From: Paraglaciecola marina
GTDB taxonomy: Bacteria; Pseudomonadota; Gammaproteobacteria; Enterobacterales; Alteromonadaceae
DNA length: 64,000 bases
Assembly (NCBI RefSeq): GCF_004360155.1
Contig: NZ_SAIS01000001.1
Location: forward strand, 1 to 64,000
Reading direction: 5' to 3'
Shown here: one piece after another, positions 1-64,000 of the stretch
Layout of the letters: each line of letters starts with the position of its first letter
How positions within the stretch are numbered: the stretch's first letter is position 1
Translations under genes and position numbers: made by a program
Notes under the pieces: generated by a model
Database searches by the model: none
What the model saw: the letters and a program-made list of their open reading frames with translations, nothing else
Told to the model about the DNA's origin: nothing

Positions 1-33
1 GCTTAAAAACCGTCAACTTATTCTAGGACGGGA
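1..33 (+). repeat. 33-bp dispersed repeat, copy A
   Basis: By eye this 33-mer matches 16047-16079 at 29 of 33 positions; the shared core reads GTCAACTTATTCTAGGA. Both copies are intergenic and in the same orientation. I do not recognise the family. The second copy abuts a terminator, so it may be part of a short interspersed intergenic element. Confidence 0.6.
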
Positions 34-90
34 CATGATTAACAATCAGGGAATGTAACCTTTAAATTTGCAATATGTGAAGAGTCTTTC

Positions 91-810
91 TTGTTAACTA
101 TTATTATTCCAACCCTAAATGAATCTAAGTCTGGTTATCTGAAAAAGTTATTAGATGCTTATAAGCCAACGCCAGAGATAGAGATTGTGTGCGTTGACGG
201 AGGAAGCCTTGATAATACCCTTGAGCTAATAAAAGTGGCTGGGGTCCGTTTAATCGAAACGGGTTTAGCCTCCCGGGCTGCTCGGTTAAATGTAGGAATT
301 CAAGAAGCCACGTATGAGATGGTACTGCTAAATCATCCAAGAAGCCTAGTAGAAATAGCGGGTATCAAGGCATTAATCATGGCCAATAAGCACTTAAGTT
401 GGGGGGCGTTTACCCATAGGTTTGATAATTCACACCCGCTACTTAGGTTCACCTCTTGGTACTCAAATTATATGCGGGGAGATAAGCGAGGCATATATTA
501 TTTAGACCACTGTATTTTTGCTAACAAACAACTTTTACTTGAAGTTGGCTTATTACCCGATATTGATATTTTTGAAGACACAGCACTGTGTTTACGCCTG
601 AACAAGAAAGCCAAGGGCATACGTTTGCCTTATATTAGTGAAACCTCTGCAATTCGTTTTGAAACTGCTGGGATCTATTCGCAAGCCATAAAAAACCAAT
701 ATATTAAGTGGCTTTATTATTTTAACCGTTCAGATAAAAAAATGAACAGCATGTATGAAAAAGGCTTAGAGCTAAACACTGAATATGAGGCAAACAAAAA
801 ACAAAAGTAG
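91..810 (+). CDS. Family 2 glycosyltransferase (TIGR04283-like)
   Basis: A 239-residue cytosolic protein of GT-A type. It opens with the family 2 strand TIIIPTLNE, followed by the nucleotide-sugar motif VCVDGGSLDNT (about residues 33-43). A second segment, GLASRAARLNVG, corresponds to the region after the nucleotide site in the TIGR04283 group of rSAM/selenodomain-associated transferases. The acidic pair in DIDIFEDTALCLRL (about 155-168) is the probable catalytic-base region. There are no membrane helices, and the length suits the group. The start is TTG, with GAAGAG about seven bases upstream. No sugar-pathway neighbours are present, so the acceptor is unknown. Upstream sequence is only a short repeat. 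Confidence 0.75.
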   Translation: MLTIIIPTLNESKSGYLKKLLDAYKPTPEIEIVCVDGGSLDNTLELIKVAGVRLIETGLASRAARLNVGIQEATYEMVLLNHPRSLVEIAGIKALIMANKHLSWGAFTHRFDNSHPLLRFTSWYSNYMRGDKRGIYYLDHCIFANKQLLLEVGLLPDIDIFEDTALCLRLNKKAKGIRLPYISETSAIRFETAGIYSQAIKNQYIKWLYYFNRSDKKMNSMYEKGLELNTEYEANKKQK

Positions 811-936
811 GTTTGATTTTTAAGGCTACTGAATTGTGACAAATAACATTATTTAGCTTTATATTCTTGATAGCTCAAAAGGAATTTAAGCCTCTGTGGT
901 TAATTAGTGTGTCTAATAGAAAATAGTTTGTGCGGG

Positions 937-1278
<342 letters not shown>

Positions 1279-1493
1279 TTATTCTACTTCTCACTATTCT
1301 CAGATAATACAAAAGCTTGTGATAGTTCTTGGCTATCTCTATTGATCCTATAGAATTGATTTATATCATTTAATTTACAAATTGTTAACAAAACTTTTGA
1401 TAATTAAATGCATTACTAGATAGACCAAAGAGTGAATAACATGAAATAATTGTTCACTGTTCCTTAAATATCCCCAAAGAAAAGTAATCCACT

Positions 1494-1994
1494 ATGAGTA
1501 TGATAAAACGTCTGATCCTGCTAATAACTATCACCTTTGTTAGTGTTGGTATTGATCAAGGCACTAAACTGTTTGCCGCTGAAAATTTACCTAAATATGA
1601 AATGACGAGTTATCTTGCTGATACTTTGCGCATTGGTTACGTTGAGAATACGGGCGCTTTTTTAGGTTTAGGCAGTGATTTACCTGATAATGTCAGATTT
1701 TGGATATTTGTTTTTGCTGTCGGTGTGATTTTACTGGCTTTGTTAATTTATATCATCAGAACAAAAACTCAAACCGCTTATGCTTTGGGGTCTTTGTCAC
1801 TTATTTTCTCTGGTGGTATCAGTAATTTTTACGATAGAGCTATGAATAACGGTGCGGTGATTGATTTTTTAAATATAGGGGTAGGGTCATTAAGAACGGG
1901 GATATTTAACGTAGCTGATATGGCCATTATGTTAGGTGTTTTTTTATTATTGTTTGCTAAAGAAAAGCAGGATACACCTCCTAAAGGCGCATAA
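1494..1994 (+). CDS. Signal peptidase II family protein (prolipoprotein signal peptidase-like)
   Basis: A 166-residue inner-membrane aspartyl protease of the LspA family, with four predicted helices. The family removes signal peptides from lipid-modified prolipoproteins. Motifs are in order: DQGTK (21-25), ENTGAFLGLG (51-60), GGISNFYDR (107-115), then the catalytic aspartates D124 (in VIDFL) and D142 (in FNVADMAI). The gene is not in the usual ileS-lspA-fkpB-ispH context, so it may be a second copy; I cannot tell whether the genome has another. The downstream small gene starts two bases after the stop codon, suggesting a two-gene operon. Confidence 0.82.
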   Translation: MSMIKRLILLITITFVSVGIDQGTKLFAAENLPKYEMTSYLADTLRIGYVENTGAFLGLGSDLPDNVRFWIFVFAVGVILLALLIYIIRTKTQTAYALGSLSLIFSGGISNFYDRAMNNGAVIDFLNIGVGSLRTGIFNVADMAIMLGVFLLLFAKEKQDTPPKGA

Positions 1995-1996
1995 TT

Positions 1997-2173
1997 TTGT
2001 CTGTTAAAAAAAGCGTCAAAAAGGGTGTTTATCAATCGCCTTTGAGTAAGCTCTATTCTAGGCAACAACCTAAGGTGAAAGCCAAAAAGGGCATGGCTAG
2101 ACTATTGTTGATCTATGCTGAAAATGATCCTAAACGCATTGCTGCCTTGATTCAAAAATGGATGAGAGAGTGA
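1997..2173 (+). CDS. Small basic protein with a FliF C-terminal-tail-like end
   Basis: A 58-codon frame starts at TTG two bases after the lspA-like stop, with AAGG nine bases upstream. The N-terminal half is very basic and the C-terminal half is an amphipathic helix. The ending AENDPKRIAALIQKWMRE closely resembles the last residues of the flagellar M-ring protein FliF (known form: D/ENDPRVVALVIRQWM), the segment that binds FliG. The resemblance is seen by eye; the role is inference. No other flagellar gene is nearby. It could be a stand-alone FliG-binding peptide, or a chance similarity in a short frame. Confidence 0.45.
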   Translation: MSVKKSVKKGVYQSPLSKLYSRQQPKVKAKKGMARLLLIYAENDPKRIAALIQKWMRE

Positions 2174-2245
2174 AATGAGTATCTTAAGTGATGATATCAG
2201 GTCTTGAGAGTAAGCATTTAATGCAGTTAGAGATAGGTACAGAGA

Positions 2246-2635
2246 ATGAATGTAAACAGTGATTTTATTTTACATCCAAATAGCGAATTTGAGTGAAAAA
2301 ATGAGTTACAAACATTGTTTTTAAATGATGTTAAATTATCTGCTGAAGATCAAAACGTGCTCAAAGCGTGTACAACAGAAGATCATGAATCAGTTGGTTT
2401 AATAGGCTGTTTATTAAATGATGGTACGTATGTCAATAAAGCAAGGCTCATTATCGCTAGCAACAATCAATACAATGATGAGTTAGCATATAGGGCAACC
2501 GCGCTTTTATCTTGTACAGAAAGCGAACTTCAGGCACTTATTGAGGTTTTATCTGATATTTACATTATGAAGTTTGAACAGATAAGCGCATACGAAAATA
2601 GAGTCTATGGAATACTTTTTGACGTACTAAACTAA
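2246..2635 (+). pseudogene. Hypothetical protein gene interrupted by an in-frame TGA
   Basis: An ATG at 2246 (AGG about nine bases upstream) opens a frame encoding MNVNSDFILHPNSEFE. It meets TGA at 2294-2296 and continues in the same frame as a 113-codon open stretch to TAA at 2635. Read through, the product would be about 129 residues, acidic, with no signal peptide and no family I recognise. The longest uninterrupted frame needs a TTG start at 2315 with a poor ribosome site. I read this as a recently broken gene, or one restarting inside. A sequencing error at the TGA is also possible. Confidence 0.45.
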
Positions 2636-2756
2636 TACCCTAGCTCAAATAGGGCTGGAGTTTCACTAACTGTAGCACTGTTGTCACGATAGGCTTGACA
2701 CAATGCTACCTATAAAATCTGGTTAGGTTTAATATTCAATTGAGTAGAAGGTGAAA

Positions 2757-3080
2757 ATGAATCGCTACCTTATGGCTGTAATGGTTTTAATTATGTTTGG
2801 TTTGCAATCCGCTTGCAGTACGTCAGTATCACAAGACCCCAAGTCTACAAAAAACACAAATAGTCTTATTGTTATTGCTTGCAATGAGTTCGAATGGAAC
2901 GATGTTGCAAACCTAGTTGCTCCATACCAAAGTGACATCTTACAGGTGGCTTTGTTACATCAGGCGCAATCAAGTGGTTATCGTTTATCAGCCGCTGCAG
3001 AGCAAGCTTTGGCTGATGGCGAGCACATGCCGAGTTCAGTTAAAGTCTTGCTGCAGTCTATTGTCGATGCAAGGTGTTAA
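2757..3080 (+). CDS. Small putative lipoprotein
   Basis: I chose ATG 2757, not the GTG six bases earlier, because GAAGG lies seven bases upstream. The 107-residue product starts MNRYLMAVMVLIMFGLQSAC, a signal peptide ending in a lipobox LQSA-C, so it should be exported and lipidated. The mature part holds a conserved-looking segment with two further Cys (IACNEFEW and the C-terminal DARC), which could form a disulphide. I do not recognise the family. The 3' end overlaps the convergent hopJ-like gene by four bases. Confidence 0.6.
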   Translation: MNRYLMAVMVLIMFGLQSACSTSVSQDPKSTKNTNSLIVIACNEFEWNDVANLVAPYQSDILQVALLHQAQSSGYRLSAAAEQALADGEHMPSSVKVLLQSIVDARC

Positions 3081-3427
3081 TTTGACTCGATTTCTAATGC
3101 TGTGTCTTCAAAGTCAACTCCATCCCAACCAGTCTTCATGAAGTTTCTTATATTGCCATGATCACTACCTTCTGGGTGTTTAAGTACATCATCTCGGTAG
3201 TAGGTACCAAATAAATGTAGAGTTTGAGCTTCTGTTAATTGATTTAACTTTGCAAAGTAGAATATCTTACATGAGCCTTCGTTAGTGCCAGCTAAATTAG
3301 TTAAGTCACCGTTGGAAAATTGGCTAGGTGTATAATTGTAATGGTTATTTATCACATCCATCACTTGGGCAAACTCCACTTGGGTGGGCGCAGTTTTTAC
3401 TTGGTTTAATAAGTTTTCAAGAGTCAT
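3077..3427 (-). CDS. HopJ type III effector family protein
   Basis: A 116-residue protein of the HopJ family (Pfam name HopJ). The family is named after a Pseudomonas effector but is widespread in free-living gammaproteobacteria without type III secretion. Family hallmarks visible in order are MTLENLL, VINNHYNYTPSQFSNGD, GTNEGSCKIFYFA, LFGTYYRDDVL, HPEGSDHGNIRNFMK and GWDGV. I chose the second ATG (3427) because AGGA lies six bases upstream of it. It is probably cotranscribed after queC and a hypothetical gene. The function of the family in such bacteria is not known to me, and an effector role is unlikely here. Confidence 0.82.
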   Translation of the reverse strand: MTLENLLNQVKTAPTQVEFAQVMDVINNHYNYTPSQFSNGDLTNLAGTNEGSCKIFYFAKLNQLTEAQTLHLFGTYYRDDVLKHPEGSDHGNIRNFMKTGWDGVDFEDTALEIESN

Positions 3428-3435
3428 TAACATTC

Positions 3436-3744
3436 CTAAATGTGTGATTGGTTACATACCTTGATCGTTATGGTGCAATCAATATGTTTGAGTAGTTTAT
3501 TTACAAAATTGGGGACTTGAATTTGACAGTCTGGGGCAGCAGGATTCACTTTTACTAAAATATCGCATTGCTCTAATGTAATTTGCTGACGAACAAAGAA
3601 AATATTAAGGTCATCTAAATTATCTAATGATGCATTTACAGGCACTAAACCTATAACGTCATGGCTATCAGAAATTGGAGCATAGCTTGCCCCGTTTATC
3701 TCCCTTTTAAGGGTAATACCTTGAAACTTGTCTAGTTTGAGCAA
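3436..3744 (-). CDS. Hypothetical protein between queC and hopJ-like gene
   Basis: A 102-residue soluble protein with a TTG start and AGAGG about eleven bases upstream. It shows alternating strands and ends in a Cys-containing strand (DCTITIKVCNQSHI). There is no signal peptide or helix and I recognise no family. It lies eight bases upstream of the chosen start of the hopJ-like gene and 56 bases after queC, all on the minus strand, so one transcript is likely. It may be a partner of the HopJ-like protein; that is inference from adjacency only. Confidence 0.55.
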   Translation of the reverse strand: MLKLDKFQGITLKREINGASYAPISDSHDVIGLVPVNASLDNLDDLNIFFVRQQITLEQCDILVKVNPAAPDCQIQVPNFVNKLLKHIDCTITIKVCNQSHI

Positions 3745-3800
3745 ACGAAAAAAAACCTCTGTCTTGATATTAGTTCTCCTAATCTTAAGGCTTCAATTGA

Positions 3801-4460
3801 TTAACTTTCATATTCGAGTGGGTCGCTAACCTGATTCTCACTAAAGGCTTCTAGCCTTTCTTGGCAAGCGCCACACTTTCCACAGGCTTTTTCGCGGCCG
3901 TTATAACATGTCCATGTTTGGTTGTAGTCTAAGTTCATTTCTAACCCAGCCGTTAAAATTGCGGTTTTACTGACGTCTAGGTAAGGCGTGACAATTTCGA
4001 CAGCTTCATAGTTTGCAATGGCACATACGTCATTCATTTTATGTACAAATTCTGGGCGGCAATCAGGATAGATAGCATGATCACCTGAATGGGCACCATA
4101 GAATACTTTATTAGCATTAATCGATACCGCATAACCCACAGCCATAGATAACAAAATCATGTTACGGTTTGGCACCACTGTGGTTTTCATGCTGTCTTCT
4201 TCATAATGGCCTTCAGCTACATCAATATCAGATGTGAGCGAAGAGCCACCAATGAGTTGGTTTATAGCCGAAATATCAACAATTTTGTGGTGTACACCTA
4301 AATTTGAACAAGCTCTTGCGGCATACTCTAGTTCTTTTTTATGTCTTTGACCGTAGTCAAATGATAAGGCAAAAACGTCGAAACCTTGTTTAACTGCGAG
4401 GTTTAGGACAGTAAAAGAGTCCATTCCCCCGGAAAAAATAACCACTACCTTTTGTGACAT
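3801..4460 (-). CDS. queC: 7-cyano-7-deazaguanine synthase QueC
   Basis: Makes preQ0 from 7-carboxy-7-deazaguanine with ATP and ammonia, for queuosine in tRNA. The 219-residue cytosolic protein has the PP-loop SGGMDS (10-15), the family segment [24 protein letters not shown], and the C-terminal zinc ligands spread through [21 protein letters not shown]. Length is standard. It is divergent from queE across a 97-bp gap, so the two consecutive enzymes of the pathway share a control region. I see no preQ1 riboswitch in that gap. Confidence 0.95.
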
Positions 4461-4557
4461 GGGCTTTGCTTCTTTATAATCAGATAATAAGGTTTATTTT
4501 AAGTGATTTAACGGTGAATTCCCACAGCGGGAGGCAGCTAGATCCAAAGGAAAGTAA

Positions 4558-5232
4558 TTGAGTTTGTATAAAATTAATGAAGTGTTTGAGTCTTTACAAG
4601 GGGAGGGCAGTTATACAGGCCTTCCCTCAATTTTTGTACGCCTACAAGGGTGTCCTGTTGGGTGCCCTTGGTGTGATACTAAGCACACATGGGAAGTCGA
4701 CCCTGACTCAATAGCCACTAGCACTAGGGTCATGGCTGAAACCAGCGAGTCAAATAGTTGGTTTGAACAAACAGCGCAACAATTGATTGAGCTATTTGAG
4801 CGCTATGGTTATGTGGCTAAGCATGTGGTTATTACGGGCGGTGAGCCATGTATGTATGATTTAACCGAATTAACATCTTATTTAATTGGCCTTGGATACT
4901 CAGTTCAGATTGAAACAAGTGGCACCTATGAAATACATTGCCATAAAGGTACTTGGGTAACGGTTTCGCCTAAAGTGAATATGCCAGGTGGTAGGCCCGT
5001 ACTTAAAAGCGCCATGTTAAGAGCTAATGAAATTAAGCACCCAATTGCCATGCAAAAACATGTTGATGAGTTGGACCAAGTATTAAGCTTATTAGAGGAT
5101 GGGTCTACGCCACAAATTTACCTGCAACCGATTAGTCAGCAGAAAAGAGCCACAGAGCTTGCAATTAAAACCTGTATCGCCCGCAATTGGCGTTTGTCTT
5201 TACAAACCCATAAGTTTATTGGCATTGAGTAA
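4558..5232 (+). CDS. queE: 7-carboxy-7-deazaguanine synthase QueE (radical SAM)
   Basis: Converts 6-carboxytetrahydropterin to 7-carboxy-7-deazaguanine. The 224-residue protein holds the radical-SAM cluster as C32-x3-C36-x2-C39 in GCPVGCPWCDTKHTW, followed by VVITGGEPCMYD and VQIETSGT, both typical of QueE. The start is TTG 4558; AAAGG precedes it at a normal distance, and the residues after it (SLYKINEVFESLQGEG) align with the family N-terminus. The product feeds directly into QueC, encoded divergently. Confidence 0.95.
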   Translation: MSLYKINEVFESLQGEGSYTGLPSIFVRLQGCPVGCPWCDTKHTWEVDPDSIATSTRVMAETSESNSWFEQTAQQLIELFERYGYVAKHVVITGGEPCMYDLTELTSYLIGLGYSVQIETSGTYEIHCHKGTWVTVSPKVNMPGGRPVLKSAMLRANEIKHPIAMQKHVDELDQVLSLLEDGSTPQIYLQPISQQKRATELAIKTCIARNWRLSLQTHKFIGIE

Positions 5233-5325
5233 TTAAATATTGCAAAGTGTTAAGTTCGCCATGTGGCATTGGTTACCTATTTATTATGGTAAATATTAAT
5301 TGAAGTTTATCCTTGGACTTATTAT

Positions 5326-6204
5326 ATGAGTTTTTTATATAAAATCAGTACGTTACAAATATTTACGCTTATATTGGGGTTTAGTTGCAGTGATACCAAT
5401 GGTGCATCTTGGAAAATCACTTATCCAAGCCCAGATGTCGATTCAGATATTATGACGACTTACCCTGTAGAGTTGTTAACCCTAGCACTGGATCAAACTG
5501 GGGTGAATTATGAGTTAAATCCTTCTAGTAACCAGTTAACTAAGATAAAAGCATTAAACCGTCTCGAAGATAACCGTGAGGTTAATTTAGTGTGGGGTAT
5601 GACTAGTATTCAACGGGAAGAGAATTTACACCCCATACGCATTCCTCTATTCAAAGGATTAATTGGATGGCGGCTATTATTAATACGTGACGATATGTCT
5701 GAGCGTTTTAAATATATTCAAAGTCTAGAGCATTTGATTAAATTATCACCTGTCCAAGGAAGAGATTGGCCAGATACAAAAATACTAAGATCTAACGGAT
5801 TCGACGTAATAGTTAACCAAGGGCAGGGTAATCTTTTAAATATGTTAGCTACAGCGCAAGGAGATTTTTACCCCCGTTCATTAGCTGAAATTTGGCATGA
5901 ACTCGAATCCCTTGAAGGAACTAAAGGGTTATCTGTTCAACCAACATTGGGGATACGTTATCCTGCCGCTGTTTATTTTTTTGTGAACAAAAATAATAGC
6001 CCTCTAGCACATTTGATTGAAGTAGGTTTAGAGAAAGCCATTAAAAATGGTAATTTTGAAGAATTGTTTTTGAAAACCTTTCAGGGTTACATTGAAAGAG
6101 CAGATTTGAAAAATAGAAATTTTTATTACTTAGAGAATACTTTTTTACCTAAAGACACACCTTTGCAGCGTGAAGAGTTGTGGTTTCAACAGGAGCACAA
6201 ATGA
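5326..6204 (+). CDS. Orphan periplasmic substrate-binding-like protein
   Basis: A 292-residue protein with an N-terminal hydrophobic signal segment (about 8-20). Its body resembles the two-lobed type 2 periplasmic binding fold of solute-binding family 3 (ASWKITYPSP near the start, and a C-terminal PLAHLIEVGLEKAIKNGNFEELF typical of those proteins). The fold assignment is moderate and no ligand can be named. No permease or ATPase is nearby, so it may serve sensing or a non-transport role. Its stop overlaps the start of the next gene (ATGA), so the two are translationally coupled. Confidence 0.6.
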   Translation: MSFLYKISTLQIFTLILGFSCSDTNGASWKITYPSPDVDSDIMTTYPVELLTLALDQTGVNYELNPSSNQLTKIKALNRLEDNREVNLVWGMTSIQREENLHPIRIPLFKGLIGWRLLLIRDDMSERFKYIQSLEHLIKLSPVQGRDWPDTKILRSNGFDVIVNQGQGNLLNMLATAQGDFYPRSLAEIWHELESLEGTKGLSVQPTLGIRYPAAVYFFVNKNNSPLAHLIEVGLEKAIKNGNFEELFLKTFQGYIERADLKNRNFYYLENTFLPKDTPLQREELWFQQEHK

Positions 6205-6611
6205 ATATTTTACTAAAACAAATGGTAAAGTTAACGTCATGCTTAGTGGTGTGCTCTATAACCAGTAGTTGTTCGGTATTAGGTTTTGCCGCTGATATTG
6301 GGCTGGCTAATGTATTAGAGCCGGTTCGAGATGCGAATACCAATGCTACTTCAAATCAAAAGGTCGTGAACCGTTCTCGTAACCAGTTTCCACTTGTTTT
6401 CACCGTTGAGGGAATGAAACAAGACGCAAAAATTATTAGTGGTTTTTTGGGCAGCTATAAAGCCAGCGCTTCGGATACTCAAGAGAGTGAATCACAACCA
6501 CAAAAAGTCACTGGCTGTAACCATGTGATTGAAGGCAAACAGCAGTGTTACCCTAGTAGTTATTATCAAGATATGTATATTAAAACTAGTAGCGGCGAGA
6601 AAGAATTTTAG
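6201..6611 (+). CDS. Putative lipoprotein coupled to the binding-like protein
   Basis: The start at ATG 6201 is supported by AGGAG seven bases upstream and the ATGA overlap with the preceding stop. The product has 136 residues. The signal peptide (MNILLKQMVKLTSCLVVCSI) runs to a lipobox ending at Cys24 (TSSC). The mature part is Ser/Gln-rich and contains a C-x(n)-C pair (VTGCNHVIEGKQQCYPSS), which could be disulphide bonded. No known domain. Coupled expression with the upstream binding-like protein suggests they act together at the envelope. Confidence 0.6.
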   Translation: MNILLKQMVKLTSCLVVCSITSSCSVLGFAADIGLANVLEPVRDANTNATSNQKVVNRSRNQFPLVFTVEGMKQDAKIISGFLGSYKASASDTQESESQPQKVTGCNHVIEGKQQCYPSSYYQDMYIKTSSGEKEF

Positions 6612-6690
6612 CGGTACCGCGAACCTTTTCTAGGTTCAAGGCGAGATATTAAACACTCTATTAAATTAAGGTTGAGGTGGGATGAAAAGT

Positions 6691-6727
6691 TCCCAAGGGG
6701 CTGTTAGTGCCAACCCCTTGGGATTTT
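6691..6727. terminator. Stem-loop terminator between convergent genes
   Basis: Perfect 10-bp stem TCCCAAGGGG/CCCCTTGGGA with a 13-base loop. It is followed by TTTTATC on the plus strand and ACTTTTC on the minus strand. It lies between the lipoprotein gene and the end of the gatB-aspS fusion and could serve both. Confidence 0.75.
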
Positions 6728-6744
6728 ATCAAGGTAGCTTGATA

Positions 6745-9700
6745 CTATTTTTTCTTGATCACTGTAACGTTCATTTCTTCGACTTTTTTGTCGGATAAGA
6801 GTGATGGAGCGTTAAAGAGTAAGTCTTCGCTGGTGCCTGTTTTCGGGAACACCATAACTTCACGAATAGAGTTTTTCTTACCTAACAACATCATTAGACG
6901 GTCAATACCCCAGGCGATCCCGCCATGTGGTGGCGCGCCATAATGGAAGGCTTTATACAAAGTACCCACACTTTTCAGCATCTCGTCTTTGTTGTATCCC
7001 ATGTTTTTATAGGTCGCTTCTAATATCTCAGGTTTATGGGCACGGACTGAGCCCCCACCAATTTCGTAACCATTTAGCACCAAATCGTATTGCTGGGCGA
7101 TGATAGTGCCAATTTCGTCGTCTTTGCCGTTCATGTGTTTCTCTATGTCGGCAATAGCTGGCATCGAGAACGGGTTGTGGGTAAAGGTCCATCTGCCATC
7201 ATCTGTTTTCTCAAACATAGGGAAATCAACTACCCATGCCGGTCGCAGCTCTTTAGGGTCGATTAACTTGAGCATTTTGCCAAGCTCTTGGCGCACTACA
7301 TCCAAGGCCTTGTTTGCCACGGCATAACTGGCCGCCGAGAAAAACACCACGTCGCCAACTTGGGCGTCGCTAGCTGCAATTATTTTAGCTGCTATGTCTT
7401 CCCCTAAAAATTTAATGATTGGCGATTGCAGATCGTCTTCGTTGACAAATATATACGCAAGTCCACCCAGGCCATTTTGCTGGGCCAGAGCTGTAAGGTT
7501 TTCGATTTGTCCTTTGGATAAACGCTTACCGCCTTGTTCTTCGGCAGACACCTTAATGCATTTAACAATACCGCCTTGTTCAATTGGCTTACTGAACACT
7601 TGGAAGCTGGTATCTTTAACAATGTCAGTGATGTCTTGCATTTGCAGGCCAAAACGCAAATCAGGGCGGTCACATCCGTATTTATCCATGGCGTCTTTGT
7701 AAGTGATGACTGCAAAGTCATGTAACTTCCATTTTTTACCATAAATTTTTCTCACCACTGTATTAAACATCTTAGTGTTTAAGTCGATGATATCCTGCAT
7801 GCTGGCATAGGCCATTTCGATATCTAATTGGGTAAACTCTGGTTGACGGTCGCCCCTTGAATCTTCGTCTCTGAAACAGCGGGCTACTTGGAAGTACTTT
7901 TCGTAACCGCTGACCATGATCATTTGTTTAAACTGCTGGGGGGCTTGTGGCAGCGTATAAAATGCGCCCGCTTCTTTGCGACTTGGTACAATAAACTCTC
8001 TAGCACCTTCATCGGTTCCAGCACTTAAGATAGGCGTTTCCATTTCTAAGAAGCCTTCATCATCAAGCATATCTCTAATGAGTTTGATCACCTTATGGCG
8101 GTCGATAATGACTTTGCGGACTTCTTTGTTTCTGTGATCTAAATACTTGTGCTGAAAGCGAATGTTTTCGTTGGTTTTTGTGGCTCTGGCGATTTCAAAA
8201 GGCAAGCTTCTCGCTAGGTTTAAAATCTCTAGCTTGCTTGTTTCAAGCTCAATAGTACCGGTTCTTAAACCAGGGTTGTAATCGTCTTCTCGGCGCTGAA
8301 CTACGATACCAGTCGCTGCTATCACCGATTCAGCTTTTAAGGTAACTAGTTCATCAAAGTTAGGGAAGCTTTCACGACTCAAGCGTACTTGGAATATTTG
8401 GTAGCTAGAATCACGCAAATCGATGAACATTAAATCACCGTGATCTCGGACACTGGCGACCCAACCCGACAGGGTGACTTCTTGAGAAAGTGATTGCTCT
8501 GATAATTCAGATATTTTATGGGTACGATAGTGATTTTTAACAATAAGTGGCGTTTCAGGCAGCACTTCTTCTGCTTGTTTCACGCTTTGCTTGTCGCTGC
8601 CTTTTACTGTGTTTTGCACATTGTCGCTAGATGCCGAGGCATTACTGCTGCCAGAGGCATTCACAGCGTTTAAAATACCTTCTCGAATGACTTTACCCGA
8701 CGCGCCTTTACCAATAATGGCAATGACTTTACCCACTAGAATTCCGGCTTTACCTTGGTTACCGGCTTTTATGTCGCTGGCAATGGCGGCATTATTCTCG
8801 ATAACAGTATCAATCGCGTCAGCTATTTGCTGTTCTGAAATACTGTTTTCTTGGAAGTACTTTTTATAATCAAAACTTGCGTCTTTTAAATATTCGCTAA
8901 CGGCTTTTTGTACCAATACTGAGTTAACTTTACCGTCTTTAAATTGGCTGAAAATATCCGTAAGCACTGCCGTGTCATGGATGTTTTTGTAGTCGTCAGC
9001 CGGGATCACATTCACTAAGGTACGGGCGATAAATAACGGGTCTTTTAGGACATGGTTGATATCCATAAAGGTTTTGGCACGCACTGCTTCAGCCGTAAAA
9101 AACTTAGCATCTTGGGGCACTACACCCCCTTCGATCAAGATAGACTCAATGGCAAAAGGTAAGGTCTCTAAATCCACTTCAATTGCGCTGACTACCTGTG
9201 AAATATCCACAAAGGGTAAGTCTGGCTCAGAGATAAAACGGTAATCCGCTTCAAACTCTTTTTTACGCATGACTTTAGTTTGTTTTAGTTCTTCATCCCA
9301 TAGCACTGTGGTTTGGTCAGGGCGAAATACTTCGTGCTCAATATAATAGTTAAGCTGTTTTTCAACTTCTTCTTTTAACGATTCGACCATAAACTTAAAT
9401 GAGTTTAAGTTTTTGATTTCAGTTCGTGGGTTGAGGTCGTTGGTATGTCTTTTACGCAAAGACACAGACACATCTGACTTAAACTCACCTTTTTCAAGGT
9501 TAGCCTCAGAGATACCAATACCTTGCACTATACGCTGAATATATTGAGCGTAGGTAGACGCATCTTCGATGTTGCGCATACAAGGATCTGTCACGATTTC
9601 AATAAGCGGCACGCCTGCTTTATTGAAATCAACCAAAGATACATCTCGTTCATGCATAAGCTTAGCGGCATCTTCTTCAATATGTACTTGAGTTAAACTA

Positions 9701-10089
9701 ACGGTAAATTGTGAACCATCTTTACGGAAACACGACACTTCACCATCTGGGATTACCGGATTATGAAATTGGGTGATTTGAATATTTTTGGGATTGTCAG
9801 GATACTCGTAATGTTTACGGTCCCACGAAATCACCGGATTGCTAAAAGTAGACTTAACTGCTTTGCCGAAATAAATGGCTTTAGTAATGGCTTCTTTGTT
9901 GATGGCAGGTAGTACACCCATTTGCCCGGTACACACAGAACAGATATTGTGATTAGGCGTATCAGACTCTTCATTTGGACACGCACAAAATAACTTAGTT
10001 TTAGTGTTTAAGCGCACATGAGTTTCAAGACCAATAACCAGTTCTAGGTCGTGTTTTTCGAGTAAATCGTTTAAATAATCCAGTTCCAT
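6745..10089 (-). CDS. gatB-aspS: Fused amidotransferase subunit GatB and aspartyl-tRNA synthetase
   Basis: One uninterrupted frame of 1114 residues. Residues 1 to about 477 are GatB: VIGLETHVRL, zinc ligands C35, C37, C50 and C53, KAGVPLIEIVTDP, YRFISEPDLPFVD, and a YqeY-like tail ending GKVIREGIL. A Ser/Asn/Lys-rich linker (about 478-515) follows. Residues from about 516 are a full bacterial AspRS of about 600 residues: the OB-fold anticodon domain (GWVASVRDHGDLMFIDLRD), motif 2 (CFRDEDSRGDRQPEF, about 738-752), the GAD insertion, PAWVVDFPMFE, and motif 3 (GGIAWGIDRLMMLL, 1056-1069). His550 sits where non-discriminating AspRS have His. In the known indirect pathway AspRS makes Asp-tRNA(Asn) and GatCAB amidates it. 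The start codon overlaps the gatA stop (TAATG). The fusion would place both steps in one chain. Confidence 0.95.
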   Translation of the reverse strand: MELDYLNDLLEKHDLELVIGLETHVRLNTKTKLFCACPNEESDTPNHNICSVCTGQMGVLPAINKEAITKAIYFGKAVKSTFSNPVISWDRKHYEYPDNPKNIQITQFHNPVIPDGEVSCFRKDGSQFTVSLTQVHIEEDAAKLMHERDVSLVDFNKAGVPLIEIVTDPCMRNIEDASTYAQYIQRIVQGIGISEANLEKGEFKSDVSVSLRKRHTNDLNPRTEIKNLNSFKFMVESLKEEVEKQLNYYIEHEVFRPDQTTVLWDEELKQTKVMRKKEFEADYRFISEPDLPFVDISQVVSAIEVDLETLPFAIESILIEGGVVPQDAKFFTAEAVRAKTFMDINHVLKDPLFIARTLVNVIPADDYKNIHDTAVLTDIFSQFKDGKVNSVLVQKAVSEYLKDASFDYKKYFQENSISEQQIADAIDTVIENNAAIASDIKAGNQGKAGILVGKVIAIIGKGASGKVIREGILNAVNASGSSNASASSDNVQNTVKGSDKQSVKQAEEVLPETPLIVKNHYRTHKISELSEQSLSQEVTLSGWVASVRDHGDLMFIDLRDSSYQIFQVRLSRESFPNFDELVTLKAESVIAATGIVVQRREDDYNPGLRTGTIELETSKLEILNLARSLPFEIARATKTNENIRFQHKYLDHRNKEVRKVIIDRHKVIKLIRDMLDDEGFLEMETPILSAGTDEGAREFIVPSRKEAGAFYTLPQAPQQFKQMIMVSGYEKYFQVARCFRDEDSRGDRQPEFTQLDIEMAYASMQDIIDLNTKMFNTVVRKIYGKKWKLHDFAVITYKDAMDKYGCDRPDLRFGLQMQDITDIVKDTSFQVFSKPIEQGGIVKCIKVSAEEQGGKRLSKGQIENLTALAQQNGLGGLAYIFVNEDDLQSPIIKFLGEDIAAKIIAASDAQVGDVVFFSAASYAVANKALDVVRQELGKMLKLIDPKELRPAWVVDFPMFEKTDDGRWTFTHNPFSMPAIADIEKHMNGKDDEIGTIIAQQYDLVLNGYEIGGGSVRAHKPEILEATYKNMGYNKDEMLKSVGTLYKAFHYGAPPHGGIAWGIDRLMMLLGKKNSIREVMVFPKTGTSEDLLFNAPSLLSDKKVEEMNVTVIKKK

Positions 10090-11489
10090 TATAGTGTTTC
10101 TTCTAGCAAGTGAGCGAACTGTAAAACACGCTCATCGTCGGTTTTAGCTGCTGTAATTTGAATACCTGTAGCGGTACCATGGGGCACGGTTAAGGTGGGC
10201 AGTTGCCCTAGACTAAATCCAACTGTGAAGGCATCGGATAAATACATAGCCATGGGATCTTTAAGACCGTCTCCCACTTTAGGCGGTAAGCCTGGTGTCA
10301 CCGGCGATAACACAATATCCACATCATTAAAAAAGCCTTCGAAATCTGCAGAAAGCTTGTCTCGAACCGCCAAACTTTTAAGATAAATGGCGTCTGAGAA
10401 ACCCTGAGATAACACTTGGTTACCGCCAACTATTCTGCGCTTGCTCTCTTCGGAAAAATTCTCAGAGCGGGTCACTGCATAACTTTCAATTAAGTTTTCT
10501 GCCTCGATACGATTACCGTAATTGGTGCCATCTAGTCGTGACAGGTTAGATGCGGTTTCTGCCATGGCTAAAATGTAATAGGTTGAAATTAACGCCTCTG
10601 CATCTATGAAATCGAGAGGTTTAACTTCTATTCCTTTGGCTTTTAATTTTTCAAGGGTCGCCATAAAGTCAGCTTTAATAGATGCGTCCATCGCATCGTT
10701 TTCAAGCAGGTTTTTAAAGTAACCAACTGTCTTAACACTGCCAGTATCCGCTAACCCAGCTTCATTTATTGGCGCTGACTCATAGGTCGTTTGGTCTTTA
10801 ACATCTTTGCCACTTATAGTGTTAAGCACAATGCGGATATCTTCTACGCTTTTTGCTAACGGGCCCACGCAATCGGTTGAGGAGGCATAAGCCATTAAAC
10901 CATAGCGAGAAATACGACCATAAGTTGGCTTTAAACCATATACTCCATTGTAACCAGCGGGTTGTCGCACTGAACCACCTGTATCGCCACCGATTGAAAA
11001 TACCGTATAGTCCTTAGCGACATTTACCGCTGAACCACCACTTGAACCGCCTGCCACTAATGCCGAATCTTTGGCATTGTTAACTGGGCCAAAAATACTA
11101 TTTTCATTAGATGAACCATGACCAAAGCTATCACAGTTTTCTTTTACAATTGGAATCGCCCCCGCATCGATAAGCTTTTGAATCGCACTTGCGGTATACG
11201 CTGATTTATATTGTTTTAGAAAATCAGAACTGGCAGTGGTAAACGTGCCTTGTAGCATAAAGACATCTTTGACCCCAAAAGGTATGCCTTCCAGTAGTCC
11301 TATGTTTTCTCCATTAGCAATTTTTGTATCCACTGCTTGGGCTTGTTTTAGTGCGTTTGCATCAAGCAAAGCATTAACACTGCCGTGGGAGTTTTGTTTT
11401 AGCAAATCGAGTCGTTGCTGAACTAAATCAACACAGCTAATTTGCTTGCTGATTAATTGTTGGTGAATGTGTTTTATTTGAGATTGCAT
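10089..11489 (-). CDS. gatA: Aspartyl/glutamyl-tRNA amidotransferase subunit A
   Basis: The glutaminase subunit of GatCAB: it hydrolyses glutamine and passes ammonia to GatB. It has 466 residues of the amidase-signature family. The Ser-cisSer-Lys triad is visible as K74 (GIPFGVKDVF), S149 (GGSSGGSA) and S173 (GDTGGSVRQP), each about five residues earlier than in the well-studied S. aureus enzyme. The stretch VYGLKPTYGRISRYGLMAYASS is typical of GatA rather than of general amidases. It lies three bases after gatC and overlaps the gatB-aspS start by one base, a tightly coupled operon. Most gammaproteobacteria lack GatCAB and rely on GlnRS and AsnRS, so the operon is probably acquired. Confidence 0.94.
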   Translation of the reverse strand: MQSQIKHIHQQLISKQISCVDLVQQRLDLLKQNSHGSVNALLDANALKQAQAVDTKIANGENIGLLEGIPFGVKDVFMLQGTFTTASSDFLKQYKSAYTASAIQKLIDAGAIPIVKENCDSFGHGSSNENSIFGPVNNAKDSALVAGGSSGGSAVNVAKDYTVFSIGGDTGGSVRQPAGYNGVYGLKPTYGRISRYGLMAYASSTDCVGPLAKSVEDIRIVLNTISGKDVKDQTTYESAPINEAGLADTGSVKTVGYFKNLLENDAMDASIKADFMATLEKLKAKGIEVKPLDFIDAEALISTYYILAMAETASNLSRLDGTNYGNRIEAENLIESYAVTRSENFSEESKRRIVGGNQVLSQGFSDAIYLKSLAVRDKLSADFEGFFNDVDIVLSPVTPGLPPKVGDGLKDPMAMYLSDAFTVGFSLGQLPTLTVPHGTATGIQITAAKTDDERVLQFAHLLEETL

Positions 11490-11492
11490 AGG

Positions 11493-11786
11493 TTAGGCTT
11501 CTATTACTTTTGCCACGACTAAATAGCCGTTTTTTTCTTGAGGAAAGTTTTCTACTATGAGCTGTTTTTCTAAGTCACTTGCTTGAACAACCATGTCTTC
11601 TCTAAGCTGTTCAATAGGTACTGCGTTCTGATTATTATTACCCGATGAGCCAGTAGTCGATAAATCAGAATTTTTAATCACTTCAAATAACTTATTAATT
11701 GTCTCTGAAGGCTTTGCGCCTTTAATACTCGACAATACATCGACAGTCATAGTTTTATTCATTGTTATTTCATTACCTTGTGGCAT
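11493..11786 (-). CDS. gatC: Aspartyl/glutamyl-tRNA amidotransferase subunit C, divergent
   Basis: A protein of about 97 residues that normally wraps around GatA and GatB and stabilises the complex. The C-terminal half fits GatC (VPIEQLREDMVV, then a segment ending in KNGYLVVAKVIEA, compare the usual LREDEV and GFFRVPKVLE). The N-terminal half is unlike standard GatC and has a Ser/Gly/Asn-rich spacer (STTGSSGNNNQN). The start is uncertain: ATG 11786 has a weak ribosome site, and ATG 11762 has AAGG 13 bases upstream. The call rests on the C-terminal motif and the position before gatA. Confidence 0.8.
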   Translation of the reverse strand: MPQGNEITMNKTMTVDVLSSIKGAKPSETINKLFEVIKNSDLSTTGSSGNNNQNAVPIEQLREDMVVQASDLEKQLIVENFPQEKNGYLVVAKVIEA

Positions 11787-11815
11787 TTTCGTGCAATAAG
11801 CACATCTAACTAACC

Positions 11816-11847
11816 AAAAAAAACCTTCCGGATTTGGAAGGTTTTTT
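11816..11847 (-). terminator. Attenuator terminator in the gat leader
   Basis: On the minus strand a perfect 10-bp stem AAAACCTTCC/GGAAGGTTTT with loop AAATCC runs into eight T. It sits between the Asn-rich leader peptide and gatC, about 30 bases before the gatC start, so it is a premature terminator of the operon rather than the end of another gene. Confidence 0.85.
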
Positions 11848-11880
11848 GTTTTTAAATACTGAGAAACCTTCCGAACCTAA
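11820..11880 (-). promoter_or_regulatory. Alternative antiterminator pairing
   Basis: The segment GGAAGGTTT lies 6 to 14 bases after the leader stop codon (plus positions 11863-11871) and is a copy of the 3' arm of the terminator. It can pair over nine bases with AAACCTTCC, the 5' arm of the terminator, excluding terminator formation. A ribosome at the leader stop would cover the segment and let the terminator form. A ribosome stalled on the earlier Asn codons would leave it free. This is the classical amino-acid attenuation layout; the switching is inference from sequence. Confidence 0.75.
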
Positions 11881-11930
11881 TAGTTAAGATTATTACCATT
11901 CCAATTATTATTTAACGCGTTGTTTAACAT
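11877..11930 (-). CDS. Asn-rich leader peptide of the gatCAB-aspS operon
   Basis: A 17-codon frame translating to MLNNALNNNWNGNNLNY and ending in TAG; 9 of 17 residues are Asn, including runs of two and three. AGAG lies nine bases before the ATG. The stop codon is immediately followed by the antiterminator and terminator arms. In known attenuators (his, trp, thr, leu, phe) the leader is rich in the amino acid whose charged tRNA controls the operon. Here that would be Asn-tRNA(Asn), the product expected from GatCAB plus AspRS. An in-frame upstream TTG could lengthen it, but the ATG is better placed. Confidence 0.82.
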   Translation of the reverse strand: MLNNALNNNWNGNNLNY

Positions 11931-11972
11931 TACATTTGGCTCTATTAGGTACAGGTGGTTGAATTGCAAAGA

Positions 11973-11978
11973 AGTATA
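11973..11978 (-). promoter_or_regulatory. Candidate -10 box for the gat leader transcript
   Basis: TATACT on the minus strand (five of six consensus) lies about 43 bases before the leader ATG. No convincing -35 hexamer sits 16-18 bases upstream, so the promoter is tentative. Confidence 0.35.
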
Positions 11979-12181
11979 CACTAATTCCTATACCAAATTT
12001 ACCATTTTTAATGGCTGTTTGGAGCATACCTTATGCACTTTTTTATGAAGCGTTCGCTTTGTTTATTTATGCGCTGTGCTTATTTTTATTCTCTTCGTTT
12101 ACGGGCCATAGCTTCGCCACAGAGCATTCGCTGCGCTCATGGCATCCATGCCTTTTTTCAAACAGCATCCTTGCTGCTCGA

Positions 12182-12230
12182 TTTACTTTTTGCCAACAGC
12201 AGCAAAAAGTAAACAAAAAGTGCCGCGCTC
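12182..12230 (+). repeat. Hairpin repeat family, copy 1
   Basis: A perfect 12-bp stem TTTACTTTTTGC/GCAAAAAGTAAA around CAACAGCA, followed by CAAAAAGTGCCGCGCT. Related copies are at 12491-12538 and, inverted, at 15942-15986. All share a loop with AACAGC or its complement and a following AAAAAG(G)CCGCGCT-like block. Confidence 0.65.
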
Positions 12231-12490
12231 CACAAAACTCTTCTCCCAATTTTAATTGAAATTTAGCAGGTCGCTTTTCATGCGTTCCCGACGCACAAAA
12301 ACTCAATTGGCTATCCATGCCAATTGCCCTACTAAATTTTCAATAAAACTGGCGAGTATTCAGTCACGAAAAAATCAAAAGCATGCGCTTCGCTCACTGT
12401 CATCTCGGTAACTGCGTCCTGCGTTACCCTACCTTCCACCATCCTTGGTGGTTCCATGACATTTTTCACTCTAACCCCTTTGAGCTAGTG

Positions 12491-12538
12491 ACTCTTTCTT
12501 CAACAGCCAAGAAAGAGTAACTAAAAAAAGGCCGCGCT
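12491..12538 (+). repeat. Hairpin repeat family, copy 2
   Basis: A perfect 10-bp stem ACTCTTTCTT/AAGAAAGAGT around CAACAGCC, followed by AACTAAAAAAAGGCCGCGCT. The stem sequence differs from copy 1 but the pairing is kept, which suggests the folded form is what is preserved. Confidence 0.65.
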
Positions 12539-12751
12539 ATAACCAAGTTCTTATGCCTGCGCGACTTGTCAAATGCAGGCCGCAATGATTTGTTCAGTAC
12601 AATTTATTGCTTCAATTATACCCTTGTAATTTATCCTGTATTTGCCCACCTTGCTCAGCGAACTTGGATACGCGATAAAATCAAAAGCATGGCTAAAGGA
12701 GTGGGTATGTGGTTAGTAAACATACAAAAGAATAGATAGAACTTGTAGGTT

Positions 12752-14060
12752 GGGCTTTAGCCTGAAGAATCCCCACAGCAATGAATAGTAAGTGATTGAA
12801 ATTTGGTATTATTTATTTCACAACAAAATAACAATAACCAAACTCAACCACTATGAAAGTACTATCAGATTTATTTACCCTAGATTCAAGTGTGTTAGAC
12901 CCTCGCATTACCACATCACTTTTTACTGCAGCCAAGAGTGTTGTAAATGGCTCAGTATTAGCTTTAACGGCATTAGGTCGCAATGTGGCTAGCGATAATG
13001 GTGTAATGGAGAAACACAGTATCAAACGCGTTGATAGATTGTTAGGCAACCCTCGTCTACACGATGTTATTCCACAGTATTATCAAATCATTCAGAAATT
13101 ATTTATTACTGAGAAACATCCGTTGATCCATATTGATTGGTCAACGGTGTACAACTATAACTTCGTGATGTTAAGAGCGGCCATCTCGATTAAAGGTCGA
13201 GCCATTGCATTGTATGAAGAAGTTCACCCTGAAGAGCAACATGCTCAACCAGCGATCCATAAAAAATTTCTAGTGGCACTGGCTAAACTATTACCGGCTG
13301 ATTGCGAACCTATTATCTGTACTGATGCAGGGTTTAAAATACCTTGGTTCAAGGAAGTACAACGATACAATTGGTATTGGCTGGCCAGAACGCGGGGCAC
13401 GGTGAAATGTAAATTTGAAACAGAAGAAGAGTGGCATTACGTGAGTCATTGCCATGCTTGGGCAACATCCAAAGCTACCGAACTTCCTCCTTTCGCTTTG
13501 TCTAAATCAAGTCAATATAGTTGTCGTGGGGTGTTGTTCAAAGGTAAGAGCCAACAACGACATAATCTAAATCGCAAAGGTGTGGTGACGAAAGACAATA
13601 TTAATAAGCGTCATAGTAAGTCTGCCAAAGAGCCATGGTTTCTAGTATCAAACCTCCCTGAAACTCAATACCCACCTCACCAGTTGGTAAGTTTATATAA
13701 GCGCAGAATGACTATCGAAGAATCGTTCAGAGATTGCAAAAATGAATATTACGGACTGGGATTATCGCGCAGTCTAAGTCGTTGTGAGAAACGACTACAA
13801 GTTATGTTACTGGTGGCAATGATGGTACAGTTTTATCTATATTGTGTTGGTAAAGCGGCTGAAAATCAGGGATACCATCTGCACTTTCAAGCCAACACCA
13901 TCACTAATAGAAGAGTGTTATCCTATGGATACTTGGGATTAAGGCTTATTAAACATAGGCGTTATGATGTTTCAAAGGAAATGATACTTGATGCAATAAA
14001 GGCTCTTGTGGAGGATGCGAAATGTTCATGAGCCTGTGGGGATCCTTCAGGCTTTAGCCC
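12752..14060 (+). mobile_element. IS4-family insertion sequence
   Basis: About 1.31 kb with terminal inverted repeats of about 28 bp: left 12752-12779 and right 14033-14060, matching at 24 of 28 positions (shared core AGCCTGAAG and ATCCCCACAG). It holds a single transposase gene. I see no convincing target duplication in the flanking nine bases, so the copy may be old or the ends may extend a little further. The outer ends read GGGCTTTAGCC, like the REP-type palindrome at 56101. Confidence 0.85.
12853..14031 (+). CDS. IS4-family transposase
   Basis: A 392-residue DDE transposase. The triad is D95 (HIDWSTVYNYN), D158 (ICTDAGFKIPWF) and E289. The IS4 signature Y-x2-R-x3-E-x6-K is exact as Y282, R285, E289 and K296 (YKRRMTIEESFRDCK). 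N-terminal residues 1-80 are the DNA-binding region seen in the IS10/IS50-like group (SIKRVDRLLGN). Length and the 1.3-kb element size fit. The frame is intact, so the enzyme may be active. The stop lies just before the right inverted repeat. Confidence 0.93.
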   Translation: MKVLSDLFTLDSSVLDPRITTSLFTAAKSVVNGSVLALTALGRNVASDNGVMEKHSIKRVDRLLGNPRLHDVIPQYYQIIQKLFITEKHPLIHIDWSTVYNYNFVMLRAAISIKGRAIALYEEVHPEEQHAQPAIHKKFLVALAKLLPADCEPIICTDAGFKIPWFKEVQRYNWYWLARTRGTVKCKFETEEEWHYVSHCHAWATSKATELPPFALSKSSQYSCRGVLFKGKSQQRHNLNRKGVVTKDNINKRHSKSAKEPWFLVSNLPETQYPPHQLVSLYKRRMTIEESFRDCKNEYYGLGLSRSLSRCEKRLQVMLLVAMMVQFYLYCVGKAAENQGYHLHFQANTITNRRVLSYGYLGLRLIKHRRYDVSKEMILDAIKALVEDAKCS

Positions 14061-14128
14061 ATCAGCTTATGTAGCGGCGATTATTTTGTTGTTTTTAGTG
14101 GAGTTAAAAATAGACTGATTCAATTTAT

Positions 14129-14339
14129 GTCATTGTTTTTAATAGAGTTAAAGTGGTGGCTGCAAATATAATATTCTGTATTTATCCAAAGTAGTGGTTT
14201 CTATATGGCCAGCCAATAAAAATTCCCCTTTGAAAACCAATAAGTATATGAAAAGATGAAACAAATTAATTGCCAGAATCATTATTCCGTTTATTCCTAA
14301 AGTGGCTTAAACGTGCGGTCTGGCTAATATACTGTTATG
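14129..14339 (+). repeat. 211-bp upstream module, copy 1
   Basis: First of three related copies (others 52547-52756 and 55821-56031, both on the minus strand). Shared landmarks in gene orientation: CATTGTTTTTAATAGAGTTAAA at the far end (quoted in part), CTGTATTTATCCA, CCCCTTTGAAAACCAAT, GAAAAGATGAAA, ATCATTATTCCGTTTA, then GGCTTAAACGTGCG and AATATACTGTTA. It ends 27 bases before the start of the nuclease-like gene. A stem is present here: GCCAGA 14272-14277 with TCTGGC 14319-14324, and CGTTTA 14288-14293 with TAAACG 14308-14313. Confidence 0.85.
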
Positions 14340-14365
14340 TTTCTGAAAGGAGTCTTTGATAATTC

Positions 14366-15763
14366 ATGGCGAAGAGAAAAATATTAACCATCGGATTTTC
14401 GCTTTGTGATGAAGCTACCGAAAGCTGTGACTTTAACTCTGATCTATCTCTGCTAGATTGGGATATTATTCTATTTAAACCAGATATAAGCGATTTTTTA
14501 AGTTATGAATACACATACAAAGGCAAGCCCTGTCTTTCTGACGACAGCTCCTTTCAGCTTAAGGAACAAGCTGAACATTGGCGTCGAGAAATAAAGGCAG
14601 CAGTAGAAAGTGGAAAACTGGTAATTGTCTATTTATCTGACTTAAACGAGATAAGCATTGCAACCGGGGAAAAAAGTTTTTCAGGCACAGGAAGAAATCA
14701 AAAGACAACAAGAATTGTTACCGATTACAACAATTACCACACGATCCCCTTGGATGTAAAGCCAGTAAAAACTAATGGTGTGGAAATAAAACTATCTGCA
14801 AAAAATTCTGAGGTGATATCAGCGTACTGGCGCGAGTTCTCATCTGTTTCCACATATAAAGTATTGTTAAATGATGAGATCAAGCCATGCTTGGTCACAA
14901 AGCATGGTGACAAGGCTGTTGGCACAATTGTAAGAACAAAGAACTCTACTGGTACTTTGGCGCTACTGCCTGATATTGATTTTTACTCACCCCAATTTTT
15001 TGATGAGGAAGACGAGTGGACTGCTGATGCAAAGCAATTTGCCGCTAGGTTTATTAAAACAGTTGTAGCACTTGATAAGTCTTTACGAGGTTCTGGCGAA
15101 GTAACTCCCGAGCCAGAATGGGCCAAAGAGATTGGGTTCAAGTTAAAAGAAGAAAGTATAACAACTGAAAAATTATTAAAAGTAGAGACAAAACTTGAAT
15201 CAATTCAGGCTGAAAAAGAGGTTCTTATTGGAAAAATTAAGGACTTAGGCCGACTTAGAAACTTATTGTTCGAAAAAGGAAAGCCATTAGAGTATGCAAT
15301 TCTAGATGCGCTAAAAATAATTGGTTTTGAAGTGTCGCAATATGAAGATGGCGAGTCGGAATTTGACGCTGTTTTTGAATCTAAGGAGGGGCGATTAATT
15401 GGAGAGGCCGAAGGTAAAGATAGTAAGGCTTTAAATATTGATAAGCTCAGACAATTGGCACTCAATATACATGAAGATTTGGAGCGTGAAGAAGTTGAAT
15501 CTCCTGCTAAATCCGTTTTGTTCGGGAATGCGTTTAGATTAGTTCCACTTGGTGAAAGAAGTGAGCCTTTTACTACAAAATGTATCTCAGCCGCGAGCAC
15601 TAGCTCAACTGCCTTAGTTTTTACGCCTGACTTGTTCCGGGTCGCAAAATATTTATCAGATAATCGAGATAGCCGATTTGCGACAAAGTGCAGGAAATCG
15701 CTCATGACCACCATTGGAAGAGTAGTGTTTCCAGAAACCCCAAAAATAGGAAGTAAGCCCTAA
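14366..15763 (+). CDS. PD-(D/E)xK nuclease-like protein with unknown N-terminal domain
   Basis: A 465-residue soluble protein. Residues 1 to about 245 form an alpha/beta domain I do not recognise (KILTIGFSLCDE near the start, LVIVYLSDLNE about 85-95). A charged coiled coil follows (about 262-295). The C-terminal part from about 300 looks like a restriction-endonuclease fold: GFEVSQYEDGESEFDAVF with D334, then GEAEGKD giving E349-x-K351, then a helix with KLRQL. GAAAGGAG lies about 13 bases before the start. The gene sits next to an insertion sequence and behind a 211-bp module shared with two other accessory genes. A defence role is plausible but not shown. Confidence 0.65.
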   Translation: MAKRKILTIGFSLCDEATESCDFNSDLSLLDWDIILFKPDISDFLSYEYTYKGKPCLSDDSSFQLKEQAEHWRREIKAAVESGKLVIVYLSDLNEISIATGEKSFSGTGRNQKTTRIVTDYNNYHTIPLDVKPVKTNGVEIKLSAKNSEVISAYWREFSSVSTYKVLLNDEIKPCLVTKHGDKAVGTIVRTKNSTGTLALLPDIDFYSPQFFDEEDEWTADAKQFAARFIKTVVALDKSLRGSGEVTPEPEWAKEIGFKLKEESITTEKLLKVETKLESIQAEKEVLIGKIKDLGRLRNLLFEKGKPLEYAILDALKIIGFEVSQYEDGESEFDAVFESKEGRLIGEAEGKDSKALNIDKLRQLALNIHEDLEREEVESPAKSVLFGNAFRLVPLGERSEPFTTKCISAASTSSTALVFTPDLFRVAKYLSDNRDSRFATKCRKSLMTTIGRVVFPETPKIGSKP

Positions 15764-15780
15764 ATATGTCACAAGGAATA

Positions 15781-15924
15781 AAAGGGGTCAGATCCAGATT
15801 AAGTACTATATTCTTGTAAATGGATATTTAGGGATGATTAAAAGTGCCAAGAAAACCAAGGGCATCTTTTATAGCATGGATGCGACTTATGCCCGATTCG
15901 ACATTAAAGGGTAGGTATTCTTAG
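15781..15924 (+). pseudogene. Remnant of a REP-associated transposase 5' end
   Basis: The sequence begins with GGGGTCAGATCCAGATTAAG, a form often seen just upstream of REP-associated tyrosine transposase genes. From GTG 15844 it encodes MPRKPRASFIAWM and stops at 15924 after 26 codons. MPRKPR is the usual start of that transposase family; the rest is missing. I read it as a broken end of such a gene. Confidence 0.45.
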
Positions 15925-15941
15925 GTTCAGAATGTTTGTGG

Positions 15942-15986
15942 AGCACGGGCCTTTTTGCATACTTTTTGCGACTGTTGGTAAAAAGT
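15942..15986 (-). repeat. Hairpin repeat family, copy 3 (inverted)
   Basis: ACTTTTT/AAAAAGT stem around a loop holding CTGTTGG, preceded on the plus strand by AGCACGGGCCTTTTT. Read on the minus strand it has the same order as copies at 12182 and 12491. Confidence 0.55.
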
Positions 15987-16023
15987 CTGTCGAGCCTCAG
16001 CAATTTATGCAGACATCCATGAT

Positions 16024-16050
16024 AATAAAAAGCCAGCAAAATGCTGGCTT
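16024..16050 (-). terminator. Terminator of the tubulin-like gene
   Basis: On the minus strand AAGCCAGCA/TGCTGGCTT forms a 9-bp stem with a 3-base loop, followed by TTTTTATTATC. It lies 52 bases after the stop of the tubulin-like gene. Confidence 0.8.
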
Positions 16051-16079
16051 AGAAACTGTCAACTTATTCTAGGATGGAA
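16047..16079 (+). repeat. 33-bp dispersed repeat, copy B
   Basis: Matches positions 1-33 at 29 of 33 bases in the same orientation. It lies between the terminator and the end of the tubulin-like gene. Confidence 0.6.
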
Positions 16080-16101
16080 TAAATCATTAATCCTAAAACT
16101 T

Positions 16102-18129
16102 TCAAGTGTTAAGTGTAAGTACACTTGTCTTACTAATACGATGACGATAAATTTCTCGAAGATATTTAATCGCATTCTTCACATGATTGACATCTAAACG
16201 AATATCGTTAATTGATACAAAGTTTTGCGGACTTTCGATTAACTCACGATATTTTTTCTCGTACATTGGTTTAATAGCATACCAATTTGTATCAAGAATT
16301 TTTGCTGGGTTTTCATAAGCCGTAAAATACTTGTCAATAATAGAATCATCAAATTCATCTTCTTGAATCATATTGATAATGGCTTGATCGATTTCATTTG
16401 TATACCGATACTCATCACGAGCAAAACAACGCTTCATATAAGCTACCATGAGAGTTAAAAAGTCATCACTTAAACAAGGGCTCTTAGCAATAAGTGTCGT
16501 CAAAGATAAGTTTGCCGATGCGCCTATTACCAATGCATAACGCTTCAAGGTTGTATTAGGAAACAGTTTATTCAAATGCATTTTTAGTCGATTTAATGCT
16601 GTGAACGACAACTTATAGTCTCGCGGTAAAGAGATAATCGATACGATAGACGAACAGTTTTTAAAGAAGTGCAAATGATTTAGTGTACTTGCATCAAACC
16701 CACTTTTTCGATATTCCTTAATGGCGTCACGGTACTTTTCTGATTCCACAGGCAGTACACTTACCCCTTCAATCGCAGAGGTGGCAGAGTTAAAATGCGG
16801 TAACTCTATAGAGCGGCAGAACAAATCATCTATATCTACGCTATCTTGGCGAACATCCTGATTCACTACACTTTCAGCATAAGCAATAGCGACAGGGCCT
16901 GCTAAGCTCATAAATAAGTCATTGGCATCAAGACGGATTGTTTCAGAGATATCAATACCCGCTCGACGGAAATAATCCTCATCATAATCGGTTGTGACAG
17001 CTTGAGCGGTAAGAATGTTAAAAATTTGCTGAGAAATGTACTGGTTTGCATATTTTTCCATTAAATTAACATCTATGCTATCAGCATCACCGCCATTTTC
17101 TTCTTCTGCATAACGCATTATATCGTTAGATATCAACATCATAGAGTTCCAAGGACGAATGCGCCCCATTACATCGGCTGGTAACTCGTCATTATTTCGC
17201 TCTTCATTGTAAGAAAAATTCCATTCTTCAGAGATATATTTTGTTAAAAGACGACCTGCATTGATGTGAAGGGCTTCAGATATATCTACATTTTTTCCTG
17301 ATATATTCGGTAATATACAAATACCAGACGTAAAAATAGGTTCAAATACAAAACTATGACGCTTGTCGGCAAGTTGATTTTGCCCCGAATGATAATCAAA
17401 TGTTTTACTGAGATAAGAAAACTGCTGTGCCAAACCAAATTCAGATGCCATACCCGAACCAGTCCCTCCTCCGGCACTAAATATATAGAAGTAAAGGCGA
17501 GATTGATTCGCTTTGATACCACACGAATCAACAAGATAAGAATGAAGTTGTCTCCATTCTTCATTTATAAAGGTTGTCGCATCTTTATTAAGAATAATTT
17601 TAGCTAAATACTGACCTAATATAGGTGCATTACCTGCTCCACCAGCATGAACCTCAGAAAGGTCCATAAACTGCAGCTTTTTATATTCCTCTAAAAACTG
17701 GACGCGACCTTCATCATTAGAAAAACGAATTCGGCCTTCTATGTCTTTATCTAAGTCGCCCAATAAAACAATTGGCTCAATGAGGAAAACAGGCTTAAAT
17801 CCTTCTTTATTCTCCATTGGTAAGTGCTTACGAATCCAGCGTAATGGACGAAATTCTTGCTCGTTATCCGTAAGATCTTCGTTTTCCACTTCTTTCATAT
17901 AATTCGCCCTTGCTTCATATACTAAAGAAGCAAGGTCTAACGCAATATTAGAACCACAGCGCCCTAAACCAATAAGACAAACAGAAGGAAAAAAACGATC
18001 TGTGACGTCTTCTTCATCTGTTATAGGAGGATGAATTTTGTTTCGGACGGCATCTAAGTTTCCTAAAATTTTTTCTAGATTTGTCTCTGTAAAATAGAGG
18101 TGTTCTATTGGCGTTTTTTCTTGGCTCAT
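16102..18129 (-). CDS. Large tubulin/FtsZ-like GTPase
   Basis: A 675-residue soluble protein with the nucleotide-binding motifs of the tubulin/FtsZ superfamily: an N-terminal Rossmann loop LIGLGRCGSNIALDL (53-67), HAGGAGNAP (161-169), and the diagnostic tubulin loop SAGGGTGSGMASEFGLAQQ with G220-G226 as GGGTGSG. Ahead of the loop is an insertion of about 100 acidic residues; a long C-terminal extension (about 450-675) has no domain I recognise. It is much longer than FtsZ (about 390) and is not cell-division FtsZ. Related non-canonical FtsZ-like families have been proposed to remodel membranes. It is monocistronic with its own terminator in an accessory region. Confidence 0.8.
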   Translation of the reverse strand: MSQEKTPIEHLYFTETNLEKILGNLDAVRNKIHPPITDEEDVTDRFFPSVCLIGLGRCGSNIALDLASLVYEARANYMKEVENEDLTDNEQEFRPLRWIRKHLPMENKEGFKPVFLIEPIVLLGDLDKDIEGRIRFSNDEGRVQFLEEYKKLQFMDLSEVHAGGAGNAPILGQYLAKIILNKDATTFINEEWRQLHSYLVDSCGIKANQSRLYFYIFSAGGGTGSGMASEFGLAQQFSYLSKTFDYHSGQNQLADKRHSFVFEPIFTSGICILPNISGKNVDISEALHINAGRLLTKYISEEWNFSYNEERNNDELPADVMGRIRPWNSMMLISNDIMRYAEEENGGDADSIDVNLMEKYANQYISQQIFNILTAQAVTTDYDEDYFRRAGIDISETIRLDANDLFMSLAGPVAIAYAESVVNQDVRQDSVDIDDLFCRSIELPHFNSATSAIEGVSVLPVESEKYRDAIKEYRKSGFDASTLNHLHFFKNCSSIVSIISLPRDYKLSFTALNRLKMHLNKLFPNTTLKRYALVIGASANLSLTTLIAKSPCLSDDFLTLMVAYMKRCFARDEYRYTNEIDQAIINMIQEDEFDDSIIDKYFTAYENPAKILDTNWYAIKPMYEKKYRELIESPQNFVSINDIRLDVNHVKNAIKYLREIYRHRISKTSVLTLNT

Positions 18130-18596
18130 GCGGCATCCTTATTCAAAGCAGTTTTTAAAAGAAGCTGTGTGTATTAGTAAATTAATAACAACTAAATATG
18201 TAGGCTAAGAAGTAACCGGATATCTAATTTTATTTCTACAAACATTATCATCCTTGTATGAAAATGACACTAATATGCTCAGTTGGAATATAAAATAAAT
18301 ACAAATTTTGTACAATTGAAGTTGACCAGTACATCCTGCGAAAGAATAAATAGTTATCATGGGGGCCCACCAAATTTATGCAATATGCCAATAATTTGAT
18401 GGGGAAATTGTAGCTGCAGTAGGTTAAAAGCATCGGCTTCGTCATTGATTAATCAAGAGTGTGAGGCAGCTAAACTGAGGTTGTAGTCGAGTGTTTGATT
18501 TGTGAGGCTCTCCCAGGCTGCGAGCCTATTGATTGAAAAGCCAAATGCAGCCTATATTTAGAGAACGCCTGATTGAAACGATTTTTATGAATATTT
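18130..18596. other. Intergenic stretch without a recognised feature
   Basis: About 470 bases upstream of the tubulin-like gene. No frame here has both a ribosome site and protein-like composition. I see no repeat copy or strong hairpin. It should hold the promoter of the tubulin-like gene, but I cannot place it. Confidence 0.5.
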
Positions 18597-19178
18597 CTAA
18601 AACTTAGATTTAAAATAAATGGATAAATTTCTGACTTTATTACTAATAGAAAGATTATCAGTTTGATAATCAATGTTTATGATTTTGTACTCTAATCCGA
18701 ACGCATCATTATCATTGTGATCATAATCTAGACTCAATGCATAATACACATTGTTATCATCTAATTGATTATTTTCATTGGACAGTGCTGTGGTATCTTT
18801 TTTTATATTCATCCTCCATGAAGAGACTCCTAAGTGGCCATATAAGGTAAAATTCTTCAGTAAATTTACCCCATACTTGATACCTATATCGAATGACTTT
18901 GTTGTTAAGTGGCTATCTTGTTCTATCGATTCTTCATCAATGTAACTACCGACAGACTCCTTGTAGTCATTTAAGGATAGTTCTAACTTTAAGTTTTCAA
19001 TTAACCTATATTCAGCTCTTATCCCTAGTGAAAAATCATCTCCTTTTACTGAATCATTACCATTAAAGCTTGTACGTTGATGTGACTGGCCTAGTGATAT
19101 ATCTAATGAAAGATCTTTAGAGGCAAGGGCGGAAAAAGATAAAGTTGTAAAAACAACACCTAAAAATAATATTTTCAT
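18597..19178 (-). CDS. Putative outer-membrane beta-barrel protein
   Basis: I chose ATG 19178 rather than the upstream ATG because GGA lies at a proper distance and the product then begins MKILFLGVVFTTLSFSALAS, a clear signal peptide. The mature part of about 175 residues is made of alternating amphipathic strands (for example LKLELSLNDYKE and NVYYALSLDYDH). It ends in a strand with terminal Phe (LSIYFKSKF), the usual signal for outer-membrane assembly. The size suits an eight-stranded OmpW/OmpX-like barrel. Ligand and role are unknown. Confidence 0.7.
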   Translation of the reverse strand: MKILFLGVVFTTLSFSALASKDLSLDISLGQSHQRTSFNGNDSVKGDDFSLGIRAEYRLIENLKLELSLNDYKESVGSYIDEESIEQDSHLTTKSFDIGIKYGVNLLKNFTLYGHLGVSSWRMNIKKDTTALSNENNQLDDNNVYYALSLDYDHNDNDAFGLEYKIINIDYQTDNLSISNKVRNLSIYFKSKF

Positions 19179-19384
19179 ACAGTTCCATTTAGAAAAAATA
19201 ATATGCAATTGTGTACTAGAAGCCTGTCAGTTTATGGCTAAATATTTTGCCATAAACCATTGGTTTAGTGAAGTATTTTAACTACATCGGGAGTCTCTTC
19301 TAAGTAGCCAAAATGTAATTCCACTTTATTTGGCAAGTCGTGCAGGTATTAAAATTTGGTCGGAGCGAGACTTTTCTCGTTTTT

Positions 19385-19423
19385 GAAAAAAAAGAGCTTC
19401 GCCCAGCAGGGATGCTGGGCGAA
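19385..19423 (-). terminator. Terminator of the M28 peptidase gene
   Basis: On the minus strand TTCGCCCAGCA/TGCTGGGCGAA forms an 11-bp stem with a 4-base loop, then GCTC and eight T. It lies about 35 bases after the peptidase stop codon. Confidence 0.88.
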
Positions 19424-19458
19424 AATTCACAACGGATTACGCTGAACGAAGTGAATAA

Positions 19459-21105
19459 TTACTTTTGTCTTTGAAACTCACTGGTTTCAGCCCAATTTGG
19501 CCAGTCATCAGAAGATAAAAGGTCATAACCGACTTCAAATAGCAACTGTGCATCTTCCTCTATACCTGATAAATCCAAGCTTTCACGGAATTGATCGCAG
19601 ACTTGGTGATAACAACCCCTAACGATGACATTAGTTCGTTTACGATATTGAGCGGTTGCTTCGTCAATAGGTACCTCACCGCCTTTAGCGTAAAGTGCAG
19701 GCACGCCTTGTTTAGCGAAGCTGAAGTGATCAGAACGATAATAGTATCCTGCTTCTGGGTGCCCTTCCTCAACAAGATAGCGATTTTGGCGTTTTGCAGC
19801 TTTTGCTAGGTAGGTTTCTAGCTCTGATTTACCCATACCAATAACGGCGACATCTTTGGTTTTACCCAGTACGCTCATGGCATCCATATTGATATTTGCC
19901 ACTGTTTTGTCCAGTGGAACAATAGGGTGTTCAGAGTAGTACTTTGAACCTAATAGACCTTGCTCTTCAGCGGTTACAATCAAAAATGTTGTTGAGCGTT
20001 GCGGTTTAATATTTAAGTTTGCATAGGCTTTAGCCATGACTAAGGCAGCAGCCACTCCAGTGGCGTTGTCATGGGCGCCATTATATATTTGGTCGCCTTC
20101 TTTGGTTTCGTCTTTACCTAGGTGATCCCAATGTGCGGTAAATATTACGTGTTCATCAGGGCTATCTGCACCAGGTAATGATGCAATAACGTTGTAACTT
20201 TCAGACGTTTTGAAACTATTTTTAACGGTTACTGAGGCTTTTAAGTTTAATGCTTTGTTGTAAGGGCCTGCTTTAGCAAGCTCTTTTTCAGCAGTAAAGT
20301 CTAGCCCAGCATCAGCAAATACTTTTTGTGCAGACTCCAAGGTTAACCAACCCTCAACGGCTACTCTATCGGCATTGCCATTTTTGCTGACTAACCCATA
20401 CTGTGCTCCGCTCCAGCTATTGGCTACCACAGACCAACCATAAGATGCAGGTTTGGTTTCGTGAACAATAATGGCGGCTTCTGCTCCTTGGCGACTGGCT
20501 TCTTCATATTTGTAGCTCCAGCGTCCATAATAGGTCATGGTTTTGCCTTGAAACTTACCACTTGCTGGATTTTCGAAGCCTGGATCATTAACTAATATCA
20601 CGACGGTTTTACCTTTTACATCAAGGCCTTCGTAGTCATTCCAGTTATATTCTGGGGCATTTACGCCGTAGCCAACAAAAACTAAGTCTGATTCTTTAAG
20701 CTCAACTAAGTTCTGTTCTCGTTTAGTAGAAGCAATCATGCCTTCTTTATAGGCGAAATGGTTGTCGCCGATAGTAAGGGTCATATCTGGATCTGCAGTC
20801 ATTTCTATCAATTCAACGGGCTGCAAGTAACTATCACCATTACCCGGTTGGTAGCCAAGAGCTTTAAATTCAGACACTAGATAATCAAGGGTTTTTTGCT
20901 CACCAATGGTGGTGGGGAGGCGGCCTTCATATTCATCAGACGCTAAGGTTTTAATGTGCGTCTTTAAGTCTTGGGTATTAATTTGCGTGTAAACTTCATC
21001 AAAATTGTCGACTTGGGGTGTTTCTGTAGTTTGACTATTTTGACAAGCAGATAATGTAAAAATTGTGATTAGGCTAAGTGCCCACATCATGTGGCAAGTT
21101 TTCAT
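19459..21105 (-). CDS. M28-family zinc aminopeptidase lipoprotein with PA domain
   Basis: A 548-residue exported metallopeptidase. The signal peptide ends in lipobox LSAC (Cys21), so it is lipid-anchored. An N-terminal segment and a protease-associated insertion (about 130-290) precede or interrupt the catalytic domain. Zinc ligands are in order: HWDHLG, D of GAHDNATG, E of TAEEQGLLGS (with the preceding Glu as general base), D of NINMDAM, and H of YRSDHFSF. It probably removes N-terminal residues from peptides in the periplasm. It is monocistronic with a strong terminator. Confidence 0.9.
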   Translation of the reverse strand: MKTCHMMWALSLITIFTLSACQNSQTTETPQVDNFDEVYTQINTQDLKTHIKTLASDEYEGRLPTTIGEQKTLDYLVSEFKALGYQPGNGDSYLQPVELIEMTADPDMTLTIGDNHFAYKEGMIASTKREQNLVELKESDLVFVGYGVNAPEYNWNDYEGLDVKGKTVVILVNDPGFENPASGKFQGKTMTYYGRWSYKYEEASRQGAEAAIIVHETKPASYGWSVVANSWSGAQYGLVSKNGNADRVAVEGWLTLESAQKVFADAGLDFTAEKELAKAGPYNKALNLKASVTVKNSFKTSESYNVIASLPGADSPDEHVIFTAHWDHLGKDETKEGDQIYNGAHDNATGVAAALVMAKAYANLNIKPQRSTTFLIVTAEEQGLLGSKYYSEHPIVPLDKTVANINMDAMSVLGKTKDVAVIGMGKSELETYLAKAAKRQNRYLVEEGHPEAGYYYRSDHFSFAKQGVPALYAKGGEVPIDEATAQYRKRTNVIVRGCYHQVCDQFRESLDLSGIEEDAQLLFEVGYDLLSSDDWPNWAETSEFQRQK

Positions 21106-21193
21106 GAAATTGCTCTTGTAGTTTCAAAGTTAAGTGATTATAAAGCGTCTTTTATACCCATGCTATTTTATTTGTTAGGTGACATTACCCACT

Positions 21194-22039
21194 ATGTTTT
21201 GGTTAGATGACTTTATAAAACAACTACCTATGTTGCCTTTGCAACAGCTTGAAGATAATTTTGAGTTGACTCAGTTTTCTGACTGGCCAAATGCAGCGGG
21301 CTTAAATCTGTTAAAAAAATATATTCCCGATCCCCTTACTGATATACCAGAGTTTGTATGTCAGTCTGAGCTTGTCGCAACAGACAAGTACTATGAACAA
21401 ATCATTTACGAGCAAGGCGTCATTCCTACTAGGCCCAGTGGCTGGCATGACTTATTCAATGGTCTTATTTGGCTGCAGTTTCCTAAAACTAAGAGGTTAC
21501 TTAATGAGCTGCATATAGTGGACATTAACCAGTATGGAGTATCGCCTAGAACCTTGAGGCGCAATAATTTAACACACTTTGATGAATGTGGTGTGGTAAT
21601 TACCTATCAAGCGAGTGCAGCAAATAGGGAGTTGATAGCGGCACTAAAGTCACATCAGTGGCAACAGGTGTTTGTTGAAAATAGGCAAAAATGGGGTTTG
21701 GAGTTAAATAGTTTTATGTTTGGCCATGCAAACTTAGAAATGTTGTTAAACCCATTTATTGGGTTAACAGGAAAGTGGCTGGCCGTTGAGGTTGATGAAG
21801 AGTTTCAAAGTTTACCCTATCAATCACAATTGTTAGCAGTAGACACTAAGCTGAACTCTTTGATTAAAGAGCAACATATTTTTTGTGAAAAGAAACCTTT
21901 GTCGCCGCTACCTTTGTTAGGCATCCCAGAAGTGTGGGATGCCAACTTAGCACCAAGCTTTTATGAAAATACAGATTACTTTAGGCCTAAGCCTCAAAGT
22001 AGCAGCATCAACGCCCAAGCACCCCAGATTACTATATAG
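21194..22039 (+). CDS. DUF3025 domain protein
   Basis: About 281 residues from ATG 21194 (AGGTGA about eleven bases upstream; a GTG at 21179 is possible but lacks a ribosome site). It carries the DUF3025 hallmarks: WHDLFNGLIWLQFPKTK (about residues 83-99), LRRNNLTHFDECG, and a C-terminal FGHANLEMLLNPFIGLTGK. There is no signal peptide and no known reaction. The 3' end overlaps the convergent YIP1 gene by 46 bases. Confidence 0.8.
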   Translation: MFWLDDFIKQLPMLPLQQLEDNFELTQFSDWPNAAGLNLLKKYIPDPLTDIPEFVCQSELVATDKYYEQIIYEQGVIPTRPSGWHDLFNGLIWLQFPKTKRLLNELHIVDINQYGVSPRTLRRNNLTHFDECGVVITYQASAANRELIAALKSHQWQQVFVENRQKWGLELNSFMFGHANLEMLLNPFIGLTGKWLAVEVDEEFQSLPYQSQLLAVDTKLNSLIKEQHIFCEKKPLSPLPLLGIPEVWDANLAPSFYENTDYFRPKPQSSSINAQAPQITI

Positions 22040-22698
22040 GGGGCGGTGGCTATGATGTAGGTTTTCTTGATGGGCAGTTGTGTCCACTGGCTTAAACCAA
22101 CGGCAATTAAATACATCACCCATATAGACTCTAAGCGAACAGATTGAGCCAGTGAAAACCACGGAGAGCTCATTTCTAATCCAAAAATAAAAGCCAATGA
22201 TGTAGGCCCTAAACTTATTGGAGATAATTGAGGGTCTTGTGAAAAAGCTAAAATAATTAACGCAATGATACTAGTGAATATAGATGGAATACTGGTCCAC
22301 CATGCAAAACCATACCAATCGGTATAACCTTGAACACATTCTTCATCTGACTTAGTGGTGATATTTAGATATAAAGCCAACACAGCATTGGCAATAATGT
22401 TCGCTAACACAGCGCCAATTAGGCTGGCCCATAAAAGTTGTGGTTGGTTCATGGCTTTAGCCATATTTTCTTGCTCAAGTGGGCTTAAATCGCCAGCCGT
22501 TGATTGGATCACCAAGTCCCTATACCAATCAAAATCTATGAAGCTAAAGTATAAATAAATGGGTATGGCGGTTATTAGTGAGATAACTATAAAGGGTATC
22601 CAAGACCAATTGTGAGTTTCTTTAATGGTGGCAAATACTTGATTTGGCTTAATAAAAACATCTTTCATGGCCTGAAATGGATTACTGACTGGTTGCAT
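21994..22698 (-). CDS. YIP1-family inner-membrane protein
   Basis: A 234-residue membrane protein with five predicted helices (about 32-52, 92-115, 133-155, 185-207 and 215-233). The N-terminus NPFQAMKDVFIKPNQVFATIKETHNWSWIP (quoted by its ends) is the start seen in bacterial YIP1 proteins. The family function is unknown in bacteria. It is encoded opposite DUF3025 with overlapping 3' ends. Confidence 0.78.
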   Translation of the reverse strand: MQPVSNPFQAMKDVFIKPNQVFATIKETHNWSWIPFIVISLITAIPIYLYFSFIDFDWYRDLVIQSTAGDLSPLEQENMAKAMNQPQLLWASLIGAVLANIIANAVLALYLNITTKSDEECVQGYTDWYGFAWWTSIPSIFTSIIALIILAFSQDPQLSPISLGPTSLAFIFGLEMSSPWFSLAQSVRLESIWVMYLIAVGLSQWTQLPIKKTYIIATAPYIVIWGAWALMLLL

Positions 22699-22837
22699 AT
22701 AACTCCCCGAATAATGATTTAGTGAAACACTTTTTTATTTATTTCTTATTGTTACATAATTTTTTTACTGAACGCATGTAATAATTTTTTGATTTGGGTG
22801 ACTATAGGTCATGTCAGTTTTGAAACAGGAATATGGA

Positions 22838-23623
22838 ATGATAGAAATTAAGCAGTTAGCAAAGAAGTTTGCCGTTGAAAACCCCAAAAAACTCAGTGAG
22901 CAAGAAAAGAAAGACCCAAGGTTAAAAGGGCGATTTTTTCATTCGGTACAAGATGTTTCTTTTAGTTGTCAAAAGGGCGAGGTTTTGGGCTTGCTTGGGC
23001 CTAATGGTGCCGGTAAAACCACCACTTTGCGAATGTTATCTACTGCCCTGAAACCTGACTCAGGGAGTGTTGAGATTAGTGGTGAAAATGTTTTGACTCA
23101 TCCTGTCATTGCCCGTAAAAAAATAGGATTTTTATCGGGTACTACAGGGCTTTATGGCCGTTTGACTGGCCGTGAAAATATTCATTACTTTGGTCAATTA
23201 CATGGCATGTCGGAAGAACTTATCGCCCAGCGTATTGAAGAATTAGCAGATTTATTAGATATGCACACATTTTTAGATAGGCGTTCTGAAAATTTCTCAA
23301 CGGGCATGAAGCAAAAAATAGCTATCGCAAGGGCTGTTGTGCATTCTCCAGAATTAGTTATTTTGGATGAGCCTACAACTGGGTTAGATATTATGGCGAC
23401 TCAAACTGTGCTTAATTTTATCAGAAGGTTAAAGGCACAAGGTACGCCCGTTATTTTCTCAACACACCACTTAGATGAAGTAGAAGAATTGTGCGAAAAA
23501 GTCACAGTTATTGACCAAGGTAAGACCATGTTTGATGGTGATATTGATACATTTAAAGGTTTGGCTGATGGTTCGTTACATCAGTCATTTATGGCTGCCA
23601 TCCAAACAACAGCTAGCGAATAG
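22838..23623 (+). CDS. natA: NatA-like ABC transporter ATP-binding protein
   Basis: ATPase partner of the next gene in a putative Na+ (or drug) exporter. Walker A is GPNGAGKTT, the signature is [14 protein letters not shown], Walker B is [12 protein letters not shown], and the switch His is in [13 protein letters not shown] chose ATG 22838 because AGGA lies seven bases upstream, giving 261 residues; the ATG at 22811 would add nine. The N-terminal insertion [20 protein letters not shown] is typical of NatA. The 3' end lies 12 bases before natB. Confidence 0.87.
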
Positions 23624-23635
23624 GGAGATAGGAAT

Positions 23636-24829
23636 ATGTGGTTAGTTTTTTTTAAAGAGCTCAAAGAGTTACTCAGAGATCGTAAAACCTTATTTTTTAT
23701 GATTGCGCTACCCTTACTTATTTTCCCTGTTATTTTTGGTATAGCTGGCTTTGTTAGTAAACAGGCGATTGATAAAGCAGAAAGTAAAATCCTAAATTAC
23801 GGCATTGTTGGTGCAGAGTATGCGCCAGATATTGTTGAAGAGTTACAACAACCCGATAAGTTCAACTTAATAGACATAGCTGCAGATGATGATTACAAAA
23901 CCATTATTCGCAATGAAACCGTGGACTTTGTATTGGTGATCCCAGAAAACTATTCAAATGACGTACTTCAAAATGGACAGGCAACTATTAAGTTGTACTT
24001 TAATGATGCTGGCCTAAACCTTGTTTATAGACGGGTTAATGAAATAGTAGAAAGTCAGTCAGAGCTATTTCAGCAAAGTGCATTTTCAACCTTAGGGCTA
24101 AATGAAAGCCAGCAGGACGCCTTAATTAAGCCTATCGAGCTAGAAAGGGTAAATACAGCCGATACTCGTGAAAATTGGGGCGAGAAGATAGGTGGAATGC
24201 TTCCTTATCTGTTAATTATTTTGTGCTTGCAGGGTGCTATGTTCCCAGCAACAGATATTGGCGCAGGTGAAAAAGAAAGAGGTACATTAGAGACCTTGCT
24301 TATTTCCCCTATTGATAGAAACAAAATTGTATTAGGCAAGTTCTTAACAATTAGTTTTGCTGGTGCTATGACAGCCTTGATTACTGTGGTGAGTATGGCC
24401 ATTTGGGGGCTGGTGCTGAGTCAAGGCATGGCGATTCAGATTGTCGCTGATTTTATGGCGCAAATAGGCATTCTAGATTTTGTCTTAATATTCTTAATGT
24501 TAGTACCTGTAGTGGCGATATTTGCTGCTGTGTTACTGAGCATTTCTATTTATGCCAAGAGTTTTAAAGAAGCACAAAGTTACATGGGGCCTATGATGAT
24601 ATTTGTTATTGTGCCTATTATGCTGTCTATTTTACCAGGGGTAGAATTGAAAGGTGGCTGGGCTTGGGTACCAATAACCAATGTGTCTTTAGCTATGAAA
24701 GAGCTGGTGAAAGGCACAATGGATTATTTTCAGTTATTTGCTATTTTTGGCTCAACTGTGGTTATCGCAGGTGCCTTATTTGCTTTTTGTGTGTACTGGT
24801 TTAACAAAGAGAAGGTGTTGTTTAGATAA
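23636..24829 (+). CDS. natB: NatB-like ABC-2 permease
   Basis: A 397-residue membrane subunit of the ABC-2 type. There is one N-terminal helix (about 22-45), a large extracytoplasmic domain (about 46-180), then five or six helices (about 185-390). Features include FFKELKELLRDRKTL at the start and the loop ATDIGAGEKERGTLETLLISPIDR (quoted by its ends), a hallmark of NatB-type permeases. With NatA it would form an ATP-driven exporter; Na+ as substrate is by family name only. Confidence 0.87.
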   Translation: MWLVFFKELKELLRDRKTLFFMIALPLLIFPVIFGIAGFVSKQAIDKAESKILNYGIVGAEYAPDIVEELQQPDKFNLIDIAADDDYKTIIRNETVDFVLVIPENYSNDVLQNGQATIKLYFNDAGLNLVYRRVNEIVESQSELFQQSAFSTLGLNESQQDALIKPIELERVNTADTRENWGEKIGGMLPYLLIILCLQGAMFPATDIGAGEKERGTLETLLISPIDRNKIVLGKFLTISFAGAMTALITVVSMAIWGLVLSQGMAIQIVADFMAQIGILDFVLIFLMLVPVVAIFAAVLLSISIYAKSFKEAQSYMGPMMIFVIVPIMLSILPGVELKGGWAWVPITNVSLAMKELVKGTMDYFQLFAIFGSTVVIAGALFAFCVYWFNKEKVLFR

Positions 24830-24838
24830 GGTTTACAA

Positions 24839-24872
24839 AGTATCAAGGCTTAGTTTCTTTTGCCTTGATACT
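24839..24872. terminator. Shared terminator between natB and the HxlR gene
   Basis: An 11-bp perfect stem AGTATCAAGGC/GCCTTGATACT around a 12-base AT-rich loop, between two convergent genes. Neither side has a long T run. Confidence 0.65.
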
Positions 24873-24893
24873 TTGGGGTTTAAAAAATGCTAA

Positions 24894-25604
24894 TTAGTAT
24901 TTAGCGCATAAATTTGCTGGCTGTCTTTTTATATCAGCCAGCCCACTTCTCCCCATCCACATACTAGTTAATTTTAAATACTGACTTTTTCCTCGCAATA
25001 TAAGTTGTTTGGATTGAATAGCATCGTTTAATGCTTGCCATCCCATATAAACTTTTGTCAATGTTTCTACCGATGCCTCTATTTGTACGTCAACATTGAA
25101 ATTATTATCTATTATGCAAAGCTCAATTTCATTTTGGGTGAAGACTAACCAAGTATGCTGAAACTTAGGCTTTTGCTCTGGCATATAAAAATTAACGACA
25201 AAAGGCGTGGGGAGTTCTGGATGAGGCTTTGCACTGCGACGAATATTCCACATTAAGTGGTCAGCATCTATATCCAATAAAGAGGGTTCTATTTGTAGCC
25301 ACTCTTGGCTCCACATAGCCATATCTTTTACAACTGCACATAATGCATGGCCGGCGGGAGTTAACTGGTATTGGTCGTAAGTGTGTTTTTGTTTTTGTTT
25401 GGTAATTAGGCCGCGACTTTTGAACTCTTTTAAACGAGTCGATAGTAATGTTCGAGACATTCTGGATACGCCCCTACTTATATCATTAAACGAGCTGGCA
25501 CCGAACATGAGCTCTCGTAAAATTAATACCGACCAGCGAGTGCATACAAATTCTGCTGCGAGCGCTAACGGACAATACTGCCCATAACTTCCTGTTTTAC
25601 TCAT
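24894..25604 (-). CDS. HxlR-family transcriptional regulator with C-terminal sterol-carrier-like domain
   Basis: A 236-residue protein. Residues 1 to about 110 are an HxlR winged helix: YCPLALAAEFVCTRWSVLILREL, FNDISRGVSRMSRTLLSTRLKEFKSRGLI (quoted by their ends) and YQLTPAGHAL. The remaining 120 residues resemble the SCP2-like lobe found in some HxlR regulators and may bind a hydrophobic ligand. It reads away from the haloperoxidase-like gene, with about 200 bp between them, so that gene is a candidate target. Confidence 0.82.
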   Translation of the reverse strand: MSKTGSYGQYCPLALAAEFVCTRWSVLILRELMFGASSFNDISRGVSRMSRTLLSTRLKEFKSRGLITKQKQKHTYDQYQLTPAGHALCAVVKDMAMWSQEWLQIEPSLLDIDADHLMWNIRRSAKPHPELPTPFVVNFYMPEQKPKFQHTWLVFTQNEIELCIIDNNFNVDVQIEASVETLTKVYMGWQALNDAIQSKQLILRGKSQYLKLTSMWMGRSGLADIKRQPANLCAKY

Positions 25605-25802
25605 ATCATTTCCTAGTTTGTTAGCTTGAGAATCATTTTATTACGTAGCTAATTATTGTAGCTAGTACACTTTTTAGACTGGTTGTAGCAAAAATGCCAT
25701 GAAATACTGACACGGATTTTAATATTGAATTAGTCGTTAGCCCCTCTTGACCCAAGTCATACTTGTTAGTGAGGAAGCTTAGTATTGAAAAGGAGAGTTA
25801 AT

Positions 25803-27041
25803 ATGAAAATGTCTAAAAAATGGTGTAAAAACGTGGCCAAGTATTTGGTAATTATTTGGTATTTTGCTTTAGGTATTAGCCAGGGGGCGTTTGCTGATGT
25901 AATTACCCAATGGAACCAAACCAGCTTAACAGTTGTAACCAATGTCAAAATGTCTCCAGGGCATGCTAATAGAGCTATAGCATTGGTACACACAGCTATA
26001 TATGAAGCATGTAATGCAATTACGCAACGTTATGTAGAGAGTGAGTTTGCGATTAAAGCTCACCCTCAAGCTTCTATTGAGGCCGCGGTAGCTAGTGCAA
26101 GCCACCAAATGTTACTGGCTATTGTTCCTCAACAAGCAGATGTAATAAATCAAGCTTATCAAGAAGCCTTAGGAAAGCTCTCAAATGGGGCTGCTAAGCA
26201 AGACGGTATTCTAGTTGGCCAAAGTGCGGCTAAATCTGTGCTTCAGAACAGAGAGGGGGATGTGGATGCTTACCCTGATACGTACCGGCCTATTACGAGT
26301 GCTGGTATATATGTACCAACTACTTTACCTGCGGCTTCTTTCTGGTCAAAGCGTATACCTTGGCTGTTAACGTCTGTTAGTCAGTTTCGTGCTGCGCCCC
26401 CTCCTCAGTTAGAAAGTGTTGACTGGGCTCGTGATTTCAATGAAGTTAAACGATTGGGGCGAGTTGACAGTCAAAGTAGAACGGCAGAACAAACTAAGGT
26501 TGCCAAGTTTTGGCAAGCTACTTTGCCTCCAATTTACCACGGTATTATTGATTCGGTTGTGAGTATGCCGAATAGAGATATCACACAAAATGCGAGGTTT
26601 TTTGCTGCATCCACCAGAGCAATAGACGATGCATTGATAGCGGTATTTGAAGCCAAATATTACTATCATTTTTGGAGGCCAATAACCGCGATTAGAAATG
26701 CTGACATAGATAATAATCCAGACACTAGTCTCGATCCAAGTTGGCAGCCTTATATTCCCACGCCTATGCATCCTGAATATCCATGTGCACACTGCGTCGT
26801 AGCATCAACACTCGGCAATGTTATAAAGGCTGAACTAGGTAATATACCCACACCTATACTATCCACGCAAAGCTCTACAGCTAATAATGAGCAACGTAGC
26901 TGGGACAATATAGATGAATTTATGCAGGAGGTATCAAGTGCACGAATCTACGATGGTGTACATTATCGTTTTTCAACAGAAGCAGGTGTAAAAATGGGGG
27001 AAGAAATAGCGCGCTTAGCGGTAAGAACTTATTATCAATAA
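25803..27041 (+). CDS. Vanadium-dependent haloperoxidase/PAP2-like exported protein
   Basis: I chose ATG 25803, with AAGGAGAG just upstream; the product has 412 residues with a signal peptide (to about residue 26, GAFA). It belongs to the vanadium haloperoxidase/PAP2 acid phosphatase superfamily. Vanadate or phosphate ligands are visible as K and R in KYYYHFWRPITAIR (about 285-298) and R and H in ARIYDGVHYRFS (about 379-390). The middle motif reads HPEYPCAHC where classic enzymes have PSGHS; the His is kept. Such PCAH variants occur in exported homologues of unknown substrate. Whether it halogenates or dephosphorylates cannot be told. Confidence 0.82.
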   Translation: MKMSKKWCKNVAKYLVIIWYFALGISQGAFADVITQWNQTSLTVVTNVKMSPGHANRAIALVHTAIYEACNAITQRYVESEFAIKAHPQASIEAAVASASHQMLLAIVPQQADVINQAYQEALGKLSNGAAKQDGILVGQSAAKSVLQNREGDVDAYPDTYRPITSAGIYVPTTLPAASFWSKRIPWLLTSVSQFRAAPPPQLESVDWARDFNEVKRLGRVDSQSRTAEQTKVAKFWQATLPPIYHGIIDSVVSMPNRDITQNARFFAASTRAIDDALIAVFEAKYYYHFWRPITAIRNADIDNNPDTSLDPSWQPYIPTPMHPEYPCAHCVVASTLGNVIKAELGNIPTPILSTQSSTANNEQRSWDNIDEFMQEVSSARIYDGVHYRFSTEAGVKMGEEIARLAVRTYYQ

Positions 27042-27064
27042 CTATATGTTTAGTCGAATGCAAG

Positions 27065-27088
27065 AAAAAGGTCCTTAAGGACCTTTTT
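27065..27088. terminator. Bidirectional terminator
   Basis: A perfect 10-bp stem AAAAAGGTCC/GGACCTTTTT with loop TTAA, with T runs on both strands, between the convergent haloperoxidase-like and diguanylate cyclase genes. Confidence 0.88.
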
Positions 27089-27123
27089 GTGATTGTTTGG
27101 TATTTTTGAACAATATTAGAGAC

Positions 27124-28044
27124 TCAGTCTCGGCAAGCCATTGCCGCAACGACGCAATTCTTTCCGGCTTGTTTAGCTTTGTATAGAGCCTCATCGGCTC
27201 GAGAAAAAATCCCTATTTGTGAGTCACCCTTACGATAAGTGGCTGTGCCAATACTGCTAGATATATTGTGCTTAGCGAGTAGAGGATCATTTGAAATAGC
27301 CATCCGTACACGTTCAGCTATTAAGCTATTCACCTTGTCGTCAGCATCTGGTAATAAGCAACAAAACTCGTCACCTCCAAACCTAAAGGCGAAATCTGAC
27401 TCCCTTAAACTAGACAGTATGGTATTTGCGCAAGCCACTAATACTTTGTCACCTTCATGGTGACCATGAGTGTCGTTTACTTGTTTAAAATTATCCATAT
27501 CCATCACTAGCAGCCCGAAAGGCTCATGACGCCTGTCTGCCTGATTGGCTAGCCTAGCAATAGTTTCATTGTAGCTTGCACGGTTTCCCAATGAGGTTAA
27601 GAAATCCTTCATGGCAAACTGCTTCATTTTATGGTGTTCTAATGCGTTCTTGAAAGGGTAGCTAAAATTCATATGCATTTGCTGCAAAATTTGCCAAGCG
27701 CGAATGGAAACTGGCTGGCTAAAAGTGTAATGCATAGTGGCGAAGTTTATACCTAAGTGGGTACAGTTTAGCGATTTGATATAAGGTTTTTGAGGCGTCT
27801 TGCCAAAGCATACTTGATTGTCTTCAAACTGGATTTTTAACTCTGACAATTGTAGTGTGGTACTCAACTGTTCAAAGTAGAGTTCGCTAAGCTCAGTTAA
27901 ATCAATGGTTGTGAGTAATGTCTGTATAAATTGGTTGAGCTGATTATGATCGAGTTTATGCCTTGACTCCTGGCTAGATGGCTCAAGGTTAAAGAATGAA
28001 TCTTTAAGACTAGAGTCATATACTTGATTAAGTTGCTCCAACAT
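27124..28044 (-). CDS. Diguanylate cyclase (GGDEF)
   Basis: A 306-residue cytosolic protein. Residues 1 to about 140 are a sensory region without a known domain or membrane helix. The C-terminal GGDEF domain starts at FLTSLGNRASYNETIARL, has DMDNFKQVNDTHGHHEGD, and the active site FRFGGDEFCCLLP (about 218-230). An inhibitory I-site RESD sits five residues before GGDEF, so product inhibition is expected. It should make cyclic di-GMP; the tandem PilZ protein at 38107-40626 is a possible receptor. Confidence 0.92.
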   Translation of the reverse strand: MLEQLNQVYDSSLKDSFFNLEPSSQESRHKLDHNQLNQFIQTLLTTIDLTELSELYFEQLSTTLQLSELKIQFEDNQVCFGKTPQKPYIKSLNCTHLGINFATMHYTFSQPVSIRAWQILQQMHMNFSYPFKNALEHHKMKQFAMKDFLTSLGNRASYNETIARLANQADRRHEPFGLLVMDMDNFKQVNDTHGHHEGDKVLVACANTILSSLRESDFAFRFGGDEFCCLLPDADDKVNSLIAERVRMAISNDPLLAKHNISSSIGTATYRKGDSQIGIFSRADEALYKAKQAGKNCVVAAMACRD

Positions 28045-28181
28045 ATTCTCCTGCCAAAATTTTGGCGACTTGCTTGACTAAATTTATTACTTGTTGGGCA
28101 TTGAGCAAATATTGTGCCTACTGCAAAGTTTTGATGTTTTCGTTTCTTTTTTAATCATATTAGATAGGGAAAAATATCGTA

Positions 28182-30155
28182 ATGCATGGAAATCTAGGTA
28201 ATGTTCTTATTTTAATGTCAGTGGCTGTAGTGGCCGTCTGGTTATTTAAACGAATCAACCTTCCCCCTATTTTGGCTTATTTGTTTTGTGGCATCCTAGC
28301 CGGGCCTGATCTACTTTCTTTGTTTGAGCATCCTGAAGATATGCAAAATTTTGCTGAGCTGGGGATAGTATTTTTACTCTTTTCATTAGGGTTAGAGTTT
28401 TCGTTGCCAAAAATGTTAGCCATGCGGCATTTGGTGTTTGGTGTAGGCTTAGGGCAGATGTTACTGACCACACTTGTATTCATGGTGATCGCTTATCTTA
28501 TTGGGTTTGATATAAAAGCATCTCTGGTCATTGGTGGTGTAGTGGCGCTTTCATCAACAGCTATTGTTATAAAGCAAACTAGTGACTTGGGCATTCTAAA
28601 TACACCAAGAGCTCAAATTGCAGTGAGTATTTTGTTGTTACAAGATTTGGCTGTGGTTCCGCTATTGATACTGGTGCCGTTGCTCGCTGCTGACTCTGAA
28701 CAAAGCTTAAGTATTGCTATATCTATGGCATTTCTTAAAGGAGTCTTGGTCGTAGGGATTTTATTATCCATAGGAAAGTGGGTGTTGCCTAAAGTATTTA
28801 GTGAGGTAGCACGAACCCGCACTGATGAGTTGTTTGTACTCACTACAATTATGGTGGCACTAATGGCTGCGGGACTAGCCTTTTCATTCGGTTTATCTAT
28901 GGCTCTTGGGGCATTTCTAGCTGGAATGATGTTAGGAGAGAGTCAATATAAACATCAACTAGAAGCCGATATTCGACCATTTCGCGATATATTAATGGGC
29001 TTATTCTTTATCACCATAGGGATGCGTTTAGAGTTACATAATATACCAGGTCAAATACACTGGGCACTTGTGGGTTTAGTAAGCATTGTAATATTAAAAG
29101 TATTACTTATTAGAGTGTCTGCTTGGATCTTTAAATTAGGTAGCCAAGATGCTTGGGCTGCGGGGATTAAGCTTTGCCAAATGGGTGAGTTTAGTTTTGT
29201 CATTGCTGCACTTGCGGTAGATCATAATTTATTAACTTCAGAGCAAGGCTCTTTATTGTTAACTATAGGTGTTATCAGTATGGCTTTTACACCTTGGTTA
29301 GTGGATAAAAGCCCTGTTTTAGCCAAAGCGTTTAGTCCAGAACCATTACCCGATTGCAAAGGTGCAGAGCAGCTTTCTTCTCATGATAAAGAATTAACTG
29401 ATCATGTGCTCATATTTGGTTTTGGGCGAGTAGGGCAGTCAGTTAGTCGACTCTTAAAAATAGAGGCGATACCTTACATGGTGGTTGATGCCGATCCAAC
29501 TCGAGTACAAGAAAGTCAAAGTGCGGGTGAGCCAGTCTATTTTGGTGATGTTAAGCAAAAAGATATCTTACGAGCGGTTGGTATAGAGCGAGCTAAACTA
29601 GTGTTGATCACCTTTGATCAGCATGACAAGGCGATGGCAGTCATTCAGTTAATCTCAAGTTTATATCCTGATTTACCCATTGTAGTGAGAACCCGTAAAG
29701 ACTACCGCATGGATGAGCTCTTAAATGCTGGCGCGACTCAAGTGGTCCCAGAAATTATAGAGGGGAGTTTAATGTTGGTCACTCAAGTGTTACAGATGTC
29801 TGGTGTGCCCATGTCACGAATTTTAAAGCGAGTTCGTAAAGAACGAAAAGGCCATTATGGTAATATGCACGGCTTTTTTCCTGGTGAAACTACTGAGATG
29901 GATTATGTTAAGCAAGACAAGTTAGAGTTTATGCACGCAGTTATTTTAACTGCTAGTGCCTTTGCGGTAGGTAAACCTTTGCATGTTCTCGATACACAGC
30001 GCATGCGAATTAATATTAAAGGTCTCAGGCGTGATAACAATGAATTGCCTGCCCCAGATGGCAATATAGAATTACTAGAAGGTGATGTGTTAGTGATTAC
30101 CGGAAAACCCCGAAGAGTAGAAAGAGCAGAACGTTTTTTATTGGAAGGACATTAA
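28182..30155 (+). CDS. CPA2-family monovalent cation:proton antiporter with RCK domains
   Basis: A 657-residue inner-membrane transporter. About twelve helices occupy residues 1-385. They include GLEFSLPKML, ALSSTAIVIKQ and AFLAGMMLGES, typical of KefB/KefC and YbaL. A Rossmann RCK_N (TrkA-N) domain starts at about 404 (VLIFGFGRVGQSVSRLL), and a C-terminal RCK_C (TrkA-C) lobe at about 565-655. It probably exports K+ or Na+ against protons under nucleotide control. No KefF/KefG-like ancillary gene lies nearby, which favours a YbaL-like or general CPA2 role. Confidence 0.9.
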   Translation: MHGNLGNVLILMSVAVVAVWLFKRINLPPILAYLFCGILAGPDLLSLFEHPEDMQNFAELGIVFLLFSLGLEFSLPKMLAMRHLVFGVGLGQMLLTTLVFMVIAYLIGFDIKASLVIGGVVALSSTAIVIKQTSDLGILNTPRAQIAVSILLLQDLAVVPLLILVPLLAADSEQSLSIAISMAFLKGVLVVGILLSIGKWVLPKVFSEVARTRTDELFVLTTIMVALMAAGLAFSFGLSMALGAFLAGMMLGESQYKHQLEADIRPFRDILMGLFFITIGMRLELHNIPGQIHWALVGLVSIVILKVLLIRVSAWIFKLGSQDAWAAGIKLCQMGEFSFVIAALAVDHNLLTSEQGSLLLTIGVISMAFTPWLVDKSPVLAKAFSPEPLPDCKGAEQLSSHDKELTDHVLIFGFGRVGQSVSRLLKIEAIPYMVVDADPTRVQESQSAGEPVYFGDVKQKDILRAVGIERAKLVLITFDQHDKAMAVIQLISSLYPDLPIVVRTRKDYRMDELLNAGATQVVPEIIEGSLMLVTQVLQMSGVPMSRILKRVRKERKGHYGNMHGFFPGETTEMDYVKQDKLEFMHAVILTASAFAVGKPLHVLDTQRMRINIKGLRRDNNELPAPDGNIELLEGDVLVITGKPRRVERAERFLLEGH

Positions 30156-30209
30156 AATTTTAGTTGAGAGATACCTCTAGAAATAATGGAACGACTGTTA
30201 TGTATTAGT

Positions 30210-30234
30210 GTGCAATGTAAATTAAACATTGCAC
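30210..30234. promoter_or_regulatory. Perfect 9-bp inverted repeat
   Basis: GTGCAATGT and ACATTGCAC separated by seven bases (AAATTAA). It has no T run on either strand, so it is more like an operator or an RNA processing hairpin than a terminator. It lies between the antiporter gene and the LexA-box gene. Confidence 0.45.
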
Positions 30235-30254
30235 AATAAATAAACAACACTATA

Positions 30255-30270
30255 CTGTATGTATAAACAG
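30255..30270 (+). promoter_or_regulatory. LexA (SOS) box
   Basis: CTGTATGTATAAACAG fits the gammaproteobacterial LexA consensus CTGT-N8-ACAG, extended outward as TA...TT. A TATACT box overlaps its 5' edge, so bound LexA would block the promoter. The gene start is 22 bases downstream. Confidence 0.72.
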
Positions 30271-30291
30271 TTGTTTTTTTTGGAGGGCTTT

Positions 30292-30513
30292 ATGTATAAA
30301 CATTTCAATCCTATCAATTATGCTAATAGTTATTTTGTAGATTCAGAACGCTATTTTGAGAGCGACTTATGTACTCAATCTCAAGTTAGCTCAGAGCTTG
30401 AAAGTGGCGAGAATAGCGTGTTATCTCGAATGGAAAATCTTAGAGCTTTTGCTAGGCAACAACGGCATAAAAAGTTAAAAGCCGAAGGGATGCAAACTAG
30501 TTTTTGTTTTTAA
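30292..30513 (+). CDS. Small protein under SOS control
   Basis: I chose ATG 30292 because GGAGGG lies just upstream; the ATG at 30259 falls inside the LexA box. The 73-residue product has an acidic Tyr/Ser-rich N-terminal half and a basic helical C-terminal half (MENLRAFARQQRHKKLKAEG), ending in SFCF. There is no signal peptide or membrane helix, and I recognise no family. Small LexA-controlled proteins in related bacteria often inhibit cell division or modulate repair; no such role can be assigned from this sequence. Confidence 0.65.
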   Translation: MYKHFNPINYANSYFVDSERYFESDLCTQSQVSSELESGENSVLSRMENLRAFARQQRHKKLKAEGMQTSFCF

Positions 30514-30765
30514 ATCTTGGTTGGAGTTCAAATTTTATACGCAGATTTTAAGGCCTGCTGCACCTTCACCATAGGAGCCATACCCCTAGCTCTCTGTTTG
30601 CCTCTAGTGTATTTGTTACGCCTGACTTTAAAAATTAGAGTTACATATTTTCCTCAGCCTATGAAATTAGCTTAATCGACTAATAAAATAAGCCATTCGC
30701 CGTGAAAAGCTTTAAACTAGACAGATATTTAAGGTTGCTTTAGCCAACTATTACCTAGGATTACT

Positions 30766-31230
30766 ATGATCAATAATGATGTATTACGCCGAGTGCGTTA
30801 TATTTTCGATTTCAATGATGCAAAAATGATAGATATTTTTGCTCAAGCTGACTATCCCGCCACAGTTGCACAGTTGCATTCTTGGTTACGAAAAGACGAT
30901 GATCCGGCATTTGTTGAAATAACAGATATTCAATTTTCATTATTTCTAAATGGCTTGATCAATACTAATCGCGGTAAACGAGAAGGAGTTGAAGCGCCAG
31001 TTGAGCGTAGGCTTACTAACAATATTATTTTTATGAAGTTAAAAATAGCATTAAATATGCAAGCTGAAGCTGTATTAGAAGCAATGGATTTAAGTGGCTT
31101 TAAAATAAGTAAACATGAGTTAAGTGCGCTATTTAGAAAGCCTGAGAACCGACAATATCGTGCTTGTAATGATCAAATATTACGTAATTTTTTAAAGGGT
31201 TTACAATTAAAAATTCGGGGTGACAGTTAA
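30766..31230 (+). CDS. yehS: YehS-like DUF1456 protein
   Basis: A 154-residue soluble protein made of two DUF1456 repeats, each a short helical domain: NNDVLRRVRYIFDFND with FSLFLNGLI, and TNNIIFMKLKIALNM with ILRNFLKGLQLKIRG. Length and repeat layout match E. coli YehS. Function is unknown. It stands alone, with about 250 bp of sequence upstream in which I see nothing clear. Confidence 0.88.
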   Translation: MINNDVLRRVRYIFDFNDAKMIDIFAQADYPATVAQLHSWLRKDDDPAFVEITDIQFSLFLNGLINTNRGKREGVEAPVERRLTNNIIFMKLKIALNMQAEAVLEAMDLSGFKISKHELSALFRKPENRQYRACNDQILRNFLKGLQLKIRGDS

Positions 31231-31326
31231 CTTATAAGCCACGATCTGCCCCAATTATACAAGGACTAAACGTGATGGTTTTTGTACTAGTTTAGCTTTT
31301 GTATGAGTGGGGGCCTATCAACAATA

Positions 31327-32460
31327 CTAAATAGATAAGAAGCTGCGGAGCTCTTCTTGTCTTGCTAGGCCATCTTTCATTCCTAGGTTGATAAGTTCAC
31401 GACAAAATTCTTTTTCAAATAATAAGTAACTTAGTAGGCTAGTGTCTGACTTATCATGCAAGCCTAACATTCGAAGTAACATTTTTATCCCTGAGGGCAT
31501 TTTATGAAAGTGCTTTGCGGCCATTTCATTAAAATTAATTGATGGGTTCACAACCATACAGTCTATGGTTTTTAACTGAGTTTGTTGCTGTTGTTTGTAG
31601 GTCATATGGGCGATGGTTTGATTAATTCTGGTTAGTCTTTCTAAATCTGCATTGAGCGTATCTGCGAAAATAGTATCTAGTAAGTGGCCAGCAATCGCTA
31701 TGCTACTTGGGTATCTACTCATATCTGTAAATCGTGAGCGTTTTTCTGGTTGTTCAACCCCAATGATGAGTATTTTTTCAGCTCCTAAATGTATTGCGGG
31801 GCTTAGGGGGGATAATTGATGTACTGAACCATCCCCCATAAATTCTCCCATCATTTTTACAGGGGGAAATAGCAAGGGTATAGCAGAAGATGCCATTAAA
31901 TGTTCTGAGTTTAACGTGCAGGGAACCCCTCGTCTCTTTTCTCTGTACCAAGGCTGTATATCATTTTGGCCTTGATAAAAGCTAATAGAGTCATGGCTTG
32001 AATAGCTAGAGGCATTGATGCTGATTGCTCGTAAGTAACCTCTGGATAAATTGCGGTCTATGCGATGAAAGTCTAATCGTTCACGAATTAGTCGCCTTAG
32101 AGGTTGATTATTCAATAAACTAGATGGGTTCTTTTGACTTTGCTCTGTTTGAAAACTACTTAAGAAATTAAGCGATAAATGTTTAAAAACATCGCGGATC
32201 CCACTGTCATAGACCTGGCGAGTGTTAAAGTTTTTCCAAACCCACTCTAGTTTTCGAAGGCCTAAATGATAACAAGATGCATAACAAGCTAAACCTGTAG
32301 CATTAATTGCACCAGCAGAATTTCCACAAACAACAGGAAATGGTAAGCCCTGATTTCTCGGTAAAAAAGTACCTATGGCTTTTAATACACCTAGTTGATA
32401 AGCGGCTCTGGCGCCGCCACCTGATAATAATAATGCGTATTGATTACGGTCTGACAACAA
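31327..32460 (-). CDS. Patatin-like phospholipase
   Basis: A 377-residue patatin-family lipid acyl hydrolase. The oxyanion loop is LLSGGGARAAYQLGVL (near residues 11-26), the nucleophile elbow is GNSAG, and the dyad Asp is in GDGSVHQLSPLSPAIHLGA. There is no signal peptide. The start is one of two adjacent TTG codons behind AAGGA. It lies only seven bases after the metallo-beta-lactamase-fold gene, so the two are cotranscribed. Confidence 0.88.
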   Translation of the reverse strand: MLSDRNQYALLLSGGGARAAYQLGVLKAIGTFLPRNQGLPFPVVCGNSAGAINATGLACYASCYHLGLRKLEWVWKNFNTRQVYDSGIRDVFKHLSLNFLSSFQTEQSQKNPSSLLNNQPLRRLIRERLDFHRIDRNLSRGYLRAISINASSYSSHDSISFYQGQNDIQPWYREKRRGVPCTLNSEHLMASSAIPLLFPPVKMMGEFMGDGSVHQLSPLSPAIHLGAEKILIIGVEQPEKRSRFTDMSRYPSSIAIAGHLLDTIFADTLNADLERLTRINQTIAHMTYKQQQQTQLKTIDCMVVNPSINFNEMAAKHFHKMPSGIKMLLRMLGLHDKSDTSLLSYLLFEKEFCRELINLGMKDGLARQEELRSFLSI

Positions 32461-32467
32461 CTTTTCC

Positions 32468-33307
32468 TTACAAAATGAGGCTTAAACCTTCTGCTGCTGC
32501 AAACAGCTGTAAATCAGCACCACCTATTTCTATGACATCTTGACAGTGACTTTCAATTTCTGCAATTTCGTCATCTGTACGGATGTGATCATGGCTATAT
32601 AAGGCCATACGTTTTGCTCGACACCCCATAGCTAATTTAACTGCTTCCTCTGCGACAGAATGCCCCCAACCAGCTTTTGCTGGCATGTCTGCTAGCATAT
32701 ATTGGGCATCGTGGATCACTAAGTCTGCGTCTTGACTGAAACTAACCCAGTCTAAGAAATCAGTATTCTTTTTGTAAGGAGGGTACAACTCATTATCTGT
32801 AATATACGCCACTTTTTTGCCATCCGCTTGTACACAAAAAGAGCTGCCGCCGCCAGGGTGGTTCATGGCTAGTCGTGTAATGGTTGCTGATCCAATTTTC
32901 CAACTATGAATATCTTCGTCTTGGGGCACAATTTTTATATTGGAGCGTAAAGTTTTGTAATCAACAGGGAAATAACTACCACTCATTTGTTCTAGAATCG
33001 CGTTATGTTCATTGTGTGTGGTTTGCCCTGGGGTAATCAAAATATTTCGATTAGGTTGATAGATAGGGGCGAAAAAAGGAAACCCTTGTATATGATCCCA
33101 ATGATTATGGGTAATGAGTAGATGAATATCATTGGTTTGCTTGATGAGTTTGTCACCTAGCTTTTTTATCCCAGTCCCCGCGTCCAAAATAATATCTGTG
33201 CCATCATCTAAATTGATGTGTACACAAGCAGTGTTACCGCCATATTTGATAAATTCTGGCCCAGGAGAGGGGCAGGAACCCCGCACACCATAAAAGGTTA
33301 CTTGCAT
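32468..33307 (-). CDS. Metallo-beta-lactamase-fold hydrolase
   Basis: A 279-residue soluble enzyme. It starts with the MBL strand MQVTFYGVRGSCPSPG, which is typical of a subgroup related to RNase Z and class II cyclic-nucleotide phosphodiesterases. Metal ligands are in LLITHNHWDHIQGFPFF (HxHxDH form), a later MNHPGGG, DLVIHDAQY, and a C-terminal YSHDH. The substrate is not known. It is first in an operon with the patatin gene. Confidence 0.85.
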   Translation of the reverse strand: MQVTFYGVRGSCPSPGPEFIKYGGNTACVHINLDDGTDIILDAGTGIKKLGDKLIKQTNDIHLLITHNHWDHIQGFPFFAPIYQPNRNILITPGQTTHNEHNAILEQMSGSYFPVDYKTLRSNIKIVPQDEDIHSWKIGSATITRLAMNHPGGGSSFCVQADGKKVAYITDNELYPPYKKNTDFLDWVSFSQDADLVIHDAQYMLADMPAKAGWGHSVAEEAVKLAMGCRAKRMALYSHDHIRTDDEIAEIESHCQDVIEIGGADLQLFAAAEGLSLIL

Positions 33308-33446
33308 TTATTGTCTCATTCCGAAATAGATTACATCCGTGAAGTTAAACATTATCACTAAAGCATAGGCCTATTAAGTATAAACTTAAAATTAATCGTA
33401 TGAGGTAAAGTAATTGAGTCCTGACATATGACATTATTTACTTAAT

Positions 33447-33470
33447 AAAAAAGCGCCCTAAGGCGCTTTT
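33447..33470 (-). terminator. Terminator of proS
   Basis: On the minus strand AAAAGCGCC/GGCGCTTTT forms a stem around TTAG and continues into TTTTTT. It lies 27 bases after the proS stop. Confidence 0.85.
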
Positions 33471-33496
33471 AGTTTACCGATTTAAAAGGGGGCTTT

Positions 33497-35212
33497 TTAT
33501 AAAGCACTCACAAAATTTACTAACTCGTTTAACTCTAGTAATTGTTTTTCACCGCTTCTACGGTTTTTGTATTCTACTTTTTGTTCGTCTAAGTTACGCT
33601 CACCAATAACGATTGTATGGGGAATGCCTATTAACTCCATATCGTTAAACATGACGCCTGGGCGTTCTTTTCTATCATCAAACAACACTTCAATTCCTGC
33701 CTCAGTTAGCTGAGTATAAAGGGCTTCGGCTGTTTCTTGAATACGATGCGATTTATGCATATTCATTGGGATTAACGCTATTTTGAAAGGTGCGATAGCA
33801 TCAGGCCAAATAATACCGTACTTGTCATGGTTTTGCTCTATGGCGGCGGCTACAATACGAGATACGCCAATACCATAACACCCCATGGTGAGTATTTTAT
33901 GTTTACCATTTTCATCTAAAACACCACAGCCTAATGCTTGAGAGTACTTGTCACCAAGTTGAAAAATATGTCCAACTTCTATTCCCCTCTTGATCTCTAA
34001 TGTTCCTTTACCATCTGGTGATAAATCACCTACTTCTGCATTGCGAATATCTGCAACTTCAAAGCTTGCTACATCCCGAGACCAGTTTGTTCCTGTGTAA
34101 TGAAAGTCAGTTTCATTGGCTCCACAAACGAAATCAGCTAAGTGGGCTGCGTCTCTGTCAACAATGACAGGTACTGGTAAACCTACAGGGCCAATAGAGC
34201 CTATCGTACAGTTTAATGTATCTTCAATTTGTTGCTCAGTTGCCATAGTCAGTGGTGCCAATACACCTGCTAATTTCTCTGCTTTGATTTCATTGAGTTT
34301 GTGGTCGCCACGTAAAACTAAGGCCACTATACCTTGCTTGCCTGCATCATCTGGTTCAGCTAAAACCACTAAAGTTTTTACTGATTGACTAGGGGGGACA
34401 TCTAAATATTTTGAAACTGCTTCAATAGTTTTTTGATCAGGTGTAGCTACCTTTTCAAGAGGCTTGGTGGCTGCGGGGCAATCTCCTTGAGGCGCAAGTG
34501 CACTTGCCATTTCAATATTAGCGGCATAATCAGACTGATTACTAAACACAATGTCGTCTTCACCTGATTCAGCCAATACATGAAACTCATGTGAGGCACT
34601 ACCTCCAATGGAGCCATTATCAGCGATTACTGGGCGGTAATTTAAGCCGATTTTTTCGAAAACTTTACAATAAGCCTGAAACATAGTGTCGTAGGTTGAT
34701 TCAAGACAGCTTTGATCCATGTGAAAAGAGTAAGCGTCTTTCATGGTGAATTCACGGCCACGCATAATGCCAAACCTAGGACGCACTTCATCGCGAAACT
34801 TTGTTTGTATTTGGTATACATTTAGAGGTAACTGTTTGTAGCTGCTTACTTCATTTTTAACCAAGCTAGTGATGACTTCTTCGTGTGTTGGACCTAATAC
34901 GAAGTCTCTAGAATGCCTATCTTTTATCCTTAGTAGCTCTGGACCATACTCGTCCCAACGACCAGACTCTTGCCATAGGTCAGCGGGTTGAACAACGGGC
35001 ATTAATACCTCAATTGAACCGGCGTTATTCATTTCTTCACGCACGATATTGGCGACTTTATTTAAAACACGCAATCCAGATGGTAACCATGTATAAAGCC
35101 CTGATGCTAATTTTCTGACCATACCTGCACGTAGCATTAACTGGTGGCTAATAACTTCTGCATCTGCTGGGGTTTCTTTTTGCGTCGATAATAAATATTT
35201 ACTTGTGCGCAT
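33497..35212 (-). CDS. proS: Prolyl-tRNA synthetase
   Basis: A 571-residue class II synthetase that charges tRNA(Pro). The N-terminus [20 protein letters not shown] matches bacterial-type ProRS. Motif 1 region is [16 protein letters not shown], motif 2 is [15 protein letters not shown] with [15 protein letters not shown], and motif 3 is [17 protein letters not shown]. The YbaK-like editing insertion lies at about 225-400 ([23 protein letters not shown]) and should clear Ala-tRNA(Pro). Length is standard. Confidence 0.97.
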
Positions 35213-35306
35213 GAAGGTAAATGTCTCTAAGGGTTGAAGTGAAAAATGGCCGACATTCTACCAGTAGGTTCTCATCCGCCAAAGCCATATTTTAGCTATC
35301 CATAAA

Positions 35307-36008
35307 TTATTTTTTTTGAACGGTTAGCACTATGTTTACCTGCTTGGAAACTCTCCATTGAATATTTAAATCATACAAGCTCATGCCGTATATCTTATCT
35401 GGCTCTGTGGTCTTATGATAAGCCGGTCTGGGGTCTTGAGCTAACACCTCTTTAACCAGTGTTTTTAAGCTTGGATAATGGCTTTCTAGCTTGCTTAATT
35501 GATTAAATGCGTCATTTGAAAACTCAACCTGCATCAATTCTGGTGCGGTCTGCGCTAACTCGCTCTTCGCTTCAATTAGGTTGTCGGCATAGGGCACGTA
35601 AGGCTTAATGTCCACGATGGGGGTTTCATCAAGCAAATCTATCCCGCTGACTCTCAAACAAAGTTGATTATTGTGACAGTCTACAGAGGCGAACTTTACA
35701 ACCGACATGCCTATGGCATTTGGGCGAAATGTACTGCGACTAGCGAACACGCCTTGTTTCTGGTTGCCACCTAAGCGAGGTGGGCGTACCAGAGGTTTAA
35801 ACCCTTGCTCAGCGGTTTTATGAAAATGAAAGAGTAGCCATAAATGGCTAAACTTTTCTATTCCTCGTAAGTAGTTCGGGTCGTTAAATTCTTTCTCAAA
35901 CTCGATAACACCTATGGCGCTTTGTACTAAACCGGGCTGCCGTGGGATCGCAAATTTTTCTTGATAAGGAGTACGGATTTTGCCTATTGGTTGGATGGCA
36001 ATATTCAT
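35307..36008 (-). CDS. trmO: tRNA (N6-threonylcarbamoyladenosine37-N6)-methyltransferase TrmO
   Basis: A 233-residue member of the TsaA/YaeB family that methylates t6A37 in tRNA(Thr) with AdoMet. Visible family blocks are IGKIRTPYQEKFAIPRQPGL, RGIEKFSHLWLLFHFH, RPPRLGGNQKQGVFASRSTFRPNAIG (quoted by its ends), LCLRVSGIDLLDETPIVDIKPYVPY (same), and the C-terminal DPRPAYHK. Length is that of E. coli TrmO. It lies upstream of proS on the same strand, about 95 bp away. Confidence 0.94.
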   Translation of the reverse strand: MNIAIQPIGKIRTPYQEKFAIPRQPGLVQSAIGVIEFEKEFNDPNYLRGIEKFSHLWLLFHFHKTAEQGFKPLVRPPRLGGNQKQGVFASRSTFRPNAIGMSVVKFASVDCHNNQLCLRVSGIDLLDETPIVDIKPYVPYADNLIEAKSELAQTAPELMQVEFSNDAFNQLSKLESHYPSLKTLVKEVLAQDPRPAYHKTTEPDKIYGMSLYDLNIQWRVSKQVNIVLTVQKK

Positions 36009-36143
36009 GTTCTTCGTTACTGAGTTAACTAGGTGTTTGGATTATAAGGATATAAATAAATAAAAACAGGCATAACCCTTTGATGGCAATCTTATAATCC
36101 TTTGGATACCATGCTTTTATTCTGATCCATAAGGTTGTTATTT

Positions 36144-37202
36144 GTGTTTGAGCTCAAGGTTTCTAAAAGTCATTTTTTATCTCACATTTTTTTGAAAGAG
36201 TTGATAGACGAGCATGGGTTAAAGTCATTTACGCTAGCTGATGATGCCATTTTTTCTGTTGAGCCTATTTCTGGTGGAGCGCATAGCGATAAGCTCTTGC
36301 CGGAGTCAGATGACAATAAAGTTTTCGAAAAATTACTGATATTCTGTGAAGGGTTGCATTTGCAACAATTACACCTGATTAGTCTTGCATTGCATGATTA
36401 CCTAGAAGCTGCCATTTATAACGTGGTGCGGGTTGATGGCGTCTCAGGGTTTGCAATTTGTGCTCAGGTCAAGGTTGTCCAATCACAAGGGATTAAAGCT
36501 CAAATTGAAAAGGTTGCTAACCAATTGAGTGTTGAATTATGTTGGTTTAATCAGGTTCCCACTTTAACTCAACCTGGGCTGTTACTTATGGATATGGATA
36601 GCACAGTCATCGCGGTCGAGTGTATTGATGAGATTGCAGAGTTAGCGGGTGTGGGTACTGAAGTTTCAGAAGTCACGGCTCGTGCTATGAAAGGTGAATT
36701 GGACTTTGCTCAAAGTTTACGTACCAGAGTGTCATGTTTGCAGGGAGCCGATGAAGCTATTTTGCAGCAAGTTCGCGATGCATTGCCATTAATGCCTGGC
36801 GTCGCTAACTTAGTTGAGATACTGAAAAAGTATAATTGGAAGGTAGCTATTGCATCGGGTGGTTTTACTTACTTTGCGGATTACTTAGCGCAAAGGTTAG
36901 CCCTAGATGCAGCGGTTGCAAACGGATTAGATATAGTTGATGGTAAATTAACAGGCAACCTTGTTGGGCGTATTATCGATGCAGAGGTTAAAGCAGAGAC
37001 TTTAGACACATTAGCTAAGAAGTGGGATATTCCTGTCACGCAAACTATTGCTATGGGTGATGGTGCAAATGATTTAGTCATGATGAATGCCGCTGCATTA
37101 GGTGTAGGGTTGCATGCTAAACCTGTTGTCAGAGAAAAGGCCGATATGGCTATTCGAAGAGGTGGGTTAGATACTTTATTGTGGGTGTTGGCTGCGAACT
37201 AA
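36144..37202 (+). CDS. serB: Phosphoserine phosphatase
   Basis: The last step of serine synthesis. I chose GTG 36144 (AAGG nine bases upstream); TTG 36135 is possible. About 352 residues: an N-terminal ACT-like region (to about 145), then a HAD phosphatase. The nucleophile is the first Asp of LLMDMDSTVIAVECIDEIAE, motif 2 is IASGGFTYFADYLAQRL, and motif 3 is AMGDGANDLVMM. Length resembles the long SerB of gammaproteobacteria. A strong terminator follows. Confidence 0.94.
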   Translation: MFELKVSKSHFLSHIFLKELIDEHGLKSFTLADDAIFSVEPISGGAHSDKLLPESDDNKVFEKLLIFCEGLHLQQLHLISLALHDYLEAAIYNVVRVDGVSGFAICAQVKVVQSQGIKAQIEKVANQLSVELCWFNQVPTLTQPGLLLMDMDSTVIAVECIDEIAELAGVGTEVSEVTARAMKGELDFAQSLRTRVSCLQGADEAILQQVRDALPLMPGVANLVEILKKYNWKVAIASGGFTYFADYLAQRLALDAAVANGLDIVDGKLTGNLVGRIIDAEVKAETLDTLAKKWDIPVTQTIAMGDGANDLVMMNAAALGVGLHAKPVVREKADMAIRRGGLDTLLWVLAAN

Positions 37203-37210
37203 ATATAATA

Positions 37211-37245
37211 GAACCTCAAAGTAAACATACCTTGAGGTTCTTTTA
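37211..37245 (+). terminator. Terminator of serB
   Basis: GAACCTCAA(A)G/CTTGAGGTTC stem with a loop of about ten bases, then TTTTATC on the plus strand, directly after serB. Confidence 0.82.
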
Positions 37246-37256
37246 TCTGCATTAGA

Positions 37257-38093
37257 TTAGCGGGGCGTGCCTAACACTATACCTTTCGCCATATATATAT
37301 CGTCATACATCAGACCTCCATTACCATAGGGCTTTTTAATCGAACCAGTGTTACTAATGGTCATAAAGTAGAGCAATGGTAATTCTCGCTTCATCCTAAA
37401 CTTCGCGTATTCAAATGCTTTTTCTTGTTCAACAAACTCGCCACCACGGACATATAAATCATAACTTTGCCCACCCTCATCATGGGGTGCGTTATTAATC
37501 ACGTACCATAGTTCGTACCACTGTTGGGTTTCTAATGGTTTAGCTGGTCGTTGTGATGTTAGATGAGAAATATTGTGGTAAGCCTTGTTGTCGCCCATAA
37601 CCATTAGCGTACCGTCATTTTTGTAGCCATTGGATTCGAATTTATCTGTTACTCGGATCATAGGCTCAAAGCTGTTGTAATGGTTTTCTTGAATGTCACT
37701 AGGGGATAAGTTACTCAATCCAAATGAGTGGTTGTTAGGAAAATACTCTACTTTGATGCGGGTATAAAATGTATATGTTTCACCTAGTTCTACTACTTGA
37801 GGGAGTGCTTTAAACGTGATGGCTTTTCTATTTCCAATCACTCCCTCTGCCGCAGGTTTCTTTATTAAATAATGATTGTTTAAGGCTAGTTCTTTACGCA
37901 CCTCAGTGACTTGAGGCTTATCAACAAATGGGGTTGTTTGATTATCAGTATCCATTTTCTGCCATGTTTTGATGGCGTTAGGCTGCTCAAAATCATCTAT
38001 GGGTAGCCATGGGCTTGCAGTGTTTATAGAGGTACATTGGGCTAATAAACACATCATTAAGCTACTAAATATTAGCTTCAAAAAAATTTTCAT
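37257..38093 (-). CDS. Hypothetical lipoprotein with a lectin-like fold
   Basis: A 278-residue exported protein. The signal peptide ends in lipobox LAQC (Cys20). The mature part is strand-rich, with WLPIDDFEQPNAIKTWQKM at the start and YTFYTRIKVEYFPNNHSFGL and WYELWYVINN further on. This is the look of jelly-roll domains that bind or cleave polysaccharides, but I see no catalytic signature. It lies 13 bases after the PilZ protein gene on the same strand, so the pair is probably an operon. Confidence 0.65.
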   Translation of the reverse strand: MKIFLKLIFSSLMMCLLAQCTSINTASPWLPIDDFEQPNAIKTWQKMDTDNQTTPFVDKPQVTEVRKELALNNHYLIKKPAAEGVIGNRKAITFKALPQVVELGETYTFYTRIKVEYFPNNHSFGLSNLSPSDIQENHYNSFEPMIRVTDKFESNGYKNDGTLMVMGDNKAYHNISHLTSQRPAKPLETQQWYELWYVINNAPHDEGGQSYDLYVRGGEFVEQEKAFEYAKFRMKRELPLLYFMTISNTGSIKKPYGNGGLMYDDIYMAKGIVLGTPR

Positions 38094-38106
38094 GGTAAAT
38101 GCTACT

Positions 38107-40626
38107 TTAAGTTTTTAGTAATTGCTCTATACCCACCTGTTTTATTTTGTGGGTTGGCGGTGTTTTGTGGTTGATCAAGATGACACTTTCGGTGAATTCA
38201 AAACGGCGTAATACTTCGTCAGTCACATCAACTAAATCACCGATGCCAGACACGTTCCATAATTGGTCTTCTAGTGCTTTTGCTTTGTGTAGAGCATAGA
38301 TACCTACGTACTGCAGTTCAGCTTGCATGGTTTCAAAGTCGGGTCTTCCGGTAGGGCCAAGGAACACCTTTATCGCAATAAATTGCCCTCTTTGTAGGGC
38401 TTGTGCGATAAACTCTCTACGATGTTCGGTGCTGGTAAACTGCTCTGAAAATGCGCTTTCTATTGCATCCTTTGTTGTTTCTTGACTGGGGTCAAAAGCA
38501 ACAAATAGCTCTCGCATGTCTGGCTTGTCACTGGGTCGTTTAGTTTTCATCGTGTGAGTAATAAACTCATGTTGCGATTTGTTACTTCTAAATATGGGAT
38601 ATAAATTAACCATATCGAGTTCTGTCTGAAACGTTAGTAAGTTATAAATTCGGTTTTTCGTTACACCAGTAGCCGCAGCATCTGCTATGTAATTAGTCGC
38701 GTCCTTACTGAGGAAAAATGCTGTGTTGACTATGTTTTCTGTATAAATATTACGTAAAGCCTCACCAATTCCTGGCACCTCTTCTTCATCTCTGAAAGAC
38801 TTTAATTTTGAACGATTAGATTTTATCAATGCTTCAAAAAAGCGCTTGGCTGTTTTATTTTCATCAGTCACAACGTTTTGTAAATGTAATACATACCTGT
38901 CTTTTGAGACATTACGAATAACGTAAGGTAAATCCGACAACGTAAATTTATTGGTAACTTTTTGTAGCTGCGGAAAGGTTAAGGAAATTTGTGTTTCCTT
39001 AGAAATCGACAAAGGAGCGTTCAATTCAACCCTCAAACCCAGAGTAGAAAAGTCTTCTGTGTTCCCTTCAAAAACATTATTTTCAATTTTTACTTTTACA
39101 GAGGTGCGCAGTAAAAATCGAGTTTCACGTCTTTGGTTAAAGTACTTGAAGCGATAAACGGTAACCACTGCTGGAGGTTTATTTCTAGGGTGGCCAAATA
39201 TTTTTAATTTTGCTAATTGTTCCCGTTTAACTGGGTGTTTTTGATAATGTTCTGTGCTTATGTCGTCTGTCACATTGGTTAAAACAGCAATATAAGACAG
39301 ATTTTTCAATCTCGACATTAGACGAGGGGAAGGTTTCTGATTTTGTTTTTTTACATTGTCGTTAATTGAATTTGAAATAGACAAAGGACGATAACTTTGT
39401 GTAGGAACCATATCAGTTAACTGTAATTTATAGATACGCCAACTCACTTTGCGAGCCCCAAATCCTAAAAATAAATTTTTTAAAGCGGGTCTTTTATCTA
39501 ATTCATGATGAGTTGCAGAATAGAAATAAATCTTGCCATCATTAATGTGATTAAACACATAAATAAATAACTCTTGTTGGCCTTTATTAAGGGATAGAGC
39601 ATGTTTTATGCGGTCCTCAGTTAATAAATAGCCAATTTTTAGATCTTGTATTTCATTGGCCCAATACTGAATTTCTTCCCTATTACAATCATTTGCCAAA
39701 GCATACCTAGGGGTGTACTCACCATCTACACAGTCTATAAAAACTGGAATCGAAGCAAAGTTTGGAATGTAATATTGTTCGTAGGTTTTATTTTGAATGG
39801 CTGTAAAGGTGTTGTCTAAATTAACTTTATAGCGTCTTTTATTACCATGAATAAAATGCTCAAAGAACTTGTCAAATACAGGGTTAGGGATATCAAGTTG
39901 ACGTATTAAATTAATTCGTTGGTCGTGTTGAGCCGACTCTACGTTTTTGATTACATAGGCAATACCTTGGCGTTTATCTAGCGAGTATTCTTTCTCTAGG
40001 CCTCTAAATTGGATCGAAAGCCGTTCGCCCTCTTTTAGCAAGTGCTCTTTACTGGTTTTAACTTTCAAACCGTTAACAGAAATATCTATGGTGGTGGCTT
40101 GTACGCTTTTATTTTGACTCGTAAACATTTCAATACTGACTGAAAAGTTCATTCTTTCTTCGCCCCTTTGAGCGAAATTACCAAATTTTAGAAGCGGCGC
40201 CCTATAAGTCTTACTTGTATCTGTTTCTTTTGGGGGGCTATTCTTTTCATTTTTGGCCTGTTCCTGATCTTTTTTGTGCATAACCCGATAGTTGTTTTCG
40301 GTGTTAGTCACTGCCTCATAGACGCCAATAGTATATTCGCCAAAAATCCTTACTTGTCGTTCAAATGTTTCAATTGCTATATCATCTAAGTAATGAAGCT
40401 TATTATGGTGCTCAAAAGATCTACATTTTCCTGACACTAAACCTCGTAAGTCAATTAAGCGGGTACATGGTCGAGCTAGACGCATAAGCTCCATTTTAAT
40501 TAAAAATCGTTTTTCTTTGGGAATTGCAGACGCGACTTGATTGAGTACTTGGTTAAACTCAGGCTCATGTATCATGGGCTTAAGTTGTTCAATAATGTTG
40601 GCGTATTGTTCTATATCTTGGCTCAT
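38107..40626 (-). CDS. Large protein with two PilZ domains
   Basis: An 839-residue cytosolic protein. A helical N-terminal region (1-130) precedes a first PilZ-like domain at about 160-260 (RGEERMNFSVSIEMF, then DISVNGLKVKT). A second follows at about 490-590 (RRETRFLLRTSVKVKI with the RxxxR motif, then DFSTLGLRVEL for the D-x-S-x-x-G motif). The remainder is without a known domain. PilZ binds cyclic di-GMP; the second domain keeps both binding motifs better than the first. The lipoprotein gene follows closely. A surface or envelope output is plausible. Confidence 0.8.
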   Translation of the reverse strand: MSQDIEQYANIIEQLKPMIHEPEFNQVLNQVASAIPKEKRFLIKMELMRLARPCTRLIDLRGLVSGKCRSFEHHNKLHYLDDIAIETFERQVRIFGEYTIGVYEAVTNTENNYRVMHKKDQEQAKNEKNSPPKETDTSKTYRAPLLKFGNFAQRGEERMNFSVSIEMFTSQNKSVQATTIDISVNGLKVKTSKEHLLKEGERLSIQFRGLEKEYSLDKRQGIAYVIKNVESAQHDQRINLIRQLDIPNPVFDKFFEHFIHGNKRRYKVNLDNTFTAIQNKTYEQYYIPNFASIPVFIDCVDGEYTPRYALANDCNREEIQYWANEIQDLKIGYLLTEDRIKHALSLNKGQQELFIYVFNHINDGKIYFYSATHHELDKRPALKNLFLGFGARKVSWRIYKLQLTDMVPTQSYRPLSISNSINDNVKKQNQKPSPRLMSRLKNLSYIAVLTNVTDDISTEHYQKHPVKREQLAKLKIFGHPRNKPPAVVTVYRFKYFNQRRETRFLLRTSVKVKIENNVFEGNTEDFSTLGLRVELNAPLSISKETQISLTFPQLQKVTNKFTLSDLPYVIRNVSKDRYVLHLQNVVTDENKTAKRFFEALIKSNRSKLKSFRDEEEVPGIGEALRNIYTENIVNTAFFLSKDATNYIADAAATGVTKNRIYNLLTFQTELDMVNLYPIFRSNKSQHEFITHTMKTKRPSDKPDMRELFVAFDPSQETTKDAIESAFSEQFTSTEHRREFIAQALQRGQFIAIKVFLGPTGRPDFETMQAELQYVGIYALHKAKALEDQLWNVSGIGDLVDVTDEVLRRFEFTESVILINHKTPPTHKIKQVGIEQLLKT

Positions 40627-40781
40627 GGAATAGGATTTAACTTATAATATTTGTTATCGGTCTTATCTCAGAAAAGTTGATTTGTTTTTATCTGATAATT
40701 TTTCGCAATTCATTCTATAAAATATGATAATTAATTGATAATCATCAAATTTAATATCTTAAATAAAAAGACAAAAATAAT

Positions 40782-42143
40782 ATGGCGAAACAAAAAACTG
40801 CCTATGTGTGTTCCGATTGTGGAACAGAGTATCCCCGTTGGCAAGGGCAATGTAATGATTGTAAGGCATGGAACACTATCAGCGAGTTTGTAATTGCTAG
40901 TAGTGCTAGTTCTAGTCGTAATCTAGGCGGTTATTCGGGCCAAACCCAAGCTGTGGTTGAGACATTAGATAGCATTGATTTACAAGCGTTACCTAGATTT
41001 GAGTCTGGATATAAAGAACTAGATAGAGTGCTGGGTGGGGGAATAGTACCAGGCTCTGCCATGTTAATTGGGGGCTCACCAGGGGCAGGTAAAAGTACTA
41101 TGTTGCTTCAAGTTATGTGTCAAATGGCAAATAATAAGAGTGCGCTGTACGTCACCGGTGAAGAATCTTTACAACAAGTTGCTTTACGGGCGCAGCGCTT
41201 AGGTTTAGCTAAAGATAAATTGAAATTACTCGCCGAAACAAACGTTGAGACCATCTGCCAATTAGCTTTGCAGCATAAACCTGAGCTTATGGTTATAGAT
41301 TCTATTCAAGTTATGCAAGTTGCCGATGTTCAGTCTGCACCGGGCAGTGTATCGCAGGTAAGAGAAAGCGCAGCCTTTTTAACACGCTTTGCTAAGCAGC
41401 AGCATATCGCAATGTTTTTGGTAGGGCACGTGACTAAAGAAGGCAGTTTAGCAGGGCCTAAGGTACTAGAGCACTGTATTGACTGTTCAATGATGTTAGA
41501 AGGCGAAAGTGATAGTCGCTACCGTACCCTTAGAAGTAACAAAAATAGGTTTGGTGCGGTGAACGAACTGGGTGTTTTTGCTATGACAGAGAAAGGGCTG
41601 CGTGAAGTCAGTAATCCCTCCGCTATATTTTTAAGCCGAGAAGAACAGCAGTCTCCTGGTAGTATTGTTATGGTGGTATGGGAAGGCACTCGGCCACTCT
41701 TAGTTGAAATACAAGCTTTAGTTGATTATTCGCAAATGGCGAATCCTAAACGAGTTGCTGTTGGCTTAGAGCAAAACCGTTTATCTATGTTGTTAGCAGT
41801 ATTGCATCGTCACGGCAATGTACAAATGAATGATCAAGATGTGTTCGCTAACGTGGTGGGTGGGGTAAAGGTAGCTGAAACAAGTGCTGATTTAGCGTTA
41901 TTGTTAGCTATCGTATCCAGCTTTCAAAATAAAACCTTAGATAAAGATTTAATTGCATTTGGTGAAGTAGGATTAGCGGGTGAAATTAGGCCGGTGCCAA
42001 ATGGTTCAGAACGGATTAGTGAGGCCGCAAAGCATGGCTTTAAACGCGCCATAGTTCCTAAGGCTAATGTGCCTAAACAAGGAGTGGTTGGGATTGAGAT
42101 TATAGGTGTGTCACGGTTATCAGATGCCCTTGAAGCATTATAA
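40782..42143 (+). CDS. radA: DNA repair protein RadA
   Basis: A 453-residue RecA-like helicase that promotes branch migration in recombination. The N-terminal zinc finger uses C10, C13, C24 and C27. Walker A is GGSPGAGKST (about 97-106), and the family motif KNRFG appears in SNKNRFGAVNELGVF. The C-terminal Lon-like domain includes NVVGGVKVAETSADLALLLAI (quoted as its parts NVVGGVKVAET and SADLALLLAI). Length is standard. It stands alone, divergent from the PilZ gene. Confidence 0.97.
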   Translation: MAKQKTAYVCSDCGTEYPRWQGQCNDCKAWNTISEFVIASSASSSRNLGGYSGQTQAVVETLDSIDLQALPRFESGYKELDRVLGGGIVPGSAMLIGGSPGAGKSTMLLQVMCQMANNKSALYVTGEESLQQVALRAQRLGLAKDKLKLLAETNVETICQLALQHKPELMVIDSIQVMQVADVQSAPGSVSQVRESAAFLTRFAKQQHIAMFLVGHVTKEGSLAGPKVLEHCIDCSMMLEGESDSRYRTLRSNKNRFGAVNELGVFAMTEKGLREVSNPSAIFLSREEQQSPGSIVMVVWEGTRPLLVEIQALVDYSQMANPKRVAVGLEQNRLSMLLAVLHRHGNVQMNDQDVFANVVGGVKVAETSADLALLLAIVSSFQNKTLDKDLIAFGEVGLAGEIRPVPNGSERISEAAKHGFKRAIVPKANVPKQGVVGIEIIGVSRLSDALEAL

Positions 42144-42155
42144 ATTGCACTTTTT

Positions 42156-42194
42156 AATAATGTTCAACACAATTTGAATGTAATGAACATTATT
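42156..42194. terminator. Stem-loop between radA and a convergent gene
   Basis: An 11-bp perfect stem AATAATGTTCA/TGAACATTATT with a 17-base loop. CACTTTTTAG follows on the plus strand. It lies between convergent genes. Confidence 0.5.
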
Positions 42195-42211
42195 CACTTT
42201 TTAGCAGCCAG

Positions 42212-43063
42212 CTATATGCTTTCTAGATGTAGCTCTACTTGTTTCAGTTCATAATCTAAAAGGCTGTTGATAGCCTCCATTGCACTACTTGCTATGATGA
42301 AAAAAGTATCAGATTTAATCTTTACTTTAGTACAGTCTATGAACTCCAATTTTATAGTTGAAGTAAGATTTAAACACTCTTCTGAAGCTTTAAGTAACAA
42401 CTGAGACTGTTCTTTTGAATGGGCTCCTTTGTTTTTGAATTGTTTAAATACAGTAGAAGAAAGTTCTGTAATCTTTTTTTCTAAATAACCTAATTTCACT
42501 TTATCTACTTGGGTACTTGCCCCTGTAGCCGCAATAGCTACTCCCATTGCTCTAGATTGCCCAATATACTCTGCCGTAAAAGGTAGCTCTCTCCATAGCA
42601 ACGAAATATTAGGTAGTGACTCAAAGGAGCTTTTATTAAAATGTTCGTGTTCTGCTAAGTCTTCGAATAAGTAAAGTAAATTAGCTATCAGATGGGTATG
42701 CTGGATGAAACTCTTCTCTAGAGTTAAATTAGCTGCCGAGTTTTCTAACCTTGGCCAGTGATCGGAAAATCCAAGCCAGCGTTCTTGATTGGTTATGAAT
42801 GGCTCAGAGTTTAGTTCTTCTATTAGTGGTTTTAATTGTGTTTGAATTCCTGTTATGACTTGCTTCGCTTGTTGGTCACCCTTGATATTCGCAGCGTTTT
42901 TACCTCGGTGTTTTTGTAACAAAGAGATTAATAATTTTAGCCTTTTCACTTTTGTTAAAATATGCCGATTTTGTTGCAACTCTCGTTTGTTTTTTAAACC
43001 ATTTAATATTAGTAGTGATACAGCGATAATTGTTAGCCCTGTGAGCATGAACGTAAGATTCAC
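42212..43063 (-). CDS. Membrane-anchored helical sensor-like protein
   Basis: A 283-residue protein with one N-terminal helix (about 4-22) and an all-helical body. The pattern (KRLKLLISLLQKHRGKNAA, then WRELPFTAEYIGQSRAMGVAI, quoted by its ends) resembles the NIT-type nitrate/nitrite sensor domain. The GTG start overlaps the stop of the chemoreceptor gene (TAGTG), with GGAGA upstream, so the two proteins are coupled and probably act together. The ligand is not known. Confidence 0.65.
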   Translation of the reverse strand: MNLTFMLTGLTIIAVSLLILNGLKNKRELQQNRHILTKVKRLKLLISLLQKHRGKNAANIKGDQQAKQVITGIQTQLKPLIEELNSEPFITNQERWLGFSDHWPRLENSAANLTLEKSFIQHTHLIANLLYLFEDLAEHEHFNKSSFESLPNISLLWRELPFTAEYIGQSRAMGVAIAATGASTQVDKVKLGYLEKKITELSSTVFKQFKNKGAHSKEQSQLLLKASEECLNLTSTIKLEFIDCTKVKIKSDTFFIIASSAMEAINSLLDYELKQVELHLESI

Positions 43064-44229
43064 TAACGGTTCTCCTTGGTTGAAGAAGTTACATTTTTGA
43101 GATGTTGGGCTAATTCTGTTGTTTGTTCAGCAATTTTTGCATTGGCTTGAGATATCCCAACTACCTCAGATAAGTGCTTTGATATTTCTTTTGTGGCTAT
43201 ATTTTGTTGTTCAGTATTTGTAGATATTACTGTTATCTGGGATTTCACTTGGTCCGACTCTGAGAAGATGTCGGTTAGGTTATGTTTAGCTTCATCGGCT
43301 TTTATTACACAAGCTTCGGTAAGGTCAAAAACTTTTGACATACTAGCTTCCACACTGGCACTGCGTTTAGTAACCCCTCCCATACTTCCAATTATATTTG
43401 TTGCTGTTTCTTGACTCACACTCGCTAAGGAGCGCACTTCATCGGCAACTACAGCAAAGCCTCTTCCTTGATCTCCAGCTCTTGCAGCTTCAATAGATGC
43501 ATTTAATGCAAGCAAATTGGTTTGTTCGGCTATCTTCTGAATATCATTAGTTAGTGTTAATACATGTTCACTACTTTCGTTAAGCTCTTTAATTGCAGAG
43601 AGTGTTTGAGCTGCTTCTTGCGTGACAATATCTATCTCTGTACCTAAGTCATTTAATTGCATACTGCCATTTTGCGCTAAGTCGCAAGCTTTTGTTGCTG
43701 AACATTCAACGGTTGATATTTTTTCCACTACATCTTGCAATGAATTACTCATTTGCGTAACTGCTGCTGCGCTTAAATTTGTAGAGTCTGATTGTTTAGT
43801 GACGTTATCTGATACAGCTAAAGCAGACGCGGTCACTTGTTGTGATGAATAGCGAATTTCAGCTACTTGTTCTGTAAGTTCCGCTATGCGCCTATCTGCT
43901 TCTCGAACTAAAGTATGGAACTGACTATCTATATCATTGAAAAAAATGGTGTTACAGCTAAGTTCGCGGTAATCATGTTCGGCCTTTGCTGCTTCAGATA
44001 ACTGTAAGTGAAAACTACGTAAATCATTCGCAATACAGATAAAAGAGGCACTTACGAGCCAGATAATGAGAGCACCAACAAACCAATTAACTAGGTAATG
44101 GTTATAATACTCATCTTGGATCAGGTACAGAACTGAAAATACCACGATAACCCAGATACTTATCAGGCTGACTTTTACGCTCATTAGCTTAAACGTTAAG
44201 GTAAGTGGATAAGCTAACAAGTTTTTCAT
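43063..44229 (-). CDS. Methyl-accepting chemotaxis protein
   Basis: I chose ATG 44229 (AGGA just upstream), giving 388 residues. Two membrane helices lie near the N-terminus (about 15-37 and 50-70) with almost no periplasmic loop, so this receptor probably senses through the membrane or a partner. The signalling hairpin tip is intact: [40 protein letters not shown] (quoted for its known core, residues about 245-284, centred on [12 protein letters not shown]). The coupled downstream gene supplies a NIT-like helical domain and may be its sensor part. Confidence 0.9.
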
Positions 44230-44360
44230 TATATTCCTATCTAGCCAATCAATAGCTAAAATTGAGAAGCTTCTTTTTAATTTCCTAAGTCTCAAAACTT
44301 TACTGCTAAATTCCGGTAAATAAAATTCTTTTTTAATAGGAGGTATAAATTTTTACTCTA

Positions 44361-44388
44361 AAAAAAACCGGCAATTTTCATTGCCGGC
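44361..44388 (-). terminator. Terminator of the TonB receptor gene
   Basis: On the minus strand GCCGGCAAT/ATTGCCGGT with loop GAAA runs into eight T, 22 bases after the receptor stop. Confidence 0.88.
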
Positions 44389-44410
44389 TCTCAATATAGC
44401 TTTAACTCGC

Positions 44411-46999
44411 TTAGAAGCGTTTCTTAACTGTTACTCCGAATGTTGCAGGTTCAGACATATAAGCATTCAATTTTCCTTCTTGTAAAGGGGCATTAAAATT
44501 AGTTCGATTGATATATTCTTCGTCTAGTACATTGCGTCCCCAGGCTATTAAATCCATATCGTATTCTTCAAAGTTCATGAAAAACCTAAAGTTGACGACA
44601 TTGTAAGCGTCTTGCACCGCGTAAGGGTCATTACTGCCGTCAAGTACAATGTCGCTAGTATGGCTAAAGTCACCTTGTACATACGCATATATTCCATCGG
44701 AGATCTCAAAGTCTTTCTTCACGCTAACTACTGCGTAATGCTTAGGCTCACCACCTGGTCTGTCACCTGAGCGATCACAGAATTGATCATCTTCATTTTG
44801 ACGACCAGGGTCGTCTATACCTGTATGCCAAGTGTAAGCCACCCAACAGTTTCCACCTTCGAATGTTTTATATTCGGCATCAACAAAAGCGTAAGCAAGG
44901 TTAACTTCTAAATCTTCAATCGGTAGCCATGTTGCTTCTACTTCAAATCCAGATATCTCGTAATCACCAGCATTTTGTAAGTTAAAGCCGTTCCCTGTAA
45001 AGGTATTCGCTTGGAAGTCTTCCACTGTAGTGTAATGAGCTGCAGCATTAACTCTTAGGTTGTTTTCTGGAAAATCTTTTTTGATGCCAATTTCTAGTGA
45101 CTCTGATGTTTCAGCATCAAATAGTGGATCAAATCCATCGGCTATGCGGTCGGTGTTGGTTCCACCAGATTTATAACCAGTACCGTATGAGCCATACACT
45201 AAGGTGCCACGACTAGGCTGCCAACTCAGTTTTAGTGAGCCGGTGATTTGGTCGTCTTCGATGGTTTCAATAATATCCGAGCGACTTGCGGTGGTTGCGC
45301 CAAGAGACTGAAATCCCCAACCTGCAGTTTGGAAGGGTAAAAGAGCAGCTAGATCTTCAGCACTAGGTGCTTGTCCACCTGCTAAGGCTGCACCAATATT
45401 ACCTGCGGCAACACCAGCAGCGCCTGCTCCTATAATTAACTCAGTGGTGCTGTTAAAAAACTCAGGTGACTGACTACCATCAGCAAGGTTTTCACTAAAA
45501 ATGGTGGCTAAGTCTTTTGTTTCGTCTGTGTAACGTAACCCGGCGGTTAAGGTCAATGTGTCGCTTAACTCATAGTCAAATTGTCCAAATACAGCATAAC
45601 TCTCATGTTTTTGTTTTGCTTGGTGGTCGAACCCCGTTCCGGCTGGTGCTGCATCTGCCACAGGTGCTACGGCGCCACCAGTGGCTGCACTTATGGCGTT
45701 AATACCAGCAAATAAATCGTCTAATGCGCCCCCTAACGAAGACATATAAAACTCATTGAAGAAGGTGTCTGTATATAAGCTGTAATCTAAGTCTAAATCT
45801 TGAGTAAAGTAGTAGGCGCCTAAAATATAGTTTAGGTTATCACCCGTATAGTCGATGCGTATTTCTTGAGAGAACGAGCTCTGTTTGGAGTCATTGTAAG
45901 TTCCGAACAAATTAGCATCGGTGAAGTCTGTGTCGATATTATCGAAAGACTCAAAATTTCGGTAAGCAGAGATTGAAACGAGTGTGTAGTTTTCATCTAG
46001 CTCCCAATCAACTTCTGCAGATAACCCTTTATCTGTCATGGTTGACTCAGGTAAAAAAGAAACGGCCACTTCTCTATCGTAGAAGGCATCACCACCGGCA
46101 AACACTGTACCACCTAATAATGGTAAAGCTAGGTCAGAGCCAATCTCACCATCTGGATTGATGGCGGCATTGCTTAATTGAACCGGTGCCCCACAGCAAA
46201 TTTCATCGATATCAGCATAGTCAGCAATAATACGTACAGATACATCATCGTTCGGTGTATACAAGGCTTGAACGCGCGCGCCCCAACGGTTTCTATCGTT
46301 CAATAAATTTTTGCCCGTTTCTGAGCCATTTCCCACACTGTCTATGGTACCGTCTCGTTGACTACCAAATGCGGTGACACGAAAAGCCAATACATCTTCT
46401 ATGGCTGAAATCGAAGTGGCCCCAGATAAATTCAATAGACCATAATTACCGACAGTAGCTTCAACAAAACTATCTCCACCATCATGACTAGGTGCTACTG
46501 TTGATACTAATATAGCTCCAGAAGGGGTGTTTTTACCAAAAAGGGTACCTTGTGGGCCACGCAATACTTCAACTGCCGCCACGTCTACTAGGTTATTGAT
46601 CATAGAGTTCTGACGAGCGCGATACACTCCATCGACATATAAGCCGACCGAAGACTCAAGGCCAAAGTTTTGAGACGAGGTGCCGACTCCGCGAATTGAA
46701 AAGCTTGAGTTGGTAGCACTTTGGCTTTGAAATGCCCCTAGACCAGGAACATTAGTTTGTAGGTCATACATGTCTTTTATGACGGCTTCAGCCATTTCAT
46801 CACCCGTAAATGCTGTGACTGATACGGGAACTTCTTGCAGGTTTTGAGTACGCTTTTGTGCCGTAACTGTGATGGTTTCTAAGGCTGTTTCAGGCTCTGC
46901 TTCTTGAGCGATAGTTGAAGCGTGATTTAGTGTGAAGGTCAATCCGATTAAAGCAGCTAAGGCTTTAGGTTTAAAATTCTTAGGTAGCTGTTGTTTCAT
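44411..46999 (-). CDS. TonB-dependent outer-membrane receptor
   Basis: I chose ATG 46999 (AAGAGAG upstream), giving 862 residues. A signal peptide comes first, then the TonB box ETITVTAQKR, the plug domain (VPVSVTAFTGDEM, SIRGVGTSSQNFGLESSVGLYVDGV quoted by its parts, RGPQGTLFGKNTPSGAI), and a 22-strand barrel ending FGVTVKKRF. The type is the alteromonad/sphingomonad kind, usually linked to uptake of organic substrates rather than siderophores. It is divergent from the acyl-CoA dehydrogenase operon, which suggests the imported compound feeds that operon. Confidence 0.93.
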   Translation of the reverse strand: MKQQLPKNFKPKALAALIGLTFTLNHASTIAQEAEPETALETITVTAQKRTQNLQEVPVSVTAFTGDEMAEAVIKDMYDLQTNVPGLGAFQSQSATNSSFSIRGVGTSSQNFGLESSVGLYVDGVYRARQNSMINNLVDVAAVEVLRGPQGTLFGKNTPSGAILVSTVAPSHDGGDSFVEATVGNYGLLNLSGATSISAIEDVLAFRVTAFGSQRDGTIDSVGNGSETGKNLLNDRNRWGARVQALYTPNDDVSVRIIADYADIDEICCGAPVQLSNAAINPDGEIGSDLALPLLGGTVFAGGDAFYDREVAVSFLPESTMTDKGLSAEVDWELDENYTLVSISAYRNFESFDNIDTDFTDANLFGTYNDSKQSSFSQEIRIDYTGDNLNYILGAYYFTQDLDLDYSLYTDTFFNEFYMSSLGGALDDLFAGINAISAATGGAVAPVADAAPAGTGFDHQAKQKHESYAVFGQFDYELSDTLTLTAGLRYTDETKDLATIFSENLADGSQSPEFFNSTTELIIGAGAAGVAAGNIGAALAGGQAPSAEDLAALLPFQTAGWGFQSLGATTASRSDIIETIEDDQITGSLKLSWQPSRGTLVYGSYGTGYKSGGTNTDRIADGFDPLFDAETSESLEIGIKKDFPENNLRVNAAAHYTTVEDFQANTFTGNGFNLQNAGDYEISGFEVEATWLPIEDLEVNLAYAFVDAEYKTFEGGNCWVAYTWHTGIDDPGRQNEDDQFCDRSGDRPGGEPKHYAVVSVKKDFEISDGIYAYVQGDFSHTSDIVLDGSNDPYAVQDAYNVVNFRFFMNFEEYDMDLIAWGRNVLDEEYINRTNFNAPLQEGKLNAYMSEPATFGVTVKKRF

Positions 47000-47394
47000 A
47001 GTGGCTCTCTTATTAGCTAGTAATACAAGTCTAGTTTTCACTTTCTACTTGAGATTTTTTTGATACTTGAATCAATTTCAGCGTCACTGCTCTTTCGGAT
47101 TCACTCATCAGACCTGTACCTTATCAAGCTTACCAATAACAAGTAAATAATAAGTTTAATAAATGTTAATAATATTATTTTAACTTAACCTATAAGTTAC
47201 ATTTATTGGTGTTAGAAAATGTCTATAAAATTTAGGCCAACCCCAGTAAAAATAAATGGTTGCCTGTAAAAGCAACCATTCCCTAGTTTTTACTATAATC
47301 TAAATAAATGATTTTTGATTAAAATAATAAATTCAACTAATAATGATATTGCGAATAGTATCAAGTGAAGTAGATACATTTAGTTGGAAATCAT
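47000..47394. other. Divergent control region with a hairpin
   Basis: About 395 bases between the TonB receptor and the catabolic operon. It holds a perfect 9-bp inverted repeat AATGGTTGC/GCAACCATT at 47255-47280 and a smaller repeat TTGAT-(N6)-ATCAA near 47058. Either could be an operator. AT-rich promoter-like sequence lies at 47140-47215. No gene is seen. Confidence 0.45.
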
Positions 47395-48072
47395 GTGGCT
47401 GAGTTTTACATAGTTCGTCATGGACAGGCGTCTTTCGGAGCGGAAAATTACGATAAATTGAGTGACTTAGGCCATCAACAAGCTAAATGGCTAGGGGACT
47501 ATTTTAGACGTAAAAATATAAATTTTGACCGTGTTTTTAGAGGCGATATGGTCCGCCATAAAGAAACTATGGAGGGGATCCTTACATACGCAAACAATAA
47601 TCCAACCGAGAATATTGACCTTGGGTTTAATGAGTTTGACTTTCAGAACATAGTCGATGCTTACTTATCACTTCACCCCGAGCAAACTTTAGCTGCTGAT
47701 TCAGAGCCTGCACTGTTTTACCGCCTTCTTAAGCAATCAATGCTGTCGTGGTCACTAAATAAACTACCAACAGAATCTCTAAATGAGACATGGGGAGACT
47801 TTAAAACTAGGGTTAATAAAGCGTTAGATGCAGTGTGTGATACCCAGTCTAAACTTCCCATTTTAATCGTTAGCTCCGGAGGAGTTATTTCGATGCTATT
47901 AAGTCTAGTGTTGGAGTTAAAAACTCATTATGTGATGGAGTTGAACATGCAAGTACGCAACACCAGTTTTACCCATTTTTACTTCAATAAAAACGGCATA
48001 CGGCTGTCTAGTTTTAACAATATCCCACATCTGGAAAATTTGCATAAACCAGACGTCATCACCTTTAGTTAA
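47395..48072 (+). CDS. Histidine phosphatase superfamily protein
   Basis: A 225-residue phosphoglycerate-mutase-like phosphatase with a GTG start behind GGA. The phospho-acceptor motif is EFYIVRHGQASFG with catalytic His in RHG. The second catalytic region is LPILIVSSGGVISMLLS, where the usual His before Gly is Ser (SSGG), which is unusual and may lower activity. It is the first gene of the four-gene operon with the acyl-CoA dehydrogenase, 12 bases before it. Confidence 0.82.
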   Translation: MAEFYIVRHGQASFGAENYDKLSDLGHQQAKWLGDYFRRKNINFDRVFRGDMVRHKETMEGILTYANNNPTENIDLGFNEFDFQNIVDAYLSLHPEQTLAADSEPALFYRLLKQSMLSWSLNKLPTESLNETWGDFKTRVNKALDAVCDTQSKLPILIVSSGGVISMLLSLVLELKTHYVMELNMQVRNTSFTHFYFNKNGIRLSSFNNIPHLENLHKPDVITFS

Positions 48073-48084
48073 AAGGAAAATTTT

Positions 48085-49299
48085 ATGAATTTTGAATACT
48101 CAGATAAGTCTCAAGAGTTAATTAAACGTTTAGAAGACTTTATGGATGAACATGTTTATCCCATAGAACAGGAATACACTGACGCAGTGCATAATAGCGA
48201 AGACCGCTGGACTACGCCGGCAGTAATGGAGGAGCTAAAACGAAAAGCTAAATGTGCCGGTTTGTGGAATTTGTTTTTACCTAAAGATTATCTACCTTAT
48301 GGTGCGGGGTTGAGTAACCTTGAATATGCTCCCCTGTGCGAAATCATGGGGCGCTCATTGTGGAGTGCGGAAATCTTTAATTGCAGTGCGCCAGACACCG
48401 GAAATATGGAAGTATTAGCACGTTATGGCTCAGAGGAAGACAAGCAAAAATGGTTAATACCTTTACTTGAAGGTGAAATTCGTTCTGCTTTTGCAATGAC
48501 AGAGCCAGCGGTTGCCTCATCTGATGCGACTAATATCGAAACCTCTATTCAAAGAGATGGTGATGAATACGTGATTAATGGCCGTAAGTGGTATACCAGT
48601 GGCGCCATGAATACGAACTGTAAAATTATGGTGGTGATGGGTAAAACTGATCCAAGTGCGCCAAAACATCAGCAACAATCTCAAGTTCTAGTGCCTTTGG
48701 ACACGCCTGGGGTTACTGTGGTTAGGCCTTTGGCTGCTATGGGGCATTATGATGAACCTATTGGCCATGCAGAGGTATTGTTTGAAAACGTAAGAGTGCC
48801 TGCTGCAAACTTACTCGTTGGTGAGGGCGAAGGGTTCGCGATTGCACAAGGACGTTTGGGACCTGGGCGAATTCATCATTGTATGAGACTTATAGGGTGT
48901 GCGCAGCGAGCCTTAGATATGGCGTGTGAACGAGTTGAAAGTAGAATTGCATTTGGTAAACCTTTAAGTAAACAGCAGTCCATCAGAGAGCGAATTGCAC
49001 AAATGCACTGTGATATTGAGCAAGCGAGGCTGCTGACATTAAAAGCTGCCGACAATATGGATAAACACGGGAATAAAGTGAGCAAGAACATTATTGCAGC
49101 TATAAAAATTGTTGCTCCAACTATGGCATGTAAGGTCATTGACCAAGCTATTCAAATGTTTGGTGCAGGTGGAACCAGCCAAGATTATGTGTTGTCTGCG
49201 ACTTATGCGTATGCGCGAACTATCAAGCTTGCCGATGGTCCAGACGAAGTTCACATGATGCAATTAGGGCGTAACTTGATTGCAGAAAAAAATGCTTAG
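48085..49299 (+). CDS. Acyl-CoA dehydrogenase (ACAD10/11-type)
   Basis: A 404-residue FAD enzyme of the acyl-CoA dehydrogenase family. Motifs include [16 protein letters not shown] (flavin region), [29 protein letters not shown] and the C-terminal [14 protein letters not shown] with [10 protein letters not shown]. The ADGPDEVH end is typical of the ACAD11-like branch. Together with the kinase-like next gene it matches the two halves of the ACAD10/11 system. In that known route a 4-hydroxyacyl-CoA is phosphorylated and then turned into an enoyl-CoA with loss of phosphate. Confidence 0.9.
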
Positions 49300-49332
49300 G
49301 CCCGAAATGTTAATGAGTAATTTAAGGACCTT

Positions 49333-50370
49333 ATGATGAGCAATATTACCGCTGTAGATAAACTAGATGAGCTAAAACTCACTGAATATTTAACCCAGAA
49401 TATTGATGATTTTAGTGGTCCATTGAAAGCCACTAAGTTTGCTGGAGGGCAGTCTAATCCTACGTTTAAATTAGAAACGCCTAAAACCACTTATGTGCTT
49501 AGACGTCAACCTCCAGGCAAACTGCTTAAGTCTGCCCATGCCGTAGACCGTGAATATCGAGTGCTAGATGCGTTAGTAGACTCTAATGTTCCTGTCGCTA
49601 AGGTCTATCACTTGTGCGAAGACACGTCCTTAATTGGCAGTATGTTTTATGTGATGGAATACGTGGAAGGCAGGGTGTTTTGGAATAGTGCGCTTCCTGA
49701 AATTTCAGACAAGCTTACCCGTACGCAAATGTATCAAAACATGGCTGAGGTTATGGCTTCGCTACATAGCGTTGATATAGAAAAAGCAGGCCTACATGAT
49801 TACGGCAAGCCAGGAAATTATTTTGAACGCCAGTTTAGCCGCTGGAGTAAACAGTATCAGTTATCTATAACTCAAGATACTCCAGAGATGGATAAGCTTA
49901 TTAGTTGGCTTGAGAAAAACCTACCCGCTGACGATGGCAAAGTGTCTTTGGTGCATGGCGATTATCGTATGGATAACTTGATGTTTCATCCGAGTGAGCC
50001 AAAAGTTATTGCTGTTTTAGATTGGGAATTGTCAACTCTAGGGCACCCTTATGCTGACCTTGCTTATCAATGTATGCAGCTACGTTTGCCTGATAATGTG
50101 GGTAAGGCCACAGGGCTTGGTGGTATTGACCGAGCGAAACTAGGTATACCTGATGAGGCTGATTATGTTGCTAGCTACTGTGATTTGATGGGTATCGATA
50201 AAATCGAAAATTGGAATTTTTATTTGGCATTTAGCTTTTTTAGGTTAGCTGCGATTGCGCAGGGTGTAGCGAAGAGAGCTGAAGATGGCAATGCTTCAAA
50301 CAAAGAAGCACAAGCAGTGGGAGGCATGGTAAAGCCTCTTGCCCAATACGCCTTGCAATTAACCCAGTAA
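49333..50370 (+). CDS. Aminoglycoside-phosphotransferase-like kinase (ACAD10/11-type)
   Basis: A 345-residue kinase of the APH fold. The N-lobe begins with LKATKFAGGQSNPTFKLET (nucleotide loop) and YVLRRQPPGKLL (ATP-binding Lys region). The catalytic loop is LVHGDYRMDNLMFH, followed by the metal Asp in VIAVLDWELSTLGHPYADLA. These last segments are characteristic of the ACAD10/11 N-terminal kinase rather than antibiotic kinases. Adjacency to the acyl-CoA dehydrogenase supports phosphorylation of a hydroxyacyl-CoA; it is not a resistance gene. Confidence 0.88.
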   Translation: MMSNITAVDKLDELKLTEYLTQNIDDFSGPLKATKFAGGQSNPTFKLETPKTTYVLRRQPPGKLLKSAHAVDREYRVLDALVDSNVPVAKVYHLCEDTSLIGSMFYVMEYVEGRVFWNSALPEISDKLTRTQMYQNMAEVMASLHSVDIEKAGLHDYGKPGNYFERQFSRWSKQYQLSITQDTPEMDKLISWLEKNLPADDGKVSLVHGDYRMDNLMFHPSEPKVIAVLDWELSTLGHPYADLAYQCMQLRLPDNVGKATGLGGIDRAKLGIPDEADYVASYCDLMGIDKIENWNFYLAFSFFRLAAIAQGVAKRAEDGNASNKEAQAVGGMVKPLAQYALQLTQ

Positions 50371-50386
50371 TAATTAGGAAAACGTA

Positions 50387-51361
50387 ATGAAAGCGATAGT
50401 TTGTAATGAATTTGCTTCTGTAGAAGCACTAAAGTATCAAGAAGTCCCCGATCCTAAAGCCAAAGAAGGGCAAGTGGTAGTCGACATTAAAGCGGTGGGC
50501 GTGAATTTTCCTGATGGGCTATTAGTTCAAGGGTTATACCAAATGAAACCGGCTTTCCCATTTATACCCGGTAGTGAAGTGGCCGGTGTTATTAGTGAAG
50601 TCGGTGAAGGGGTGAGCCATTTAAAAGTAGGGATGCGTGTTATCGCCCTGTGTATGCTCGGAGGCTATGCTGAAAAAGTAGCTTGCCCAGCAACCCATGT
50701 ATTACCCATACCTGATGAAATTCCAGATGAAGAAGCAGCAGCTTTAGTGACAGCCCATGCTACTGCCCATCATGGATTAAAACAAAGAGCGCAAATCAAA
50801 CCAGGCGAAACGTTATTGGTCACTGGAGCAGCTGGTGGCACTGGATTAGCTGCGGTGCAAATTGGTAAAGAAATGGGAGCAAAGGTGATTGCTGTTTGTT
50901 CTACCCAAGAAAAGCTAGATATCGCTAAAGCAAATGGCGCTGATATTCTGATTAATTACACAAATACTGACCTGAAAACGGCTATTAAAGACGTCACAAA
51001 TGGTAAAGGTGTTGATGTGGTTTATGAGTGTGTAGGCGGAGATACGTTTCATGCTTGTTCACGAAGTATGGCTTGGAACGGTCGCTTGTTGGTGGTGGGC
51101 TTTGCTGGAGGGACCATACCAGAACTTCCAGTAAATTTATCTTTAGTAAAAGGGTACTCGGTGGTTGGAGTATTTTGGGGCTCATTTACCCAGCATCAAC
51201 CACAAGACTTTGCTGCAAATATGCAAGAGCTGTTAACTTGGTATGTGCAAGGAAAAGTAAAGGTAGTGGTGGATCAAGTGGTACCACTTAAAGATGCTAA
51301 AGACGGTTTAAACAAAGTTATGAACCGAGAAGTAAAAGGTAAAGTTTCACTCAAGCCGTAA
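50387..51361 (+). CDS. NADPH:quinone oxidoreductase-like MDR protein
   Basis: A 324-residue medium-chain reductase of the quinone oxidoreductase type. It has PFIPGSEVAGVISEVGEGV, LVTGAAGGTGLAAVQIGKEMGAKVIAV (nucleotide loop, quoted for its core) and VVYECVGG. There are no structural zinc cysteines. The C-terminus DGLNKVMNREVKGKVSLKP is typical. It is the last gene of the operon and may reduce an enoyl or quinone intermediate of the same pathway. Confidence 0.88.
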   Translation: MKAIVCNEFASVEALKYQEVPDPKAKEGQVVVDIKAVGVNFPDGLLVQGLYQMKPAFPFIPGSEVAGVISEVGEGVSHLKVGMRVIALCMLGGYAEKVACPATHVLPIPDEIPDEEAAALVTAHATAHHGLKQRAQIKPGETLLVTGAAGGTGLAAVQIGKEMGAKVIAVCSTQEKLDIAKANGADILINYTNTDLKTAIKDVTNGKGVDVVYECVGGDTFHACSRSMAWNGRLLVVGFAGGTIPELPVNLSLVKGYSVVGVFWGSFTQHQPQDFAANMQELLTWYVQGKVKVVVDQVVPLKDAKDGLNKVMNREVKGKVSLKP

Positions 51362-51380
51362 ATTACCAAATTTGAGATGA

Positions 51381-51408
51381 AAAAAAGGCCTCAAAAGAGG
51401 CCTTTCCA
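51381..51408 (-). terminator. Terminator of the DUF3718 gene
   Basis: AAAGGCCTC/GAGGCCTTT stem with loop TTTT on the minus strand, then TTTTTC. On the plus strand it could also stop the oxidoreductase transcript, although no T run follows there. Confidence 0.7.
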
Positions 51409-51487
51409 CGGTAATTACTTGATTCAAAGTAATATACCCACCATGTTGAACTGCTAGTTCATGGTAGAACGAACTTAGTTCAAATAG

Positions 51488-51760
51488 TTAAAATCGGTCG
51501 TATAAAGCCGCACTATTTAATATTGTAGATCGAGATAAGTTGTTGCCATCATTACAAGAAATATTAGCGTAATGCTCTTTTAGTTTTGATTTAAAATCTG
51601 GCTTTACATGTTTCAGTTTTTTACCTAGCTCACCTTTGTTATCAGCTTTGACTATGGTGCAATTGTTTTCAAATGTTTCGCCAATATTAGCTTGAGCATA
51701 ACCGCTACTTAATGCAGTAATACAGGCAATAGTGAGAGACATTCTAACTGTTTTCAACAT
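51488..51760 (-). CDS. DUF3718 periplasmic protein
   Basis: A 90-residue protein with a signal peptide (ending near AQA, residue 24). The rest fits DUF3718: two Cys (FENNCTIV and ISCNDGNNL), a KLKKHVKPDF-like middle (here GKKLKHVKPDFKSKLKEHY), and a C-terminus ALYDRF. Such proteins are common in Alteromonadales and Shewanella; function is unknown. AGGAG lies before the ATG. Confidence 0.72.
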   Translation of the reverse strand: MLKTVRMSLTIACITALSSGYAQANIGETFENNCTIVKADNKGELGKKLKHVKPDFKSKLKEHYANISCNDGNNLSRSTILNSAALYDRF

Positions 51761-52014
51761 GGCTAGCTCCTAGGATTTTTTCTTTCAAATTTAATTTGAA
51801 ACGCTTTATCTTTTCGATGCATCGATTAAAGCTCAAACCACAAGATTTAAAAATCTATATGAAAATACATAGGTATGGTGAAATATATCATCTCTATGAA
51901 AACGCTATTTTGTCCTATTTTAAGAATGGCTGTCTTTGTTGTGTTCTTTATCTATAACGATTTGATTAAAATAATTATTTTTAATTTGTTACAGTGGGTG
52001 TCTCTGTAAGTATT
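51761..52014. other. Intergenic stretch without a recognised feature
   Basis: AT-rich sequence between the DUF3718 gene and the next terminator. I see no gene, repeat or strong hairpin; it should hold the DUF3718 promoter. Confidence 0.5.
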
Positions 52015-52061
52015 TCGCAAACTAAAACTCCCCCAACAAATCAAGGCTGAAAGGTGGGGGA
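52015..52061 (-). terminator. Candidate terminator after the 24-residue frame
   Basis: On the minus strand TCCCCCA/TGGGGGA (52055-52061 with 52029-52035) closes a 19-base loop and is followed by GTTTTAGTTT. The T run is imperfect. Confidence 0.45.
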
Positions 52062-52097
52062 TGATAAGCAGCAAAAGCTCAAAGTTAGCTATTGATG

Positions 52098-52172
52098 CTA
52101 TATCACTTGTAGAGCCATAGCTATAATTGCAAATGGGTTTTCCACTTTACGTTCATTGATAATTAATTGCAT
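52098..52172 (-). CDS. Possible 24-residue small protein
   Basis: An ATG frame behind AAGGGAT encodes a 24-residue peptide starting MQLIINERKVENPFAIIAM and ending in TAG. It is hydrophobic toward the C-terminus. A candidate terminator follows and an attC-like site precedes it. Too short to assign a family; the good ribosome site is the main support. Confidence 0.4.
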   Translation of the reverse strand: MQLIINERKVENPFAIIAMALQVI

Positions 52173-52194
52173 AGTAGATCCCTTTCATTGTTAT

Positions 52195-52249
52195 GCTAAC
52201 ACTTTGTCCTAGCCGCATTTTTTTGCGGCGAATTTAAGCAACTTGTTAC
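52195..52249 (-). other. attC-like site (short form)
   Basis: On the minus strand it opens TAACAAGTTGCTTAAA and closes CAAAGTGTTAGC, with a central palindrome GCCGCA/TGCGGC. Ends TAACA and TGTTA are complementary, and the total is about 55 bp, as in short integron recombination sites. It lies ten bases after the stop of the two-helix membrane protein gene. No integrase is in the window, so this is a look-alike that needs structural testing. Confidence 0.4.
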
Positions 52250-52258
52250 AAGCAATTA

Positions 52259-52519
52259 TTAACTGACGCTGCCTTTGGTTTTATTTATATCTACTAGAGT
52301 TTTCTCCAAGTAAGTAAAAGTAAGCATTATCGCAAATTGTAAACAAGCGAAAATAACAACAGAGAATGGTGAACTTGATAGCATGCTTTCTGTTATTTTT
52401 TCTGAACTGTTAGCCAAATAAATATCCACAAATACTAGAAAAAGGAATAGTCCTGAAACATAAAGAACAACCTTGATTTTTGCACTTCGCAGCTTTTTGA
52501 TTACTTCATCATCACTCAT
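52259..52519 (-). CDS. Small two-helix membrane protein
   Basis: An 86-residue protein: a charged N-terminus (MSDDEVIKKLRSAKIK), two membrane helices (about 17-36 and 51-71), and a charged tail. AAAGGAG lies before the ATG. No family recognised. It follows the second copy of the 211-bp module, which ends 28 bases before the start, and is followed by an attC-like site. Confidence 0.6.
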   Translation of the reverse strand: MSDDEVIKKLRSAKIKVVLYVSGLFLFLVFVDIYLANSSEKITESMLSSSPFSVVIFACLQFAIMLTFTYLEKTLVDINKTKGSVS

Positions 52520-52546
52520 TTAAAACTCCTTTTTAATTTTTGCTCG

Positions 52547-52756
52547 TAACAGTATATTGGCCAGATCGCACGTTTAAGCCTCTGTAGGAGTAAACGGAAT
52601 AATGATCCTGGCACTTAATTTATTTCATCTTTTCACATAGTCATTGGTTTTCAAAGGGTAATTTTTATTAGCTTTCCATCTAGATACCACGACTCTGGAT
52701 AAATACAGGATATGAAACTTAGCCTCACCACTTTTAACTCTATTAAAAACAATGCC
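52547..52756 (-). repeat. 211-bp upstream module, copy 2
   Basis: On the minus strand it has the same landmarks in the same order as copy 1, including CCCTTTGAAAACCAAT, GGATCATTATTCCGTTTA, GGCTTAAACGTGCGATCTGG and AATATACTGTTA. CGTTTA/TAAACG and GCCAG-GATC/GATC-TGGC can pair. It ends 28 bases before the small membrane protein gene. Confidence 0.85.
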
Positions 52757-52940
52757 TTAAGCTAAACCGTTTTTACTTTGAATAAAAAAGTGTCAATGAC
52801 ACATTTTATCTTCGCAATGTACTCTGATTTATACCATTAAATTATCTGATGATGTTGTTCTTAAAAATCAATTATCTTTTATGTTTCTTTTTGATAATAA
52901 TTCTCATTATCAAATTAAAACTGTTATTGAGTAACACATT

Positions 52941-53180
52941 ATGAAAAAGACAATTACCTTTGCTTGTTTACACTTTACCGTAGCGTTTACGGTCACTTAT
53001 TTATTAACTGGCAGTGCAGTTATCGGTGGTGCAGTGGCCCTTGTTGAGCCAGCTGTTAATACAGTTGTATTCTACTTTCACGAACGTGTATGGAAAAAGT
53101 TTGAAAGCCAAGAAACCAATAAAGTTAATGACAATTCTGAGCAGGGTTTCTCATCAAATGATATGACATTGGCATCTTAA
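52941..53180 (+). CDS. DUF2061 membrane protein
   Basis: A 79-residue inner-membrane protein. Residues 1-50 hold two helices with the DUF2061 pattern: KTITFACLHFTVAFTVTYLL, then GAVALVEPAVNTVVFYFHERVW. The polar tail has no known motif. Function unknown. It is monocistronic, on the opposite strand to its neighbours. Confidence 0.8.
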   Translation: MKKTITFACLHFTVAFTVTYLLTGSAVIGGAVALVEPAVNTVVFYFHERVWKKFESQETNKVNDNSEQGFSSNDMTLAS

Positions 53181-53264
53181 CTTGCCAAGGTTAAGGTTAG
53201 AGGGGGAGGTGGGCTTTTAGGTTTTTAATAACCTAGAATGTCTTTGTTTGGCATTTCACCGCTG

Positions 53265-53324
53265 AAAGGGGGTGCATTCCTCTAAAAGGTTGGAAGTTAA
53301 TAAATAGTGGAATACGCCCCCTTT
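53265..53324. repeat. Imperfect inverted repeat, REP-like element
   Basis: AAAGGGGG-TGCATTCC (53265-53280) and GGAATACG-CCCCCTTT (53309-53324) pair at 14 of 16 positions. The flanking sequence AAAGTTTACTCTGACCCT is the complement of the GGGTCAGAGTAAACTTT sequence found near REP-associated transposases. It is probably a small non-coding element. Confidence 0.5.
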
Positions 53325-53381
53325 ATTCCTAGTAAAAAGTTTACTCTGACCCTAGTTACTCCCTCCCGAATAGTTTTAACT

Positions 53382-55070
53382 TTATAAATATGGTAGGTGC
53401 CATATAGCTTTGGCTTGTTTTGCTAAATATTTTTGCCTGGCATTTAGATTATCTTGATTCCACTTTTGAAAACCAAAACGCTTAGTTAACTCATATCTAC
53501 TGGCTTTATAAACTTCTGATTTTGTATCAAAATCTTTGTTACCAATAATTCGGTTTTTATCTGGTTCTAGTAATGTAAAGTTACCTAACCTGTAAATGAA
53601 ACTTTCTTCAATGTCTTTAGGAAAATCATTACTCCATTCTTCTGATGGGTTTTCAGGTAAAACATGTTCTAAAGAGCCATTATCAAACTCAAAATCTATT
53701 ACATGATCGGATAAGTGGTTTTCGATGCTATAAATAATATAACGAGCTAACTTAGCAGACCGTTTAGTTCTGATAGATTTAGAATAAAAGTTACGTTCAA
53801 AGTCTTCATCGTTGCCATATAACGATTGTAAAATATTAAATATATCTCTTGCAGTTTTTACTGTGCCTGCATTGATTGCTTTACAAGCATCATTATATTT
53901 TGATTCAAGAGCATTAGGGTTTAAGCCCGAGATAACCATATATCTAAAAGATATGACTGAACAAATTCTTAATGTACCTATCCAATCATCATGATCTAAA
54001 TATAAATATGCATTTATCAATAAGGGGTAACACTGAGTTACATTAAATAAATTCAACTCCCTGATATGTTTTTTTACTTTTTCATCACCTTCCCACAATT
54101 GATGATTAGCATCACTTAACGCGGCATAAACTTCGGAAACCTCACTCATACTATTTAATAGTTCAAATGCAGTTTTAGGGGTATTTATATATCTTTTTAC
54201 TGTTTTAAATAACTCTTTTTCTTGAATTAATCCATTTTGCATCATCCAATAATGACGTAGGAATTTTGGAAATCCTGAATATGAGACGTGATTAATAGTC
54301 ACATTCCAAATATTTTTAACATGACTTTTATCTGATTCATCTACAATCGAAAATAAGTAATTTTTAAGTAGGTCGGTGACAGATAAATCTAACCCCCTAT
54401 CATTTAAAGTTTCAAAAATGAGATAAGCACTTAAGTCATCTGTGGCTGTAATTTGAATAAATAATAAGCTGTCTGAAATGTACTCAACAAAAGAGATTAA
54501 TGATGAAACATCTTCATTTTTAAATACTTCTTCTTTAATCAGCTCTTTATAATAATTAAAACACTCAAAAAGTAATTTATTGCTTTTAATTGCAGATTTG
54601 ATGTTTATAGGCTTTCTAAAGTTAGTCAAGTATGTTGAGAAGAATGGATTATTACTTTCATTTAACTCTATTTTATTTTCATAATTTAATGAAGACAGTG
54701 ATTTTTTACCAATAAAATCAGTAATTAATAAATCTATTCTTTTTTCATTATTTTCGACATCAATTTCTCGTTTTACGAGACCTTTTAATGTATCAACAAC
54801 AGCCAAAACTAAGATAGTAAGTGTTGTTAAACGTTGTTGCCCATCAATAATGTCGTATTGCTTTTTATGTCTAGAAACTAATACGACTGACCCCATATAG
54901 TGCTTAGACTCATTTTGTCTGTTTGCATCTATATCTAACCAAAGGTCATGCCACTGGGTTTTATTCCACGAATAATCTCTTTGATATAAAGGGACTTTGA
55001 ATTTATTGTCACCTTTGATTATTCCACCAAAAGTATCAGTCTCTGCATTTAAAAAATTTTCTGCTGACAA
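53382..55070 (-). CDS. DUF262/DUF1524 (GmrSD-like) protein
   Basis: I chose TTG 55070 (AGGAG eight bases upstream), giving 562 residues. The N-terminal DUF262 domain has the ParB/Srx-like signatures VPLYQRDYSWNKTQW (about 27-41) and IIDGQQRLTTLTILVLAV (about 75-92). The C-terminal DUF1524 HNH-nuclease-like domain has SLEHVLPENPSEEW (His near 469) and YRLGNFTLLEPDKNRIIGNKDF (quoted by its parts). This is the layout of single-chain GmrSD type IV restriction enzymes that cut modified phage DNA. It stands alone behind an attC-like site, consistent with arrival as a mobile defence gene. Confidence 0.85.
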   Translation of the reverse strand: MSAENFLNAETDTFGGIIKGDNKFKVPLYQRDYSWNKTQWHDLWLDIDANRQNESKHYMGSVVLVSRHKKQYDIIDGQQRLTTLTILVLAVVDTLKGLVKREIDVENNEKRIDLLITDFIGKKSLSSLNYENKIELNESNNPFFSTYLTNFRKPINIKSAIKSNKLLFECFNYYKELIKEEVFKNEDVSSLISFVEYISDSLLFIQITATDDLSAYLIFETLNDRGLDLSVTDLLKNYLFSIVDESDKSHVKNIWNVTINHVSYSGFPKFLRHYWMMQNGLIQEKELFKTVKRYINTPKTAFELLNSMSEVSEVYAALSDANHQLWEGDEKVKKHIRELNLFNVTQCYPLLINAYLYLDHDDWIGTLRICSVISFRYMVISGLNPNALESKYNDACKAINAGTVKTARDIFNILQSLYGNDEDFERNFYSKSIRTKRSAKLARYIIYSIENHLSDHVIDFEFDNGSLEHVLPENPSEEWSNDFPKDIEESFIYRLGNFTLLEPDKNRIIGNKDFDTKSEVYKASRYELTKRFGFQKWNQDNLNARQKYLAKQAKAIWHLPYL

Positions 55071-55091
55071 TACCAACTCTCCTTGTAAAAA

Positions 55092-55219
55092 CTAACGCCG
55101 CCATCAGTGGCGGACTAGCTGTTTATTGTTTTGTGCATCAATGGCGTGGCCATGCAAAATAAGAGCGACGGCTAGGCTGTGAAAGCCTCGCAGTGGCTAA
55201 GCTGCATAGCCTTGTTATG
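55092..55219 (-). other. attC-like site (long form)
   Basis: On the minus strand it begins CATAACAAGGC, overlapping the stop codon of the pYEATS-like gene, and ends GGCGGCGTTAG just 22 bases before the DUF262 start. Length is about 128 bp. The TAAC start, the GTTAG end, and the packing between a stop and the next start are typical of integron cassettes. The complete palindromic pairing expected of attC is only partial by eye, and no integrase is present. Confidence 0.4.
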
Positions 55220-55775
55220 TTTTGTTGAAATATTCATCTGGATTTAAAGTGATATATCTTTGCAACAAAATCGGCTCATGCCTGTCATTCAAATGAACTT
55301 TTGCTTGTAAAACATATGCACCGTTTGCAAGCTCCTTTAAAAGGAAATTGTTTTGTCTTTGCGATCTACTTTGTATAGGTTCTGGATAGCTCTCGTGTAA
55401 AAAGTATTCTACGTATTTAACATTATCCAGCGCACCCTTATAATATGAGTCAAGTTTGACTCGAATATCATAGTGCGGTAATCCTTCTAATCCAGTTCTT
55501 TCCTGAAATTCTGCCTGCTTATGCTCTCTTAGAAAAGCAGCATGATTAAGGTAAACATAATCTGCTGGGAGTTTCTGTGATGTATTTAGCTCAGTTTTCT
55601 GCACCTCCCCTGATTCAAAGGCGACTTTAGAAGGCTCAACGGAAAGCTCAACGAATTCATTTACTTTGAAAGAAAATCCGCTCCCCGATTTCTTTGCAAA
55701 AGTTAGAAGATTCCACGCAAAAATTAGTGCTGACACGATGATTAAAAACTCAAATAGCTTAAATATATGTTCCAT
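55215..55775 (-). CDS. Membrane-anchored pYEATS-like protein
   Basis: I chose ATG 55775 (AGGA five bases upstream), giving 186 residues. One N-terminal membrane helix (about 4-24) is followed by a linker and a beta-sandwich domain. The stretch LPHYDIRVKLDSYYKGA, VKYVEYFLHESYPEP, and NGAYVLQAKVHLND matches the layout of prokaryotic YEATS domains. These are ligand-binding Ig-like domains often found in conflict and stress systems. The match is by eye. It follows the third copy of the 211-bp module and overlaps the attC-like site at its stop. Confidence 0.55.
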   Translation of the reverse strand: MEHIFKLFEFLIIVSALIFAWNLLTFAKKSGSGFSFKVNEFVELSVEPSKVAFESGEVQKTELNTSQKLPADYVYLNHAAFLREHKQAEFQERTGLEGLPHYDIRVKLDSYYKGALDNVKYVEYFLHESYPEPIQSRSQRQNNFLLKELANGAYVLQAKVHLNDRHEPILLQRYITLNPDEYFNKT

Positions 55776-55820
55776 TATGATCCTGATGGTCATCGTTAAT
55801 AGTTCTAAGAAAAATAAATA

Positions 55821-56031
55821 TAACAGTATATTAGCCAAGCCACACGATTGAGCCGTTCTAGGAATAAACGGAATAATGATTCTGGCATTTAGTTTATTTC
55901 ATCTTTTCATATAGTTATTGGTTTTCAAAGGGGAATTTTTATTGGCTTGCCATGTAGATGCCACGACTCTGGTTAAATACAGAGTGTTGTATTTGCGGCT
56001 TTCAAAATAACTTGATTAAAAACAATGACCT
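55821..56031 (-). repeat. 211-bp upstream module, copy 3
   Basis: On the minus strand the landmarks repeat those of copies 1 and 2: CATTGTTTTTAAT, CTGTATTTAACCAGAGTCG, CCCCTTTGAAAACCAAT, GAATCATTATTCCGTTTATT and AATATACTGTTA. The outer stem is weaker here (GCCA/TGGC), but CCGTT/AACGG can pair instead. It ends 46 bases before the pYEATS-like gene. Confidence 0.85.
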
Positions 56032-56100
56032 AAGTTAGGTGATGTCTATTATTTAATAATTTCCAATTAAAAACAGCAAAATATTTATCGCTAGGTGAGC

Positions 56101-56127
56101 TGACGGGCTGAAGCCCGACCTACCAGT
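56101..56127. repeat. REP-type palindrome
   Basis: CGGGCT-GA-AGCCCG followed by ACCTACCAG. The same GTAGGT-(C/T)GGGCT...AGCC motif forms the left edge of the insertion sequence at 12746-12762. Confidence 0.55.
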
Positions 56128-56280
56128 TTTATATGCTTTTTTCTGTGATTAAAGGGAATGTTCGGTATGTGTAGCAGATGATGGTTGAGCAGTGCGAATG
56201 TTATGTAAGCGTAGCGCATAGGTAATTCAAGGGAGTTAACTAAGAAGGCGCAGTACTTATCTAAACCTCAACAATCAAAA

Positions 56281-56312
56281 ACAAAAAAACGAAGCCTAAG
56301 CTTCGTTTTTTT
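56281..56312 (-). terminator. Terminator of the his operon
   Basis: On the minus strand AAAACGAAGC/GCTTCGTTTT with a short TTAG-type loop and a long T run, 27 bases after hisIE. Confidence 0.88.
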
Positions 56313-56338
56313 AACAGTTTTAATGAAACTAGTAAGTT

Positions 56339-56959
56339 TTACTTACTGTGCCTTTGTTTTAATACGCCAACCACATCAGACAGATTCAAGTCACTGGCTT
56401 GAAGCAATACAAGTAGGTGATATAGCAAGTCGGCGGATTCGTTTTTAAGTTCTTCTAGGTCTTTTACTGTGGCGGCTAGGGCGGTTTCTACGCCTTCTTC
56501 ACCAACTTTTTGAGCAATGCGTTTTATGCCTTTGCTGTAAAGATGGGCTGTGTAGCTAGAGTCGGCATCGGCACCTTTACGTGAGGCAATGACTTGCTCT
56601 AAGTCTGCGATAAAGCTTATGTCAGCAGATTGGCTGTCGAACCAGCAGGTTTCTGTACCTGTGTGGCACGTGGGGCCAATTGGGTTGACTAGCGCTAGGA
56701 TAGAGTCATTGTCACAGTCGCAGGTGATTTCCACTAAGTTAAGGCTGTTGCCTGATTCTTCACCTTTGGTCCATAAACGTTGTTTAGAGCGGCTAAAGAA
56801 GGTGACTAGCCCAGTATCAAGGGTTTTATCTAGGGCGTCTTGGTTCATGTATCCTTGCATCAATACTTTACCACTTACGGCGTTTTGTACGACACATGGG
56901 ATAAGGTTGTCCATTTTATCCCAGGCTAATTTTTCGACATTTTGCTTTGTAATTATCAT
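56339..56959 (-). CDS. hisIE: Phosphoribosyl-AMP cyclohydrolase / phosphoribosyl-ATP pyrophosphatase
   Basis: Bifunctional enzyme for steps 2 and 3 of histidine synthesis, 206 residues. The N-terminal cyclohydrolase has [18 protein letters not shown], the zinc/magnesium region [12 protein letters not shown] and CHTGTETCW. The C-terminal pyrophosphatase has [28 protein letters not shown] (quoted by its ends) and [13 protein letters not shown]. Last gene of the operon, one base after hisF. Confidence 0.96.
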
Positions 56960-56960
56960 C

Positions 56961-57734
56961 TTAATCTCTTATGGCGATATCTTGCTCGCGCAAGTAGGCC
57001 TTTAATTCTGGAATAGGAATTATACCTTTGTGAAATACCGAGGCGGCGAGTGCGCCATCAACATCAGCTTGTTGAAAAACATCGGTAAAGTGCACTTTTT
57101 CGCCGGCTCCGCCAGAGGCGATTAAAGGCACGGTACAGTTAGCGCGAATAGCTTTTAATTGGGCAATATCATAGCCTTTGCGAACGCCGTCTTGGTTCAT
57201 GCAATTAAGTACTATTTCACCGGCACCGCGTTTTTGAACTTCTTTTACCCAGTCGGCTGTTTCCCAAGCGGTAACTTGAGTACGGCTTTCGTCACCTGTG
57301 TATTGGTGAACTTGGTATTTCCCGGTTTCTGCATTAAAAAAGCTATCTATGCCTACTACTACGCATTGTTGGCCGTAGGTGTCGTGCAGGCGAGTAATAA
57401 GCTCAGGATCAGCCAGAGCAGGGGAGTTGACCGATATTTTATCGGCACCCATTTCAAGTATTTTGCCTGCATCTGCAACGGTTTTTATGCCGCCGGCCAC
57501 ACAAAATGGAATATCGATAACTTGGGCTATGCGCGTAACCCAACTTTTATCCACTACGCGTTGGTCGCTTGATGCGGTGATATCATAAAAAACTAACTCA
57601 TCGGCACCTTGTTCAGCGTACTGTTGAGCAAGTGGCACTATGTCGCCAATGATTTCGTGATTACGAAATTTAACTCCTTTGACTACCTTGCCGTCTTTTA
57701 CATCTAGGCAAGGGATAATACGTCTAGCTAACAT
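56961..57734 (-). CDS. hisF: Imidazole glycerol phosphate synthase subunit HisF
   Basis: The cyclase subunit, a 257-residue TIM barrel that takes ammonia from HisH. It begins [20 protein letters not shown] with catalytic Asp11. The second catalytic Asp is in VVVGIDSFF, and phosphate loops are [12 protein letters not shown] and [12 protein letters not shown]. Length is standard. It lies eight bases after ilvE, so ilvE is inside the operon. Confidence 0.97.
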
Positions 57735-57742
57735 AACAGGCC

Positions 57743-58741
57743 TTATTTAACTCGGGTTAACCAATTGTGGGTGTCTGGCGCTTTACCCCATTGGATATCA
57801 TTTAGCGCTTGGCGTAACTTTTGGGTGATTGGCCCGTGTTCACCGCTACCTACTGTGTGCTCTTTATCATTGTGAATAAGGGTGCCAACAGAAGTTAGTA
57901 CTGCAGCTGTACCCGACAAGGCCGCTTCTACACCAGGTTTTGCAGCCCGTTGTAACAGCTCATCAACCGACAACTGGGTTTCGGTAACTTTCATCCCAAG
58001 GTCGGCGGCTAAGGTTAGAATAGAGCTACGAGTTACGCCGTGTAGAAAGCTTGAGTCGAGTGCTTTGGTTATGATTTCGTTGCCATCTATGAGTAAGAAG
58101 TTAGCTGCGCCTGTTTCTTGTACATCGCCGTTAGGGCAAAACAAAATTTGGTCTGCTTGTACCTCTTCTTTAGCGGCAATAATGGGCCCTAGTGCGCTGG
58201 CATAGTTACCACCACTTTTTATCATGCCCATGTGCGGCGCACAGCGCATGCCGGTTTCGTCTAGTAATACTCTTAGTGGCTTAGCGCCCCCTGCAAAGTA
58301 GTCACCTACTGGTGAAATCAGCACATACAACATAGAGTTAATACTCGGTGCTGCTGCTTTACCAATAGCGGCTTCGGTACCAATATGGGTTGGGCGAATA
58401 TACATTGAGCCTGGAGGCTCAGGGATTTCGCTACTGTACTGACTCACTATGTCTAAAATCATTTGTGACACTTGAGACTGGTCAATATCAGGTAAAGAAA
58501 GCAAGCGGCTGCTTTGATCAAAGCGGTCAATGTTTTGATCCATGCGGAAAATATGCACACTGCCGTCAGCATGTTTAAAGGCTTTTAAGCCTTCAAAACA
58601 GGTACTTGAATAATGTAATACGTGAGCGCCGGGGTGCAATTGAATGCTATTGGAGTCAACAATTTCAGGTGTGCTCCACTGGTTATTTTCAAAGGTAGCG
58701 AGAGCCATTTTAGGCATAAACACTGTACCAAAAGCCGCCAT
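57743..58741 (-). CDS. ilvE: Branched-chain amino acid aminotransferase (fold IV PLP)
   Basis: A 332-residue class II-type branched-chain aminotransferase. It has [20 protein letters not shown], the phosphate-site segment [14 protein letters not shown], the PLP lysine in [13 protein letters not shown], and [11 protein letters not shown] and the loop [14 protein letters not shown] near the C-terminus. It transfers amino groups to 2-oxo acids of Val, Leu and Ile. Its place between hisA and hisF is unusual for gammaproteobacteria. The gaps (68 bp to hisA, 8 bp to hisF) suggest cotranscription with the his genes. Confidence 0.93.
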
Positions 58742-58809
58742 GATAATTTCCTAATTCGTTATATAATTTTGTTATTCGCTTGTTTGTCTATTGTAAAGCA
58801 ATCTTAGGG

Positions 58810-59553
<744 letters not shown>

Positions 59554-59583
59554 TTATTTACTAACCTTTCTCATTCGCTGGGT

Positions 59584-60192
59584 TTATAACTCAATGAAGT
59601 TTTTTAATAGCTGTGACCCTACATCGCTAGAGCGTTCTGGGTGAAACTGCACACCAAAAAAGTTGTCTTTGTGTAGGGCGGCTGAAAAGTCCATGCCGTA
59701 TTGGCAGCTTGCCATAGTAAAATCTGAGATACCGACAGCAAAACTATGTACAAAGTAAAAGTAGCTGTTGGCATCTATGCCTTTAAATAGGGGCGCGTCT
59801 GCTACAGGGGTAACGGTATTCCAGCCCATGTGAGGCAGGCGTAAATCACCCACTTGCATGCGTTTTACTTGGCCTGGTATTAAACCTAGGCACTCGGTGC
59901 TCTCGGTTAAGCTTTCTTCTGATGCTTCAACCATTAACTGCATACCTAAACAAATGCCAAGTACTGGCTGGGTTAACTTTTGTACACAGCTAACCAATTG
60001 CTTTTGTTTTATGCTGGCCATAGCCGCGTTGGCACTGCCTACGCCGGGTAAAAATACCTTGTCGGCTGTTTGAATCACTTGAGTGTCATCACTCACAGTC
60101 ACGTTTACACCTAAACGTTCGACTGCAAATTTCACCGAAGATATATTGGCGCACCCTGTATTCACTATTACTATTTGCTGTGCTTTCGTCAT
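59584..60192 (-). CDS. hisH: Imidazole glycerol phosphate synthase subunit HisH
   Basis: The glutaminase partner of HisF, 202 residues of class I amidotransferase type. The nucleophile Cys is in VLGICLGMQLM and the His/Glu pair is in FGVQFHPERS. FLPGVGSANAAM and MGWNTV are HisH hallmarks. Its start overlaps the hisB stop by one base. Confidence 0.97.
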   Translation of the reverse strand: MTKAQQIVIVNTGCANISSVKFAVERLGVNVTVSDDTQVIQTADKVFLPGVGSANAAMASIKQKQLVSCVQKLTQPVLGICLGMQLMVEASEESLTESTECLGLIPGQVKRMQVGDLRLPHMGWNTVTPVADAPLFKGIDANSYFYFVHSFAVGISDFTMASCQYGMDFSAALHKDNFFGVQFHPERSSDVGSQLLKNFIEL

Positions 60193-61262
60193 TACAAAGC
60201 ACCTTTACTGCTTGGTAATGCTTCACCTTGCTTATGGATTGCTTGGCGTAATGCCCGGCCAAATACTTTAAACAAGCTTTCTACCTGATGGTGCGCATTG
60301 CCCTCTGTGGTAGACAAGTGCAGCGACAGTCCCATGGCTTGTGCTATCGAATAGAAAAAGTGAGGCACCATTTCAGTTGCCATTTCGCCTACTTGGTCAC
60401 GGCTAAATTCTGCTTCAAATTTTAGGTGAGGGCGGTTAGAAATATCTAAAATACATTCTGCGCGGCATTCATCCATAGGTAAGGCAAAACCAAAACGGCC
60501 AATACCACGTTTGTCGCCTAGGGCTTTTTTCATGGCTTCACCAAGGGCAAGGGCGGTGTCTTCTACACTGTGGTGGTCATCTATGTGTAAATCACCATCT
60601 GTGGTGAGTGTTAGCTCAAAGCCACCGTGGGTGGCTATTTGATCTAGCATGTGATCAAAAAATCCTAACCCTGTTTCTATGGTTGATTTTGCCGTTGAGT
60701 CTAAATCAACAGTAACGTTTATATTGGTTTCTGAGGTTTTACGGACCACAGTGGCCACTCGGCTTGATGCAAGTAGTTGCTTTTCTATGGCCAGCCAGTT
60801 GTTATCATGTGGGTGATATTTAATACCGACTATGCCCATGTTTTCTGCAAGCTGCATATCTGTGTCGCGGTCGCCAATCACAAAAGAGCGAGTAAAGTCG
60901 ACTTTACCTTGCTGTAAGTAGTCTTTTACTAAACCCAGTTTTGGCTTGCGACAGGTGCAGTTGTCTTCGTCAAAGTGAGGGCAAATGAGTACGTCGTCAA
61001 ACACCACGCCTTGGCTACTAAAAAAGTCCATCATTTTATTGTGGGGTAAATCAAAGTCAGCCTGAGGAAAACTATCTGTACCTAGTCCATCTTGGTTAGA
61101 TACCATGACAAGACGAAACCCATTTTGTTGCAACTTAAGTAAGACGGGTAATACTTGTGGCTCGAAAACCAGTTTTTCTAATGTATCAAGTTGTTTGTCG
61201 ATAGCGGGCTCTTCAACTAGGGTGCCGTCTCGGTCGATAAAAAGAATAGGCTGCTGGCTCAT
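60192..61262 (-). CDS. hisB: Histidinol phosphatase / imidazoleglycerol-phosphate dehydratase
   Basis: Bifunctional 356-residue protein as in enterobacteria. The N-terminal HAD phosphatase has [17 protein letters not shown] and a zinc loop [17 protein letters not shown]. The C-terminal dehydratase has [33 protein letters not shown], and [18 protein letters not shown]. It overlaps hisC by four bases (ATGA). Confidence 0.97.
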
Positions 61263-62356
61263 GCTAATGGTTCCTGCTGTGCAAAAAAGTCTGTCAGTAA
61301 TGACAAAAGCTTTTCATTTTGTTGTTGATTGCCAAGGGTAATGCGAAGGCAATTATCTAAATTAATTTGTTTTGACTGATCGCGTATCAAGACTGAGTTG
61401 GCGACCAAAAAGTCCATTATTGCTTGTTTTAATGGGTGACGAAATAAAATGAAATTCGCTTTATCATCGCCCACAAGTGTTACTTCTGGAAACTTGGTTA
61501 ATTGCTGTTTCAAGTGTTCTTTTTGGCCGTGCAAATAGTCTACTTGCTCGGCCATTAACGCTAGCCCCTTTGGGCTTAAGGCTTGTGCGGCAATTTGCGC
61601 TACAGGCTCTGGCATAGGATAAGGAGCAATTACCTTCATTATGCTTTGAATTACATCTTGATTTGCCAAGGTAAACCCACAGCGAATCCCTGCTAAAGCA
61701 AAGGCTTTAGACAGTGTCCGCAGTACCACTAGGTTAGGATATTGCGCCAGTTCTTTTGTCCAAGTATTGGCGGCATCAAACTCAATATAGGCTTCGTCTA
61801 CCACAACCAGCGCTGAGTCAGCAAAGTGCTCTAGAACTTCAGTTAACTGTGCTTTATCTACCGATGTGCCAGTTGGATTATTAGGCGAGCAAATAAATAC
61901 CAGGTTAACCTTGTTTTTGAAGGTTTTTATGGTGTCGATATCTAATGAAAAATCTTCATTTAATACCGCTTTACTCACCCCTACATTGCAGGTTTCGGCA
62001 CTGATGGCATACATACCATAAGTAGGTGGGCAGATTAAGATGCTGTCTTTGCCTGGTGTGCAAAACGTACGAATCAGTAATTCAATCCCTTCATCTGCGC
62101 CGCGAGTGACTACTATTTGGTCTTTCTCAACGCCTGCATATTCTGCGTAAGGCAAAATAACACTTGGTGGCTGACAGTCTGGATAACGATTAAAGTGAGC
62201 TGGATCGACGTCGTAATCGTTGGCAAAAGGTGACTCGTTGGCATTTAGCCAGATTTCGCTGTCGCTGTCACCGCCCGCAAAAATGCGGCGTGCTGACTCA
62301 TAGGGCTTTAAAGCCTTAAGGTTTTCGCATACTAGTTTGTTGACTAACTCACTCAT
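61259..62356 (-). CDS. hisC: Histidinol-phosphate aminotransferase
   Basis: A 365-residue class I PLP aminotransferase. It has [35 protein letters not shown], and the PLP lysine in [17 protein letters not shown]. Length suits HisC. It overlaps hisB downstream and hisD upstream, each by four bases, which implies coupled translation. Confidence 0.96.
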
Positions 62357-63651
62357 TCTGTCACCTCAGTGTTTAATCTAAGGGCTACGGCTTGTCTGTG
62401 GGCGTCTAAACCTTCGGCATCTGCAAGGTCCATAATGGCGTTGCCAATATTTTGAAGCCCTTGGTAACTCAGTTCTTGCACTGTAAATCTGCGCATAAAA
62501 TCTGCTAGGCCTAAGCTAGAGTAATTGCGAGCATAGCCATAGGTGGGCAATACGTGATTGGTGCCACTGGCGTAATCTCCCGCTGACTCTGGCGACCACT
62601 TGCCTACAAATATTGAGCCGGCATTGGTAAGTTTACCTAAGCTGTCACGGGCATTTTCTATTTGTACAATTAAGTGCTCGGGTGCATAGCGGTTACTTAC
62701 TTCAAAGGCTTGCTCTAGGCTGCCTGTTAAAATGTAACGGCTGTGCTTGACGGCTTTTTCGGCAATTTCTTTACGGCTTAGGGTATCAAGCTGTAAGTCT
62801 ACCTGCTGTTTTACTGCTTTGATTAAGGTTTCGCTATCAGACACTAATACTGCTTGTGAATCAGCGCCGTGCTCTGCCTGAGACAGTAAATCAGATGCCA
62901 CAAAAACTGGGTTGGCGTCTTTATCTGCAATCACTAGCACTTCAGATGGGCCAGCTGGCATATCGATAGCAGGGCCTGCTGGAATGCGGCTTACTTGTTG
63001 TTTAGCTTCGGTGACAAAGCTATTACCTGGCCCAAATATTTTATCGACTTTAGCAATAGACTCAGTACCTAATGCCATAGCAGCAATGGCTTGTGCGCCG
63101 CCTACTAGGTAGATTTCGTCAATGCCACAAAGACTGGCTGCGTAGCGAATTTCTACTGCGATTTCACCATCTTTATTGGGTGGCGTACACAATACTTTGC
63201 GAGGGCAGCCCGCTACTTGTGCTGTTGCCCCAAGCATTAGCACAGTTGATGGTAGTGGCGCAGTGCCCCCTGGAATGTATAAGCCTACCGATGCCAGTGG
63301 TGCATGTTTAAGCTCGCATACCACTCCTGGGGTAGTTTCTACTTCTATGTCTTCTGGATACTGAGCTTCATGAAACGCGTAAATATTGGCGTACGCTTGG
63401 TCTATGGCCCATTTAACTTCTGGCTTTAATGCGCTAGCAAAGGTGTCTTGTTCGTCTTGAGCAAGGCGTAATGATTCAAGCTTAGCCCCGTCAAAGCGTT
63501 CGGTTAGTTGCTTTAAGGCATGATCGCCATGGTCTGCAACTTGTTGAATAATATCTGCAACCGCCTCACTTAAAGAGCGGTTATCAGACAAGGCTGGTCG
63601 ACTTAGTAATTTAGCTTGTTGCTCAGAATTTAAATTGGCCCATATTTCCAT
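62353..63651 (-). CDS. hisD: Histidinol dehydrogenase
   Basis: A 432-residue zinc enzyme for the last two steps of histidine synthesis. Visible blocks are GVVCELKHAPLASVGLYIPGG (by its parts), DKIFGPGNSFVTEAKQQVS, DMPAGPSEVLVIADKDANP, LLSQAEHGADSQAVLVS with zinc-ligand residues, and TNHVLPTYGYARNYSSLGL. The zinc His near the C-terminus is in LDAHRQAVALRL. Standard length. Confidence 0.97.
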   Translation of the reverse strand: MEIWANLNSEQQAKLLSRPALSDNRSLSEAVADIIQQVADHGDHALKQLTERFDGAKLESLRLAQDEQDTFASALKPEVKWAIDQAYANIYAFHEAQYPEDIEVETTPGVVCELKHAPLASVGLYIPGGTAPLPSTVLMLGATAQVAGCPRKVLCTPPNKDGEIAVEIRYAASLCGIDEIYLVGGAQAIAAMALGTESIAKVDKIFGPGNSFVTEAKQQVSRIPAGPAIDMPAGPSEVLVIADKDANPVFVASDLLSQAEHGADSQAVLVSDSETLIKAVKQQVDLQLDTLSRKEIAEKAVKHSRYILTGSLEQAFEVSNRYAPEHLIVQIENARDSLGKLTNAGSIFVGKWSPESAGDYASGTNHVLPTYGYARNYSSLGLADFMRRFTVQELSYQGLQNIGNAIMDLADAEGLDAHRQAVALRLNTEVTE

Positions 63652-63672
63652 GATTAATACTCGCTTAGTATC

Positions 63673-64000
63673 TTAAGACATCATTTTTTCGATTGGCATA
63701 ACAAGGATAGAACTACATCCTAGTGCTTTTAGTTTTTCCATGGTTTCCCAGAATAAGGTTTCTGGACTTACTACATGAATCGCCACTGCGTCATCGTTAC
63801 CGGCTAGCGGCAATACAGTTGGGGTTTCAGAGCCTGGTAATAAGCTTTTAACTTGCTCTAAATAAGCTTTAGGGGCATGCAGCATGATGTATTTGCTTTC
63901 TTTCGCCTGAGTGACACCATCCATACGGGGTAGCATTTTATTAATTAACGCTTGTTTTGCTTCTGGCATGTCGCCAGCACGTTGAATGAACACAGCTTTT
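63673..64000 (-). CDS. hisG: ATP phosphoribosyltransferase, C-terminal part (cut by window edge)
   Basis: The 3' end of hisG, open to the window edge; the N-terminal catalytic part lies outside. The visible 109 residues cover the last strand of the catalytic domain and the HisG_C regulatory domain of the long form ([28 protein letters not shown], by its parts, and a C-terminus [17 protein letters not shown]). The long form is the hexameric, histidine-inhibited enzyme. First gene of the operon in this orientation; any his leader would lie beyond the window. Confidence 0.93.

Follow-up and report, generated by a model that had tools for sequence, protein, structure and literature searches.

What does a short, asparagine-rich reading frame do immediately upstream of a set of amidotransferase and synthetase genes, on the minus strand of the 64,000-nucleotide stretch of DNA analysed here (the window)? 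The most probable answer, to which we assign a probability of about 0.85, is that it serves as the leader peptide of a ribosome-mediated attenuator of transcription, which senses how much Asn-tRNA(Asn) is available and governs a second, tRNA-dependent way of making it. The parts of the putative attenuator and the genes downstream of it are the following.

11973..11978, minus strand: -10-like promoter element TATACT, within AATTAGTGTATACT, identical in all four loci of the host's genus.
11942..11960, minus strand: region 1, AACCACCTGTACCTAATAG, upstream arm of a possible protector stem in the predicted fold.
11877..11930 including the stop codon, minus strand: leader peptide frame, MLNNALNNNWNGNNLNY followed by the stop, with nine Asn codons; matching leaders occur in 53 flavobacterial loci and in three other genomes of the genus.
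11864..11872, minus strand: region 2, GGAAGGTTT, 5' arm of the putative antiterminator, starting 4 nt past the leader stop codon.
11836..11844, minus strand: region 3, AAACCTTCC, common to the putative antiterminator and terminator.
11816..11829, minus strand: region 4 and U run, GGAAGGTTTTTTTT, 3' arm of the predicted intrinsic terminator (hairpin of -14.9 kcal/mol), whose stem covaries.
11493..11762, minus strand: gatC, a divergent amidotransferase subunit C (TIGR00135, 21.7 bits, E 0.00019, cut-off 47.1).
10089..11489, minus strand: gatA, amidotransferase subunit A (Amidase PF01425, 373 bits; TIGR00132, 444 bits against an equivalog cut-off of 481).
6745..10089, minus strand: gatB-aspS fusion encoding 1114 aa (GatB at ~14-475 and AspRS at ~519-1113).

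The leader frame starts with an ATG at 11930 and ends with a TAG at 11879-11877, and nine of its 17 codons encode Asn (ATG TTA AAC AAC GCG TTA AAT AAT AAT TGG AAT GGT AAT AAT CTT AAC TAT). When both strands of the window were scanned for frames of 10-30 codons with at least eight Asn residues and at least 50% Asn, this was the single frame found, and none appeared in 100 order-1 Markov windows. The GGAAGG copy at 11829-11824 is followed by eight T at 11823-11816. The pattern GGAAGG..CCTTCC..GGAAGG occurs once in the 4.6-Mb host genome; a search of 21 genomes gave 11 matches to it, spread over 10 of them and corresponding to ten gatC leaders and one ilvD leader, and its backward-read control gave no match in the same 21 genomes. 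The distal pair of repeats is predicted to form a 12-bp hairpin of -14.9 kcal/mol with a z-score of -2.9, equalled by 3 of 200 shuffles, and the whole 171-nt leader region folds with a z-score of -3.7, equalled by none of 200. In the minimum-free-energy fold of the whole leader, region 1 pairs with 11883-11874 and part of region 2. Upstream of TATACT (11973..11978), no convincing -35 box was found by eye.

The sequence-only reading had described a 17-residue frame with nine Asn codons just 5' of the repeat module, a distal pair acting as a terminator with eight T and a proximal pair acting as a mutually exclusive antiterminator, in the full layout of amino-acid attenuation. The frame is read directly at 11930-11816 of the minus strand, the predicted hairpin and its covarying stem agree with the terminator, and the leader frame, predicted terminator, antiterminator and spacing from stop codon to region 2 that make up the layout are all found. 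The exclusive antiterminator also holds, in that 98.2% of its aligned cells are complementary, and its predicted folding is favoured only before region 4 is made.

From these elements, together with the conservation, spacing, predicted folds and operon content described below, we infer when stalling, termination and readthrough would take place in the cell. With an ample supply of Asn-tRNA, the ribosome would pass the Asn codons, reach the stop codon and cover region 2, which lies 4 nt downstream; region 3 would then pair with region 4, and transcription would end at the U run. Under a shortage of Asn-tRNA, the ribosome would stall on the Asn codons and leave region 2 free to pair with region 3 while region 4 is still unmade, and the polymerase would read into gatC-gatA-gatB/aspS. 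Asp would be attached to tRNA(Asn) by the fused AspRS, and amidation of the product by GatCAB would give Asn-tRNA(Asn), relieving the stall.

The leader is widely conserved. Of 84 loci, 82 allowed gatC to be placed (in L094 and L102 a contig end interrupts the locus), and a matching Asn leader with the repeat module precedes it in 57 of these 82, comprising 53 of 78 flavobacterial loci and all four of the host's genus. The other 25 flavobacterial loci have no Asn leader within 400 nt of gatC, and their fetched stretches contain no match to the leader model above 36 bits. Flavobacterial leaders typically end in NNNNNNFNNPNF followed by the stop, and in 20 of 53 an Arg or Leu stands in place of one Asn; leaders of the host's genus end in NN(A)xxNNWNGNNLNx followed by the stop, and their Asn, aromatic and stop positions match the flavobacterial ones. 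Counting codon columns back from the stop, -4, -5, -7, -9, -10, -11 and -12 hold Asn in 49-53 of the 53 flavobacterial leaders; AAT and AAC interchange in columns -10 to -12, and columns -4, -5, -7 and -9 are nearly always AAT. In 51 of the 53, a CCT at column -3 can pair with the TAGG at the stop (CCUA/UAGG), and a small hairpin around the stop codon of flavobacterial leaders is possible.

The upstream signals differ between the two groups. A TAnn(T/C)TTG element, which we take to be the Bacteroidetes promoter box, lies 13-23 nt 5' of the leader start in 53 of 53 flavobacterial leaders and in 7 of 203 background segments; in the host's genus its place is taken by AATTAGTGTATACT. The leaderless loci might be driven by a promoter of their own; 13 of these 25 have TAnn(T/C)TTG within 120 nt of gatC. 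A search of 51 genomes with the leader model, which used stricter filters than the locus count, yielded above 50 bits, among the matches listed, 33 gatC leaders (29 flavobacterial and four of the host's genus) and one leader at a contig end. Six of the other, lower-scoring matches were inspected and set aside, one being an Ile/Val leader before ilvD and five looking like unrelated terminators. The gatC locus of Polaribacter sp. Hel1_85 (L041) has no leader, yet the genome contains an Asn leader at the edge of a contig (L151, 1-97, minus strand), a pattern that suggests an insertion or an assembly break inside the leader region. Near asnB in the host's genus, no Asn leader was found at the thresholds used in five stretches (L116, L117, L118, L120 and L121).

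Covariation was assessed in an alignment (A1) of 56 of the 57 leaders, in which L050, whose frame is two codons longer, was left out and the 3' end is poor in several rows. The terminator pairs were complementary in 93.4% of cells, and 26 cells were changed on both sides, a number that none of 500 shuffles reached; three of the pairs showed two-sided change, as did at least as many in 128 of 500 shuffles. The antiterminator pairs were complementary in 98.2% of cells with no double change, and the shuffles were identical; when the antiterminator partner was slid by one column, pairing fell to 65-73%. Since the antiterminator stem hardly varies, covariation gives no evidence either way for it. 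The expectation that an alignment upstream of gatC in carriers of the fusion would show Asn codons and two alternative stems kept by covariation was therefore borne out in part: the Asn codons, spacing and stems are kept in 57 of 82 loci and the terminator covaries, and the antiterminator is kept without covariation.

The stop codon lies 3-5 nt before region 2 in all 55 parsed leaders, so that a ribosome at the stop would hide region 2 and stalling at the Asn codons would expose it. Folding was predicted for these 55 leaders (L083 and L097 were unparsed) in different ribosome states, with 15 nt protected, counted from the A-site codon, and the transcript cut 15 nt 5' of the leader start. With the ribosome stalled at codon -5 or -2 and the polymerase just past region 3, an antiterminator of at least 5 bp was predicted in 54 of 55 leaders; with the ribosome at the stop, the predicted folds contained the antiterminator in none and the terminator in all 55. 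Once region 4 was present, the terminator was predicted to be favoured in 49 of 55 leaders with the ribosome at codon -5, in 55 of 55 at codon -2 and in 54 of 55 without a ribosome, and in all four leaders of the host's genus in all three states. Since the predicted equilibrium favours the terminator even when a ribosome is stalled, the switch has to be kinetic, with the antiterminator forming first. This preference, the 25 flavobacterial loci lacking a leader and the absence of covariation in the antiterminator count against the attenuator reading.

Without any ribosome, and before region 4, the antiterminator was predicted to form first in 48 of 55 leaders and was missing in seven; in leaders of the host's genus folded from the likely start site, it formed first in four of four. 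This is unlike the usual default of trp-type attenuators in the absence of a ribosome. A protector stem between the 5' end of the transcript and the stop-codon region was predicted in all four leaders of the host's genus, only at full length with region 4 present; before region 4 exists, the antiterminator beats it. Such default antitermination would also suit an attenuator gated by translation as such, in which the operon is off only when the ribosome completes the leader and Asn is reported only in part. Because completion of the leader would be the sole condition for the off state, it would report any translation failure, including poor initiation, general starvation and ribosome-stalling compounds. 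A general sensor of this kind would have no need of conserved Asn codons that interchange between AAT and AAC, and we regard it as unlikely.

Less likely still is an ordinary intrinsic terminator before gatC that happens to follow an Asn-rich frame and exerts no translational control. A well-formed hairpin, AT-rich DNA and the absence of the leader from 25 of 78 flavobacterial loci would all fit an ordinary terminator; against it, 53 flavobacterial loci and four of the host's genus retain the codons, the second GGAAGG copy and the spacing between stop and stem, and the Markov windows speak against a chance frame.

T-boxes sense tRNA directly, and we know of no T-box that includes a translated Asn-rich frame. 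Direct sensing of uncharged tRNA(Asn) by a T-box or another RNA is highly improbable here, for although the Asn-responsive control of gatCAB in Clostridium is, by the titles of the papers concerned, a T-box, no T-box match reached the gathering threshold in the window and none was among the 44 matches that 11780-11990 gave up to E 5. None of the Rfam families searched, T-box included, reached gathering in the window, and the leader region and the L070 leader were also searched permissively. The peptide-leader families likewise stayed under gathering, the best being Phe_leader with 30.8 of the 55 bits needed in the window and 35.7 of 55 in L070.

The ribosome-mediated attenuator reading Asn-tRNA(Asn) accords with the content of the genes that it would control. 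The GatCAB-AspRS operon proposed 3' of the leader was recovered by profile matches as gatC, gatA and the gatB-aspS fusion. The fusion contains GatB_N, GatB_Yqey, tRNA_anti-codon, tRNA-synt_2 and GAD domains, matches NF004012 and NF001750 above cut-off and has an AspRS half of bacterial type. The gatC product had no match in a Pfam search and is 56-68% identical to the flavobacterial gatC products in the same place. GatA, GatB, GatC and AspRS are thus encoded together, with GatA and GatC under their NCBIfam cut-offs; the weak match of GatC and the sub-equivalog score of GatA mark both as divergent members. The fused AspRS domain has RDHG in all six aligned sequences, at a position where the host's ordinary AspRS has RDLG and two flavobacterial ordinary AspRS have RDKG. 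The His of RDHG may be a mark of non-discriminating enzymes. In the proposed route, the fused AspRS would charge tRNA(Asn).

The carriers have other means of making aminoacylated tRNAs. AsnRS was found above cut-off in all 51 carriers searched (L044 was not among them), and GlnRS in all 24 genomes, comprising 21 carriers and three non-carriers. In 21 of 21 carriers no GatB other than the fusion was present, and the three non-carriers have no GatB. With AsnRS and GlnRS present and the fusion as sole GatB, the operon is not needed for Gln-tRNA. AsnA was found in none of the 24 genomes; AsnB was above cut-off in seven of seven genomes of the host's genus and in seven of 17 flavobacteria, and below it in the other ten. 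The host genome keeps another asnB on contig C7, and since it has both AsnB and AsnRS, the operon is not its only Asn route. Loss of AsnB was considered as an explanation for the presence of the leader and rejected: among the 17 flavobacteria, AsnB is absent in four of six with the leader and in six of 11 without a leader before gatC. tRNA(Asn) has U1-A72 in the host genome and in one flavobacterium (G087), a pair given in PMC4206432 as a requirement for tRNA-dependent Asn synthesis. Taken together, these findings point to the operon as a second, tRNA-dependent Asn route, perhaps the main Asn source in many flavobacteria, and point to a backup role in the host genome.

The distribution of the fusion is narrow around the host. 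It was found at full length in four of 60 genomes of relatives, all within the 22 of the host's genus (G000, G003, G004 and G013), and the three other genus copies are 91-94% identical to that of the window. In this search, for which the best match of each genome is shown, the remaining genomes gave ordinary AspRS and related synthetases at ~38-42%, with a separate GatB in G051 and G057 among the matches listed. In genome contigs 338 relatives were found, and the best 80 of these 338 are all from Bacteroidota, nearly all from Flavobacteriaceae by their titles, with 76-79% identity to the protein of the window. In a quick protein tree, in which rows L052, L068 and L073 are meaningless (a wrong, longer frame with very long branches), the four copies of the host's genus group together as one clade, which sits on a long branch among the flavobacterial copies. 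No plasmid record covers 80% of the fusion and the viral contigs gave no match; among plasmid records, the ordinary AspRS of the host is nearest to gammaproteobacterial ones (Aeromonas, 67%; Salmonella; E. coli). Because the fusion is narrow within the host's genus and wide in Flavobacteriaceae, the operon and leader were probably acquired by horizontal transfer involving Flavobacteriaceae, in a direction that the sequences do not prove. Leader presence requires 11 changes on the protein tree, at least six of them forced, so that gains and losses of the leader are indistinguishable.

In G001, asnB sits between the queC/queE side and an M28-like peptidase (all three named by eye from translations); G002 has the same order with two extra genes between. 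In the window, the corresponding interval (3801-21105) holds the gatCAB operon, a transposase and other frames. The gatCAB-aspS operon occupies the interval that holds asnB in two relatives without the operon (L116 and L117), and it looks as if one Asn route has been replaced by another. A frame of 675 aa at 16102-18129 of the minus strand of the window contains a GGGTGSG stretch, which we take to resemble that of tubulin/FtsZ-like proteins.

How does the proposed control compare with known systems? It would be ribosome-mediated attenuation with a new amino acid, by the known mechanism of classical attenuators. As in the his, thr, phe, trp, leu and ilv attenuators, the leader frame is rich in the amino acid sensed; as in classical attenuators such as those of Rfam Phe_leader, His_leader and Thr_leader, terminator and antiterminator have one common arm, and the stop codon is set so that the ribosome masks the antiterminator. 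Unlike in these, the amino acid is Asn, the target is gatCAB-aspS and the protector stem does not win before region 4. The titles of papers from 2012 and 2013 describe Asn-responsive T-box control of a redundant aspS-gatCAB operon in Clostridium acetobutylicum, and a figure legend in PMC2494555 assigns a T-box to one of its three aspS genes. Both systems would place a redundant aspS/gatCAB route under Asn-related control, and in the present one the translated leader, not a T-box, would do the sensing. Since Asn-responsive control of aspS-gatCAB is known in Clostridium, the target is not new; the mechanism for this target is. According to PMC4206432, Bdellovibrio, Deinococcus and Thermus have GatCAB and AspRS alongside AsnRS and GlnRS. 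Like these, the carriers would combine tRNA-dependent Asn synthesis with AsnRS and GlnRS; they differ in having GatB and AspRS fused into a single polypeptide and an Asn leader in front of the operon.

The sequence-only reading knew of no attenuator described for asparagine or for gatCAB. This stands for the leader, as no paper on an Asn leader peptide before gatCAB was found in the open-licence literature, which leaves out most subscription papers; it does not stand for Asn-responsive control of gatCAB, given the Clostridium T-box. Parts of PMC9723704 report clues for leader-peptide attenuation before amino-acid operons in Flavobacterium psychrophilum, as well as structured 5' UTRs of its aminoacyl-tRNA synthetase genes, and Table S7 of that paper possibly holds an unlabelled Asn-leader case. 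Passages of PMC7366714 contain nothing on Asn. A fuller account, which we hold only tentatively and think somewhat more likely to fail than to hold in all its parts, is that this would be the first Asn-specific ribosome-mediated attenuator, sensing the direct product of the enzymes that it controls; that repression would be exerted by the ribosome finishing the leader and not by a protector hairpin, with antitermination as the default; and that the module would have crossed phyla with its operon, keeping its Asn codons but acquiring in the new host another type of promoter and possibly a protector stem.

If the main reading is correct, asparagine would be added to the list of amino acids to which leader peptides respond, and a translated leader would switch on a tRNA-dependent Asn route, kept as a backup, when Asn-tRNA runs short, a need that Clostridium meets with a T-box. 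It would also suggest what GatCAB may do in bacteria already equipped with AsnRS and GlnRS, draw attention to a GatB-AspRS fusion that many Flavobacteriaceae retain and offer a likely case of a regulator crossing phyla together with its operon.

Other leaders of the same bacterial family serve other amino acids and operons, namely Bacteroid-trp (RF01692) and an Ile/Val-rich ilvD leader. The latter, in Aestuariibaculum marinum (L153, 1726-1839), encodes MRNQILISISIIVIVIISQGWEGYC and carries the GGAAGG/CCTTCC/GGAAGG module before an ilvD-like gene; as the module is identical, one attenuator module may be reused with different codons. In Polaribacter vadi, a Bacteroid-trp leader (L032, 5746-5861, minus strand) lies close to the gatC leader.
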